From the IMG/VR virus record IMGVR_UViG_3300042868_006487, positions 1-35,370 of that record: a DNA stretch of 35,370 bases, one strand, 5' to 3'. Both the position numbers and the translations under genes were made by a program. Shown in pieces: positions 1 to 35,370 of the stretch. Numbering within the stretch: position 1 is the stretch's first letter; each line of letters opens with the position of its first letter. The stretch is from a virus. Under the pieces are notes generated by a model. The model saw only the letters and a program-made list of their open reading frames with translations. It did not search any database and was not told where the DNA came from.

Positions 1-510
1 GCACCCCAAATACCACTAATTCCGGTAGCACCAGTTGCTCCCCATATACCACTTATACCAGTAGCGCCCCAAATACCACTTATGCCAGTAGCTCCAGTAG
101 CACCCCAGATACCACTAATTCCGGTAGCACCAGTTGCTCCCCATATACCACTTATACCAGTAGCACCAGTTGCGCCACGTAATCCACTAATACCTGTAGC
201 ACCCCAAATACCACTTATTCCAGTAGCTCCAGTAGCACCCCATATACCACTAATACCTGTAGCTCCAGTTGCTCCCCATATACCACTTATACCAGTTGCA
301 CCCCATATACCACTTATGCCAGTAGCTCCAGTAGCACCCCATATACCACTAATGCCTGTAGCACCAGTAGCACCCCATATACCACTAATGCCTGTAGCAC
401 CAGTAGCACCCCATATACCACTAATGCCTGTAGCACCAGTAGCACCCCAAATACCACTAATGCCTGTAGCACCAGTAGCACCCCAAATGCCGCTAATGCC
501 CGTAGCGCCC
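1..510 (-). repeat. Collagen-like repeat tract II (Gly-X-Y, Trp-containing)
   Basis: DNA repeat with a basic period of 36 nt encoding [12 protein letters not shown]. Some units are 27 nt because one GAT triplet is missing. It runs off the left edge. Neighbouring units differ by only a few bases, so copy number can change by recombination or slippage. Confidence 0.9.
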
Positions 511-2855
511 GCGCTTGTAACAGCAACCCCATTCCAATACAGCGTAGTACCACTAGCGTAAATTTTACCAGTTGTAACTGGTGGAATTCCGCTAGAAAGA
601 GTAACTCCGCTTGGATAACTAGCTGAAATTCCAGATTGATTTCCGTATGCATCAATATACACTAATGCATTGCTAGTAGAATTTTGAACTTCAAAAAGAT
701 TAGCAATTTGTGAAGTTGTAGCTTGGACTATTAAGACTTTATCAGTAGCATTTTTAGGAACAATTTGTAAAGTTGAGTTTGGAGATAATGTTCCACTGGT
801 ATTAGAGTTACCAATATATATTCTTTTTGTATTGGTATCGCCAACTATAGTTGATTCGATATTTAATTTATTAGAAAATATAACAGTAGAAGCTCCACCA
901 TATCTCAACATATTATTTGATGTCAATGTACATATTTCAATAGAATTGCTTCCAAAATGTCCAATGACTCCATTTTCCACCATAGATTGGCCAATGGCAA
1001 TATTATAAGATCCTGATCCCCAACCTCCTACGCTGCCATTGACGCCCCCGCCAATTAAGACATTTCCTATTCTATTAGGATCTTGATATCTATTATTTGC
1101 ATTTGCTCCAATGACAACATTATAAGCTAGATTTCCAGAAGATCCATTAGTATTGGCGTTGTATGAATAGTTATTTGACACATCGTGTCCAATTAATGTA
1201 TTGAATTTTCCTACAACTGGACCATAAGCGAATGCTCTCCATCCAATTTCAATATTTCCAGTGCCAACAACAGATTCTGCACCAACAGGAGCAACCGTTT
1301 GTCTATGTCCAACAACAACATTATACTGCCTATTTCCGGTTGCTGACATTCCATTACCAAAAATAAGGCACTCGTTAAGATTCTGATATACAATTCCTAC
1401 TGGAGATACCGCAAATCTTACGTTTGTATTTACATCCTGTGATTCTAGAATATTAGCGGTTTGTGAAGTCGATCCACGAACGATTAAGCCTTTAGTAGAA
1501 GCTGAAGCGGTAGAGATGTCAAGTGTTCCAGTTGGAGATGTTCCTCTGTTTATACCAACTCTTAAATTGCCAGTATCGATATATGCGATGCCTTGAGGCT
1601 GTAAAGTTACTGTATTGCCGCTGTAAATAGGAATATAATTTCCTGTGCCTGATATTATTGTTCCGGGACCAGTAGCACCCCATATACCACTTATACCAGT
1701 AGCCCCTGTAGCACCCCATATACCACTTATACCAGTAGCCCCTGTAGCACCCCATATACCACTTATACCAGTAGCCCCTGTAGCACCCCATATACCACTT
1801 ATACCAGTAGCCCCTGTAGCACCCCAGATACCACTTATACCAGTAGCCCCTGTAGCACCCCAGATACCACTTATACCAGTAGCCCCTGTAGCACCCCATA
1901 TACCACTAATTCCGGTAGCACCAGTAGCACCCCAGATACCACTAATGCCAGTAGCCCCTGTAGCACCCCATATACCACTTATACCAGTAGCTCCAGTTGC
2001 ACCCCAGATACCACTAATACCAGTAGCACCAGTTGCTCCAGCAGAACCAGCAATAGCAGAATTGTACCAAACTCCCAAAGATGAATTATAAACTAAAACA
2101 TCGCCACTTTGAGGATTTGATATTGCAGAGTCAAAAAGGTCACTCAAAGATGGTTGCTGATTCCACATTCTAATAAACATGCGTCCTGTGGTAGCATGTG
2201 ACCTTGTTACAATTGCTATTGCCATTCTAATTTTGGGCGCACTTGGCTCGGTTGAAGTCAGACCACCAGCAGTCGTACCACTAATCCATAAGACGGTTCC
2301 TATGGGATAGGAAATAGTGTTAACGTGTGTAATTTCTCCAAGCAGCGTAACATATCCTTCACTACCATTATTGATATCGCCATATGCAATGCCAAGCATA
2401 TATTTTGGATCGACAGATCCATCGCCCACAGCTTTTGCAATTCTTATCCTATCGCCTACGGCATCAACGGCCATGACAACTTCACCGCGAAGTATATTTG
2501 CCCCAGAGTCATTTTTACAAATTATTCTAACATCTGGAGTGTAATTGTCAATCCACTGAATATCATAATTAGTATCTGTTTTTTTAGATATAATCTGACC
2601 TTCTAGTCCACCAACTGGTATTGGAATCCCAGAAGACATCCATTGACCACTAGCCTGATTCCATGATAAAGTCGTTCCGCTAATTGGAACCCCAGTAGAT
2701 ATGTTATACCCCTGTAATTGATTCGCATTCCACTGGGCTACTGTATTTCCAACTTTATATGGAGATAAAGAAACAATCCAATTAGGATTTATATAATTGC
2801 CCGTAGTGTATACGAGATTACTAAGTATTAATTGATTCCTTTGAATAATGGGCAT
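1..2855 (-). CDS. Collagen-like / YadA-like tail fibre adhesin (C-terminus outside window)
   Basis: Open from the ATG at 2855 to the left edge, about 951 codons visible, stop not seen. Order: N-terminal globular domain (about 270 aa, codons 2855-2047); Gly-X-Y tract I (1665-2046); a middle domain of about 380 aa; tract II (510 to the edge). The middle domain holds two copies of a tail-fibre module ([17 protein letters not shown] and [18 protein letters not shown]) around a run of [16 protein letters not shown] and NIAIGQSM motifs, which resemble the trimeric left-handed beta-roll of YadA-type heads. Such proteins are normally trimeric host-binding fibres, so a receptor-binding or fibre role is inferred. 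It is the last gene seen in the minus-strand structural cluster. The plus-strand proline-rich ORFs here are shadows of the Gly-X-Y repeats. Confidence 0.85.
1665..2046 (-). repeat. Collagen-like repeat tract I (Gly-X-Y, Trp-containing)
   Basis: About ten units of the same 36-nt repeat as tract II, nearly identical to each other and to tract II although about 1.1 kb of unrelated sequence separates the tracts. Encodes Gly at every third residue with Trp in each unit. Confidence 0.9.
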
Positions 2856-2871
2856 TATATATCCTTAACAA

Positions 2872-3303
2872 TTAATTGAATGTTATTTTTAAAGCTCCAG
2901 ATGAAAATACAAACTGATTACCTTCGTTTATAGTTCTACCATTTGTTAATCTTCCATACAATAATACCTTACCTCCTGTTGAGGCATTTGCTATAAAAAC
3001 TCCAGAAACATATCCTATATCAACTTTAGCTTCTTTAAATTGAAATCCAGATACATTATTTATAGCCATAGCAGTCCCAGATATATAAGGAGAAGACCAA
3101 CTACTAGTTGACGACACAACGGCAACTCTTTCATAGCTATCACCAATAGATGGTTCATCTGTAAAATCGCTACCTTCAAGTTTTCCAGAGTCAAAATTTT
3201 TAACTAATCCTACATAAGTAGTAGCAAATTCTGCTGGCATAGCAACACCAAGAAAAATATGCTTCAGTAAACCGGATTCAAGATATGTACTAAGTGCGCT
3301 CAT
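2872..3303 (-). CDS. Small phage tail protein (Gp80-like tail fibre family)
   Basis: 143 aa from the ATG at 3303, chosen over the upstream ATG at 3318 because GTGGAGG lies 7 nt before it. The N-terminus MSALSTYLESGLLKHIFLG, then a short beta-rich body with YVGLVKN and SYERVAVV, resembles the small phage tail proteins that begin MSALSNYLE...LLNHI (Gp80-like). These are usually virion proteins encoded beside tail fibres. It lies just upstream of the adhesin (16-nt gap) and has its own upstream ATGTGTAT motif just after the capsid-gene terminator. Exact role unknown. Confidence 0.7.
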   Translation of the reverse strand: MSALSTYLESGLLKHIFLGVAMPAEFATTYVGLVKNFDSGKLEGSDFTDEPSIGDSYERVAVVSSTSSWSSPYISGTAMAINNVSGFQFKEAKVDIGYVSGVFIANASTGGKVLLYGRLTNGRTINEGNQFVFSSGALKITFN

Positions 3304-3340
3304 AATATTCCTCCACAAAAAATATAAATATCATACATAT

Positions 3341-3348
3341 ATACACAT
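3341..3348 (-). promoter_or_regulatory. Candidate late-promoter motif ATGTGTAT
   Basis: Reads ATGTGTAT on the minus strand in an AT-rich context, 38 nt upstream of the small tail-protein ATG and just downstream of the capsid terminator. One of four such motifs in front of minus-strand genes. Confidence 0.5.
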
Positions 3349-3351
3349 AAT

Positions 3352-3380
3352 AAAAAAAGGGCAGACAAAAGTCCACCCTT
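3352..3380 (-). terminator. Rho-independent terminator after major capsid gene
   Basis: On the minus strand AAGGGTGGAC, loop TTTT, GTCTGCCCTT (10 pairs including two G-T), followed by a run of T. It ends the capsid transcript before the tail genes. Confidence 0.85.
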
Positions 3381-3404
3381 ATTTTTAAAATATTTTTTTG
3401 ATTA

Positions 3405-4406
3405 TCAGAAGCTAGCTGCAAGCACGCGACGATTATCAAGAACGCCAAAGCCGAGTTCAGCCCAGCCATAATAACCTTGGCGTTGTTGTCTATGCAAAGC
3501 TTCGTCTTCGAAGATTTCGACTTCTCTCTTGACTGGCATGACAAAGCTATCCTTAGCATTGAGGTCCAAGCCAACGATAAGTTCAACGTCAGAGTTTGGC
3601 CCAAGAGATCCGGCAAGATCTGATGTGAAGAATGTTTGATATTCTTGACCATCACCCAATTCGAATAAGTCGGTGAGATTAACACCAAAAATTCTTGTGA
3701 GTGGAGCGCCGTCACTAGCAGCCTGATAAACTTCTCTACGAGAAACTTCATCTAATTGATCAATACCCCAGTTACGGATATCTTCCAAAGCTTCAGGTGA
3801 GAGGTAAAGATCTGTTAAACGTCCAGTAGCTGTAACTGTGTTACCGCCACCGTTTCTACGCATAACAGTCTTACATAGAGAAATCAATCTCTTGGTGAAC
3901 TGACCAGCAGCGGCATCGCCGTCATAGACGAGGATATTGCGGTCAACAGCAGCGGCAAGAATCGTGTGCCAGCCATCGTCGTTAATCTTCTTAACGAAAC
4001 CAGCTTCAAGAACTTGCATAGCGCGAGCTACGATGTCCCAACGGGCTTCGCGAGCATAACGAAGAAGGAAGTCAATGCTGTTGGTGATGCCGTAGGTGTT
4101 AACCATGACGTAATCGCCTTCAACATGCTTTTCAGGAATACGACCGTGACCCGGATTGGTATAAGCGGTGTAATCGCGCTCAGTACCCGGAGCAAGAAGG
4201 TCAAGAGGGAATTCAGGTTGTGAACCCGGCTCAATAACCATCTTCTCGAAAATACCCGTGACTACATCACCAAACATAATGCCTTTGCGCAATGGAAGCT
4301 CCAAAGCCTTGGCAATTTCTCTTTGTGCATCAAGAGCTACAGATTTATCTGAGCTACCTGAGCGAGACAACAACTGAATAAACTCATTACTTGGTCTTGT
4401 TAACAT
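3405..4406 (-). CDS. Major capsid protein (HK97-fold type, inferred)
   Basis: 333 aa. It sits after a protease/scaffold gene and a small capsid accessory gene, and is followed by a strong terminator, the usual context of a major capsid gene. An E/K-rich N-terminal segment (residues 1-45) precedes a region containing EPGSQPEFPLDLL and a long beta-rich body (YVMVNTYGITNSIDFLLRYA, YLSPEALEDIRNWGID) typical of HK97-like capsids. The start has AGGAG 7 nt upstream. A TATAAATA sequence lies 22 nt before the ATG, so it may have its own late promoter. The HK97 fold is inferred from context and family resemblance. Confidence 0.85.
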   Translation of the reverse strand: MLTRPSNEFIQLLSRSGSSDKSVALDAQREIAKALELPLRKGIMFGDVVTGIFEKMVIEPGSQPEFPLDLLAPGTERDYTAYTNPGHGRIPEKHVEGDYVMVNTYGITNSIDFLLRYAREARWDIVARAMQVLEAGFVKKINDDGWHTILAAAVDRNILVYDGDAAAGQFTKRLISLCKTVMRRNGGGNTVTATGRLTDLYLSPEALEDIRNWGIDQLDEVSRREVYQAASDGAPLTRIFGVNLTDLFELGDGQEYQTFFTSDLAGSLGPNSDVELIVGLDLNAKDSFVMPVKREVEIFEDEALHRQQRQGYYGWAELGFGVLDNRRVLAASF

Positions 4407-4427
4407 TCGATATTCTCCTATTTCTTT

Positions 4428-4435
4428 TATTTATA
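4428..4435 (-). promoter_or_regulatory. TATAAATA element upstream of capsid gene
   Basis: Minus-strand TATAAATA, the -10 consensus of T4 late promoters, 22 nt upstream of the capsid start. Only one such site was noted, in AT-rich DNA, so this may be chance. Confidence 0.3.
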
Positions 4436-4436
4436 A

Positions 4437-4916
4437 TTATGGAAGGTTGATTTCAACTTTAGCGTAGCCATCAGCATCTTTGGCTGTTAAGAAACGACCA
4501 ATTCTGCCTGCTCCAGAATCTAAAGCGAGACCTCTTGTTGATGTTGAGATAAGACCACTGTCGGCAATGTAAGCGGCGTCACCAGCAACTGGAGTGCCTG
4601 TGCCAGAGATCCTATTTGTAACAACATAACCTTTACGAAGAATCGTAACTTTACCACCCTTTTGGACCTCATTTTTGTGCCAGTTGATGTGCTGACGTGT
4701 GAGATCAAGATTAACCATGTCATTTAAAAGAATACCGATTGGAACTTTGCCAGATGGATTTGCAACGTAAGTTACCACGTTAACTGAAGAATCCATAGCT
4801 GCGCCAGAAGGTGTGCTGGTGGATGCTAAAGTAACAACTCCACCTCTTTCAGCCACTTCATTCATGAAAAATGAAACATCTGTTTGAAACTCATAACGAT
4901 CTGATTTTAAAGCCAT
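4437..4916 (-). CDS. Probable capsid decoration / head accessory protein
   Basis: 159 aa, between protease/scaffold and major capsid, with AAAGGAGC before the ATG. Beta-rich and Gly/Ser/Thr-rich, with no membrane segment. Motifs seen: MALKSDRYEFQTDVSFFMNE, then GVVTLAST, a central VPIGILLNDMVNLDL, and GKVTILRKGYVVTNRI with the C-terminal GRIGRFLTAKDADG. This pattern (small beta protein controlling a 'value, then reset' strand repeat) resembles phage capsid cement/decoration proteins. The function is inferred from position and composition. Confidence 0.6.
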   Translation of the reverse strand: MALKSDRYEFQTDVSFFMNEVAERGGVVTLASTSTPSGAAMDSSVNVVTYVANPSGKVPIGILLNDMVNLDLTRQHINWHKNEVQKGGKVTILRKGYVVTNRISGTGTPVAGDAAYIADSGLISTSTRGLALDSGAGRIGRFLTAKDADGYAKVEINLP

Positions 4917-4934
4917 TTTAATAAGCTCCTTTAA

Positions 4935-5603
4935 TTACTTAATATTAGCGGTTGATTTAAGAACTTTTTCACTGAACCATGTGCTTGCGAAAGATCTTAG
5001 AGATTCTTCCTCTGCCACATCTACCATTGGAATTTGATTTTCTGTTGCAACAGCAGTGTCCAAGACTTCTGCTTCTGCTTCGTTTACGTCAACTTCTTCA
5101 GCAGCAAATGCTGGCTTTTTCTTAGCTTTATCAGTTGGCTTTTCATCTTCCTTCTTTTCTGTCGGAGCTTCTTTTGACTTTGCAGCCATTTTAGCTTTCT
5201 TCAAGGCAGCAACAACTGAATCGAACATGTCGTCGGCCAAACTCTCAAATTGAGCAGAGGTTTCATTAACTTCGTCGGCGTTTAAGCCAGCTTCAGATAA
5301 TTCAGCCTTACGCTTTGACATTTGCTTTTCTTTTTTCATCTTGTCTAACTCTTCTTGATTCATTTCAGCTTTTTCTTTCATCTTTTTCATTTCTTCAGCC
5401 ATTTTTTCTTTTGCTCCTTTTTCAGCAGCAAGAGCTTCTGTGGCCTGAGAAAGTTGAGATTGAAGATCGGCAACAGTGGCCTCAACTTCAGACTTAGCCT
5501 TCTTAGCTTCTTCTTTCATCTTGGCAGCTTCTTCTTTCATCTTATCTTTTGCTTCTTTTGCTTCCGCAAGTTCAGCTTTTAAAATTTCTAAATCATCTTG
5601 CAT
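4935..5603 (-). CDS. Nested scaffold protein from internal start
   Basis: Same frame as the protease gene. ATG at 5603 is preceded by CGAGGAG with 6-nt spacing, one of the best ribosome sites in the window. It would give a 222-aa product, MQDDLEILKAELAEAKEAKD onward, consisting only of the coiled-coil scaffold and acidic tail. Phages such as lambda (C/Nu3) make the scaffold this way. The separate product is inferred. Confidence 0.65.
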   Translation of the reverse strand: MQDDLEILKAELAEAKEAKDKMKEEAAKMKEEAKKAKSEVEATVADLQSQLSQATEALAAEKGAKEKMAEEMKKMKEKAEMNQEELDKMKKEKQMSKRKAELSEAGLNADEVNETSAQFESLADDMFDSVVAALKKAKMAAKSKEAPTEKKEDEKPTDKAKKKPAFAAEEVDVNEAEAEVLDTAVATENQIPMVDVAEEESLRSFASTWFSEKVLKSTANIK

Positions 5604-6380
5604 AATAATCTCCTCGGATTTCGATACATTAAAATTAATAGTTTTTTGGTGATTTAAAATAACACTACGTGGATTTGCAGGTTTCTTAACTAATCCTACA
5701 CCAGAAAAGGAAAAACTACGTAAAAGTCTACCTACTTTATACCCATTATATTCGCCTTTGCCTCCATAAGCTCTTAAATGCTTTGTTAAAAAAGCTGAAG
5801 ATTCTTCTCTTTTAACTATTTTACTAGCACCAGAATTATCAATAAGGGCATAATCAAATTGTGGAAATAAACATTCCATTGAAACGTGCCATGTTTGACC
5901 ACTTTCAACATCGGCAATAATTTCTTTCATACGGTTTTTCAATTCCGAAGACGACCAACTAGTGTATAAAACAGAACCTATAACAATATCAAATACCGAT
6001 GGCACTTGAGACATATCATTAAAATCAGGTAGTATATTGCCATCTGCATCAGCAGCATAGCAACTTGTTATATGGCCGATAATATCTTTTTCGTCATGCA
6101 TATAATTGAATTGCTTGTCTTCTGGTGTGGACTTAGCTTTCCAAGTTTCAGCAGCGTCAAAAACATCGTCATTCTTATTCCATCCAACACTAGCAAGAAT
6201 AGACTTAATATAATATAAATCCATTTGATTTTTATTTTCAGCTATAGCTTTAATTGATCTACAGCTGTTTATATCTATTTCCGTGGGCGTATATGGTATT
6301 ACTTCAGAACAGAAAGCTATTGAATTATTCTGTATCTTATCTGCAATACCCGCTTTAATTTCTGCATTAAATATTTTCAT
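4935..6380 (-). CDS. Prohead protease fused to scaffold domain
   Basis: 481 aa from the ATG at 6380, preferred over the GTG at 6392 because GAGGTG precedes it by 9 nt. Residues 1-245 are the protease: His95 in NYMHDEKDIIGH and Ser167 in WHVSMECLF are the probable catalytic pair, followed by SGVGLVKKPANP, a motif common near the end of phage maturation-protease domains. Residues 260-385 are a highly charged Lys/Glu/Ala coiled coil typical of scaffolds, and the tail is acidic. It would process the capsid shell and scaffold during head assembly. A good internal start lies at the domain junction (separate entry). Confidence 0.85.
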   Translation of the reverse strand: MKIFNAEIKAGIADKIQNNSIAFCSEVIPYTPTEIDINSCRSIKAIAENKNQMDLYYIKSILASVGWNKNDDVFDAAETWKAKSTPEDKQFNYMHDEKDIIGHITSCYAADADGNILPDFNDMSQVPSVFDIVIGSVLYTSWSSSELKNRMKEIIADVESGQTWHVSMECLFPQFDYALIDNSGASKIVKREESSAFLTKHLRAYGGKGEYNGYKVGRLLRSFSFSGVGLVKKPANPRSVILNHQKTINFNVSKSEEIIMQDDLEILKAELAEAKEAKDKMKEEAAKMKEEAKKAKSEVEATVADLQSQLSQATEALAAEKGAKEKMAEEMKKMKEKAEMNQEELDKMKKEKQMSKRKAELSEAGLNADEVNETSAQFESLADDMFDSVVAALKKAKMAAKSKEAPTEKKEDEKPTDKAKKKPAFAAEEVDVNEAEAEVLDTAVATENQIPMVDVAEEESLRSFASTWFSEKVLKSTANIK

Positions 6381-6403
6381 AGCGATTTTCACCTCATAAA
6401 AAT

Positions 6404-6411
6404 ATACACAT
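6404..6411 (-). promoter_or_regulatory. Candidate late-promoter motif ATGTGTAT
   Basis: Minus-strand context TATAATGTGTATATTTTTA, 24 nt upstream of the protease ATG and abutting the portal stop codon. Confidence 0.5.
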
Positions 6412-8519
6412 TATACTTCAATTTCTAATAAATTTACATAAATAGAAGCATAGATATATTTCATTTCATCTGTATTAGGCTTTCTCTTATTAGCATACAC
6501 AAAGGAATCAGTTTCACTATTAATTTCATTTAAAAATGCGTTAGATGGCTTTCCACTATTATCAATTAGTTCTTTAATTATCTCAGGAGTAAGTTCTATA
6601 AACGGCTCTATATTTGTTAATAAACATAATTTAAAATACTCAAGCTGATCAAACTCAGCCCTAGTCAAAGACCTAACATTTTTCTTGTCGTAAAAATCTA
6701 ATATCATAGGGGTTATTTCATCTGCTATTGCTTTTTGCGCATTATACGCCCACAAGACAGCGGCTGATGAAGTAGGAGCTACATTCTTTGTCTTCCTCTT
6801 AACCTTATCTTTTTGATTAGTTGGCCTACCCCCTTGTGGGTTCCCATCAACAGGTTTTGGAGCATCAGGTGCGCCGCCACCGAATGGAGTTTTAGGGGCT
6901 GGAGGGACAATATCTCTTTTTGGAAGATCTAATTCATCGTGATAATACTCATCTTCTAATCCATCTTTAGTAGCCAAAACTTTAGCCACATCATTTCTAA
7001 CATTAGGATTATGATAAGGACTAGCTTTCATTGGAGAACTAGAATCACTTCTGCGAGTTTGTTCTTCTCTGCGAACTCTAATTTTTTCAATGTCTGGCAT
7101 TTCTCCAAATCTTTCAAGAATAGTTTGATCAGATAAGATTCCTCTATCGGCTAAATTAATTAATAATTGTTTTTCAGCAGATTCATCAGATAGAATAATA
7201 TTATCAAATCTAATTTGAGCTGGGAAACGGAAACCCATAGCCTTTTGGACTATTTCTAATTCTTTATTCCAGAATTGAGTTAACATTTGCCTACCGTACT
7301 CTAATCTTTCGACTAAAGTTTTTAAGGAAACGTAATTATTTGCGTAGCCACCGCTAGATCCACCAGCTCCAGTTAAGGTTGGAGGAATGCCTAATCCAGC
7401 ATAAATACTTGTAAGTACAGGCTGATATTTTTCGCTACCAAGAAATTTATAAACTTGAGATTGACTTTCTTTAAAGTCGAGTTCTGGTCCCCAAATTAAA
7501 TCCATAGTTCCACCGCCAGTATTACTAGCGAGGATATCTCTAAGTTTATTAATTACATCTCTCTTAGGAATAATCTTGTGATCTAAACTACCCACTCTCC
7601 AAAGACGAATCTGTGAAATAGCACCATCGAGCGCTGCTAAGTCGGCAAGTTTCATTTTTTCTAACATGATTAAATCGTCTAAGATAGCATATACCATGGG
7701 GTTAGCCCACACTAGCCAGTCATCTTTTTTATAATAGAATACCTGTATTTCATCATTACTTAGTGGTATTTGTCTTTTACCCATGGTAATTTGTTTTTGA
7801 ATATCTGGAGGTAGTCTAGAAAATGTTTGTTTCCCAGTGACATCAGATGAAGAAAATGTATCGTAGGTTGTTTTAGATAAATTTAAAACGAACATAGGTT
7901 CGCCAAGGAACATTCCATTATAGTAATTAACAACGTCAACAGTTAAAGGATTGAGGAAATCATACTGCCATGGGATTTCTCTTTTTGCATATTTTTTAGT
8001 TTGGATTTCAATGTCGGCAACTCCAGCAGCCCTTCTTAGTTCTTCTTCCTTAGAAGCATTTATTTTAGCAGTTCTTCTTTTAACTACAACATTTCCACAA
8101 CGATATAGATAATTAAGAAATCTTTCTGATTTTTCTATACCCTTTACCTGTTCAAACCATTTGCGATAAAATCTTTCAATAGCTTTATTCGGATGCACAA
8201 TTTGAATGCCTTGGGATGAGAAATCACCCATTAAGTCAATGACATTTCTTATAATCCCAACTCTATCATATGCATCCATGCACATTTTGAGAATTCTTTT
8301 TTGTCGTGTAGGGATTGATTCTTCAGGACGAAAACGATAGTAATCATTACGAGTGATACTAGTTCTAACTGAACGATTTGGTTCAATATCAATATATGAT
8401 CTATATGAGTATGCTTGCGCCTTCTGGATAGGACCATGTTCTGTGTATGCATCTTGCGACTGCGCCAAGGCTTTTTCTTTTGATGAATCGTCGCCCCAAG
8501 TGGAATATAAGTCACTCAT
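6411..8519 (-). CDS. Portal protein
   Basis: 702 aa, located between TerL and the prohead protease as in most tailed phages. The protein has no signal peptide. An N-terminal region of about 100 aa leads into the portal core: DRVGIIRNVIDLMGDFSSQGIQIV, SERFLNYLYRCGNVVVKRRTA, PWQYDFLNPLTVDVVNYYNG, and a later GSSGGYANNYVSLKTLVERLEYGRQMLTQFWNKELE segment, as expected for a portal clip/stem/wing. A Pro-rich linker (about residues 530-575) separates a C-terminal extension of about 125 aa of unknown role. It forms the dodecameric ring at the capsid vertex. GGAG lies 10 nt before the ATG, and an ATGTGTAT motif lies 48 nt upstream. Confidence 0.9.
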   Translation of the reverse strand: MSDLYSTWGDDSSKEKALAQSQDAYTEHGPIQKAQAYSYRSYIDIEPNRSVRTSITRNDYYRFRPEESIPTRQKRILKMCMDAYDRVGIIRNVIDLMGDFSSQGIQIVHPNKAIERFYRKWFEQVKGIEKSERFLNYLYRCGNVVVKRRTAKINASKEEELRRAAGVADIEIQTKKYAKREIPWQYDFLNPLTVDVVNYYNGMFLGEPMFVLNLSKTTYDTFSSSDVTGKQTFSRLPPDIQKQITMGKRQIPLSNDEIQVFYYKKDDWLVWANPMVYAILDDLIMLEKMKLADLAALDGAISQIRLWRVGSLDHKIIPKRDVINKLRDILASNTGGGTMDLIWGPELDFKESQSQVYKFLGSEKYQPVLTSIYAGLGIPPTLTGAGGSSGGYANNYVSLKTLVERLEYGRQMLTQFWNKELEIVQKAMGFRFPAQIRFDNIILSDESAEKQLLINLADRGILSDQTILERFGEMPDIEKIRVRREEQTRRSDSSSPMKASPYHNPNVRNDVAKVLATKDGLEDEYYHDELDLPKRDIVPPAPKTPFGGGAPDAPKPVDGNPQGGRPTNQKDKVKRKTKNVAPTSSAAVLWAYNAQKAIADEITPMILDFYDKKNVRSLTRAEFDQLEYFKLCLLTNIEPFIELTPEIIKELIDNSGKPSNAFLNEINSETDSFVYANKRKPNTDEMKYIYASIYVNLLEIEV

Positions 8520-8566
8520 AATATATCTGCTCCATGTAATAGTATTGACAATGCGATTACTAATAC

Positions 8567-8574
8567 ATACACAT
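8567..8574 (-). promoter_or_regulatory. Candidate late-promoter motif ATGTGTAT
   Basis: Minus-strand context AATAATGTGTATGTATTAG, 48 nt upstream of the portal ATG, immediately downstream of the TerL stop. Confidence 0.5.
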
Positions 8575-8579
8575 TATTC

Positions 8580-10583
8580 TCAATAAACATTGTAAATATC
8601 TTTCATATTTTCTGAAAACCATTGAGGCCCATGATATAAATCAGTCCCCGGTCTTTCCCCCACATAATTTTGCGCAAATCCAACATTAGCATAGTAATCT
8701 TCATCATATATAATGTTATTTTTTTGAGTGTTTAATTTTCTTGCTACCCAGTTAGACATAATTAATGCAGAATATCTGTCTTTTCGTAATTTATTTTTTT
8801 TACCACTACGAGTATCTGGGGTATCCCATCTTTCCCTACCGTTATTAGTTTGGCTGATAACAATTAATGAGAGTTCGTTTTTTAATTCTTCGATTTCCAT
8901 AACGCAATCTTCTAAAGTGTCATGTTTTCTATTTGCTAATTTGTCATCTTCAAGAGATAATCCTAGAGTTGCAGCGTCAAAAAATGGAAATATGATAGCT
9001 TTGTCTTCCATATCTTTCCTTAGTCCATGGTTTGCTTCTGCTGTCCACTGGGCGCTTGAAAAATTACACAGTTCAATAATATGTAGGCCCGGCTCATCAT
9101 CTGTGTCCTTAGATTTTTCTGGATCAATTTTTGGCCAAATAGCAACTTCTTTATCTTTTAATTTATCTTTATCGTGTAGGGCTTCCATGACTGCTATCCC
9201 ACCTCCTTGCGGGTCCATTGCAATTTCAGCAGTAGGGAAGCTCTTCATTAAATTTCTAATCTTTCTTGCACAATACCCATAGAAGTCATTGTCTTCTGTT
9301 AGATGTGCTTTTACGCTTTCTCTGTGTCGCTCTCTTGTTGTTGTCCAACAATATACTACTCGTCTATGGTCATCATTCACTTCTAGCACAACTATAGAAA
9401 AATTATCCACTTCGGATGCCGGGTCAACGCCAATCACATATTGTTTATTGGGATTTCCTCTTGTAGATGCTTCAAAAAATACTTCGCCAGAAGATAATAA
9501 TATAGGTTTTGTTTCTGAGCAAACGCATGACTCAATTAAGCTGCGCTTAAAAAATCCTTTACTGTCAGTAGAAAAACATGCGCCATATTCCATTTGAAAT
9601 ATGCCAGCATGAACAGTAGCTTTAGATCGAGAGATTTGCCCCTCATCCATAAAACCCGCTGGCAATAGTTCAACGGGTATTCTATACACTCCATAGTCTT
9701 TCCAATTAAAATCTTCGGGAACCTCACCCTGAAAAACTTCAGCTAATTTTGAGCGGTCGCCTTTACTTTTTACAATTGCATGATATCTTTTCCAATAATC
9801 TGCAAAATGATTAAAATCATAATATGCTGTACCAGATAATATAATCTGATTGGACCTATAGAACTCAATATTGTCTTCGACTACTTCCAATTCGATGCCA
9901 AGCTCTTTTGCCTTCTTTTCTTTTGCTCTAGCTTTAACTTTTTCAATAGGCGAACTTGCTACAGCAGCGAAACCAGCAACAACATTTTCAAAGATTTCTC
10001 TAGGAATAGAAGCAAATTCATCAGCTACAATATCATTAGCCCGTTGACCTCTAATTTTTTGTCCATCTCCAAGTGGCAAGAAAGTAATAATACCTCTATT
10101 AATACGAACAGTACATCTATCCACATCTCTTGTAGTTCCACTAGATTGGTCACATAAATCTCTTAATATTGGAGCGTTTCTCCATATACCTTCAGCATAT
10201 TCAAACAACACTTTAGATTGTCGAAAGGCTGCACCAACTACAACTATTTTTCTTTCGGGCAAGAAGAAAGCTCTTAACATACAATATAAAGATAGTATGA
10301 ATGATTTACCAAAACCCCGCGATCCAACAAGCATTGGAAATTTTCTATTCCACATATCATATAATATAAGAGCTTGTATAGGGGATATTTCTATATTGAA
10401 TATATATTTGCAGACAAAAGAGAAATACTCAGGGCGAGTCATTAACCATGCTAGCACTTCGGGTATTTTTGTTTTATCATCCCCCGCCATGTCATAGATA
10501 TAGTCCATGGGATTAAATAAATCTGCCTCATTTAAATCTACACCTAGCCAAGCGTCCTTAAGTGACTGTTCGATATTTTTCAT
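8580..10583 (-). CDS. Terminase large subunit (TerL)
   Basis: 667 aa ATP-driven packaging motor and nuclease. Walker A GSRGFGKS at residues 87-94, Walker B IVADE at 185-189, coupling motif SGT at about 250. RNase H-like nuclease: Asp387 in YVIGVDPA, Asp457 in AEIAMDPQGGG and acidic residues in HDTLEDC near 555-559. All key residues are present and the length is normal. The start codon overlaps the end of the ERCC4-type nuclease gene by 26 nt, so the two are probably translationally coupled. Works with the portal and the probable small subunit encoded at 12290-13084. Confidence 0.96.
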   Translation of the reverse strand: MKNIEQSLKDAWLGVDLNEADLFNPMDYIYDMAGDDKTKIPEVLAWLMTRPEYFSFVCKYIFNIEISPIQALILYDMWNRKFPMLVGSRGFGKSFILSLYCMLRAFFLPERKIVVVGAAFRQSKVLFEYAEGIWRNAPILRDLCDQSSGTTRDVDRCTVRINRGIITFLPLGDGQKIRGQRANDIVADEFASIPREIFENVVAGFAAVASSPIEKVKARAKEKKAKELGIELEVVEDNIEFYRSNQIILSGTAYYDFNHFADYWKRYHAIVKSKGDRSKLAEVFQGEVPEDFNWKDYGVYRIPVELLPAGFMDEGQISRSKATVHAGIFQMEYGACFSTDSKGFFKRSLIESCVCSETKPILLSSGEVFFEASTRGNPNKQYVIGVDPASEVDNFSIVVLEVNDDHRRVVYCWTTTRERHRESVKAHLTEDNDFYGYCARKIRNLMKSFPTAEIAMDPQGGGIAVMEALHDKDKLKDKEVAIWPKIDPEKSKDTDDEPGLHIIELCNFSSAQWTAEANHGLRKDMEDKAIIFPFFDAATLGLSLEDDKLANRKHDTLEDCVMEIEELKNELSLIVISQTNNGRERWDTPDTRSGKKNKLRKDRYSALIMSNWVARKLNTQKNNIIYDEDYYANVGFAQNYVGERPGTDLYHGPQWFSENMKDIYNVY

Positions 10584-11040
10584 ATATTCTCTTCATTAAT
10601 GAAAGGGCTGTTTTATTAGCAAAGTAACTATTACCACAAAACATTATTTTTACATTGTGCTTTAACTGTATTTCCATAATTACTTTTAATAAGAACTTTC
10701 CGCTGATCTTACTTGTTTTTTGTAATTGTTGATTAGATTTATGAAATGGATATTCAATTAAATCGCGTATAGGAAACTCGCAAATAATAAACGCATGGGG
10801 GAATTCATCCATACGAATAAGCTCTTTCGAGAACCTTGTAAACTCTCTGCCTAAATTATTAGCAAACTCCTCAATACACCCTTTTCTTTCAATACATATT
10901 TTATCTTCTAATCCTTTGACTGTATAATCGCCGGTTTTTAAAGTGCCTATTTCTTCAGCAACTGTATGCTCGTAATGGAACTCCCATGGAGTTTGTTCTC
11001 TAGTATCTATTATTATTGTGAAATCAGGTTCTTTGTTCAT
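10558..11040 (-). CDS. ERCC4/XPF-type nuclease
   Basis: 160 aa. It carries the XPF signature: Asp12 in IIDTREQTPW, GDY at 37-39 and ERK at 51-53 (ICIERKG), the metal-binding GDX(n)ERKX(3)D-type active site. Members cut branched or forked DNA. The protein is only the nuclease domain, with no helicase and no obvious HhH. It overlaps TerL downstream and HNH upstream (17 nt), so it belongs to the packaging operon. A role in debranching DNA before packaging is inferred. AAAGAA precedes the ATG. Confidence 0.88.
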   Translation of the reverse strand: MNKEPDFTIIIDTREQTPWEFHYEHTVAEEIGTLKTGDYTVKGLEDKICIERKGCIEEFANNLGREFTRFSKELIRMDEFPHAFIICEFPIRDLIEYPFHKSNQQLQKTSKISGKFLLKVIMEIQLKHNVKIMFCGNSYFANKTALSLMKRIYEKYRTVT

Positions 11041-11305
11041 TTCTTTTTATAATCTCAAAAAAATATGCTTCGTAACATTGTTCAGATCCAGTAATAGATT
11101 TATGACATGTTTTACATAAACAAATACCATTTTTAGGTTCGTATCTTATACTGGGAGAGTCGGCCCACCTGTTCAAATGGTGGACCTGTAACTCTTTACG
11201 TTTTTTACTTTTGCACATTTGGCATGTGTGCTTGTCTCTTTTTAATACTTCACTTCTAAATTGTTTGGAACGAGGGTCTTGATAATCTCGCTTCGGCCAC
11301 GTCAT
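11024..11305 (-). CDS. HNH endonuclease
   Basis: 93 aa. Zinc-binding CQMC (28-31), core His-His at 42-43 (LQVHHLNRW), Asn60 (EPKNGICLC) and CKTCH at 64-68 give a complete HNH/Zn fold. HNH proteins beside terminase genes are common and are often needed for packaging cleavage. The N-terminus overlaps the end of the gmd gene by 50 nt, so the first residues are shared DNA. No better in-frame start precedes the conserved core. Could instead be a free-standing homing-type nuclease, less likely given the operon position. Confidence 0.85.
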   Translation of the reverse strand: MTWPKRDYQDPRSKQFRSEVLKRDKHTCQMCKSKKRKELQVHHLNRWADSPSIRYEPKNGICLCKTCHKSITGSEQCYEAYFFEIIKRNEQRT

Positions 11306-12290
11306 GCTCTACCATTCTTTCTACAAGTCGATAAAAAGATATTTCTGGAGACCAGTTTAATTTTTCTTTGGCTTTTTTGGGGCTTCCGCGAAGGAATTCA
11401 ACTTCAGCAGGGCGATAGAATTTAGGATCGATAACCACATAATCTTCCCAATTTAAATCATATCTAGAAAATGCGACCTCTAAGAATTCTTTAATAGTGT
11501 ACGTAAGGCCAGTGGCAACAACATAATCATCTGCGGATTCTTGTTGCAGCATTAGCCACATAGCTTTGACATAATCTTCCGCATGACCCCAATCCCGATA
11601 AGCATCAAGGTTGCCAAGATGTAACTTAGGAAATTTCTTATCTTTATCACTTGCTATAAATTCCCCCAACCATTTGGTGATTTTACGAGTAACAAATTGA
11701 TCGCCCCTTCTTTCGCTTTCATGATTAAAAAGTATTCCCGAAGAAGCGAAGATACTATAACTATCTCTATAATTACGAACTAGGTGATGTCCCGCAAGTT
11801 TAGCAATGGCATACGGGGATTGTGGATAGAATGGGGTTTCCTCGTTTTGAAACTTTATTGGGTCTTCGCCGGAATCATTATATACAGTTGTATAATTTTT
11901 CCCAAACATTTCACTTGAGGAGGCTTGATAGAATTTAGTGTAAACACTTTCATTTCTAATGGCTTCAAGGGCATTTAGAACCCCTTTAGCAGTTACATCC
12001 CATGTATATGAGGGCTGTTCAAAAGAAGTCGCGACATGGGATTGAGCAGCAAGATTATAATACTCATTAGGTTTTGTAGCTTTTAGTAATCTCGCAGTGA
12101 AGTAGGGGTCGCAAACATCACCCTCAAGTAAATGAAAGTTTTTATATTTTAGCACATCATATAATCTACCAAAATTGGGGCTTGACGTTCTTCTATACAC
12201 CCCATACACTTTATACTTTTTTGATAATAGCAACTCTGCTAAGTATGATCCATCTTGTCCTGTGATGCCAGTAATTATAGCTGTCTTCAT
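11256..12290 (-). CDS. gmd: GDP-mannose 4,6-dehydratase
   Basis: 344 aa, full family length. Rossmann GITGQDGSY at 8-16 (NADP binding), SSSEMFG at 124-130, the catalytic YAIAK (Tyr160, Lys164), and the Gmd-typical YRRTSSPNFGRL and VYGVYRRT region. It converts GDP-D-mannose to GDP-4-keto-6-deoxymannose, precursor of GDP-fucose, GDP-rhamnose or GDP-perosamine. No partner epimerase, reductase or glycosyltransferase is in the window. It starts with TAATG overlap to the TerS-like gene, so it is transcribed with the late packaging genes. Likely use: altering host or virion surface sugars (inference). Confidence 0.95.
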   Translation of the reverse strand: MKTAIITGITGQDGSYLAELLLSKKYKVYGVYRRTSSPNFGRLYDVLKYKNFHLLEGDVCDPYFTARLLKATKPNEYYNLAAQSHVATSFEQPSYTWDVTAKGVLNALEAIRNESVYTKFYQASSSEMFGKNYTTVYNDSGEDPIKFQNEETPFYPQSPYAIAKLAGHHLVRNYRDSYSIFASSGILFNHESERRGDQFVTRKITKWLGEFIASDKDKKFPKLHLGNLDAYRDWGHAEDYVKAMWLMLQQESADDYVVATGLTYTIKEFLEVAFSRYDLNWEDYVVIDPKFYRPAEVEFLRGSPKKAKEKLNWSPEISFYRLVERMVEHDVAEARLSRPSFQTI

Positions 12291-13084
12291 TATTGTCCTT
12301 CCACTGTTTCTGGTATGAGAAAAGGCTGGTCCGTTATTCCATCTTCATAAGTATGGGCCTCGCCCAGTCTTAATCTTTCCATGTCCATAGCTATACGCAT
12401 TTTTTCCATATCTGTTCCGGCTTGTCTACGAAAATCCCCATCTAAGATAATTTTCTTAATAAGGGAGGCGAAAGTCGTCTTACTATCTTCGATAGCTTTA
12501 ATCCGCTGCTCTCTTGTCCCCTTCAAGTCCTTAATCATGGATGATTTTTTAGTTTGCAAATCTTTATAATCCCTTGAGATCGCTTCTTGGGAGGCCCGAA
12601 GAACTGCTAGTTGTCTTTCTAAATTAAGAACTAAATCCCAATCAATATCCGCTTTATTCTTGTTCTTCTCTTCTATGATAATCTTCTCCATATTGGATAC
12701 AGATTTAATATTATCATTTTGAGACTTTAAGCTACGATTCATTAAGATTTCTAACTTTATTGTATCGACAATTTGAATCTCTTCAGTGTGGAACACGTCA
12801 TCCCTAAACTGGGACCACATCTTCTTCCAGTGAAACAGGAACATTTCCAGCTCATCTTCGTTGAATTGAGATTCTAAATCGTACCAATAAGCTTTATTCT
12901 TTAGTTCATTTATAGCCTCGACTTCCTTACGGTCGTTTGCATTGACCCCCACATTTTGTTTAATCCAGAGAAGGACCGATTTGGGGTCTCGGTCCAAAAC
13001 TGTAGCTATATTCTCATAAGACATATCTTTAATATTATTCTTGATATAAGATTGTTCAGATAAGTCTAGTCTTCCTTTACGCAT
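12290..13084 (-). CDS. Probable terminase small subunit
   Basis: 264 aa. Residues 8-50 (SEQSYIKNNIKDMSYENIATVLDRDPKSVLLWI) form a helix-turn-helix DNA-binding domain. The middle is Lys/Glu-rich coiled coil (IIIEEKNKNK to RAIEDSKTTF), and a helical C-terminus follows. HTH plus coiled coil upstream of TerL is the standard small-terminase layout, which recognises the packaging site and regulates TerL. The intervening gmd and nuclease genes are unusual. It overlaps sigma by 8 nt and gmd by 1 nt. Sequence identity to known TerS is not recognisable by eye. Confidence 0.6.
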   Translation of the reverse strand: MRKGRLDLSEQSYIKNNIKDMSYENIATVLDRDPKSVLLWIKQNVGVNANDRKEVEAINELKNKAYWYDLESQFNEDELEMFLFHWKKMWSQFRDDVFHTEEIQIVDTIKLEILMNRSLKSQNDNIKSVSNMEKIIIEEKNKNKADIDWDLVLNLERQLAVLRASQEAISRDYKDLQTKKSSMIKDLKGTREQRIKAIEDSKTTFASLIKKIILDGDFRRQAGTDMEKMRIAMDMERLRLGEAHTYEDGITDQPFLIPETVEGQ

Positions 13085-13586
13085 AGAATTTCTCTAATAT
13101 GTTTTTTAAACAACTAATCAGTTGAGATTTTTTAGTTTTAGTTAAAGTTTGATCATTCTTAAATCGTAGGTAATCGCTTCGCATATTAGCAGGTAAGTGA
13201 AGATCTATATAGTCTATCAGTTCGCGCTCTTCTATGGAGTTTGAGGATTCCTTCGCGGATATGAAAGATCTAATATCCTCTATATTCCCGGCATCTAGTA
13301 ATTTTTTCTTGCCCTGCTGGATTTCCTCGGCTTTTCCCTCGTCGTGACGATAGTAGTTGTCGCGTTTGAAATTCTTTAATCGGTTTTTTATGTGAATCGA
13401 AAGAAAGTTTTCGAGTGGCCTAACACCATCGTAGCGGTCGAGGGCTTCCATCCCAATGATAAACGCCTCTTGGGAAATATCATCCTCCTCATAATTGGGG
13501 AAGGTGAATTTACTCGCCAGTCGAGAAGAGATCATCGATATGGTGGACACTACTTGTTCCTCTGTCATATTTTTTGGAATTTTCAT
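13077..13586 (-). CDS. Sigma-70-like factor (phage late sigma candidate, gp55-like)
   Basis: 169 aa. Residues 34-80 match sigma70 region 2: EDDISQEAFIIGMEALDRYD then PLENFLSIHIKNRLKNFKRDN, the core-binding and -10-recognition segment. The C-terminal about 50 aa is short and helical, so region 4 is reduced or absent, as in T4 gp55, which directs late transcription without a -35. AAGGA lies 5 nt upstream. Encoded at the head of the structural cluster it presumably directs. The ATGTGTAT motifs are the candidate target. The family call is firm and the late-sigma role is inferred. Confidence 0.8.
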   Translation of the reverse strand: MKIPKNMTEEQVVSTISMISSRLASKFTFPNYEEDDISQEAFIIGMEALDRYDGVRPLENFLSIHIKNRLKNFKRDNYYRHDEGKAEEIQQGKKKLLDAGNIEDIRSFISAKESSNSIEERELIDYIDLHLPANMRSDYLRFKNDQTLTKTKKSQLISCLKNILEKFYA

Positions 13587-13707
13587 TGACTTCCTTGTTG
13601 TCCTTTGCTATAATGTTTTTAGGGTCTGGGACTTGAAGATCTTTTGCTACGCTTTTCTGTAGCTCATCTGTCGCAGTCATCTTAAGTTCAGAATGGATAG
13701 TTTTCAT
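13510..13707 (-). CDS. Small hypothetical protein leading the minus-strand cluster
   Basis: 65 aa, hydrophilic, Lys/Asp-rich (KSVAKDLQVPDPKNIIAKD), no recognisable domain or membrane segment. AAGGAACCCTT before ATG is a good ribosome site. It overlaps the sigma gene by 77 nt in another frame and would be the first gene of the late transcript, with an ATGTGTAT motif 45 nt upstream. A plus-strand host-type promoter lies inside it. Real gene or leader ORF cannot be decided from sequence alone. Confidence 0.5.
   Translation of the reverse strand: MKTIHSELKMTATDELQKSVAKDLQVPDPKNIIAKDNKEVNENSKKYDRGTSSVHHIDDLFSTGE
13586..13614 (+). promoter_or_regulatory. Sigma70 promoter for HNH gene, antisense to late cluster
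   Basis: TTGACT, 17 bp, TATAAT. Lies over the start codon of the sigma gene and inside the preceding small ORF. Its transcript would have a leader of about 100 nt antisense to the 5' end of the late cluster. Confidence 0.8.
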
Positions 13708-13720
13708 AAGGGTTCCTTAA

Positions 13721-14146
13721 ATGAAGAATACAACAATACTTAATAGTAATTATACACATTTAAAAATAGTTTCTTGGAAACGCGGGCTAAAATTATCAAT
13801 GACTGATAAGGTACATATTATTGAGTATTATCAAGATTATGAAATATCATCAGGTTCTGGTGAGAAATTTCAAGTTCCTAAAGTTCTTGTACTTAAGAAA
13901 TATATTAAGTTGCCCGATAGAATGTATAAACCTAATAGAAGAAATATATTCTTACGAGATAATTATAGCTGCGCGTACTGCGAAAAGCAACTTGAACAAG
14001 GTGAATTATCTGTGGATCACGTATTACCTAAAAGTAGAGGAGGGAAGGAAACATGGGAGAATCTTGTCACTTCGTGCAAAACTTGCAACTGTCTAAAGGG
14101 AGACAGGACTCCAGAGGAGGCGGGAATGATTATCAAGCGTTCCTAG
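13721..14146 (+). CDS. HNH endonuclease (family with N-terminal strand repeat)
   Basis: 141 aa. N-terminus TTILNSNYTHLKIVSWKRGLKL is the conserved beginning of a common HNH family. The C-terminal core is C-A-Y-C (YSCAYCEKQL), the SVDHVLPKSRGGKETWENLV HNH motif, and CKTCNCLKGDRTPEEAGM. All Cys/His residues are present. It is divergent from the late cluster with only 13 nt between the start codons, so the plus promoter lies inside the opposing gene. Free-standing HNH endonuclease with possible homing or DNA-cleavage role. Start chosen because the family's N-terminal motif begins there. Confidence 0.9.
   Translation: MKNTTILNSNYTHLKIVSWKRGLKLSMTDKVHIIEYYQDYEISSGSGEKFQVPKVLVLKKYIKLPDRMYKPNRRNIFLRDNYSCAYCEKQLEQGELSVDHVLPKSRGGKETWENLVTSCKTCNCLKGDRTPEEAGMIIKRS
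13752..13759 (-). promoter_or_regulatory. Candidate late-promoter motif ATGTGTAT
   Basis: Minus-strand context TTAAATGTGTATAATTAC, 45 nt upstream of the first ORF of the minus cluster (start 13707). It lies within the coding region of the divergent HNH gene. Confidence 0.5.
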
Positions 14147-14334
14147 AGAAACAAATTTCTAAACACTTGAGGGATAAGTACAGGAGTCGTGAAGTGACAA
14201 TTATGAATGATGTATATTGCTATACAGAAGTTGAGGATTTGGATGTCGATCTGCAATTCCTAAGAATTGCGTTTGGGGACTTTAGTAAGATTGTTGTTGG
14301 GAAATTTGGGTTACATGTGAGCTACTCTGATTAG
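14053..14334 (+). CDS. Hypothetical protein overlapping HNH gene
   Basis: Up to 93 aa. The first 31 codons overlap the HNH gene in another frame. AGGAGG lies 9 nt before the ATG, but that sequence also encodes the conserved RGGKE of HNH. A GTG near 14194 with AGGAG before it is an alternative, giving about 46 aa. The distal part (TIMNDVYCYTEVEDLDVDLQFLRIAFGDFSK) looks protein-like. Function unknown. Confidence 0.5.
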   Translation: MGESCHFVQNLQLSKGRQDSRGGGNDYQAFLEKQISKHLRDKYRSREVTIMNDVYCYTEVEDLDVDLQFLRIAFGDFSKIVVGKFGLHVSYSD

Positions 14335-14397
14335 ATAAGGTGATACTTTATATTTTAGAGTTGTGAATTTTGCAAGACCCACCCGCCCTTTTTCCGA

Positions 14398-14442
14398 CAA
14401 AAACAGGGGGTTAACTAATGAACAAAAAACCACCACCCCCTG
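14398..14442 (-). terminator. Terminator of the small minus-strand gene
   Basis: On the minus strand CAGGGGGT, a 23-nt loop, ACCCCCTG, then TTTTTG. An 8-bp GC-rich stem with U tract. The loop is long, so strength is uncertain. Confidence 0.55.
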
Positions 14443-14444
14443 CC

Positions 14445-14549
14445 TTACCTATCCTTCCTAAATGGTTCAACCATCATATTCACTACCATCAGTGCATACA
14501 CCCCAACCGGACACCCCATCACCACCACCAGCATCACATAGTTATTCAT
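14445..14549 (-). CDS. Tiny membrane protein (34 aa)
   Basis: Encodes a 34-residue peptide beginning MNNYVMLVVVMGCPVGVYAL, one hydrophobic helix from about residue 4 to 26 followed by a charged tail EPFRKDR. AAGGTG is 4 nt upstream, and it has its own promoter (14574-14602) and a probable terminator. The only minus-strand gene between the divergence point and 23.2 kb. Not recognised. It could act on the host membrane, or simply be an early host-takeover peptide (inference). Confidence 0.6.
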   Translation of the reverse strand: MNNYVMLVVVMGCPVGVYALMVVNMMVEPFRKDR

Positions 14550-14573
14550 CTATCACCTTGCCTTTCTCTATAT

Positions 14574-14602
14574 ATTATATCGACATAATCAGCAGATTAC
14601 AA
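14574..14602 (-). promoter_or_regulatory. Minus-strand sigma70 promoter
   Basis: TTGTAA, 17 bp, TATAAT reading left, 25 nt before the tiny membrane-protein start. Confidence 0.7.
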
Positions 14603-14658
14603 TAGCAAAACTCACAAAATATATTTCGATAATCTTTCAAAATACTTAGTAAATAATG

Positions 14659-14687
14659 TTGACGATAGGCCAGTGATGTGCTATATT
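14659..14687 (+). promoter_or_regulatory. Early promoter P1
   Basis: TTGACG, 17 bp, TATATT. The spacer contains GGCC like other promoters in this region, and TATATATAAG follows. Confidence 0.8.
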
Positions 14688-14736
14688 ATATATATAAGAG
14701 ATGAGTGATGCGGAACTAACACAAAGGAACGATAAG

Positions 14737-14934
14737 ATGACGAACGCAACAAACATGACGAACAACAACGCTCGAATCGTAGTTTGCCCTAATGGTGAAC
14801 TCAATGTTGTATACACTGCCCTAGGCATGAATGTCTACATGAACAATCAAGCTGACGCTATTGAATTGTTTAACCTAGTCAACATCGAAGGCTTGACGGT
14901 CACAGAACTAAAAGCACTAGGCTTCGGCTGGTAA
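14737..14934 (+). CDS. Early protein, paralogue family alpha (copy 1)
   Basis: 65 aa from the ATG after AAAGGAACGATAAG. An upstream in-frame ATG at 14701 lies only 13 nt after the -10 and belongs to the leader. Shares with the genes at 15207 and 17262 the core NNARIVVCPNGELNVVYTAL, GMNVYMNNQADAIELFNLVN and the ending ELKALGF-W. Function unknown. No membrane segment or Cys cluster. The three copies mark duplication of a whole promoter-leader-gene unit. Confidence 0.85.
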   Translation: MTNATNMTNNNARIVVCPNGELNVVYTALGMNVYMNNQADAIELFNLVNIEGLTVTELKALGFGW

Positions 14935-14944
14935 TACAATTGAC

Positions 14945-15029
14945 GTAAGCCTTTAGTACATAAGGAGTTATGACTATGGGCCTAGGCGCGAATGTCATAA
15001 GTCCTTACTGTGTAACACCTTATGTAATA
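14945..15029 (+). repeat. Repeat A copy 1 (GC-cored inverted repeat)
   Basis: Left arm with TAAGGAGTTATGAC, right arm GTCATAAGTCCTTA. The inner pair ATGAC/GTCAT closes a GC-rich loop. Right arm continues to ACACCTTATGTAA. Lies between a stop codon and the next promoter. Confidence 0.85.
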
Positions 15030-15118
15030 AGCTAGCGGCACAGGTATAATATGACAGTAAGGTACGATTAGTGTACAAAAATACTTTGAAAATCTTTTGA
15101 AATACTTGGTGAATAATC

Positions 15119-15147
15119 TTGACACTAGGGGGTAAATGTCCTATACT
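15119..15147 (+). promoter_or_regulatory. Early promoter P2
   Basis: TTGACA, 17 bp, TATACT, followed by TATATATAAGG. Confidence 0.9.
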
Positions 15148-15206
15148 ATATATATAAGGAATGGGGAATGAACCTCACCTAAACGACAAGAAAAGGGAAC
15201 GATACG

Positions 15207-15422
15207 ATGAAGAAGTCAAAAAAAACCAACATCACCTCAGCACTAGTCAACGACAATGCTCGGCTTGCCACCTGTCCTCAAGGTGCGTACAATGTTGTAT
15301 ACACCGCCCTAGGCATGAATGTCTATATGACCAATCATGCCGAGGCTATGGAATTGTTTGAACTTGTCAATGTTGAAGGTTTAACAGTTGCAGAACTAAA
15401 GGCTTTAGGTTTTGCTTGGTAA
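15207..15422 (+). CDS. Early protein, paralogue family alpha (copy 2)
   Basis: 71 aa, ATG preceded by AAAAGGGAACG. It is the most divergent of the three alpha copies: core NDNARLATCPQGAYNVVYTA, then GMNVYMTNHAEAMELFELVN, ending LKALGFAW. N-terminus KKSKKTNITSA differs from the other copies. Product function unknown. Located in the same promoter plus Repeat A setting as copy 1. Confidence 0.85.
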   Translation: MKKSKKTNITSALVNDNARLATCPQGAYNVVYTALGMNVYMTNHAEAMELFELVNVEGLTVAELKALGFAW

Positions 15423-15432
15423 TACAATTAAC

Positions 15433-15516
15433 GTAAGCCCTTGCTATATAAGGAGTTATAGCGATGGGCGCAGAGGCGGACGCCCTAAGTCCTTACACTG
15501 TAACACCTTATGTAAT
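15433..15516 (+). repeat. Repeat A copy 2
   Basis: Outer arms TAAGGAGTTA / TAAGTCCTTA with inner stem GGGCG/CGCCC in place of the ATGAC/GTCAT of copy 1. Both partners have changed, so pairing is kept. Confidence 0.85.
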
Positions 15517-15605
15517 CAGCTAGGCACACAGGTGTAATAGGACAGCAAGGTATGATTAGTGTGCAAAAATACTTTGAGAATCTTTCAAAATAGTGGAGAA
15601 TTCTC

Positions 15606-15634
15606 TAGGCAATGGTCGATATATATGGTATCCT
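15606..15634 (+). promoter_or_regulatory. Early promoter P3 (weak match)
   Basis: TAGGCA, 17 bp, TATCCT, followed by ATACGTATAAGAGATAG and the common leader. Assigned by alignment with the better promoters at 17493 and 19218. Confidence 0.55.
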
Positions 15635-15682
15635 ATACGTATAAGAGATAGATGACAGTAACCAACGCAAAGGACAGTGACC

Positions 15683-15898
15683 ATGAATATGAACAAAGCC
15701 GACCTAATCGCACTAGTCAAAGAACTACAAGCTAAGTTGGCGAATCCAACTCCAGTTTGCCCATGCTGCTTAGCACCTATGGAGGTCGTCTCCTATAGTG
15801 CTAGATACGATACACCTTTCGATTACTGGCAATGTGCTTGCCCAGATGTCATCCCTGTAGAAAACAAAATAGTCAAGAAAGGTATGTTTGTTGAGTAA
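15683..15898 (+). CDS. Zinc-ribbon early protein
   Basis: 71 aa, ATG preceded by AAAGGA with 8-nt spacing. An upstream GTG at 15677 is less well placed. A helical N-terminus (KADLIALVKELQAKL) precedes a Cys cluster CPCC and a second CAC (VCPCCLAPMEVV, YWQCACPD), which suggests a zinc ribbon. Short Lar-type restriction-alleviation proteins share this look, but no specific match is claimed. Confidence 0.8.
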   Translation: MNMNKADLIALVKELQAKLANPTPVCPCCLAPMEVVSYSARYDTPFDYWQCACPDVIPVENKIVKKGMFVE

Positions 15899-15903
15899 TG
15901 GGC

Positions 15904-15932
15904 TTGATGTCCATTGCTTGATGTGCTATACT
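15904..15932 (+). promoter_or_regulatory. Early promoter P4
   Basis: TTGATG, 17 bp, TATACT, just after the zinc-ribbon stop codon. Confidence 0.75.
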
Positions 15933-15975
15933 GTAGTAGTAGTGAATGACGGACACCTAACACAAGGGACTTGAT

Positions 15976-16212
15976 ATGAGCGATTTCTTGAACGACATGC
16001 AATGCGACGAACTAATCAACGGTCAATCTTTCGATGGTCAATACGTACCTACTGAGCAGGATCTAGTTGACATGGCCGAAACTTGGGACGATGGTGAACT
16101 CGACTACAATTATGATTACATGGAAACGGAATCCGATGTATATCAAGACTCATCATATGATGATGAACCTAATGGGTGGAGCGATCACCTAGAGGGATAT
16201 GAATGCGACTAA
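15976..16212 (+). CDS. Acidic early protein (PTEQDL family, copy 1)
   Basis: 78 aa, strongly acidic (runs of Asp/Glu/Tyr such as DDGELDYNYDYMETESD). Shares the motif QYVPTEQDLVDMAE with the acidic protein at 26450 (DYIPTEQDLLDMEV), so the two are paralogues. Acidic phage early proteins sometimes mimic DNA, which is speculation here. It is followed directly by a strong terminator. Confidence 0.8.
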   Translation: MSDFLNDMQCDELINGQSFDGQYVPTEQDLVDMAETWDDGELDYNYDYMETESDVYQDSSYDDEPNGWSDHLEGYECD

Positions 16213-16217
16213 TGTAA

Positions 16218-16242
16218 GAGAGCCGAAAGGCTCTCTTTTTTT
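16218..16242 (+). terminator. Rho-independent terminator
   Basis: GAGAGCC, loop GAAA, GGCTCTC, then seven T. Perfect 7-bp stem 5 nt after the acidic-protein stop. Confidence 0.95.
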
Positions 16243-16247
16243 GTAGG

Positions 16248-16280
16248 TATCATGTCAACATATACATATACGTTTATTAG
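16248..16280 (+). repeat. Conserved post-terminator box, copy 1
   Basis: TATCATGTCAACATATACAT followed by AT-rich bases. Matches boxes at 16996, 17770 and 18757, each just after a terminator and before Repeat A. Confidence 0.65.
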
Positions 16281-16281
16281 T

Positions 16282-16366
16282 TGCAAGTATAGATGGCATA
16301 AGGAGTTATGACTTTCGCGGCTAGGCGGGTCGCCGTAAGTCCTTACTGTGTAACACCTTATGTAAT
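16282..16366 (+). repeat. Repeat A copy 3
   Basis: Arms TAAGGAGTTATGAC and GTAAGTCCTTA around a GC-rich core CGCGGCTAGGCGGGTCGCCG, with GGCG/CGCC inner pairing. ACACCTTATGTAA closes the right side. Confidence 0.9.
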
Positions 16367-16456
16367 CAGCTAGGCCGACAGGTGTAATGGGATAAGAACG
16401 TCTAATTAGTGTACAAATAAACTTTCTAAAATCCGTTAAAATACTTAGGAATTATG

Positions 16457-16485
16457 TAGACATGGGCCACCAAATAGACGATAAT
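16457..16485 (+). promoter_or_regulatory. Early promoter P5
   Basis: TAGACA, 17 bp, GATAAT. The spacer contains GGGCC and ends AATAGAC, a conserved form. Confidence 0.75.
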
Positions 16486-16533
16486 ATATATATAAGAAGT
16501 AGAGAACAGTAACCAAGAGCAAGGGACAGAAAC

Positions 16534-16752
16534 ATGCAAGCGACGATCACAAACAGCGGTTGGATTGTAAGTCGGAACAAATTCGGTCAATACTCATACA
16601 GCAAGGTTGACGCCAAGCGTATGGGCAGCGTATCCCAGACACGGGATTACGGTTTCGTATTGGCAATCACTTGCCTAGTGACTGGCAAGGTTCGCAAGGT
16701 GTGGAATCTGGCCACTTTGGAAGATGCTAAAAATATCTACCAAAATAGTTGA
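16534..16752 (+). CDS. Hypothetical early protein
   Basis: 72 aa, ATG after AGGGACAGAAAC. Beta-type sequence ITNSGWIVSRNKFGQYSYS, later FVLAITCLVTGKVRKVWNLA and ATLEDAKNIYQ. Basic, with no membrane segment. Not recognised. It overlaps nothing, and the next promoter begins 9 nt after its stop. Confidence 0.75.
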   Translation: MQATITNSGWIVSRNKFGQYSYSKVDAKRMGSVSQTRDYGFVLAITCLVTGKVRKVWNLATLEDAKNIYQNS

Positions 16753-16760
16753 GAATTCTC

Positions 16761-16789
16761 TTGTAAGCTATGGGTACATGTGGTATCCT
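16761..16789 (+). promoter_or_regulatory. Early promoter P6
   Basis: TTGTAA, 17 bp, TATCCT, followed by the common leader GACGGTAACCAAGCAAAGG. Confidence 0.65.
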
Positions 16790-16836
16790 ATAGGTATAAG
16801 AGATAGATGACGGTAACCAAGCAAAGGGAAGAAAAG

Positions 16837-16980
16837 ATGAGCGAAGTATATGTGGTGACGGATTGTGATTACTGCGGTGAGATGGCCCTTTGCGTCGCCA
16901 ACGACGCGGCGGGTGGAACATGCTGCAAGGCATGTGCGGCTAAGCAAGCCGCCCGCCGTAAGGCGGAGCAAGAGGGTTAA
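16837..16980 (+). CDS. Small zinc-finger protein (47 aa)
   Basis: 47 residues beginning MSEVYVVTDCDYCGEMALCV, with CDYCG, then GGTCCKACAAK and a basic tail QAARRKAEQEG. The paired Cys clusters indicate a small treble-clef or ribbon zinc site. AAGGGAAG precedes the ATG by 6 nt. It has its own promoter, and its TAA falls in the loop of its own terminator. A plus-frame ORF at 16865 is a shadow. Confidence 0.8.
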   Translation: MSEVYVVTDCDYCGEMALCVANDAAGGTCCKACAAKQAARRKAEQEG

Positions 16981-16993
16981 GCCCTCTTTTTTT
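16971..16993 (+). terminator. Terminator overlapping stop codon
   Basis: AGAGGG, loop TTAAG, CCCTCT, then a T run. The TAA stop of the zinc-finger gene lies at the start of the loop. Confidence 0.9.
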
Positions 16994-16995
16994 GT

Positions 16996-17030
16996 AGGTA
17001 TCGCATCAACATATGCACATATATTAGCAA
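16996..17030 (+). repeat. Conserved post-terminator box, copy 2
   Basis: TATCGCATCAACATATGCAC followed by ATATATTAGCAAG, matching the boxes at 16248, 17770 and 18757. Confidence 0.65.
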
Positions 17031-17116
17031 GTCATAAAGGCTTATGCTGTAAGGATTTACGAAATTCGCGGCTAGGCGGGTTGCCATAAGTCCTTATGTA
17101 GTAAATACTTATGTAA
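17031..17116 (+). repeat. Repeat A copy 4
   Basis: TAAGGATTTAC left arm, CATAAGTCCTTA right arm, core with CGGCTAGGCGGGTTGCC, ending TACTTATGTAA. Confidence 0.85.
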
Positions 17117-17185
17117 TGTGATATATGTGTCTAATTACTGTACAAAAATACTTTTGAAAATCCGTCAAAATAGTTGGGAATTATG

Positions 17186-17214
17186 TAGACATAGATGGGA
17201 GAATAGACGATAAT
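17186..17214 (+). promoter_or_regulatory. Early promoter P7
   Basis: TAGACA, 17 bp, GATAAT, same spacer end AATAGAC as P5. Confidence 0.75.
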
Positions 17215-17261
17215 ATATATGTAAGGAAGAGATGACAGTAACCAACACAAAGGGCAGAATG

Positions 17262-17471
17262 ATGAAGAACTCAACAACCAACGCAACGAACATGACAAAC
17301 AACAACGCCAGAATCGTCATTTGCCCAAAGGGTGAATTCAACGTAGTTTATACCGCTCTAGGTATGAACGTCTATGTGAACAACCAAGTTGAGGCAATCG
17401 AGTTGTTTAACCTAATCAACGTCGAAGGTTTGGAAGTTGCCGAACTGAAAGCACTAGGTTTTGCTTGGTGA
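17262..17471 (+). CDS. Early protein, paralogue family alpha (copy 3)
   Basis: 69 aa. The start is ATG at 17262, 7 nt after AAAGGG; the neighbouring ATG at 17259 is possible, and the upstream ATG at 17232 is in the common leader. Closest to copy 1: NARIVICPKGEFNVVYTAL, GMNVYVNNQVEAIELFNLIN, VEGLEVAELKALGFAW. Unlike copies 1 and 2, the next promoter follows within about 20 nt without a Repeat A. Confidence 0.85.
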   Translation: MKNSTTNATNMTNNNARIVICPKGEFNVVYTALGMNVYVNNQVEAIELFNLINVEGLEVAELKALGFAW

Positions 17472-17492
17472 TAAAAATACTTCGGAATTCTC

Positions 17493-17521
17493 TTGTAAGA
17501 TGCCGATAAATATGGTATCTT
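17493..17521 (+). promoter_or_regulatory. Early promoter P8
   Basis: TTGTAA, 17 bp, TATCTT. Preceded by GGAATTCTC as at 16756 and 19210. Confidence 0.7.
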
Positions 17522-17569
17522 ATACGTATAAGAGATGAGTGATACGGAACTAACACAAGGGACAGGTGA

Positions 17570-17752
17570 ATGATGAACGATCCACGCGAATGTGATAACT
17601 GCTTTGAACTGGTAGAATTTGCCGGTGATACGCTTTGTGCCAAACACAAAGCTCTTAAAGAGATGTGGCAAAATGAGCAAGATGAGATGGAACTTGTAGA
17701 GAACATGCGATCTCTTGTGGTAAATGAGGATGGAACTATGGAGTGGGTTTAA
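17570..17752 (+). CDS. Small acidic protein with CxxC/CxxH motif
   Basis: 60 aa (or 59 from the second ATG). CDNCFELVEFAGDTLCAKH has CxxC and CxxH, 12 residues apart, a probable zinc site. The remainder is Glu/Met-rich helix (KEMWQNEQDEMELVENMRSL). AAGGGACAGG precedes the start. Terminator overlaps its stop. Not recognised. Confidence 0.75.
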   Translation: MMNDPRECDNCFELVEFAGDTLCAKHKALKEMWQNEQDEMELVENMRSLVVNEDGTMEWV

Positions 17753-17768
17753 TACCCCTCCTTTTTTT
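17740..17768 (+). terminator. Terminator at end of CxxC gene
   Basis: GGAG-T-GGGT / ACCCCTCC stem with a bulged T, then seven T. Includes the stop codon. Confidence 0.75.
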
Positions 17769-17769
17769 A

Positions 17770-17805
17770 TACCTATCATATCAACGTATGTATATATGTT
17801 ATGCA
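17770..17805 (+). repeat. Conserved post-terminator box, copy 3
   Basis: CCTATCATATCAACGTATG followed by TATATATGTTATG, matching the other three boxes. Confidence 0.65.
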
Positions 17806-17809
17806 ATAT

Positions 17810-17893
17810 GTAAAGCCTTATATAGTAAGGAGTTATGACGTTTCGCGTAGAGGCGCTCGCTGTAAGTCCTTATACAGTAAAGGTTTATGTAAT
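17810..17893 (+). repeat. Repeat A copy 5
   Basis: TAAGGAGTTATGACG and TAAGTCCTTA arms, with a degenerate GCG-rich core. Confidence 0.85.
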
Positions 17894-17951
17894 GCGATAA
17901 GCCTATCTAATTACTGTACAAAAATACTTTTCAAAATAGTCGGGAATTGTG

Positions 17952-17980
17952 TTGATCTTTAGGCCCAGATAGTCGATAAT
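17952..17980 (+). promoter_or_regulatory. Early promoter P9 (leaderless)
   Basis: TTGATC, 17 bp, GATAAT. The gene ATG begins 6 nt after the -10, at the predicted +1. Confidence 0.75.
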
Positions 17981-17986
17981 ATACGT

Positions 17987-18469
17987 ATGAGAAACAACAA
18001 CAAAGCATTCGTATTCGACTTCGACGACACCCTTGCAAGAACATCGTGTATGGTCAACGTGACTGTAGACGGCGAAATTGTTAAGCAATTGACACCGGGT
18101 GAATACAATTCATATAAATTGGAAAATGGCGAATGTTTTGATTATTCGGATTTTGACAAAATTATCAGTCCTGTGTTGCTGGAAACTTTTGAGCTTGCAA
18201 AAAAGGTTTACGCTGAAAATCACGCCGTTTACGTTTTGACGGCTAGAGGCACAAGAGCAAAAAACGCAATTGTTGAATTTATGTCACAGCATGGAATCGA
18301 AGCAAAGGAAGTCTATTGTGTCGGCGATTCAACAAACGCAATTGAACACGAAAAAAGAGTAGTGTTGATGGCCATCATGGAAACATATGGAAAAACTTAT
18401 TTCTACGATGATCACGGTGCAAACGTAGAGGAAGCAAAAAAGATTGGGGTAAAATCTTACAAAGTATAA
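17987..18469 (+). CDS. HAD-superfamily phosphatase
   Basis: 160 aa. HAD motif I DFDDTLA (Asp11, Asp13), motif II LTARG (Thr85), Lys123 as probable motif III, and motif IV YDDHGAN (Asp141, Asp142). The fold core is complete and no large cap domain is visible. It may act on nucleotides or 3'-phosphate ends, like phage 5'-nucleotidases or the phosphatase half of T4 Pnkp, but substrate is not shown. No alternative start lies between the ATG and the catalytic motif. The ATG coincides with the expected +1 of P9, so its mRNA may be leaderless. Confidence 0.9.
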   Translation: MRNNNKAFVFDFDDTLARTSCMVNVTVDGEIVKQLTPGEYNSYKLENGECFDYSDFDKIISPVLLETFELAKKVYAENHAVYVLTARGTRAKNAIVEFMSQHGIEAKEVYCVGDSTNAIEHEKRVVLMAIMETYGKTYFYDDHGANVEEAKKIGVKSYKV

Positions 18470-18477
18470 GTTTTACC

Positions 18478-18505
18478 TTGACACCCAGTCAAAAAATGCT
18501 ACAAT
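18478..18505 (+). promoter_or_regulatory. Early promoter P10
   Basis: TTGACA, 16 bp, TACAAT, just after the HAD stop. Confidence 0.85.
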
Positions 18506-18554
18506 ATATACATAAGGGTAAGCAATCAACACAAGCAAGGGACAGGACAGAATC

Positions 18555-18737
18555 ATGAACACAACCAATATGTACAGCGTCACAATCACCAACAACACAA
18601 CCAACGAAGTCTACACAATGACGTATGTTAGGAGCGGCGGGTTCTATGCAACTCGCCAGCATGTTCAACAATTTGTCGTCCCAAAAACATGTACTTTAAC
18701 GTATTTCACTTGTTTAACAAGTGGGCAGTGTGGTTAA
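18555..18737 (+). CDS. Small hypothetical early protein
   Basis: 60 aa, Thr-rich (NTTNMYSVTITNNTTNEVYT), beta-type, three Cys in the last 20 residues. Leader ending ACAGGACAGAATC before ATG is the same as that before the Gp88-like gene at 24661. No known family recognised. A hairpin plus T-run follows. Confidence 0.65.
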   Translation: MNTTNMYSVTITNNTTNEVYTMTYVRSGGFYATRQHVQQFVVPKTCTLTYFTCLTSGQCG

Positions 18738-18756
18738 CGCCATACAGCTTTTTTTT
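18728..18756 (+). terminator. Terminator
   Basis: GTGTGG, loop, CCATAC, then AGC and eight T. The stop codon is in the stem-loop. Confidence 0.75.
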
Positions 18757-18791
18757 GCCTATCATATCAACATATGCACATATATTAGCAG
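18757..18791 (+). repeat. Conserved post-terminator box, copy 4
   Basis: GCCTATCATATCAACATATG followed by CACATATATTAGCAG. Together with copies at 16248, 16996 and 17770, a well conserved element. Confidence 0.65.
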
Positions 18792-18792
18792 A

Positions 18793-18879
18793 TCATAAAG
18801 GCTTACACTGTAAGGACTTGCGACTTTCGCGGCAGCGGCGATCGCCGTAAGTCCTTACACAGTAAACACTTACGTAATG
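18793..18879 (+). repeat. Repeat A copy 6
   Basis: Long arms: TTACACTGTAAGGACTT left, AAGTCCTTACACAGTAA right, nearly perfect over about 17 nt. The core ends in the palindrome GGCGATCGCC. Confidence 0.9.
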
Positions 18880-18946
18880 CGATAGCCTTATCTAATTAGT
18901 GTACAAAAATACTTTCGACAATCTTTCAAAATAGTTGGGAATTATG

Positions 18947-18975
18947 TGGACATAGGCGACGAAATAGACGATACT
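18947..18975 (+). promoter_or_regulatory. Early promoter P11
   Basis: TGGACA, 17 bp, GATACT, with AATAGAC before the -10. Confidence 0.7.
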
Positions 18976-19022
18976 ATATATATAAGAGATAGATGACAGT
19001 AACCAAGACAAAGGAACGAACG

Positions 19023-19199
19023 ATGAACGAAGACACAATGAAGAAATATGATCTGGTCCAATTGCTCTTGAGCATTTCTAGCGAAATCTCTTGTAGTCAA
19101 GACGACGATGACAAACCAGCCAAATTGGTGGTTGACGCCATTTCTGACAAGGTTCACGCCATTATCGTCAAGGTGTTAAAAGATATGGGCGAACTGTAA
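19023..19199 (+). CDS. Hypothetical early protein
   Basis: 58 aa, start after AAAGGAACGAACG, the upstream ATG at 18993 being in the leader. Helical, acidic middle (SCSQDDDDKPAKL). No recognised family. Confidence 0.7.
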   Translation: MNEDTMKKYDLVQLLLSISSEISCSQDDDDKPAKLVVDAISDKVHAIIVKVLKDMGEL

Positions 19200-19217
19200 A
19201 AATAGTTGAGAATTCTC

Positions 19218-19246
19218 TTGTAAGATGCCGATAGATATGGTATCTT
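19218..19246 (+). promoter_or_regulatory. Early promoter P12
   Basis: TTGTAA, 17 bp, TATCTT, close copy of P8. Confidence 0.7.
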
Positions 19247-19292
19247 ATACGTAGTGATAGAGATGACAGTAAACAGCACAAAGGAACGAATC

Positions 19293-19517
19293 ATGAAGAA
19301 CAAAAATGCCAAGCGTTACACAGGTCAAGCAGTTGATGGGGCCATCATCCTGAATTCAGCCACAAATAAAAGTGGTGATCTGATTACCATGCTAGTCGAT
19401 CTTGACGATGTTTTTGGTTTTCCTTATGTCGTTCGCACAGGCGATCCACATACGACAATCATGGCACGCAAAAAAAAGCAAGCCCAAAAACACTTCGATA
19501 AAATGTTGAACATCTAA
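19293..19517 (+). CDS. Hypothetical early protein
   Basis: 74 aa, ATG after AAAGGAACGAATC. A beta-rich first part (AVDGAIILNSATNKSGDLIT, LVDLDDVFGFPYVVRTG) with a basic tail ARKKKQAQKHFDKMLNI. First gene of a two-gene unit with 19532. Confidence 0.7.
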   Translation: MKNKNAKRYTGQAVDGAIILNSATNKSGDLITMLVDLDDVFGFPYVVRTGDPHTTIMARKKKQAQKHFDKMLNI

Positions 19518-19531
19518 CCTGAAAGAATCGG

Positions 19532-19777
19532 ATGAACGTGAAATACTCAAACAAAGTGGTAGTCAAAAAAGCCTTCGAAATTCCAGCGAGAGAATTTAAC
19601 TTGCAAATGGATTCTATCAAATTCAGCGTAGGTGTTGTGCTTTGGAAGTATAACGGAAAGTACAACAAGAGATGTCCGGCACTTGTAAAAGGTGGTCTGG
19701 AATGGGGTGATTCATGGTGCGAAAGTGGTTATGTAATTCCGATGGAATACTTGGAAATAGTATCGGAATTATCTTGA
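19532..19777 (+). CDS. Hypothetical early protein
   Basis: 81 aa, starts 14 nt after the previous stop with GAAAGAATCGG in front. Beta-type, single Cys pair, YVIPMEYLEIVSELS at the end. Cotranscribed with 19293. Confidence 0.7.
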   Translation: MNVKYSNKVVVKKAFEIPAREFNLQMDSIKFSVGVVLWKYNGKYNKRCPALVKGGLEWGDSWCESGYVIPMEYLEIVSELS

Positions 19778-19802
19778 TGGTTCGCGTTGGATATGCTAGA
19801 AT
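19774..19802 (+). promoter_or_regulatory. Early promoter P13
   Basis: TTGATG, 17 bp, TAGAAT. The -35 contains the TGA stop of the preceding gene. Confidence 0.75.
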
Positions 19803-19846
19803 ATACGTAGTGATAGAGATGACAGTAACCAAGTAGAGAGATGACT

Positions 19847-20032
19847 ATGAGCAAGACTAAGACCCACAAACAATCGGCCACAAAAAAGCAACTGGATCTT
19901 TATATCCAATTCCACATGGCAATTGATTCATTGCTAATGTATGACGCTGAAATAGCCGATGGGTGGGATGGGCCTGACTCAAAGGCTAACACATTGGAAG
20001 CATTGAAGGCTTTAATCAAAGGGACCAAATAA
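19847..20032 (+). CDS. Hypothetical early protein
   Basis: 61 aa from the second ATG (first, at 19841, has no room for a ribosome site). Helical, KKQLDLYIQFHMAIDSLLMY. First of a four-gene coupled run to 20518. Its stop overlaps the next start in TAATG. Confidence 0.7.
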   Translation: MSKTKTHKQSATKKQLDLYIQFHMAIDSLLMYDAEIADGWDGPDSKANTLEALKALIKGTK

Positions 20033-20229
20033 TGACAGTAAATGAATTAATCCAACAACTATCGAAATTGAATCCAGATATCCCGGTTCAAATTCAATAT
20101 ACAAATAGTTGTGCTGATTGGGGCCTAACTAAAGAATGCACTGGCATTAGTACAATTGAATTAGGCAAACAATATAAAACACATGGGCCTGATGTAGTCA
20201 CAATAACAAGCAATGGGGTGGTACAATGA
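20032..20229 (+). CDS. MTV-ELI family protein (copy 1)
   Basis: 65 aa. N-terminus MTVNELIQQLSKLNPDIPVQ matches the gene directly downstream (MTVAELIAELSKLEP), a local duplication. Resembles the widespread small phage/bacterial proteins beginning MTV-ELI..L..LPPD.PV. Function unknown. Confidence 0.75.
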   Translation: MTVNELIQQLSKLNPDIPVQIQYTNSCADWGLTKECTGISTIELGKQYKTHGPDVVTITSNGVVQ

Positions 20230-20378
20230 CCGTAGCTGAATTAATCGCTGAATTGTCCAAACTTGAACCAAACGCCAAAGTCTTGGTCAATTGTCCCTAC
20301 GATCACACAGTGGTTGAAGAAGACGTGGTTGAAGTGAGAGTGGATAACAAAGGCATCGTACACATTGAGGTAGAATAA
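20226..20378 (+). CDS. MTV-ELI family protein (copy 2)
   Basis: 50 aa, ATGA overlap with the preceding stop. MTVAELIAELSKLEPNAKVL then VEEDVVEVRVDNKGIVHIEV. Shorter paralogue of the upstream gene; the stop overlaps the next ATG in TAATG. Confidence 0.75.
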   Translation: MTVAELIAELSKLEPNAKVLVNCPYDHTVVEEDVVEVRVDNKGIVHIEVE

Positions 20379-20518
20379 TGCTGTACTACTCAACTGATTA
20401 TGATTCAATTGCAATTACCTACGATGATAGTGGTGATGCAATTGCATATAAATGCACATATCATATAAATGGAATTACATATGTGGATGTATGGGAGCAT
20501 GGGCCTTGTGACTGGTAA
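20378..20518 (+). CDS. Small hypothetical protein
   Basis: 46 aa. MLYYSTDYDSIAITYDDSGD, then YKCTYHINGITYVDVWEHG with an ending PCDW. Last gene before Repeat A copy 7. Tyr-rich, beta-type, no recognised family. Confidence 0.65.
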   Translation: MLYYSTDYDSIAITYDDSGDAIAYKCTYHINGITYVDVWEHGPCDW

Positions 20519-20521
20519 TGA

Positions 20522-20609
20522 GTCATAAAGCCTTGCTATATAAGGATTTACAAAAATCGCGGCAGCGGCGAACGCCGTAAGTCCTTACGGTGTAACACTT
20601 TATGTAATC
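20522..20609 (+). repeat. Repeat A copy 7
   Basis: TAAGGATTTAC left arm, GTAAGTCCTTAC right arm, core CGCGGCAGCGGCGAACGCCG with inner GGCG/CGCC. Followed to 20720 by an expanded AT-rich stretch in which AGGTCTAATT and GGATAT-like words recur. Confidence 0.9.
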
Positions 20610-20745
20610 AGATAGCCGCCGAGGTCTAATTGGATATTTAGGTCTAATTATCTAAATTAAAATCGGATATATAGATCCAATAGTAATTAGATATACAGGT
20701 CTGATTAGTGTACAAAAATACTTTTCAAAATAGTTGGGAATTCTC

Positions 20746-20774
20746 TTTACCTTTGGGCCTAGATAGACGATAAT
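20746..20774 (+). promoter_or_regulatory. Early promoter P14
   Basis: TTTACC, 17 bp, GATAAT. Spacer TTTGGGCCTAGATAGAC is a good representative of the conserved spacer. Confidence 0.7.
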
Positions 20775-20830
20775 ATATATATAAGGTTAAGCGAGTGCTT
20801 AATCAAGACAGTAGAGAAAAGGAAAGAATC

Positions 20831-21073
20831 ATGAACGGTTTCACACAAGATCAACTCGCAACTCTTAAAGCTATGGGCTTTGATGGCGGGGCCAATGTGG
20901 TATGCAATGAAAATAAGGGAACGATAACCGCAATCGTAGCGGATCTTAACGGATATGGTAGGAAGTACAAACTTGCCAAGAATTATGGAACAAACTATCG
21001 TTATCAGGCATCGGGCAAAAAAATACCACAATATTTCTTAGATTTTAATAGATTGGTCGAAAGAATCTCTTGA
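20831..21073 (+). CDS. Hypothetical early protein
   Basis: 80 aa, ATG after AAAGGAAAGAATC. GFTQDQLATLKAMGFDGG then GTITAIVADLNGYGRKYKLAK. Its TGA stop is inside the -35 of the next promoter. No family recognised. Confidence 0.7.
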   Translation: MNGFTQDQLATLKAMGFDGGANVVCNENKGTITAIVADLNGYGRKYKLAKNYGTNYRYQASGKKIPQYFLDFNRLVERIS

Positions 21074-21097
21074 CATTCACGCTGGATGTCGTATAAT
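21070..21097 (+). promoter_or_regulatory. Early promoter P15
   Basis: TTGACA, 16 bp, TATAAT. The stop TGA of the preceding gene is inside TTGACA. Confidence 0.92.
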
Positions 21098-21137
21098 AGT
21101 AGTAGAAGAAAACAAGTCACTAGCAAGGGTCGGAAGA

Positions 21138-21317
21138 ATGATGATTCAAGAAAAGGTCTCTGTGAACGTGGTAATGAGTGGTAAAACCTACCGCAAGTTC
21201 ATCATGGTAACGTCCGATGGATGTTATGACAACGTTTCACGGATTGTGGCCGATATGGTCAAGCAACAATGGGCCGGCCTCAAAATCGACAAATTTTTCT
21301 GGAATTACGCAAAATGA
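21138..21317 (+). CDS. Small hypothetical protein
   Basis: 59 aa, MMIQEKVSVNVVMSGKTYRK, then IVADMVKQQWAGLKIDKFFW. AAGGGTCGG precedes the start. Overlaps the next gene by ATGA. Not recognised. Confidence 0.7.
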   Translation: MMIQEKVSVNVVMSGKTYRKFIMVTSDGCYDNVSRIVADMVKQQWAGLKIDKFFWNYAK

Positions 21318-21460
21318 CTATGAAATGCTCGCGGTGCAAAAAACAGTTTGACAAAACCTTTACGGTCGAAAAAAAAGCCGTTTGTGTCAACTGTTTGACA
21401 GATAATGAGATGGACGATCTAGTAAAAAAACTAGACGAATTCTGGAAGAAAAAACCTTGA
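21314..21460 (+). CDS. Zinc-ribbon protein (CxxC...CLTD family, copy 1)
   Basis: 48 aa, MTMKCSRCKKQFDKTFTVEK with CSRC, then VCVNCLTDNEMDD. Paralogous to the C-terminus of the next protein (VCVSCLTDRE). Two CxxC pairs bind zinc. ATGA overlap with the upstream gene; its TGA lies in the next -35. Confidence 0.8.
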   Translation: MTMKCSRCKKQFDKTFTVEKKAVCVNCLTDNEMDDLVKKLDEFWKKKP

Positions 21461-21484
21461 CATCTGCTCTGGATGTCGTATAAT
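21457..21484 (+). promoter_or_regulatory. Early promoter P16
   Basis: TTGACA, 16 bp, TATAAT, with upstream stop codon inside the -35. Confidence 0.92.
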
Positions 21485-21527
21485 ATACATAGTGATAGAT
21501 GACAGTAACGAAGTGAAGGAAACGGAA

Positions 21528-21839
21528 ATGTCGAAATACGGAATGAATGGCGAAAGATTGGAACGGTTCACATGCGGACGCTGCGACGATGTTTACTACA
21601 TCGACGATCAGACGCCAGATTCATCGTCGCCCATCATTAATCTGATTGCGATGAAAATCAGTCGCACCGTTGGTGATGTCTGTGTAAGTTGTTTAACAGA
21701 TAGAGAGTCCAAAAAAGTGGACGCCTATATTCAAAAAACAGAACCAAGCAAGTACACGCCAGAACGGGCCGAAGAACTTATTCAGGCCGCTTCTAAAATG
21801 CTGCAAGAAAGCGTTGAAAGACAAGAAATAAAGTCTTGA
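21528..21839 (+). CDS. Zinc-ribbon protein (CxxC...CLTD family, copy 2)
   Basis: 103 aa from the ATG after AAGGAAACGG. CGRC near residue 16 and CVSCLTDRESKK near residue 58. The long linker makes it bigger than the 48-aa relative. C-terminus KYTPERAEELIQAASKMLQE is helical. Its stop TGA is in the next -35. Confidence 0.8.
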   Translation: MSKYGMNGERLERFTCGRCDDVYYIDDQTPDSSSPIINLIAMKISRTVGDVCVSCLTDRESKKVDAYIQKTEPSKYTPERAEELIQAASKMLQESVERQEIKS

Positions 21840-21863
21840 CAATCCATATTTGCAGTGTATAAT
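21836..21863 (+). promoter_or_regulatory. Early promoter P17
   Basis: TTGACA, 16 bp, TATAAT, stop codon within the -35. Drives a six-gene coupled operon to 23106. Confidence 0.92.
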
Positions 21864-21900
21864 AGTAGTAGAAGTAAGACACCAAACAAGGAAACGACAG

Positions 21901-22086
21901 ATGACAAGCTCTACGATCACGGCTGTAAAAATCATGAATGGTATCATGGATCAAGTTGACGGCGATATGGAAGAACTCCAATTCCTGCGAAATGTCCTAA
22001 TCAACGGTGATCAGGATGTTCAATCGTCAAATGATATTCTCGCAATCTGTACCCGTATCGCCCAACTAGAAAAGAAACTCAAATGA
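21901..22086 (+). CDS. Hypothetical early protein
   Basis: 61 aa after AAGGAAACGACAG. Helical, MDQVDGDMEELQFLRNVLIN, then ILAICTRIAQLEKKLK. First of the operon; ATGA overlap to the next gene. Confidence 0.7.
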   Translation: MTSSTITAVKIMNGIMDQVDGDMEELQFLRNVLINGDQDVQSSNDILAICTRIAQLEKKLK

Positions 22087-22190
22087 GCAATTTCTTCATC
22101 ATCGCGGTTCTCGGTTTCACTGGCCTATTGATGGTCGCTTCAATTCACAATCCTAGAGACTACGGCGGTTTTTTCGATGCCGAGAAATAA
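22083..22190 (+). CDS. Tiny membrane protein (35 aa)
   Basis: Begins MSNFFIIAVLGFTGLLMVAS (one membrane helix, residues 4-20), then a soluble tail HNPRDYGGFFDAEK. Starts in ATGA overlap and overlaps the next gene by 14 nt. Not recognised. Confidence 0.7.
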   Translation: MSNFFIIAVLGFTGLLMVASIHNPRDYGGFFDAEK

Positions 22191-22350
22191 GATTCATATC
22201 GACTCAGATAAAGATGCTCGAATTGAGTATCTTGAAATGGAACTCGCCAAGGCTTTATATGAAAAGCAATGGTATGAGTTGAAAGTCAAAAATCTTCACG
22301 AACTCAACAAAACATTGATCCGCAATTTCAGGAACGGGACGCTAGTATGA
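22177..22350 (+). CDS. Small coiled-coil protein
   Basis: 57 aa, MPRNKIHIDSDKDARIEYLE then ALYEKQWYELKVKNLHELNK, charged helix. Overlaps both neighbours (14 and 4 nt), so it is coupled. Function unknown. Confidence 0.7.
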   Translation: MPRNKIHIDSDKDARIEYLEMELAKALYEKQWYELKVKNLHELNKTLIRNFRNGTLV

Positions 22351-22682
22351 GAAAAGTATCACGCGAAGTCATTTCGGCCTTTCTTGCTGGAAAGCCTAAA
22401 CGCAATGGAAATACAACCACTGACGGTGTGAAGTTGTATTTATATGGAAATAAAATCGCCGAGTTTATAGGCAAAGATCTTGCAATATATGACGGCGGTT
22501 TTTCAAGTGCAACAACTAAAGAGCGTTTGAATTCTCTATTGCAATTGGCAAGAACTGACAGAGATTTCAATCCAGTTGCCGCAACCTGCGTTTTTCAAAA
22601 AAACTATCAATGGTTCATTCGATTCGATAATGGATCAACAACGGAATTCCGAAGTGGTACACTTGTGGGGGCTAAAAGATGA
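22347..22682 (+). CDS. Small phage protein with GNKIAEF/TTKERLN motif
   Basis: 111 aa. KLYLYGNKIAEFIGKDLAIY then SSATTKERLNSLLQLA and YQWFIRF match a recurring pattern in phage small proteins (L-L-GN-IA ... TT-ERLN). Also weakly similar to the protein at 26893 (LLLLGNKVVSVQKNG). Function unknown. ATGA overlap at both ends. Confidence 0.75.
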   Translation: MRKVSREVISAFLAGKPKRNGNTTTDGVKLYLYGNKIAEFIGKDLAIYDGGFSSATTKERLNSLLQLARTDRDFNPVAATCVFQKNYQWFIRFDNGSTTEFRSGTLVGAKR

Positions 22683-22900
22683 TATACGTATTGTTCGTAA
22701 TGGATAGATGCATAGACGATGCATATGATAATAATGGTGATTTCATTTCATATGGTGAAACCATATTTGAAACAAGATTCGTCACAACTGATCTCGCCTT
22801 ATTAAAGGCTGAAATGGAATCTCTAGGCTCAAGAAAACTTGATCACTATGTGGAACTTTGGACGAACGATGGTTTGTATGAAGGGAGAATTGGAAAATGA
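22679..22900 (+). CDS. Hypothetical early protein
   Basis: 73 aa. MIYVLFVMDRCIDDAYDNNG, then ETRFVTTDLALLKAEMESLG. A beta-alpha layout with acidic bias. ATGA overlap at both ends. Confidence 0.7.
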   Translation: MIYVLFVMDRCIDDAYDNNGDFISYGETIFETRFVTTDLALLKAEMESLGSRKLDHYVELWTNDGLYEGRIGK

Positions 22901-23106
22901 TCGGATCTGATTACATGAACGATAATTCAATCCATGCGATATTCCCGCATAAAAATGAGATTGAAACTCTCAAATTAAATATTGAAATCCTAAAAGATTT
23001 CATTGATGATACAGTGGATGAAATTCAGCACCATGTAGGGTACGATGATGCCTTATATAAAATAGTGGATGAAATGCGATATAAACTCTCAGAGAAATTG
23101 CATTAA
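22897..23106 (+). CDS. Hypothetical early protein
   Basis: 69 aa. IHAIFPHKNEIETLKLNIEIL, helical, then DDTVDEIQHHVGYDDALYK. AGGGAG precedes the ATG. Last gene of the operon, immediately before Repeat A copy 8. Confidence 0.7.
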   Translation: MIGSDYMNDNSIHAIFPHKNEIETLKLNIEILKDFIDDTVDEIQHHVGYDDALYKIVDEMRYKLSEKLH

Positions 23107-23108
23107 GG

Positions 23109-23228
23109 CGTAAGTCTATATGGGGTAACGATTTACGACTGTGATATAAGTCGTTACCCTGTAAGGATTTAGAGCGTTCGCGGCAGCGGGCCTTGCCGTA
23201 AGTCCTTACGGTGCAAGGCTTTATATTT
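23109..23228 (+). repeat. Repeat A copy 8 (expanded)
   Basis: Largest copy. It has an extra inner dyad GGTAACGATTTAC / ATAAGTCGTTACC to the left of the usual TAAGGATTTAG ... GTAAGTCCTTAC pair, as if a unit had been duplicated and diverged. Core contains GCGGCAGCGGGCC. Confidence 0.85.
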
Positions 23229-23242
23229 ATTGCATTATGGAC

Positions 23243-23557
23243 TCATTTGAGCCTACGATACAAGCCCTCTACGAATTTTAATTGATTATTATATAATTGC
23301 ATTTCATTTACGTCGAATTGTATTTCCTCATTACGTTCTACCTGACAGATGTAATTGGACAATCGAGCGGCCCGATCTGATTTGGCCCTGATCTTAGCAG
23401 CTTTTTTCATTGCAACTTTCTCAGCCTTTTTATGCTGATTTAATAATGCAATTGCATTAATATGTGATTGGCCGTTTTGATATTTGGCGGGAAGCCATTT
23501 GGTGGGAATATCAAAGGCCGCGAGAATTTCAAGATCGGTTCTGGTAAAATTAGACAT
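23243..23557 (-). CDS. Hypothetical basic protein (minus-strand island)
   Basis: 104 aa. AAAGGATAGAT precedes the ATG. Lys/Ala-rich helix in the middle (HKKAEKVAMKKAAKIRAKSD), overall basic. N-terminus TRTDLEILAAFDIPTKWLPA. Second gene of the minus-strand pair with 23588. Function unknown; DNA or RNA binding possible from charge. Confidence 0.75.
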   Translation of the reverse strand: MSNFTRTDLEILAAFDIPTKWLPAKYQNGQSHINAIALLNQHKKAEKVAMKKAAKIRAKSDRAARLSNYICQVERNEEIQFDVNEMQLYNNQLKFVEGLYRRLK

Positions 23558-23587
23558 ATCTATCCTTTATGGTGGTGGTGGTGAAAA

Positions 23588-23785
23588 TCAGGAATTCCAG
23601 CGGATCATGATAGAACAGCCGTTCATTTCTACGGCATTGATTTCGCCTTCGGGGTGGGTGTTGATCCACTCAAAAAAGGTTTCACGATCTTCAACCGTCT
23701 TAAAGTAGTAGGTTTCGACGTAGGAATAACGGGTAACGCTGCCCGGTGTCATGCGATAGTATCGTGGTTTTTTGGTCGCTGGCAT
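23588..23785 (-). CDS. Hypothetical protein (minus-strand island)
   Basis: 65 aa, ATG after AAGGGCCAGAACC. MPATKKPRYYRMTPGSVTRY, VETYYFKTVEDRETFFEWIN, then a beta end. Promoter at 23827-23855 drives it and the gene at 23243. Not recognised. Confidence 0.75.
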   Translation of the reverse strand: MPATKKPRYYRMTPGSVTRYSYVETYYFKTVEDRETFFEWINTHPEGEINAVEMNGCSIMIRWNS

Positions 23786-23826
23786 GGTTCTGGCCCTTGG
23801 TTAGTGGTGACTGACTTGATCTATAT

Positions 23827-23855
23827 AGTATATCGACAAGATCGGCCCAACACAA
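23827..23855 (-). promoter_or_regulatory. Divergent promoter of minus-strand island
   Basis: TTGTGT, 17 bp, TATACT, spacer with GGGCC like the plus-strand set. Its -35 ends 45 nt before the -35 of P18. Confidence 0.65.
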
Positions 23856-23900
23856 TAGCAAATCTTGAAAATAAGAAATTTCTTATCTAGGATAATTCTC

Positions 23901-23929
23901 TTGATGTTTGGGCCGCGATAGCCGATAAT
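23901..23929 (+). promoter_or_regulatory. Early promoter P18
   Basis: TTGATG, 17 bp, GATAAT, spacer TTTGGGCCGCGATAGCC. Confidence 0.75.
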
Positions 23930-23969
23930 ATATGTGTAAGGCAAGATCACACTAGCAAGGGATAGAACT

Positions 23970-24257
23970 ATGGATCATTTGGACATCGAACGGGTAATCA
24001 GAAGTGCTTCAACGTCAACGGGGTGGAGTTTCTCACAGCTTCAACTATTCAGCCTAGAAAATGCGGGCTTCAATACCAATTTTGAAGTTCGCCGAAACTT
24101 TGTCACAAAGTCTAACTTTGGATCGGTTTCGATCACAAACGCCAGAAACTTCAAACTTGATGCTTGGGAATATCAACGGGGCTTGGGCCTAGAGCCTAAA
24201 GTAAGGTATTTCAAAACTTTCCAAAGTCTTTTGAACTATCTTAAAAAGGTGGCTTGA
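23970..24257 (+). CDS. Hypothetical early protein
   Basis: 95 aa, MDHLDIERVIRSASTSTGWS then NFEVRRNFVTKSNFGSVSIT, ending SLLNYLKKVA. Mixed alpha/beta, basic. Stop TGA inside the -35 of the next promoter. Confidence 0.7.
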   Translation: MDHLDIERVIRSASTSTGWSFSQLQLFSLENAGFNTNFEVRRNFVTKSNFGSVSITNARNFKLDAWEYQRGLGLEPKVRYFKTFQSLLNYLKKVA

Positions 24258-24282
24258 CAAGGCCGCCGCCGTATGGTAGAAT
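24254..24282 (+). promoter_or_regulatory. Early promoter P19
   Basis: TTGACA, 17 bp, TAGAAT, stop codon inside the -35. Confidence 0.88.
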
Positions 24283-24324
24283 CTAATAAGTCAAGCAAGT
24301 AACACTTTCCAAGGGGATTCCGAC

Positions 24325-24585
24325 ATGGTTCGCAAGTTCAACAAAAATGAAAAATCAATCGCTAGTCAGTGGTTCATTCGTGTTAAGGGTGTCGAGTCGC
24401 CGGCTCTTAACATTACAGACTATGCCATGTTCTCACTCAATGGCCGCTTGTCACTAACCAAAGACACTAAGCGTTCTAGCTATTGTGTGGACTATCTTGA
24501 CGGTTCGTCAGAACCTACATACATCTCAGATTTGATGCAAGCCTTACGGTTTGTGTTTAACAATCAAGTGGTTCGATCCTCTTGA
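24325..24585 (+). CDS. Hypothetical early protein
   Basis: 86 aa, AAGGGG upstream. KNEKSIASQWFIRVKGVESP, then DYAMFSLNGRLSLTKDTKRS and a terminal helix. Stop TGA is in the -35 of the Gp88-like gene promoter. Unrecognised. Confidence 0.7.
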   Translation: MVRKFNKNEKSIASQWFIRVKGVESPALNITDYAMFSLNGRLSLTKDTKRSSYCVDYLDGSSEPTYISDLMQALRFVFNNQVVRSS

Positions 24586-24610
24586 CATTGTCGGTAGGGT
24601 GTGGTACAAT
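24582..24610 (+). promoter_or_regulatory. Early promoter P20
   Basis: TTGACA, 17 bp, TACAAT, stop codon inside the -35. Confidence 0.9.
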
Positions 24611-24660
24611 TCACTAGTCGGAATAACGCTGGTTTCACAATCACAGGACAGGACAGAATC

Positions 24661-25440
24661 ATGATCAAGTTTTCAGCCGCTAACACAAAGCTCAAAAAAC
24701 TGTACAAAGTCGCCGCTCTTGCCAAGTGGCTTGACGGTCGCCGCAAGATTTACAGTTTCGACCTCTTGTCAGGCTGGGCCTGCCCACAGGCCGATCAATG
24801 CCAATCGCGTGCTATTTTGGTCGATGGTAAACGTAGGATTCAAGACGGCCCAAATACTGTATTCAGGTGTTTCTCCGCTTCACAGGAAGTGGTTTACACG
24901 AATGTTTACAATCTCCGTAAGGGTAATTTCGACGCCATTCGTGCGATTATTGCCCGCACTGATTTGACCGACGATCAAAAAGTTGCGGAAGTTGCAAGCC
25001 TATTGCAAGCCCATTTGCCAAAAAACGCCGGTATCGTTCGTATTCACGTTGCGGGCGATTTCTTCAACCGGATATATTTCAGAGCTTGGTTGCAAGTGAT
25101 TATGAATAATCCATCAATCCTCTTTTATGCTTATACCAAAGCATTAAATTATTGGATTGACGATATGAAAATTGTCAGTCCAATATCAAACCTTGTATTG
25201 ACCGCAAGCCGTGGCGGTAGGCTTGATGCAAAAATTGACGAATATAAATTGCGGGAAGCGATTGTATTGCAAGACGAGAATGAGGCTGCCGATTTCAACT
25301 TGGAAGTTGACAACGACGATTCCCACGCCGCTATCCCCGACAGCCGTAATAAGTCGTTCGCCTTGATTATTCACGGCACGCAACCCGCCAAGCCAAAGGT
25401 TAAAAAGGCCAAAAAAAAGGCCGTTTCTTTGGTGGGGTGA
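24661..25440 (+). CDS. Gp88-like phage protein
   Basis: 259 aa from the ATG after ACAGGACAGAATC. An in-frame ATG at 24601 lies inside the promoter. Motifs: WACPQADQCQSRA (Cys pair), FRCFSASQEVV, IVRIHVAGDFFNRIYFRAWL and FYAYTKALNYW match the phage Gp88-like family known from mycobacteriophages and others. Biochemical function is not established. Tail is Lys/Ala-rich. Followed by a 19-aa membrane peptide. Confidence 0.85.
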   Translation: MIKFSAANTKLKKLYKVAALAKWLDGRRKIYSFDLLSGWACPQADQCQSRAILVDGKRRIQDGPNTVFRCFSASQEVVYTNVYNLRKGNFDAIRAIIARTDLTDDQKVAEVASLLQAHLPKNAGIVRIHVAGDFFNRIYFRAWLQVIMNNPSILFYAYTKALNYWIDDMKIVSPISNLVLTASRGGRLDAKIDEYKLREAIVLQDENEAADFNLEVDNDDSHAAIPDSRNKSFALIIHGTQPAKPKVKKAKKKAVSLVG

Positions 25441-25445
25441 TATAA

Positions 25446-25505
25446 ATGACAATTGTGATATGCTTTTTCGTGGGCGTTGCAATTGCAATATTATCATCTG
25501 ATTAA
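25446..25505 (+). CDS. Tiny membrane peptide (19 aa, copy 1)
   Basis: MTIVICFFVGVAIAILSSD, almost entirely one hydrophobic helix. ATG 5 nt after the Gp88-like stop, with GGGGTGA as ribosome site. A paralogous 19-aa peptide (27300) follows another gene in the same setting, and both are followed by matching ATGCAATCG terminators, which supports real coding. Confidence 0.6.
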   Translation: MTIVICFFVGVAIAILSSD

Positions 25506-25513
25506 ACAATTAA

Positions 25514-25549
25514 ATGCAATCGGGGTAACATCCGGTTGCATCTCTTTTT
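25514..25549 (+). terminator. Terminator after 19-aa peptide, copy 1
   Basis: ATGCAATCGG, loop, CCGGTTGCAT, then TCTCTTTTT. Same outer stem as the terminator at 27366. Confidence 0.85.
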
Positions 25550-25605
25550 AATTATCACATCAACTAATTTACATATGTTAATTTAATTATATTATAATGC
25601 AATCG

Positions 25606-25689
25606 ACCTAAGTCGTTGCGGTGTAAGGACTTACGGCGATCCCGGCAGGGGCGAACGCCCTAAGTCCTTATGTAGCAAGTAGTTATATC
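25606..25689 (+). repeat. Repeat A copy 9
   Basis: TAAGGACTTAC left arm with inner pair GGGCG/CGCCC, right arm TAAGTCCTTATG. The region from 25690 to 25806 before the next promoter has ATGCAATCG and TGTACA repeats and an AT-rich dyad, but no gene. Confidence 0.85.
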
Positions 25690-25806
25690 AATTGTATTAT
25701 TAATGCAATCGTATAATGCAATTACTGTACACTAATATACTGACTGTACAGCCGCTCAGGTGGGCAGAAACTTTGAAAATATTTTGAAAATAGTGGTGGT
25801 GGGGGC

Positions 25807-25834
25807 TTGTAATGGTCGATATATATGTTAGAAT
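25807..25834 (+). promoter_or_regulatory. Early promoter P21
   Basis: TTGTAA, 16 bp, TAGAAT. Confidence 0.65.
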
Positions 25835-25878
25835 ATAAGAGTAAGGCAAGCAAACAACACTCAGCGGAGAACGGAACG

Positions 25879-26109
25879 ATGGAAGCCACAAACGAAGTCA
25901 CTCTGGAAGAATACATCATTGCTGACGATTCAGTTGTCATGGTGCTGGTTCAGGAATTCGACGAAGAACAATTCTACAGTGTCCGATACTTGGTTAATCG
26001 CAAGTTCGGTTTCAAGACGTTCTGGAATCGCAAGCAAGCCACGGAATTCTACAATCAAGTCAAAACGATCATGGTAGAAAATTCCATTTTGGCAAAAATA
26101 ATGTCTTGA
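25879..26109 (+). CDS. Hypothetical early protein
   Basis: 76 aa. Leader CAAACAACACTCAGCGGAG before ATG is shared with the next gene. TLEEYIIADDSVVMVLVQEF, FYSVRYLVNRKFGFKTFWNR, helical end. TGA stop in the next -35. Confidence 0.72.
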   Translation: MEATNEVTLEEYIIADDSVVMVLVQEFDEEQFYSVRYLVNRKFGFKTFWNRKQATEFYNQVKTIMVENSILAKIMS

Positions 26110-26133
26110 CAACGGCTAGCGGTGTGATATAAT
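26106..26133 (+). promoter_or_regulatory. Early promoter P22
   Basis: TTGACA, 16 bp, TATAAT, stop codon inside the -35. Confidence 0.92.
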
Positions 26134-26176
26134 AGTAGTACAAGGCAAGCAAACAACACTCAGAGGAGTTTTCAAG

Positions 26177-26383
26177 ATGGCTGAATACGCGATTCCGGTT
26201 AATGTCGAAACCATAGAAGAAACGAGCGAAATAATCGTTCAACGTGCGATCATGCTGAATTCAGATGATGCAATAGCCTACGCTCGCCAATGCCGCAAAT
26301 TTGGTGCGGGCTATTGGATTGCCAAAAATGGCTTGGAAGTCACAGTGGTTTATTCCGTAGATTCCGATGGAAAAATCTCTTGA
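26177..26383 (+). CDS. Hypothetical early protein
   Basis: 68 aa after AGAGGAGTTTTCAAG. AIPVNVETIEETSEIIVQRA, then DAIAYARQCRKFGAGYWIAK. Stop TGA in the next -35. No family recognised. Confidence 0.72.
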   Translation: MAEYAIPVNVETIEETSEIIVQRAIMLNSDDAIAYARQCRKFGAGYWIAKNGLEVTVVYSVDSDGKIS

Positions 26384-26407
26384 CAATCGCTAGTGGTGTG
26401 ATACAAT
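26380..26407 (+). promoter_or_regulatory. Early promoter P23
   Basis: TTGACA, 16 bp, TACAAT, stop codon inside the -35. Confidence 0.9.
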
Positions 26408-26449
26408 AGTGGTGTAAGGCAAGCGGAACTCAAACAAAGGAAACGACAG

Positions 26450-26662
26450 ATGCAAGCTCAATTCGACGACTTCGACGCCCAACTTCAATGTGAAGATGTT
26501 CAAGGCGATTACATTCCAACCGAGCAAGATTTGCTGGATATGGAAGTTGCTTTCGCTCTTGATCCAATGGAAGTGGTGGCCCAATTGGAAGCGATCATTC
26601 AGGAGTTCAATGCCCGTTCCGATTTTGACAGGTGGTGTGAAGATTTCTTTGGGGGTGAATAA
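26450..26662 (+). CDS. Acidic early protein (PTEQDL family, copy 2)
   Basis: 70 aa after AAAGGAAACGACAG. FDDFDAQLQCEDVQGDYIPT, then EQDLLDMEVAFALDPMEVVA and FNARSDFDRWCEDFFGG. Shares YIPTEQDLLDME with the protein at 15976 but has a different C-terminus. Confidence 0.8.
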   Translation: MQAQFDDFDAQLQCEDVQGDYIPTEQDLLDMEVAFALDPMEVVAQLEAIIQEFNARSDFDRWCEDFFGGE

Positions 26663-26673
26663 CTCCTACAATT

Positions 26674-26739
26674 GTCGAGAGCGGATGTGATAGCCGGTAT
26701 GCCGGTGCTATCTGACAGGTTCGATTCCTGTACTCGACT
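26674..26739 (+). ncRNA. tRNA-like element 1 (no anticodon arm)
   Basis: Acceptor GTCGAG / CTCGAC, and a canonical T arm ACAGGTTCGATTCCTGT. Where D and anticodon arms should be, one hairpin GATAGC...GCTATC surrounds CGG-TATG-CCG. 66 nt, about 8 short of a tRNA, with no anticodon. May be a degenerated tRNA or a tRNA mimic. Confidence 0.6.
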
Positions 26740-26741
26740 TT

Positions 26742-26849
26742 CGCGATGATGGTTCTTTCCTGTTCAACTCTTGACTGGCGTTCTAAAAAAACGACACAAC
26801 CAAGAAAAAAGTTGAACCTGAAATTGTGGTTCGATTCCACTTATTGCGT
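26742..26849 (+). ncRNA. tRNA-like element 2 (long insert)
   Basis: 5' CGCGATG can pair (with G-T pairs) with 3' TATTGCG, after a normal T arm GTGGTTCGATTCCAC. Between them an approximately 75-nt insert carries GTTCAACT / AGTTGAAC, a strong stem next to the T arm. No D or anticodon arm is visible. A tmRNA-like arrangement comes to mind, but no tag ORF is identified. Less certain than element 1. Confidence 0.4.
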
Positions 26850-26892
26850 TCCGCAACTTCGCGGTGTCCGATTGTTCACTATCTAAGGTGAA

Positions 26893-27300
26893 ATGTTCAT
26901 GTCGATTCGTATTCAGAACTCAGATCGTAAAATTGCCAAAACCGCAAATGCAACCGCTGGTATTACCAGTGGCCGATCTGATCTACTCTTGCTTGGAAAT
27001 AAAGTGGTATCGGTTCAAAAGAATGGCAACGAATTCCGCACACACTGTGCCGATTCGACATTGAAACAATTCGCCGATAACATTTATGCCATGCTGGAAA
27101 ATAAGAATAGTCCGGTTTTGAAAAAAGTTCATCCTTTTCTCACTCCGTACACTTTGCAAGCTGCCAGAACTCGCAAGTCAACTAAAACCAACCCTAACAT
27201 CTATTCACCTGTATACGGTGTAAAGCGTATGGGAATTCGCGATAGGCTTAAGCAAATTGAAATCATGACACAACGGAAGGCGGGAACCTTGGTGGCCTGA
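26893..27300 (+). CDS. Hypothetical protein (GNKVVSV motif)
   Basis: 135 aa, AAGGTGAA before ATG. IRIQNSDRKIAKTANATAGI, then LLLLGNKVVSVQKNGNEFRT and ADSTLKQFADNIYAMLENK, with a basic C-terminal YGVKRMGIRDRLKQIEIMTQ. The GN-V / alpha-helix pattern resembles the protein at 22347. No promoter is seen just upstream; the tRNA-like elements lie between it and P23, so it may be read with them. Stop overlaps the next ATG as TGATG. Confidence 0.75.
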   Translation: MFMSIRIQNSDRKIAKTANATAGITSGRSDLLLLGNKVVSVQKNGNEFRTHCADSTLKQFADNIYAMLENKNSPVLKKVHPFLTPYTLQAARTRKSTKTNPNIYSPVYGVKRMGIRDRLKQIEIMTQRKAGTLVA

Positions 27301-27359
27301 TGATAATCATATTGATGTTCTTTTTGGGCATTGCAATATCATTATCTCAACGTGATTAA
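27300..27359 (+). CDS. Tiny membrane peptide (19 aa, copy 2)
   Basis: MIIILMFFLGIAISLSQRD, TGATG overlap with the upstream stop. Same length and design as the 25446 peptide, also followed by an ATGCAATCG terminator. Real coding is inferred from this conserved arrangement. Confidence 0.6.
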   Translation: MIIILMFFLGIAISLSQRD

Positions 27360-27365
27360 TATTAA

Positions 27366-27395
27366 ATGCAATCGTTTCGGCGGTTGCATTTTTTT
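27366..27395 (+). terminator. Terminator after 19-aa peptide, copy 2
   Basis: ATGCAATCG, loop TTTCGG, CGGTTGCAT, then a T run. Strong 9-pair stem with one G-T. Confidence 0.93.
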
Positions 27396-27413
27396 ATCGA
27401 CTGAAATACAATT

Positions 27414-27497
27414 GATATAAGTCCTTGCTATGTAAGGATTTACGGCGAGCGCCGCTGGGGGAAACGCCATAAGTCCTTATACTATATATACTTACGT
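27414..27497 (+). repeat. Repeat A copy 10
   Basis: ATAAGTCCTTGCTATGTAAG left side, TAAGTCCTTATAC right side, core GGCGAGCGCCGCTGGGGG. Confidence 0.85.
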
Positions 27498-27507
27498 CGA
27501 TGTTAAG

Positions 27508-27606
27508 ATGGGGCGACTGGGTGGTTCAGAGCGATTAGGTGGTTTGGGGGATCTGGGTAATTTGGGTAGTCTGGGGGCTATGGGTGGAACAGACTATATA
27601 ATCTGA
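27508..27606 (+). other. G-rich tract, possible Gly/Leu-rich micro-ORF
   Basis: Seven runs of three or more G within about 80 nt (27511-27587), so a G-quadruplex on the plus strand is possible. An in-frame ATG at 27508 would encode a 32-aa peptide with GLGDLGNLGSLGAMGG, but there is no ribosome site or promoter, so coding is doubtful. Immediately followed by Repeat B copy 1. Confidence 0.45.
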
Positions 27607-27638
27607 TTCGCCACGGTAAGCCACAGTCAGCTAACTTT
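27594..27638 (+). repeat. Repeat B copy 1
   Basis: CTATATAATCTGATTCGCCA then GGTAAGCCACAGTCAGCTAA, 45-nt element, close to copies at 27646, 34782, 34979 and 35241. Confidence 0.85.
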
Positions 27639-27645
27639 GGAACAC

Positions 27646-27691
27646 CTTATATAATCCGATTCGCCACGTTAAGCTACAGTCAGCTAACTTT
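27646..27691 (+). repeat. Repeat B copy 2
   Basis: Direct repeat of copy 1 at a 52-bp period with a few substitutions (GTTAAGCTACAGTCAGCTAA). Confidence 0.85.
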
Positions 27692-27714
27692 CTGAAATAA
27701 TTTGGCCTAAAGAC

Positions 27715-27743
27715 TTGACAGCCGTATGTCGATAATGTATAAT
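27715..27743 (+). promoter_or_regulatory. Early promoter P24
   Basis: TTGACA, 17 bp, TATAAT. Confidence 0.92.
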
Positions 27744-27787
27744 AGTAATATAAGAAACGAGTCACCTATCTCAAAGGAGAGTTGCAG

Positions 27788-27865
27788 ATGTTAGAAGTCA
27801 TAGCTCTGGTTGCTGGATATTGTGTTGGTCAACTAATCAAGATGGTTTTCAAGGGGCAATTCTGA
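27788..27865 (+). CDS. Tiny membrane protein (25 aa)
   Basis: Begins MLEVIALVAGYCVGQLIKMV, one hydrophobic helix then a basic end FKGQF. AAAGGAGAGTTGCAG gives an excellent ribosome site, and it has its own promoter. Not recognised. Confidence 0.7.
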   Translation: MLEVIALVAGYCVGQLIKMVFKGQF

Positions 27866-27874
27866 GAAAATCGC

Positions 27875-27902
27875 TTGACATGTCAGTTTGGTATGGTAGA
27901 AT
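27875..27902 (+). promoter_or_regulatory. Early promoter P25
   Basis: TTGACA, 16 bp, TAGAAT. Confidence 0.88.
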
Positions 27903-27945
27903 AGAGTAGTAAGAGATCACTGAACCCAATCACAAGGATATCAAA

Positions 27946-28317
27946 ATGAGCGTATCTTGGAAACACACAACATTCAGGCCCAGTACCACTGAATTGGCTA
28001 AAATGAAAGCCAAACTTCCCGACTATAGGAATTGGTACTATATCGAATGTTTGGAGTCTGCTGACGGTTGGGACGATGGAGAGAATCATATCTTAGTGAA
28101 GTTCTACTCGCCCGATGGAATGCAGACTGTGTATGGCGAACCCGTTCACTATGAGCATAGCCGAATTGAGACCTTTAACTTCTGCGACTATGCTGATAAG
28201 CCAGAGCCACCATCAATCGAATCGCGGCTGAACATCGCTGAATGGCAAGTTGCCGGACTTGAGAAAATCATAAAAGAATTGAAAGATCGGTTGACAAAAT
28301 TGGAAAGTGGTGTATAA
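27946..28317 (+). CDS. Hypothetical early protein
   Basis: 123 aa after AAGGATATCAAA. Trp/Tyr-rich N-terminal half (KLPDYRNWYYIECLESADGW), C-terminal helix WQVAGLEKIIKELKDRLTKL. Its last codons contain the tRNA-cluster promoter, and its stop TAA is within that promoter's -10. Unrecognised. Confidence 0.78.
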   Translation: MSVSWKHTTFRPSTTELAKMKAKLPDYRNWYYIECLESADGWDDGENHILVKFYSPDGMQTVYGEPVHYEHSRIETFNFCDYADKPEPPSIESRLNIAEWQVAGLEKIIKELKDRLTKLESGV

Positions 28318-28318
28318 T
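28291..28318 (+). promoter_or_regulatory. Promoter of tRNA cluster 1
   Basis: TTGACA, 16 bp, TATAAT. The stop codon of the upstream gene lies inside the -10, and the first tRNA starts 12 nt later. Confidence 0.92.
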
Positions 28319-28329
28319 AGATATACGAA

Positions 28330-28414
28330 GCGTGTTGACCGAGTTGGATAACGGGCCTGACTGTAAATCAGGTGGCATTACAAGCCTCAAGTGGTTCGAT
28401 TCCACTAGCACGCA
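28330..28414 (+). tRNA. tRNA-Tyr (GTA)
   Basis: Acceptor GCGTGTT/AGCACGC, anticodon loop CTGTAAA, long variable arm (class II), T arm GTGGTTCGATTCCAC. No encoded CCA. Confidence 0.93.
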
Positions 28415-28415
28415 A

Positions 28416-28488
28416 TGGTCAGTAGCTCAATTGGTAGAGCATTCCGCTGTTAACGGAACGGTTACAGGTTCGATTCCTGTCTGACCAG
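28416..28488 (+). tRNA. tRNA-Asn (GTT)
   Basis: Acceptor TGGTCAG/CTGACCA, loop CTGTTAA, T arm ACAGGTTCGATTCCTGT. One nt after tRNA-Tyr. No encoded CCA. Confidence 0.95.
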
Positions 28489-28489
28489 C

Positions 28490-28643
28490 TTCTGTTGTGC
28501 CATGCGTACAATATGAAACGGGGTTGTTATGCAACCCTAGCAGTTTAGTCGGCTTGCTAGGCCGGTAATTCTAGCACGTCAAGACCGTGATTTTAGTCGC
28601 TTTTGGAACCGGATATGACGTATTTACCTAAAGAAGCGTAAGC
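28490..28643 (+). other. Unassigned structured gap between tRNAs
   Basis: 154 nt with no tRNA or ORF. Stems visible: GGGTTG/CAACCC, CTAGCA/TGCTAG, ACGTCA/TGACGT. It would be part of the tRNA transcript and may be an ncRNA or processing region. Confidence 0.35.
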
Positions 28644-28715
28644 GGAACTATGGTGTAACTGGCAGCACCGCAGACTTTTAATCTGTTAGTCTGGGATCGT
28701 CCCCCAGTAGTTCCA
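28644..28715 (+). tRNA. tRNA-Lys (TTT)
   Basis: Acceptor GGAACTA/TAGTTCC, loop CTTTTAA, D arm GTGT/CACC. Confidence 0.92.
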
Positions 28716-28718
28716 CTC

Positions 28719-28789
28719 GGTCCAATAGCTCAATGGTAGAGCAGCTGTTTTGTAAACAGCCGAACTCAGTTCGATTCTGAGTTGGACCT
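28719..28789 (+). tRNA. tRNA-Thr (TGT)
   Basis: Acceptor GGTCCAA/TTGGACC, loop TTTGTAA, T arm CTCAGTTCGATTCTGAG. No CCA. Confidence 0.93.
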
Positions 28790-28790
28790 C

Positions 28791-28818
28791 TTGACAAAGG
28801 AAAATCATGTGATACAAT
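28791..28818 (+). promoter_or_regulatory. Early promoter P26
   Basis: TTGACA, 16 bp, TACAAT, directly after tRNA-Thr. Confidence 0.88.
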
Positions 28819-28862
28819 AGAACTGTCGGATTGTAGTGTAGATTTTAACAAGAGTATAATAT

Positions 28863-28931
28863 ATGATGATGTTTACGCTATTCATGTGTGGAATTATACT
28901 GAGTATCCAATGTCCTGAAAGTGGAGAATAA
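28863..28931 (+). CDS. Tiny membrane protein (22 aa)
   Basis: MMMFTLFMCGIILSIQCPES plus GE, one hydrophobic helix. Own promoter 45 nt upstream; AAGAG is a weak ribosome site. Its end overlaps the ribosome site of the next gene. Not recognised. Confidence 0.45.
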   Translation: MMMFTLFMCGIILSIQCPESGE

Positions 28932-28932
28932 A

Positions 28933-29217
28933 GTGGGTAAGTCATATAGGAAGACTCCAATCTTCAAAATCGCTGGTGAATCTGATAAGAGTAGCAAGAA
29001 ACAATGTAATAAGAAGTTGAGGGGGGCAACCCGCGAAGCTCTTAAGGGGTATGATCCCTCTGGTGATGATGATCTTATCATCCCAGAGCAGGAAGAAGTG
29101 ATGGATGTGTGGACCTTCAATAGCGATGGTAAGAAGTATGTTCACGATGTAGTAGAACATAAACAACGATGGGAACGTCCTGCTGACAAAAGGGATATCG
29201 ACCATGACATGGCGTGA
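28933..29217 (+). CDS. Hypothetical basic protein
   Basis: 94 aa from GTG after GGAG with 6-nt spacing. Lys-rich start (VGKSYRKTPIFKIAGESDKS), then DDDLIIPEQEEVMDVWTFNS and KKYVHDVVEHKQRWERPADK. An earlier GTG at 28921 lies in the ribosome site. Unrecognised. Confidence 0.7.
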   Translation: MGKSYRKTPIFKIAGESDKSSKKQCNKKLRGATREALKGYDPSGDDDLIIPEQEEVMDVWTFNSDGKKYVHDVVEHKQRWERPADKRDIDHDMA

Positions 29218-29407
29218 ACTGAAAGATTACTTGAACTCACTTGATGAAAGATTCTTGGATACAGAAGTTCAAGTTTATGACTGTGAAGAACAGATAACGT
29301 ATACAGACACAATATTTGCAGCAGACAATGATGATACAGACTATATCATTGATCTTAATCAACCTCAGATATGGTTCCGAACGGGTGATGTGACTTTCGA
29401 CGATTAA
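29204..29407 (+). CDS. Hypothetical protein (MTW-ELK family)
   Basis: 67 aa, MTWRELKDYLNSLDERFLDT then VQVYDCEEQITYTDTIFAAD. N-terminus parallels the MTV-ELI proteins at 20032. Overlaps the previous gene by 14 nt. Confidence 0.75.
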   Translation: MTWRELKDYLNSLDERFLDTEVQVYDCEEQITYTDTIFAADNDDTDYIIDLNQPQIWFRTGDVTFDD

Positions 29408-29428
29408 TTCTTTATAGGAGTATAGCCG

Positions 29429-29722
29429 ATGAGAGATGTTCTTGAATTTTCTGCTGAGTTCTGGGAGAATAAGCTGGATAGAGACCCACAGAATGTCGAT
29501 AATATATATAGGGAATCTAACAAAGGAGTGACCTATGCGATTGATGATTACTGTGGCTTTGATCCTGTCTTGCAGTGGATGCAAACACTTCCAGAAGCGG
29601 GAAGCCCCATTTCCTGCTCTGGTAGCCCCAAAGCTGGGAAGCGTAGAGGTAAGGGTCGAAGAACCAAAGCAGCCCAAAGTGATAAACATCTCTCTCTTGC
29701 CAATTCAAAATCTTACGATTAA
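29429..29722 (+). CDS. Hypothetical protein overlapping lipoprotein gene
   Basis: 97 aa if whole. AGGAGTATAGCCG precedes the ATG. MRDVLEFSAEFWENKLDRDP, then YGFDPVLQWMQTL-like region; the last 40 residues (KAGKRRGKGRRTKAA) look like a shadow of the lipoprotein frame. Possibly translated only in part. Confidence 0.45.
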   Translation: MRDVLEFSAEFWENKLDRDPQNVDNIYRESNKGVTYAIDDYCGFDPVLQWMQTLPEAGSPISCSGSPKAGKRRGKGRRTKAAQSDKHLSLANSKSYD

Positions 29723-29732
29723 GGCATTTTGA
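29535..29732 (+). CDS. Short lipoprotein, possibly Rz1-like spanin
   Basis: 65 aa. AAAGGAGTGACCT before ATG is a strong ribosome site. MRLMITVALILSCSGCKHFQ is a signal peptide with lipobox cysteine (ILSC or SGC), followed by a Pro-rich stretch (REAPFPALVAPKLG, EEPKQPK). Lipoprotein length and Pro content resemble outer-membrane spanins, but no inner-membrane partner is seen. The frame overlaps the 29429 ORF. A weak TGGATA/GATAAT promoter-like pair lies before it. Confidence 0.65.
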   Translation: MRLMITVALILSCSGCKHFQKREAPFPALVAPKLGSVEVRVEEPKQPKVINISLLPIQNLTIKAF

Positions 29733-29734
29733 GC

Positions 29735-29762
29735 TTGACAAAGGATTTCTATCTGCTATAAT
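29735..29762 (+). promoter_or_regulatory. Early promoter P27
   Basis: TTGACA, 16 bp, TATAAT. Confidence 0.92.
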
Positions 29763-29783
29763 AGTAGTATAAGGAGGCGAGTG

Positions 29784-29954
29784 ATGATAACGAACTGTTT
29801 GCTGTATGTGCCAACTCTTGACAAGATGTTCTCTGGTAACATTGGAGATAATGGAGAAGTTCATATCTTCATGCCAAATCATGGCGGCGGGGTGTTTGAG
29901 TTATTGTCCGATGCGTTCTTGAGTGGTTTCAATATCTCTGTCTATCCGGGGTGA
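29784..29954 (+). CDS. Hypothetical early protein
   Basis: 56 aa after AAGGAGGCGAGTG (the strongest type of ribosome site). CLLYVPTLDKMFSGNIGDNG, then HIFMPNHGGGVFELLSDAFL. Not recognised. First of a three-gene unit. Confidence 0.75.
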   Translation: MITNCLLYVPTLDKMFSGNIGDNGEVHIFMPNHGGGVFELLSDAFLSGFNISVYPG

Positions 29955-29957
29955 TCT

Positions 29958-30143
29958 ATGAACAAGTACGTTGTTGCGGTCTATGCTACCTATGCTACGG
30001 ATATCGAAGTAGAAGCTGAGAATGAAGACGAGGCCAAAGACAAGGCAAATGACTACATAGAAGAGAATGAATGCGAATTTGAATATTACGAAACGCGGGA
30101 TATGGACGAGTGGGAAACTCTTAAAATCGGAGAAGTCAAGTGA
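29958..30143 (+). CDS. Hypothetical protein with acidic EAENEDEAK repeat
   Basis: 61 aa, MNKYVVAVYATYATDIEVEA, then ENEDEAKDKANDYIEENECE. This beta-strand plus 'EA-EDEA--KA' layout is common among small phage/plasmid proteins of the DpnD/PcfM-like type. Function unknown. Confidence 0.72.
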   Translation: MNKYVVAVYATYATDIEVEAENEDEAKDKANDYIEENECEFEYYETRDMDEWETLKIGEVK

Positions 30144-30337
30144 TCTATTTCTACAAAGTCACCAATCTGGTAACTGGCAAAGTCTACGATGGCCAAGCCA
30201 CTGATATTGATGAGTTCTCATCTTATCGTGACTTCATTGCAAATCTTGAATCGCTGAACTCTCTGTGGTCTGGCGAATATAAATTTGAGGAAAGTTCCCC
30301 AAAAAGATGCTTGACAAGTGAATACGAAATGGTATAA
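30140..30337 (+). CDS. Hypothetical early protein
   Basis: 65 aa, ATGA overlap. MIYFYKVTNLVTGKVYDGQA resembles the opening of GIY-YIG-type domains, but no catalytic motif follows. The last codons hold the next promoter, with the TAA stop in its -10. Confidence 0.7.
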   Translation: MIYFYKVTNLVTGKVYDGQATDIDEFSSYRDFIANLESLNSLWSGEYKFEESSPKRCLTSEYEMV

Positions 30338-30338
30338 T
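30311..30338 (+). promoter_or_regulatory. Early promoter P28
   Basis: TTGACA, 16 bp, TATAAT inside the end of the upstream gene. Confidence 0.92.
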
Positions 30339-30385
30339 AGAGTAGTGAGATGAAGATGATTCAAACCTTTCAGGAGAAGATAGAG

Positions 30386-30709
30386 ATGATCGCACAATTG
30401 ACCGCTGGTAACAAAGTCAAATTCCAGTATGTTGAGCGTAAACTAGACAAGACTCATCTACCAGCCCATACTCAATATCAGATCAAAGATTACGAGGGTA
30501 CAATCCTTCAAGTCCGCGATCTTTTTGAGGACGAATTAAGCTATGAGACAATCATGCGTAACAGGGATATTGAACGATCACAATATCTACTAACTGTTCA
30601 AATGCCAGACAATAAGATCAAGTCGTTCTATGATGGTCGAGTTGTCAACGTCAAGAAGATTAACAAGAACTTTCTTCGTCGTACACTTGACAAGCTGACT
30701 GGTAAGTGA
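30386..30709 (+). CDS. Hypothetical protein (LTAGNKVKFQY family)
   Basis: 107 aa from the ATG with AGGAG 9 nt upstream; the ATG at 30350 is too near the transcription start. QLTAGNKVKFQYVERKLDKT, then YQIKDYEGTILQVRDLFEDE, YLLTVQMPDNKIKSFYDGRV. Small beta-barrel-like phage family with no assigned function. End carries the promoter of tRNA cluster 2. Confidence 0.78.
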   Translation: MIAQLTAGNKVKFQYVERKLDKTHLPAHTQYQIKDYEGTILQVRDLFEDELSYETIMRNRDIERSQYLLTVQMPDNKIKSFYDGRVVNVKKINKNFLRRTLDKLTGK

Positions 30710-30715
30710 TATAAT
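30687..30715 (+). promoter_or_regulatory. Promoter of tRNA cluster 2
   Basis: TTGACA, 17 bp, TATAAT; -35 and spacer lie inside the preceding gene. Confidence 0.92.
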
Positions 30716-30790
30716 AAGATAGTCAATCAGTGAAGTTGGGTTTCGCCATTTCCCAAATGAGATTGACTGCAACCCAAAATGGCATCTACT
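30716..30790 (+). other. Structured leader of tRNA cluster 2
   Basis: Three complementary pairs: AGTCAATC/GATTGACT, TTGGGTT/AACCCAA and GCCATTT/AAATGGC, in an interleaved order, plus a TTGGG/CCCAA hairpin. They cannot all form together, so alternative folds or a pseudoknot are possible. Confidence 0.5.
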
Positions 30791-30861
30791 GGCCTATAGC
30801 TCAACTGGAAGAGCAGTCACCTTATAAGTGACAGGCTTCGGGATCGTACCCCGATAGGCCA
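30791..30861 (+). tRNA. tRNA-Ile (TAT)
   Basis: Acceptor GGCCTAT/ATAGGCC, loop CTTATAA with anticodon TAT, which would read AUA directly. T arm CGGGATCGTACCCCG. Confidence 0.9.
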
Positions 30862-30866
30862 AATAT

Positions 30867-30939
30867 GCCCTTATCGTCTAGTGGCCTAGGACGCAAGATT
30901 TTCAATCTTGAGACCGGAGTTCAATTCTCCGTAGGGGTA
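30867..30939 (+). tRNA. tRNA-Glu (TTC)
   Basis: Loop TTTTCAA, D arm GTCTAGTGGCCTAGGAC, T arm CGGAGTTCAATTCTCCG. Acceptor GCCCTTA/TAGGGGT with G-T pairs. Confidence 0.92.
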
Positions 30940-30940
30940 T

Positions 30941-31011
30941 TCGAAGATGATGTAATGGTAGCATAACAGAATTTGAATCTGTTTGTATAGGTTCGACCCC
31001 TATTCTTCGAT
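30941..31011 (+). tRNA. tRNA-Gln (TTG)
   Basis: Acceptor TCGAAGA/TCTTCGA, loop ATTTGAA, T arm ATAGGTTCGACCCCTAT. Confidence 0.92.
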
Positions 31012-31014
31012 TAT

Positions 31015-31099
31015 GCGGATGTGGCGAAATGGTATACGCAACAGATTTAAAATCTGTCGAGGATTAAACCTCATATGGGTTCGACTCCCATCATCCGTA
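31015..31099 (+). tRNA. tRNA-Leu (TAA)
   Basis: Class II, long variable arm. Acceptor GCGGATG/CATCCGT, loop TTTAAAA, T arm ATGGGTTCGACTCCCAT. Confidence 0.93.
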
Positions 31100-31170
31100 T
31101 TAGATAGACATTAACAGTAAGTTTGAGTATTCTTAACTAAATCTATCTTACGAACAAAATACTCAGATTC

Positions 31171-31244
31171 GCCCCGATAGCTCAATTGGATAGAGCAACA
31201 GCCTTCTAAGCTGTAGGTTTCAGGTTCAAGTCCTGATTGGGGTA
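31171..31244 (+). tRNA. tRNA-Arg (TCT)
   Basis: Acceptor GCCCCGA/TTGGGGT, loop CTTCTAA, T arm CAGGTTCAAGTCCTG. Preceded by a 71-nt gap holding GAGTATT/AATACTC. Confidence 0.93.
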
Positions 31245-31282
31245 TTCGTCTTTCTGTTAGGTGTTGGTATCCAAAAGCAAAG

Positions 31283-31309
31283 CCCATCGCTCGTTGCGGT
31301 GGGTTTTTT
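31283..31309 (+). terminator. Terminator of tRNA cluster 2
   Basis: CCCATCGC, loop TCGTT, GCGGTGGG, then six T. Confidence 0.95.
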
Positions 31310-31310
31310 C

Positions 31311-31391
31311 GTAAGTACTTACTACGTAAGGATTTACAACGCCCCCGCCATCGCGCCTCGCCGCAAGTCCTTACACCACAAACACTTACAA
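31311..31391 (+). repeat. Repeat A copy 11 (rightmost)
   Basis: TAAGGATTTAC left arm, CAAGTCCTTACACCACAAAC right side, C-rich core (CGCCCCCGCCATCGCG). Most divergent core, the outer arm pairing kept. Confidence 0.8.
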
Positions 31392-31429
31392 CAATAAAAA
31401 ATAAACTACAAAATATCCCCCCACAGGGC

Positions 31430-31457
31430 TTGACAGCAGCTTTTTATCTTGTATAAT
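31430..31457 (+). promoter_or_regulatory. Early promoter P29
   Basis: TTGACA, 16 bp, TATAAT. Confidence 0.92.
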
Positions 31458-31513
31458 ATAGGAGTAAGGAAGTGAGAAACGAAACGAGTAAACTCTCTAA
31501 GGAGATCTAAGAT

Positions 31514-31735
31514 ATGCTCAAGTCTATGAATGTTCGCAACGGTCGTAAGTTGGTCGTGTCCTATCCTGTAGGCGGGAATCGTAACATCCTCAAGACTCGC
31601 GATGGCAAGATCATTCGTCAGGGTGTATCTGCTAACGGTCAATATGTTGTCCTTCAATACACTGACAAGGGGTTCAATCGTATTGCTTCCCTCTCATGTG
31701 TAAAAATGGTGAATCCTGTAATTTTCACCAGATAA
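31514..31735 (+). CDS. Hypothetical early protein
   Basis: 73 aa after AAGGAGATCTAAGAT. Beta-rich, MNVRNGRKLVVSYPVGGNRN then GKIIRQGVSANGQYVVLQYT. Not recognised. Ends 3 nt before the next -35. Confidence 0.75.
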   Translation: MLKSMNVRNGRKLVVSYPVGGNRNILKTRDGKIIRQGVSANGQYVVLQYTDKGFNRIASLSCVKMVNPVIFTR

Positions 31736-31738
31736 GCC

Positions 31739-31766
31739 TTGACAACTGTGTTCTATCCTGTATAAT
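31739..31766 (+). promoter_or_regulatory. Early promoter P30
   Basis: TTGACA, 16 bp, TATAAT. Leader hairpin AGTGGAT/ATCCACT (31800-31839) follows. Confidence 0.92.
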
Positions 31767-31869
31767 AGTAGTATAGCCAGTCAAACGTATGATGAGTTAA
31801 GTGGATCTCATTCACGACTGTCTCGACCACAAATCCACTATCTTCTATCTAAGAAAGAGATCTATACCG

Positions 31870-32187
31870 ATGGCAAAAACGACTCGCAAATTCATCAATG
31901 CTGAAGATTTCGTGTCCGTTTACATGGATGTTTATCAACGTGGCTTTGATGCCGAGTCTAATACGACTTCTGGCACGATTCAAGATGTTGCTGACCATTT
32001 CGGCCTTGACCTTGAAACGTCTTACCAGAAGGCTCTCAAGCTCCGTAAAGAGCTTAAGGAAGTGGGCGTAGAACTGCCAACCATGCGACGAACCGACGAA
32101 GTTCGCAAGCCTAAGAAAGATCTCTCCAAACTGGCTGAGATCATCGCAGCCAAGCGTGCTGGCGAATTGCTCGCCTCTATTGACTAA
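31870..32187 (+). CDS. Probable DNA-binding protein with HTH-like helix pair
   Basis: 105 aa from the ATG at 31870. GTIQDVADHFGLDLETSYQK (about residues 37-56) looks like an HTH (TIxDVAxxFGLxxxTxYQK). Basic tail (RRTDEVRKPKKDLSKL). Could be a transcription regulator of the early region, not shown. The ORF extends upstream to 31801 but that lies in a hairpin leader. Confidence 0.65.
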   Translation: MAKTTRKFINAEDFVSVYMDVYQRGFDAESNTTSGTIQDVADHFGLDLETSYQKALKLRKELKEVGVELPTMRRTDEVRKPKKDLSKLAEIIAAKRAGELLASID

Positions 32188-32205
32188 AATATATAGTTTG
32201 GGGGG

Positions 32206-32234
32206 TTGACATTCAGCCCCTCATGCATTATAAT
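32206..32234 (+). promoter_or_regulatory. Early promoter P31
   Basis: TTGACA, 17 bp, TATAAT. Confidence 0.93.
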
Positions 32235-32257
32235 AGCAGTACAAGAAAGGGAAAGAT

Positions 32258-32449
32258 ATGATCGAGAACACATACGATAATTGTAAGAAGCTGGCCCAGT
32301 TGTCAACTGATAGTATGGACGTAGAAAGTCTAATCGAATTCTACCAAGTGACATTGCTTGATCGTCTATTAGATGACCAAAGAGTTTTTGAATGTGAACT
32401 AGAGAATATGGATATCAAAACTCAGGAAGAATTGGATGGTGACGAGTGA
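32258..32449 (+). CDS. Hypothetical acidic protein
   Basis: 63 aa after AAAGGGAAAGAT. Helical, LAQLSTDSMDVESLIEFYQV, acidic end. Overlaps the next gene in GTGA. Unknown function. Confidence 0.72.
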   Translation: MIENTYDNCKKLAQLSTDSMDVESLIEFYQVTLLDRLLDDQRVFECELENMDIKTQEELDGDE

Positions 32450-32625
32450 GATTAACTCTCAAAGCTCTTGAACAACTTGCTAAGTCAAAAGGCTTAGTAG
32501 TAAAAAAAACGAATGGGTCTCTATATAAGTATGAGATCCATAAAGTATATGATAGTAGTAAGACTATCTTTGCTCGGAATGCTGGCGAAACACAATACGA
32601 AATTGAGAATTGGGGCCAATCATGA
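32446..32625 (+). CDS. Small hypothetical protein (GTG start)
   Basis: 59 aa, VRLTLKALEQLAKSKGLVVK, then LYKYEIHKVYDSSKTIFARN. GTGA overlap upstream, ATGA overlap downstream, indicating coupling. Confidence 0.62.
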   Translation: MRLTLKALEQLAKSKGLVVKKTNGSLYKYEIHKVYDSSKTIFARNAGETQYEIENWGQS

Positions 32626-32786
32626 ACACCTACGAAATTCTGCGACATAATCAACTTTGGATCTTGACATGTAAGACTCCAGATGGTACAATATCTACAG
32701 TGACAATGAGTGGTAGCAAACTACTAGTACATAACATGAAGGTAACTTTGGAGAACCAACAATGCCTGACTGGAAGTTCGTCCTAA
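32622..32786 (+). CDS. Small hypothetical protein carrying an internal promoter
   Basis: 54 aa, MNTYEILRHNQLWILTCKTP then MSGSKLLVHNMKVTLENQQC. ATGA overlap with upstream. Promoter P32 and the ribosome site of the next gene lie inside it. Moderate support. Confidence 0.5.
   Translation: MNTYEILRHNQLWILTCKTPDGTISTVTMSGSKLLVHNMKVTLENQQCLTGSSS
32664..32692 (+). promoter_or_regulatory. Promoter P32 inside coding region
   Basis: TTGACA, 17 bp, TACAAT. Confidence 0.85.
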
Positions 32787-33049
32787 TCAACGAAAAAACT
32801 GGCGAGTCACAAGATTTAACAACGGAGTTCTGGGCCGATGAAAACATTCGTAACGCTGAAGAGGTCGGCTATTGCGACATATCGTCAAGCGATGCTGCTC
32901 ACGGTGAGGCTCTCGAACGTCTTGGCTATCGTGTTACAGTCGTAGAGGGTGTAAGCACGGCAAAGCCTTTGGCCTACGAAGAAAAAACCTACAAATACGA
33001 GATCAAACATAATCCTTTAGATGGCTATACTATCGTAGACTTGGAGTGA
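32762..33049 (+). CDS. Hypothetical early protein
   Basis: 95 aa after TTGGAGAACCAACA. WKFVLINEKTGESQDLTTEF, then HGEALERLGYRVTVVEGVST, ending HNPLDGYTIVDLE. No recognised family. Confidence 0.75.
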   Translation: MPDWKFVLINEKTGESQDLTTEFWADENIRNAEEVGYCDISSSDAAHGEALERLGYRVTVVEGVSTAKPLAYEEKTYKYEIKHNPLDGYTIVDLE

Positions 33050-33051
33050 GT

Positions 33052-33213
33052 ATGACTAATCACCAGAAAGATCAGATCCTAAATGTAGTTCAATACTACA
33101 TGACTCCTGAACTCAGAGAGAGGATCATGAGAGAAGTTCCTGTGGCATATAATGCTTGGGTCGGGTTTCCTGTTGTAGAAGTGAGAGTGATAAATGATGC
33201 TACCAAAGATTAA
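33052..33213 (+). CDS. Small hypothetical protein
   Basis: 53 aa. MTNHQKDQILNVVQYYMTPE, ELRERIMREVPVAYNAWVGF. ATG 2 nt after the previous stop. Overlaps the next gene by 20 nt. Confidence 0.65.
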   Translation: MTNHQKDQILNVVQYYMTPELRERIMREVPVAYNAWVGFPVVEVRVINDATKD

Positions 33214-33457
33214 TGTAAGAGTAGGAGAGAATGTGGTCGATGAGGCTGCAAGAGATCCTGTCAAGTATGTATCACGTAAAGCTCTATTGCTCAATAAAGA
33301 GAATAGAGTTTTATCTAAGATGGTCGATAAGCTCGCAACTCAATTGAGTGAGGGAGATACAGACGAGTATAATCATCTATACTATGCCATGGTGTTAGTA
33401 TTGAATGTGGTTAATACTCAGATGGAAGTTGATAATCTAAAAGAAATGTATTCTTAA
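33194..33457 (+). CDS. Hypothetical early protein
   Basis: 87 aa (or 86 from the second ATG). INVRVGENVVDEAARDPVKY, then NKENRVLSKMVDKLATQLSE and helical end. Function unknown. Confidence 0.7.
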   Translation: MMLPKINVRVGENVVDEAARDPVKYVSRKALLLNKENRVLSKMVDKLATQLSEGDTDEYNHLYYAMVLVLNVVNTQMEVDNLKEMYS

Positions 33458-33460
33458 CTC

Positions 33461-33488
33461 TTGACAAGGTGAGATCCTGTGGTATAAT
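33461..33488 (+). promoter_or_regulatory. Early promoter P33
   Basis: TTGACA, 16 bp, TATAAT. Confidence 0.93.
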
Positions 33489-33537
33489 ATAAGAGTAAGA
33501 GAGACAACCACTAACCAAGTATTGCAGGACAAGAAAT

Positions 33538-34713
33538 ATGAGTACGCTAGAGATCAAGAGTGATAAGTCTGCTGGGGCATTCGTCAAGGCTCAACAAGGC
33601 TTTGCCGATGGCTTTCACGTGTCAAAGATCTGGGCTAAAAAGTGCCAGTCGTTCGATCAGGTCATGGAAACTGTTCAACGATCTGCTGAGGAGCGTGAGG
33701 ATCTGCTGGTTCCACTGTCAGACATTGAGCCAGTTGTAGGTGAGGGCGGCAAGTTTGCGTTTGAGATTGCAGGTAAACAATATAAACCAACAGAATGGGC
33801 ATTGGGCCAATTCTCTGGGCGGCTCAAGCTGCCATCGTCAACGGTCATTCGGGAGCTATTGAATCAAGATGATTCGGATTGGGAAGATTCGGATGTTGCT
33901 GTTCGTATTGCTAAAAATGCTATTCGAAGAGCGGACAAAGATAAGAAATATCGAGTTCGTGCTTACAGCGATGGTACACTTCGTGCATTTGTCACTGATA
34001 AGTATGCACCGATTGATAATAGATGGTATCTCGAAACAATGAACGAGCATCTTCCCGGCTCAATGTATTCACACTGGCGGGGCGACGATGATACTATCTA
34101 TGGTAATCTACTATTACCTGACAGTATTATCGACTATGGTCAAAGTGATGACTCAGACTATGGTGGAATGCTCTCTGTGGGTAATTGCGAGATCGGCAAG
34201 CGTAGGATTAGTCAAAAGCCTAGCCTGTTCAGGTCTATCTGCATGAACGGTTGTATCTGGGGCAAAACTGAGGGCGAGATGATTGATCGTCGTCACATCG
34301 GCAAAGTTGATCTAGTTGATCTTAAGAAGCGTATCGTCGATAACATTGAGAAGCAACTACCACTAATTCCAATTGGTGTTAGAAAATTTCTCAGCCTGCA
34401 AACATTCAAGGTTGAAGGTTCGATGAAACAAATCTTGGGTGCTGTATGCATTAGGAATAAATTGGATAAGACTGAGAGTAGAGAAGTCTTAACTCAGTTT
34501 GCCACATTTGAAAAGGATGACAGGAACTTGTTTGGGATTGTCAATTCTATCACAAGGGCTGGGCAAAATCTCTCTAATGAGACTTGGGTCGAGTTCGATA
34601 AGCTGGGCGGACAACTTACGAGCTATACGGAAAGTGAGTGGGATATGCTGAATGCGTACTCTAAGACGATTACGTCAGAACAGATAGATGAGGTGTTCGC
34701 AACGGCTGGGTGA
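33538..34713 (+). CDS. DUF932-like phage protein
   Basis: 391 aa, largest gene of the early region. YRVRAYSDGTLRAFVTDKYA, the GNCEIGKRRISQKPSLFRSI region and CMNGCIWGKTEGEMIDRRHI match DUF932/phage-plasmid-like proteins, widespread on phages and plasmids and without an established biochemical role. Single-gene unit with its own promoter and terminator. Nothing appears truncated. Confidence 0.85.
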   Translation: MSTLEIKSDKSAGAFVKAQQGFADGFHVSKIWAKKCQSFDQVMETVQRSAEEREDLLVPLSDIEPVVGEGGKFAFEIAGKQYKPTEWALGQFSGRLKLPSSTVIRELLNQDDSDWEDSDVAVRIAKNAIRRADKDKKYRVRAYSDGTLRAFVTDKYAPIDNRWYLETMNEHLPGSMYSHWRGDDDTIYGNLLLPDSIIDYGQSDDSDYGGMLSVGNCEIGKRRISQKPSLFRSICMNGCIWGKTEGEMIDRRHIGKVDLVDLKKRIVDNIEKQLPLIPIGVRKFLSLQTFKVEGSMKQILGAVCIRNKLDKTESREVLTQFATFEKDDRNLFGIVNSITRAGQNLSNETWVEFDKLGGQLTSYTESEWDMLNAYSKTITSEQIDEVFATAG

Positions 34714-34717
34714 CTTG

Positions 34718-34740
34718 GGGGGTTTGGAGGGGTTGGGGGG
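34718..34740 (+). other. G-rich tract after DUF932-like gene
   Basis: Runs GGGGGG, GGAGGGG and GGGGGG before the terminator. A G-quadruplex is possible. As at 27511, Repeat B follows within about 60 nt. Confidence 0.5.
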
Positions 34741-34764
34741 CTTCGGCCTTCCGGCCCTTTTTTT
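34738..34764 (+). terminator. Terminator of DUF932-like gene
   Basis: GGGC-TT-CGG, loop CCTT, CCG-GCCC, then seven T. Seven pairs with a TT bulge. Confidence 0.9.
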
Positions 34765-34781
34765 GTGCTGTTTGGATTATC

Positions 34782-34826
34782 CTATATATTCTGATTCGCA
34801 CGGTTATCCACAGTCAGCTAACTTTT
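34782..34826 (+). repeat. Repeat B copy 3 (with DnaA-box sequence)
   Basis: CTGATTCGCACGGTTATCCA continues CAGTCAGCTAAC. TTATCCACA is a perfect DnaA-box sequence. Confidence 0.85.
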
Positions 34827-34837
34827 CAATTTTCTAG

Positions 34838-34866
34838 TTGACAATCGGTTAACCTTCTGGTATAAT
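34838..34866 (+). promoter_or_regulatory. Early promoter P34
   Basis: TTGACA, 17 bp, TATAAT. Drives the 35034 gene, with an approximately 160-nt leader that contains Repeat B copy 4. No ORF is seen in 34870-35030. Confidence 0.9.
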
Positions 34867-34978
34867 ACTAATATGGATATAAAGACAAGTAGGATTTGAT
34901 TAGAAATAATCGCTTTGATACAGGCTTAGTTTACCTAACTATTTATATTCGTATCTCCTGAACTAAATGTATCACTCT

Positions 34979-35021
34979 ATCTATTATGATTCGCAGGATG
35001 AGCCACAGTCAGCTAACTTTT
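34979..35021 (+). repeat. Repeat B copy 4
   Basis: CTATTATGATTCGCAGGATG, then AGCCACAGTCAGCTAACTTT. It lies in the 5' leader, ending 13 nt before the ATG of the next gene. Confidence 0.8.
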
Positions 35022-35033
35022 AAGGATAACAAT

Positions 35034-35237
35034 ATGGATGAAGAATTAGATAAGTCAACATTCTTGGCAGATTTTTTCTGTTCAGAATTAGCAGTGGAAG
35101 TATATAAGAATAGTGTAAGGGAAGTTACATCAGTTGATCGAGTAAAATACTTGGTTAGCTTTGCGGAGTCTCTATGGAGGGAATTGTGTCTGGCCAAGTC
35201 AGACGATGCAGATAGTTATGACAATCTAGATCTGTAA
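35034..35237 (+). CDS. Hypothetical acidic protein
   Basis: 67 aa from the ATG after AAGGATAACAAT; the ORF's earlier ATG at 34986 lies inside Repeat B. MDEELDKSTFLADFFCSELA then VEVYKNSVREVTSVDRVKYL. Acidic, mostly helical. Function unknown. Confidence 0.72.
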   Translation: MDEELDKSTFLADFFCSELAVEVYKNSVREVTSVDRVKYLVSFAESLWRELCLAKSDDADSYDNLDL

Positions 35238-35240
35238 TAG

Positions 35241-35286
35241 CTTATATATTAAGATTCGTCAGGATAGCCATAGTCAGCTAACTTTT
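35241..35286 (+). repeat. Repeat B copy 5
   Basis: CTTATATATTAAGATTCGTC, AGGATAGCCATAGTCAGCTA. Follows the stop of the 35034 gene. The remaining 84 nt to the window end hold no gene, only AT-rich sequence and a CCCGGAGG at the edge. Confidence 0.8.
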
Positions 35287-35370
35287 AGTATATATGACAT
35301 AGTAGGTTTATACTTTCCTAACTATATATACTTGAGGACAATAAAGTAAAAAGCCCGGAGGTTAATTCCT

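Follow-up and report, generated by a model that had tools for sequence, protein, structure and literature searches.

PeSLs of the T4-type phages are described as a promoter combined with a terminator stem-loop (Arbiol 2010, Comeau 2014, cited in PMC4503421). In cluster K mycobacteriophages, the SAS/ESAS sites are conserved intergenic repeats of unknown function (PMC3203893), and the stoperators of cluster A mycobacteriophages are repressor sites that stop transcription (PMC9283540). We analyzed a repeated element in a 35,370-nucleotide stretch of viral DNA (IMG/VR record IMGVR_UViG_3300042868_006487, positions 1 to 35,370; hereafter, the window). The element resembles PeSLs in being a repeated intergenic unit of the early region, located between small genes, in which a conserved motif is, at 46 of 83 copies, combined with a host-type early promoter; unlike PeSLs, its conserved part stops before the -35 box, its 83-copy consensus contains no T-run, and about half of the copies lack a promoter. 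With the SAS/ESAS sites it shares conservation, almost invariable co-orientation and, as a further likeness, the inverted repeat that adjoins about half of those sites; the position just 5' of start codons that is typical of those sites is seen in 6 of 39 and 18 of 83 copies. However, sequence and host are different, and SAS adjoin start codons, whereas most copies of the present element adjoin a sigma-70 promoter. Stoperators are likewise asymmetric repeated sites spread over a phage genome, but the element studied here is ~52 nt long, and no repressor or integrase was identified.

BLAST searches of both module regions against sequenced phages and plasmids gave nothing, and the copies from the window had no match at the element in collections of such sequences. 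The repeats are members of a large, apparently undescribed family of ~52-base intergenic elements, and their carriers are one group of uncultured phages of 150-240 kb. On balance, we consider that the repeats probably represent a control cassette dispersed over the early region of this single group of large phages, broadly of the same type as the PeSLs or the SAS/ESAS sites, where it would mark the boundaries between expression units.

Five copies in the window and their surroundings

A search with CCACAGTCAGCTAACTTT allowing up to three mismatches revealed exactly five matches in the window, all on the plus strand and none elsewhere in it, and the reversed control of the same sequence gave no match. 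The five copies listed in an earlier sequence-only reading were thereby borne out (Table 1). The core given there is identical in three of the five copies, whereas copy 2 (CTACAG...) and copy 5 (CCATAG...) are each one base off; similarly, the GATTCGC assigned to all copies reads GATTCGT in copy 5. The proposed unit length of 45 nt proved too short. Alignment of the five copies with 10 more from two relatives demonstrated conservation from TGTAACA to AGTCAGCTAACTTT, which defines a full unit of ~52 nt, TGTAACAnCTTATATATTAAGATTCGC-N12-14-AGTCAGCTAACTTT. The perfect DnaA box reported for copy 3 was confirmed, TTATCCACA being present in that copy only. The placements of copy 4 in a 5' leader, which belongs to the 67-aa gene, and of copy 5 after a stop, 5 bases past the stop codon of the same gene, were also correct.

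Table 1. Coordinates of the element copies and neighboring features in the window
Feature	Position	Strand	Core	Remarks
Element copy 1, first of tandem pair	27584..27638	+	27621	58.4 bits to model R1
Element copy 2, second of pair, 53 bp on	27639..27691	+	27674	55.8 bits to model R1
Element copy 3	34771..34826	+	34808	58.6 bits to model R1; sole copy with TTATCCACA
Element copy 4	34966..35021	+	35003	59.8 bits to model R1; directly 5' of ribosome-binding site and ATG (35034) of the 67-aa gene
Element copy 5	35231..35286	+	35268	58.7 bits to model R1; begins at stop codon of the 67-aa gene
First G-rich array, just 5' of copies 1-2	27545..27588	+		TGGG every 9 nt, five units
Second G-rich array, 5' of copy 3	34707..34740	+		TGGG at 34707, 34716 and 34734; TGGA at the position between
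Consensus sigma-70 promoter, 3' of copies 1-2	27715..27743	+		12/12 match
Consensus sigma-70 promoter, 3' of copy 3	34838..34866	+		12/12 match
Terminator-like hairpin	27364..27396	+		closes the transcription unit ahead of copies 1-2
Terminator-like hairpin	34726..34767	+		interval from second G-rich array to copy 3
Conserved 67-aa gene between copies 4 and 5	35034..35237	+		91% and 44% identical in two relatives
391-aa DUF932-like gene ahead of cluster 2	33538..34713	+		phrog_1362; Pfam DUF932 match below its cut-off

Copy 2 ends 24 bp before a perfect sigma-70 -35 box and copy 3 ends 12 bp before its -35 box. A terminator-like inverted repeat is located 3' of copy 5; its right arm falls past the end of the window and was seen in a relative. 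The two G-rich arrays are the only ones in the window, and each lies directly 5' of one element cluster. The first array contains a quadruplex-type motif (27546-27584), and the second starts at the stop codon of the DUF932-like gene, the product of which had a poor predicted structure (pLDDT 47). In the window and its two relatives, TGGG arrays occur only beside element clusters; in another relative, such an array adjoins one of nine copies. A coding function of the arrays (Leu-Gly-X) was rejected, as the frame is open in some copies and contains stops in others. We also rejected a binding site common with the other repeat family of the window (arrays of TAAGTNCTTA, 11 in the window), because a weight matrix built from the array sites scored most element copies no higher than shuffled sequences. 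This link had been suggested by weak model hits.

The family in relatives and its placement

The sequence model built from the 15 copies detected five copies each in the window and in two relatives, of 155 kb and 41 kb, with E ~5e-13 or better, and the next match after the true copies had an E of 0.007. Tracing the G-rich arrays led to a far larger homologous family, with 157 hits (126 distinct) around 67 IMG/VR stretches. A sequence-only model from three other contigs, trained without any copy from the window or its two nearest relatives, recovered 11 known copies of the window and these two relatives as its top 11 hits in 232 kb, and these ranks hold no false hit. The first IMG/VR scans had resembled chance, the two relatives excepted. 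At least four of their hits (L119, L121, L124 and L134) proved real, and the notion that the element is confined to three genomes was wrong.

In all 10 long contigs (150-238 kb), between 3 and 10 copies are located in a single region on a single strand, and relatives carry 5-12 copies over 6 to 28 kb of the early region. Several element-bearing contigs encode relatives of the terminase, portal, sigma-like or neighboring proteins of the window, and the carriers were thus assigned to the same phage group. The host is probably a member of the Planctomycetes group. What began as a five-copy curiosity is now an element of the whole group, recorded in dozens of contigs from uncultured phages, with sharp borders and a clear consensus, and it offers both a search motif for spotting this phage group in metagenomes and a handle on the expression layout of early genes and tRNAs in these phages.

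The copies are intergenic, one of them overlapping the final bases of an open frame, and conservation across 83 aligned copies drops sharply at both ends. Within this set, a promoter was found at 46 copies, 29 of which have the -35 box 14-16 nt past the element, and a start codon behind a ribosome-binding-site-like word was found at 18. About half of the copies end 9-24 nt short of a sigma-70 -35 box, and the others end just before a ribosome-binding site with a start codon, a tRNA, or another copy. Among 39 copies, a promoter began no more than 60 bp from the element in 12, compared with a background of 9%, and a start codon followed AGTCAGC by 17-21 nt in six. None of the 63 loci has copies on both strands, every tRNA of those loci lies on the same strand as the copies, and the orientation of the element matches the reading direction of the early genes and tRNAs. 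Approximately one third of the copies are found at a stop codon, and an intrinsic terminator lies just upstream in only 5 of 124.

Where a copy immediately precedes a ribosome-binding site with its start codon, no sigma-70 promoter intervenes, which argues against a pure upstream promoter site. The same copies would fit an element that is itself a promoter, with an AT-rich or short-hairpin core, for an RNA polymerase that the phage modifies or encodes; such a promoter would act unaided at some genes and alongside sigma-70 promoters at others. The 5-bp stem with a 3-nt loop found in most relatives would also fit. We nevertheless regard such a promoter as improbable: the element is limited to 3-10 copies per genome in one region, its AT-rich core does not keep a -10 hexamer, a search run without a positive control gave no single-subunit RNA polymerase hit, the copies next to -35 boxes would be redundant, and many late genes are preceded by a different motif, AATGTGTATA. 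A phage late promoter was rejected for the reason that the element differs from this late motif.

Internal anatomy and the working form of the element

The unit is asymmetric and contains an invariant AGTCAGC. Its left half is the inverted repeat AATCC-nnn-GGATT in most relatives and is AT-rich in the copies of the window, in which neither the alignment nor RNAalifold revealed a stem. Two TGGnnn words lie inside the element 9 nt apart, and their triplets covary by identity in the 83-copy set (z 8.2, 10.3 and 6.7), with matching triplets in 39 of the 83 copies against 6.4 expected by chance and a maximum of 14 in 2000 shuffles. We know of no description of 9-nt matching triplets or G-rich arrays for PeSLs.

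In the control cassette that we favor, a phage protein would dock on the element by reading AGTCAGC and the 9-nt-spaced TGG words, which beside some copies appear lengthened into arrays with at most about five to seven units. The docked protein would then set the boundary of the neighboring early units, either by tuning the promoter next to it or by terminating or processing the incoming upstream transcript. Several points stand against this scheme: the copies of the window lack the upstream inverted repeat; the variable yet matching triplets are difficult to reconcile with a single fixed recognition code of a protein; and repeat-rich intergenic sequence can spread without any function. The triplets could instead covary because two matching words, rather than a fixed sequence, are required, for example by a phage protein that forms a ring- or filament-like assembly. 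It would bind TGG words repeated at 9-nt intervals, in RNA or single strands, and would use the TGGG arrays as longer tracts for docking. Such a binder would be like TRAP in manner, although the repeat spacing differs. We hold this explanation to be doubtful; if true, the element would belong to a novel class of phage control elements, and the paired words that change together are in any case an odd, testable feature.

A protein-binding array and a regulatory RNA motif, the other two ideas of the sequence-only reading, both stay plausible. Whether the element works as DNA or RNA bears on a further alternative, namely an RNA boundary element whose transcript folds or is bound and is then cut or terminated, so that the message from upstream is parted from whatever comes next, be it a gene, a tRNA or a promoter. 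A role in RNA is favored by the constant orientation of the element relative to genes, tRNAs and start codons and by some short-stem covariation; three stem pairs of AATCC-nnn-GGATT covary with z 4.0-4.5 in the 83 copies, values that are not corrected for kinship. The scarcity of intrinsic terminators upstream of an element so often found at stop codons, as well as the promoterless copies before start codons, is also consistent with this alternative. In contrast, RNAalifold detected no common structure, RNA z-scores averaged near zero to -0.7, a structured model gave no improvement over sequence alone, and shuffles mostly matched the pair counts. Moreover, copies 1-3 of the window sit behind terminator-like hairpins, which argues against a pure RNA processing site. 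Overall, an RNA boundary is a credible but unlikely explanation. Rfam searches at the elements of window positions 26500-35370 and of five loci of relatives gave no match with E up to 1, and a hairpin spanning the whole element, suggested by single-sequence folds, was upheld neither by pair counts nor by the structured model. Since the spacing to the -35 box is fixed in many copies, which favors a DNA site, and the copies of the window share no RNA fold, double-stranded DNA is slightly ahead of the transcript as the working form of the control cassette.

Replication and mobility

Iteron-type origins are known from phages and plasmids, such as lambda ori and RK2 oriV. Clusters 1 and 2 of the window resemble them in having direct repeats with an AT-rich half, but in relatives the element is dispersed at gene junctions with no initiator or DnaA boxes. 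A replication origin was raised in the sequence-only reading and did not find support; at such an origin, a phage initiator would bind the repeats and open the AT-rich half with the assistance of the G-rich arrays. In the phage of the window and its two nearest relatives, whose genome measures 155 kb or more, the two clusters are separated by 7.5 kb, and each combines tandem repeats with a G-rich array and an AT-rich segment, as an origin might. However, TTATCCACA occurs in only one of these 15 copies, and the five matches to TTWTNCACA are scattered over the window. In the oriented 155 kb relative, the cumulative skew turns at ~22.5 and 117 kb, while the elements are at 35 and 43 kb; the maximum at 117 kb would be roughly opposite the clusters if this contig closes on itself, but the turning points track switches of gene orientation and do not coincide with the clusters. 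The DnaA C-terminal domain was not found in this relative, the genes for helicase, primase and polymerase lie at a distance of more than 50 kb, and no initiator gene was recognized near the clusters. Finally, in relatives the copies are dispersed through the early region in association with promoters and start codons, which comes close to the pattern that the sequence-only reading had named as refuting an origin. We regard an origin as very improbable.

A partition, integrase or resolvase site was rejected, as no ParB_N, tyrosine integrase or resolvase domain was detected in the 155 kb and 41 kb relatives. We consider it extremely unlikely that the element is a recombination or mobile boundary element with no regulatory role, copied between junctions and used for module exchange, given that its orientation and its spacing to -35 boxes and start codons are constrained and that no integrase or resolvase domain was found in the 155 kb relative. 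Nonetheless, some features would suit such an origin by copying: tandem copies are present, the 9-nt arrays are slippage-like, and the copies are partially homogenized, the 5' flank of window copy 3 being common to it and the pair in the 155 kb relative.

Copies of the element in the window and its nearest relatives

The five copies of the intergenic repeat noted in the sequence-only reading were borne out by a search of the 35.4-kb window, with all copies located on the plus strand and none found elsewhere. Three of the five cores are identical, and the other two are each one base off. A 155,259-bp contig from a close relative of the window phage (terminase 96% identical) and a 41-kb contig from a more distant one each carry exactly five copies on one strand, and the three genomes share a layout in which a tandem pair is followed ~7.5 kb later by a group of three. 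Alignment of the 15 copies revealed a conserved unit of ~52 nt with a variable middle and two well-kept parts, TATnTAwT..GATTCG and AGTCAGCTAACTTT. The sequence model of these copies recovered all 15 at E ~5e-13 or better in 597 kb and gave no additional match below E 0.0069. The element is a real, constrained family.

In the window, terminase, portal, and other genes occupy the minus strand left of ~13.7 kb, with a small sigma-70 region 2 protein adjoining, and the plus strand to the right is an early region with nine tRNAs, in which the genes are very small and the sigma-70 promoters near-perfect. A tRNA block likewise separates the element clusters in both near relatives, but with a different tRNA set. 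The counterpart of the conserved 67-aa gene in the 41-kb relative is also flanked by elements, and no sigma-70 promoter was found between them and this gene.

Features of the window and of related loci (window positions unless a locus is named; element positions are those of the cores)
Feature	Position	Strand	Setting
Element copies 1-2	27621, 27674	+	Behind terminator-like hairpin, 24 bp before promoter
Element copy 3	34808	+	Terminator-like hairpin on one side, promoter on the other
Element copy 4	35003	+	Directly before ribosome-binding site of conserved 67-aa gene
Element copy 5	35268	+	At stop codon of the 67-aa gene
Nine tRNA genes	28330-31244		Between the two element clusters
Second-family arrays	14933, 15421, 16271, 17022, 17798, 18783, 20513, 23134, 25596, 27405, 31299		~100 nt each
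Motif AATGTGTATA	13760, 8575, 6412, 3349	-	Likewise in the 155-kb relative
Sigma-like protein	13077-13586
GP88-family protein	24601-25440	+	Early region
Pistol ribozyme match	L331:2080-2142	+	Directly before two tRNAs
TNB-domain protein	L108:16246-17709	-	155-kb relative

A quadruplex-type search returned only two plus-strand matches per genome in the window and its two relatives, and the resulting six sit a short distance upstream of the six element clusters; the 155-kb relative has one more match on the other strand. These G-rich arrays are better described as TGGG every 9 nt than as quadruplex-type motifs, and at 15 of 16 matches no such array occurs elsewhere in the three genomes.

The wider family and its anatomy

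A scan for TGGG arrays identified an 88-kb contig that also has the second repeat family of the window and carries a diverged element, GGATTTGCGGCTATGTGGTATAGTCAGC, behind its array. Matches at first taken for chance were found to be the same kind of element. With a model from 24 copies of these three further contigs only, the best 11 matches in 232 kb were all known copies from the window or its two relatives, and homology of the wider family to the window element is therefore real. Scanning with the new consensus brought up 67 stretches with 157 profile matches, 126 of them distinct; since IMG/VR scans need exact words, the family has at least this size, and the sample is biased to the TCCTTCGGATT form. 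Most related contigs are fragments. In several, the terminase (52-56% in long matches), the portal, the sigma-like protein, or neighbouring proteins are related to those of the window, and the element-bearing contigs thus represent one phage group. Ten contigs of 150-238 kb have 3-10 copies each; within a contig, the copies share a single region and a single strand, and in one of these contigs the region seems to continue across the contig ends. The module regions of the window had no blast match among sequenced phages and plasmids.

The consensus of 83 ungapped distinct copies is TTGTcTCnCCTAATCCTTCGGATTTGGnnnnnnnTGGnnnTAGTCAGCGAAA, with conservation stepping up sharply at TTGT and dropping a few bases past AGTCAGC. 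After GGATTT, positions 2-4 vary strongly, as do positions 11-13, yet the two sets agree with each other: the pairs are identical in 93, 76, and 66% of the copies (z 8.2, 10.3, and 6.7; significance values for the element are upper bounds, because the copies are related by descent). Whole triplets, of ten different kinds, are identical in 39 of 83 copies versus a shuffled expectation of 6.4 (no more than 14 in any of 2000 shuffles), and no convincing complementary partner was found for either triplet within 100 nt. Their 9-nt spacing is also that of the units in the TGGG arrays. In window copy 1, a related pattern, GCCAcggtaaGCCA, has a spacing of 10 nt, and among the copies from the window and its two nearest relatives, most match only in part.

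Readings of the element

The origin reading proposed from sequence alone was not supported: a DnaA box is present in 1 of 15 copies, the skew turning points lie away from the elements and are tied to gene orientation, and fourfold-site skew does not switch where the elements lie. Searches of the 155- and 41-kb relatives, with working controls, found no DnaA C-terminal, ParB_N, tyrosine integrase, or resolvase domain. A regulatory RNA motif had also been proposed, and any RNA structure is partial at most. In the 83-copy set, an AATCC-nnn-GGATT stem shows covariation at three pairs (z 4.0-4.5); in smaller alignments, pair counts were mostly no higher than in shuffles, single-sequence folding energies were ordinary, and the window copies had no common fold.

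A sigma-70 promoter lies downstream of 46 of the 83 copies, with its -35 box 14-16 nt downstream in 29 of these. Another 18 copies precede a ribosome-binding-site-like word with an open frame, and of the 19 left, some run into a tRNA, a further element, or a second-family array. About one third of copies start at a stop codon, and an intrinsic terminator occurs within 160 nt upstream in only 5 of 124. In each of 63 loci, the copies all share one strand, which is also the strand of every tRNA there. The interpretation with the best support is that of a dispersed control cassette located where one early expression unit adjoins the next; we infer that a protein reads it, on DNA or RNA. Closest in kind are the PeSLs of T4-type phages (PMC4503421) and the SAS/ESAS sites of cluster K mycobacteriophages (PMC3203893), a likeness of kind without sequence relation shown.

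Other repeats and genes

In the second repeat family, each array comprises four near-palindromes of 10 bp, TAAGTNCTTA, whose centre is GC-rich, and is dyad-symmetric overall; no site of this family is present in the element. The family was found in 36 of 64 loci of the last scan, with 11 arrays in the window and 7, 11, and 21 in the 155-, 41-, and 88-kb relatives. The arrays, mostly in early-region spacers, look like protein-binding arrays. Many late genes (terminase/portal region, major capsid candidate) are preceded by the motif AATGTGTATA, which is probably a late promoter and may be recognized by the sigma-like protein. The GP88-family protein matches Pfam PF17338 (E 2.3e-30).

Two proteins of the 155-kb relative (L107, L109) suggest a host among Planctomycetes or related bacteria: a DUF1559 protein whose prepilin start is of planctomycete type (E 2.7e-42) and one with a PEP-CTERM-like tail at its end. 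The Pistol ribozyme match (54.8 bits, above the gathering score) is in a phage of the element-bearing group, and the TNB domain (TnpB-type) is Cas12f1-like.
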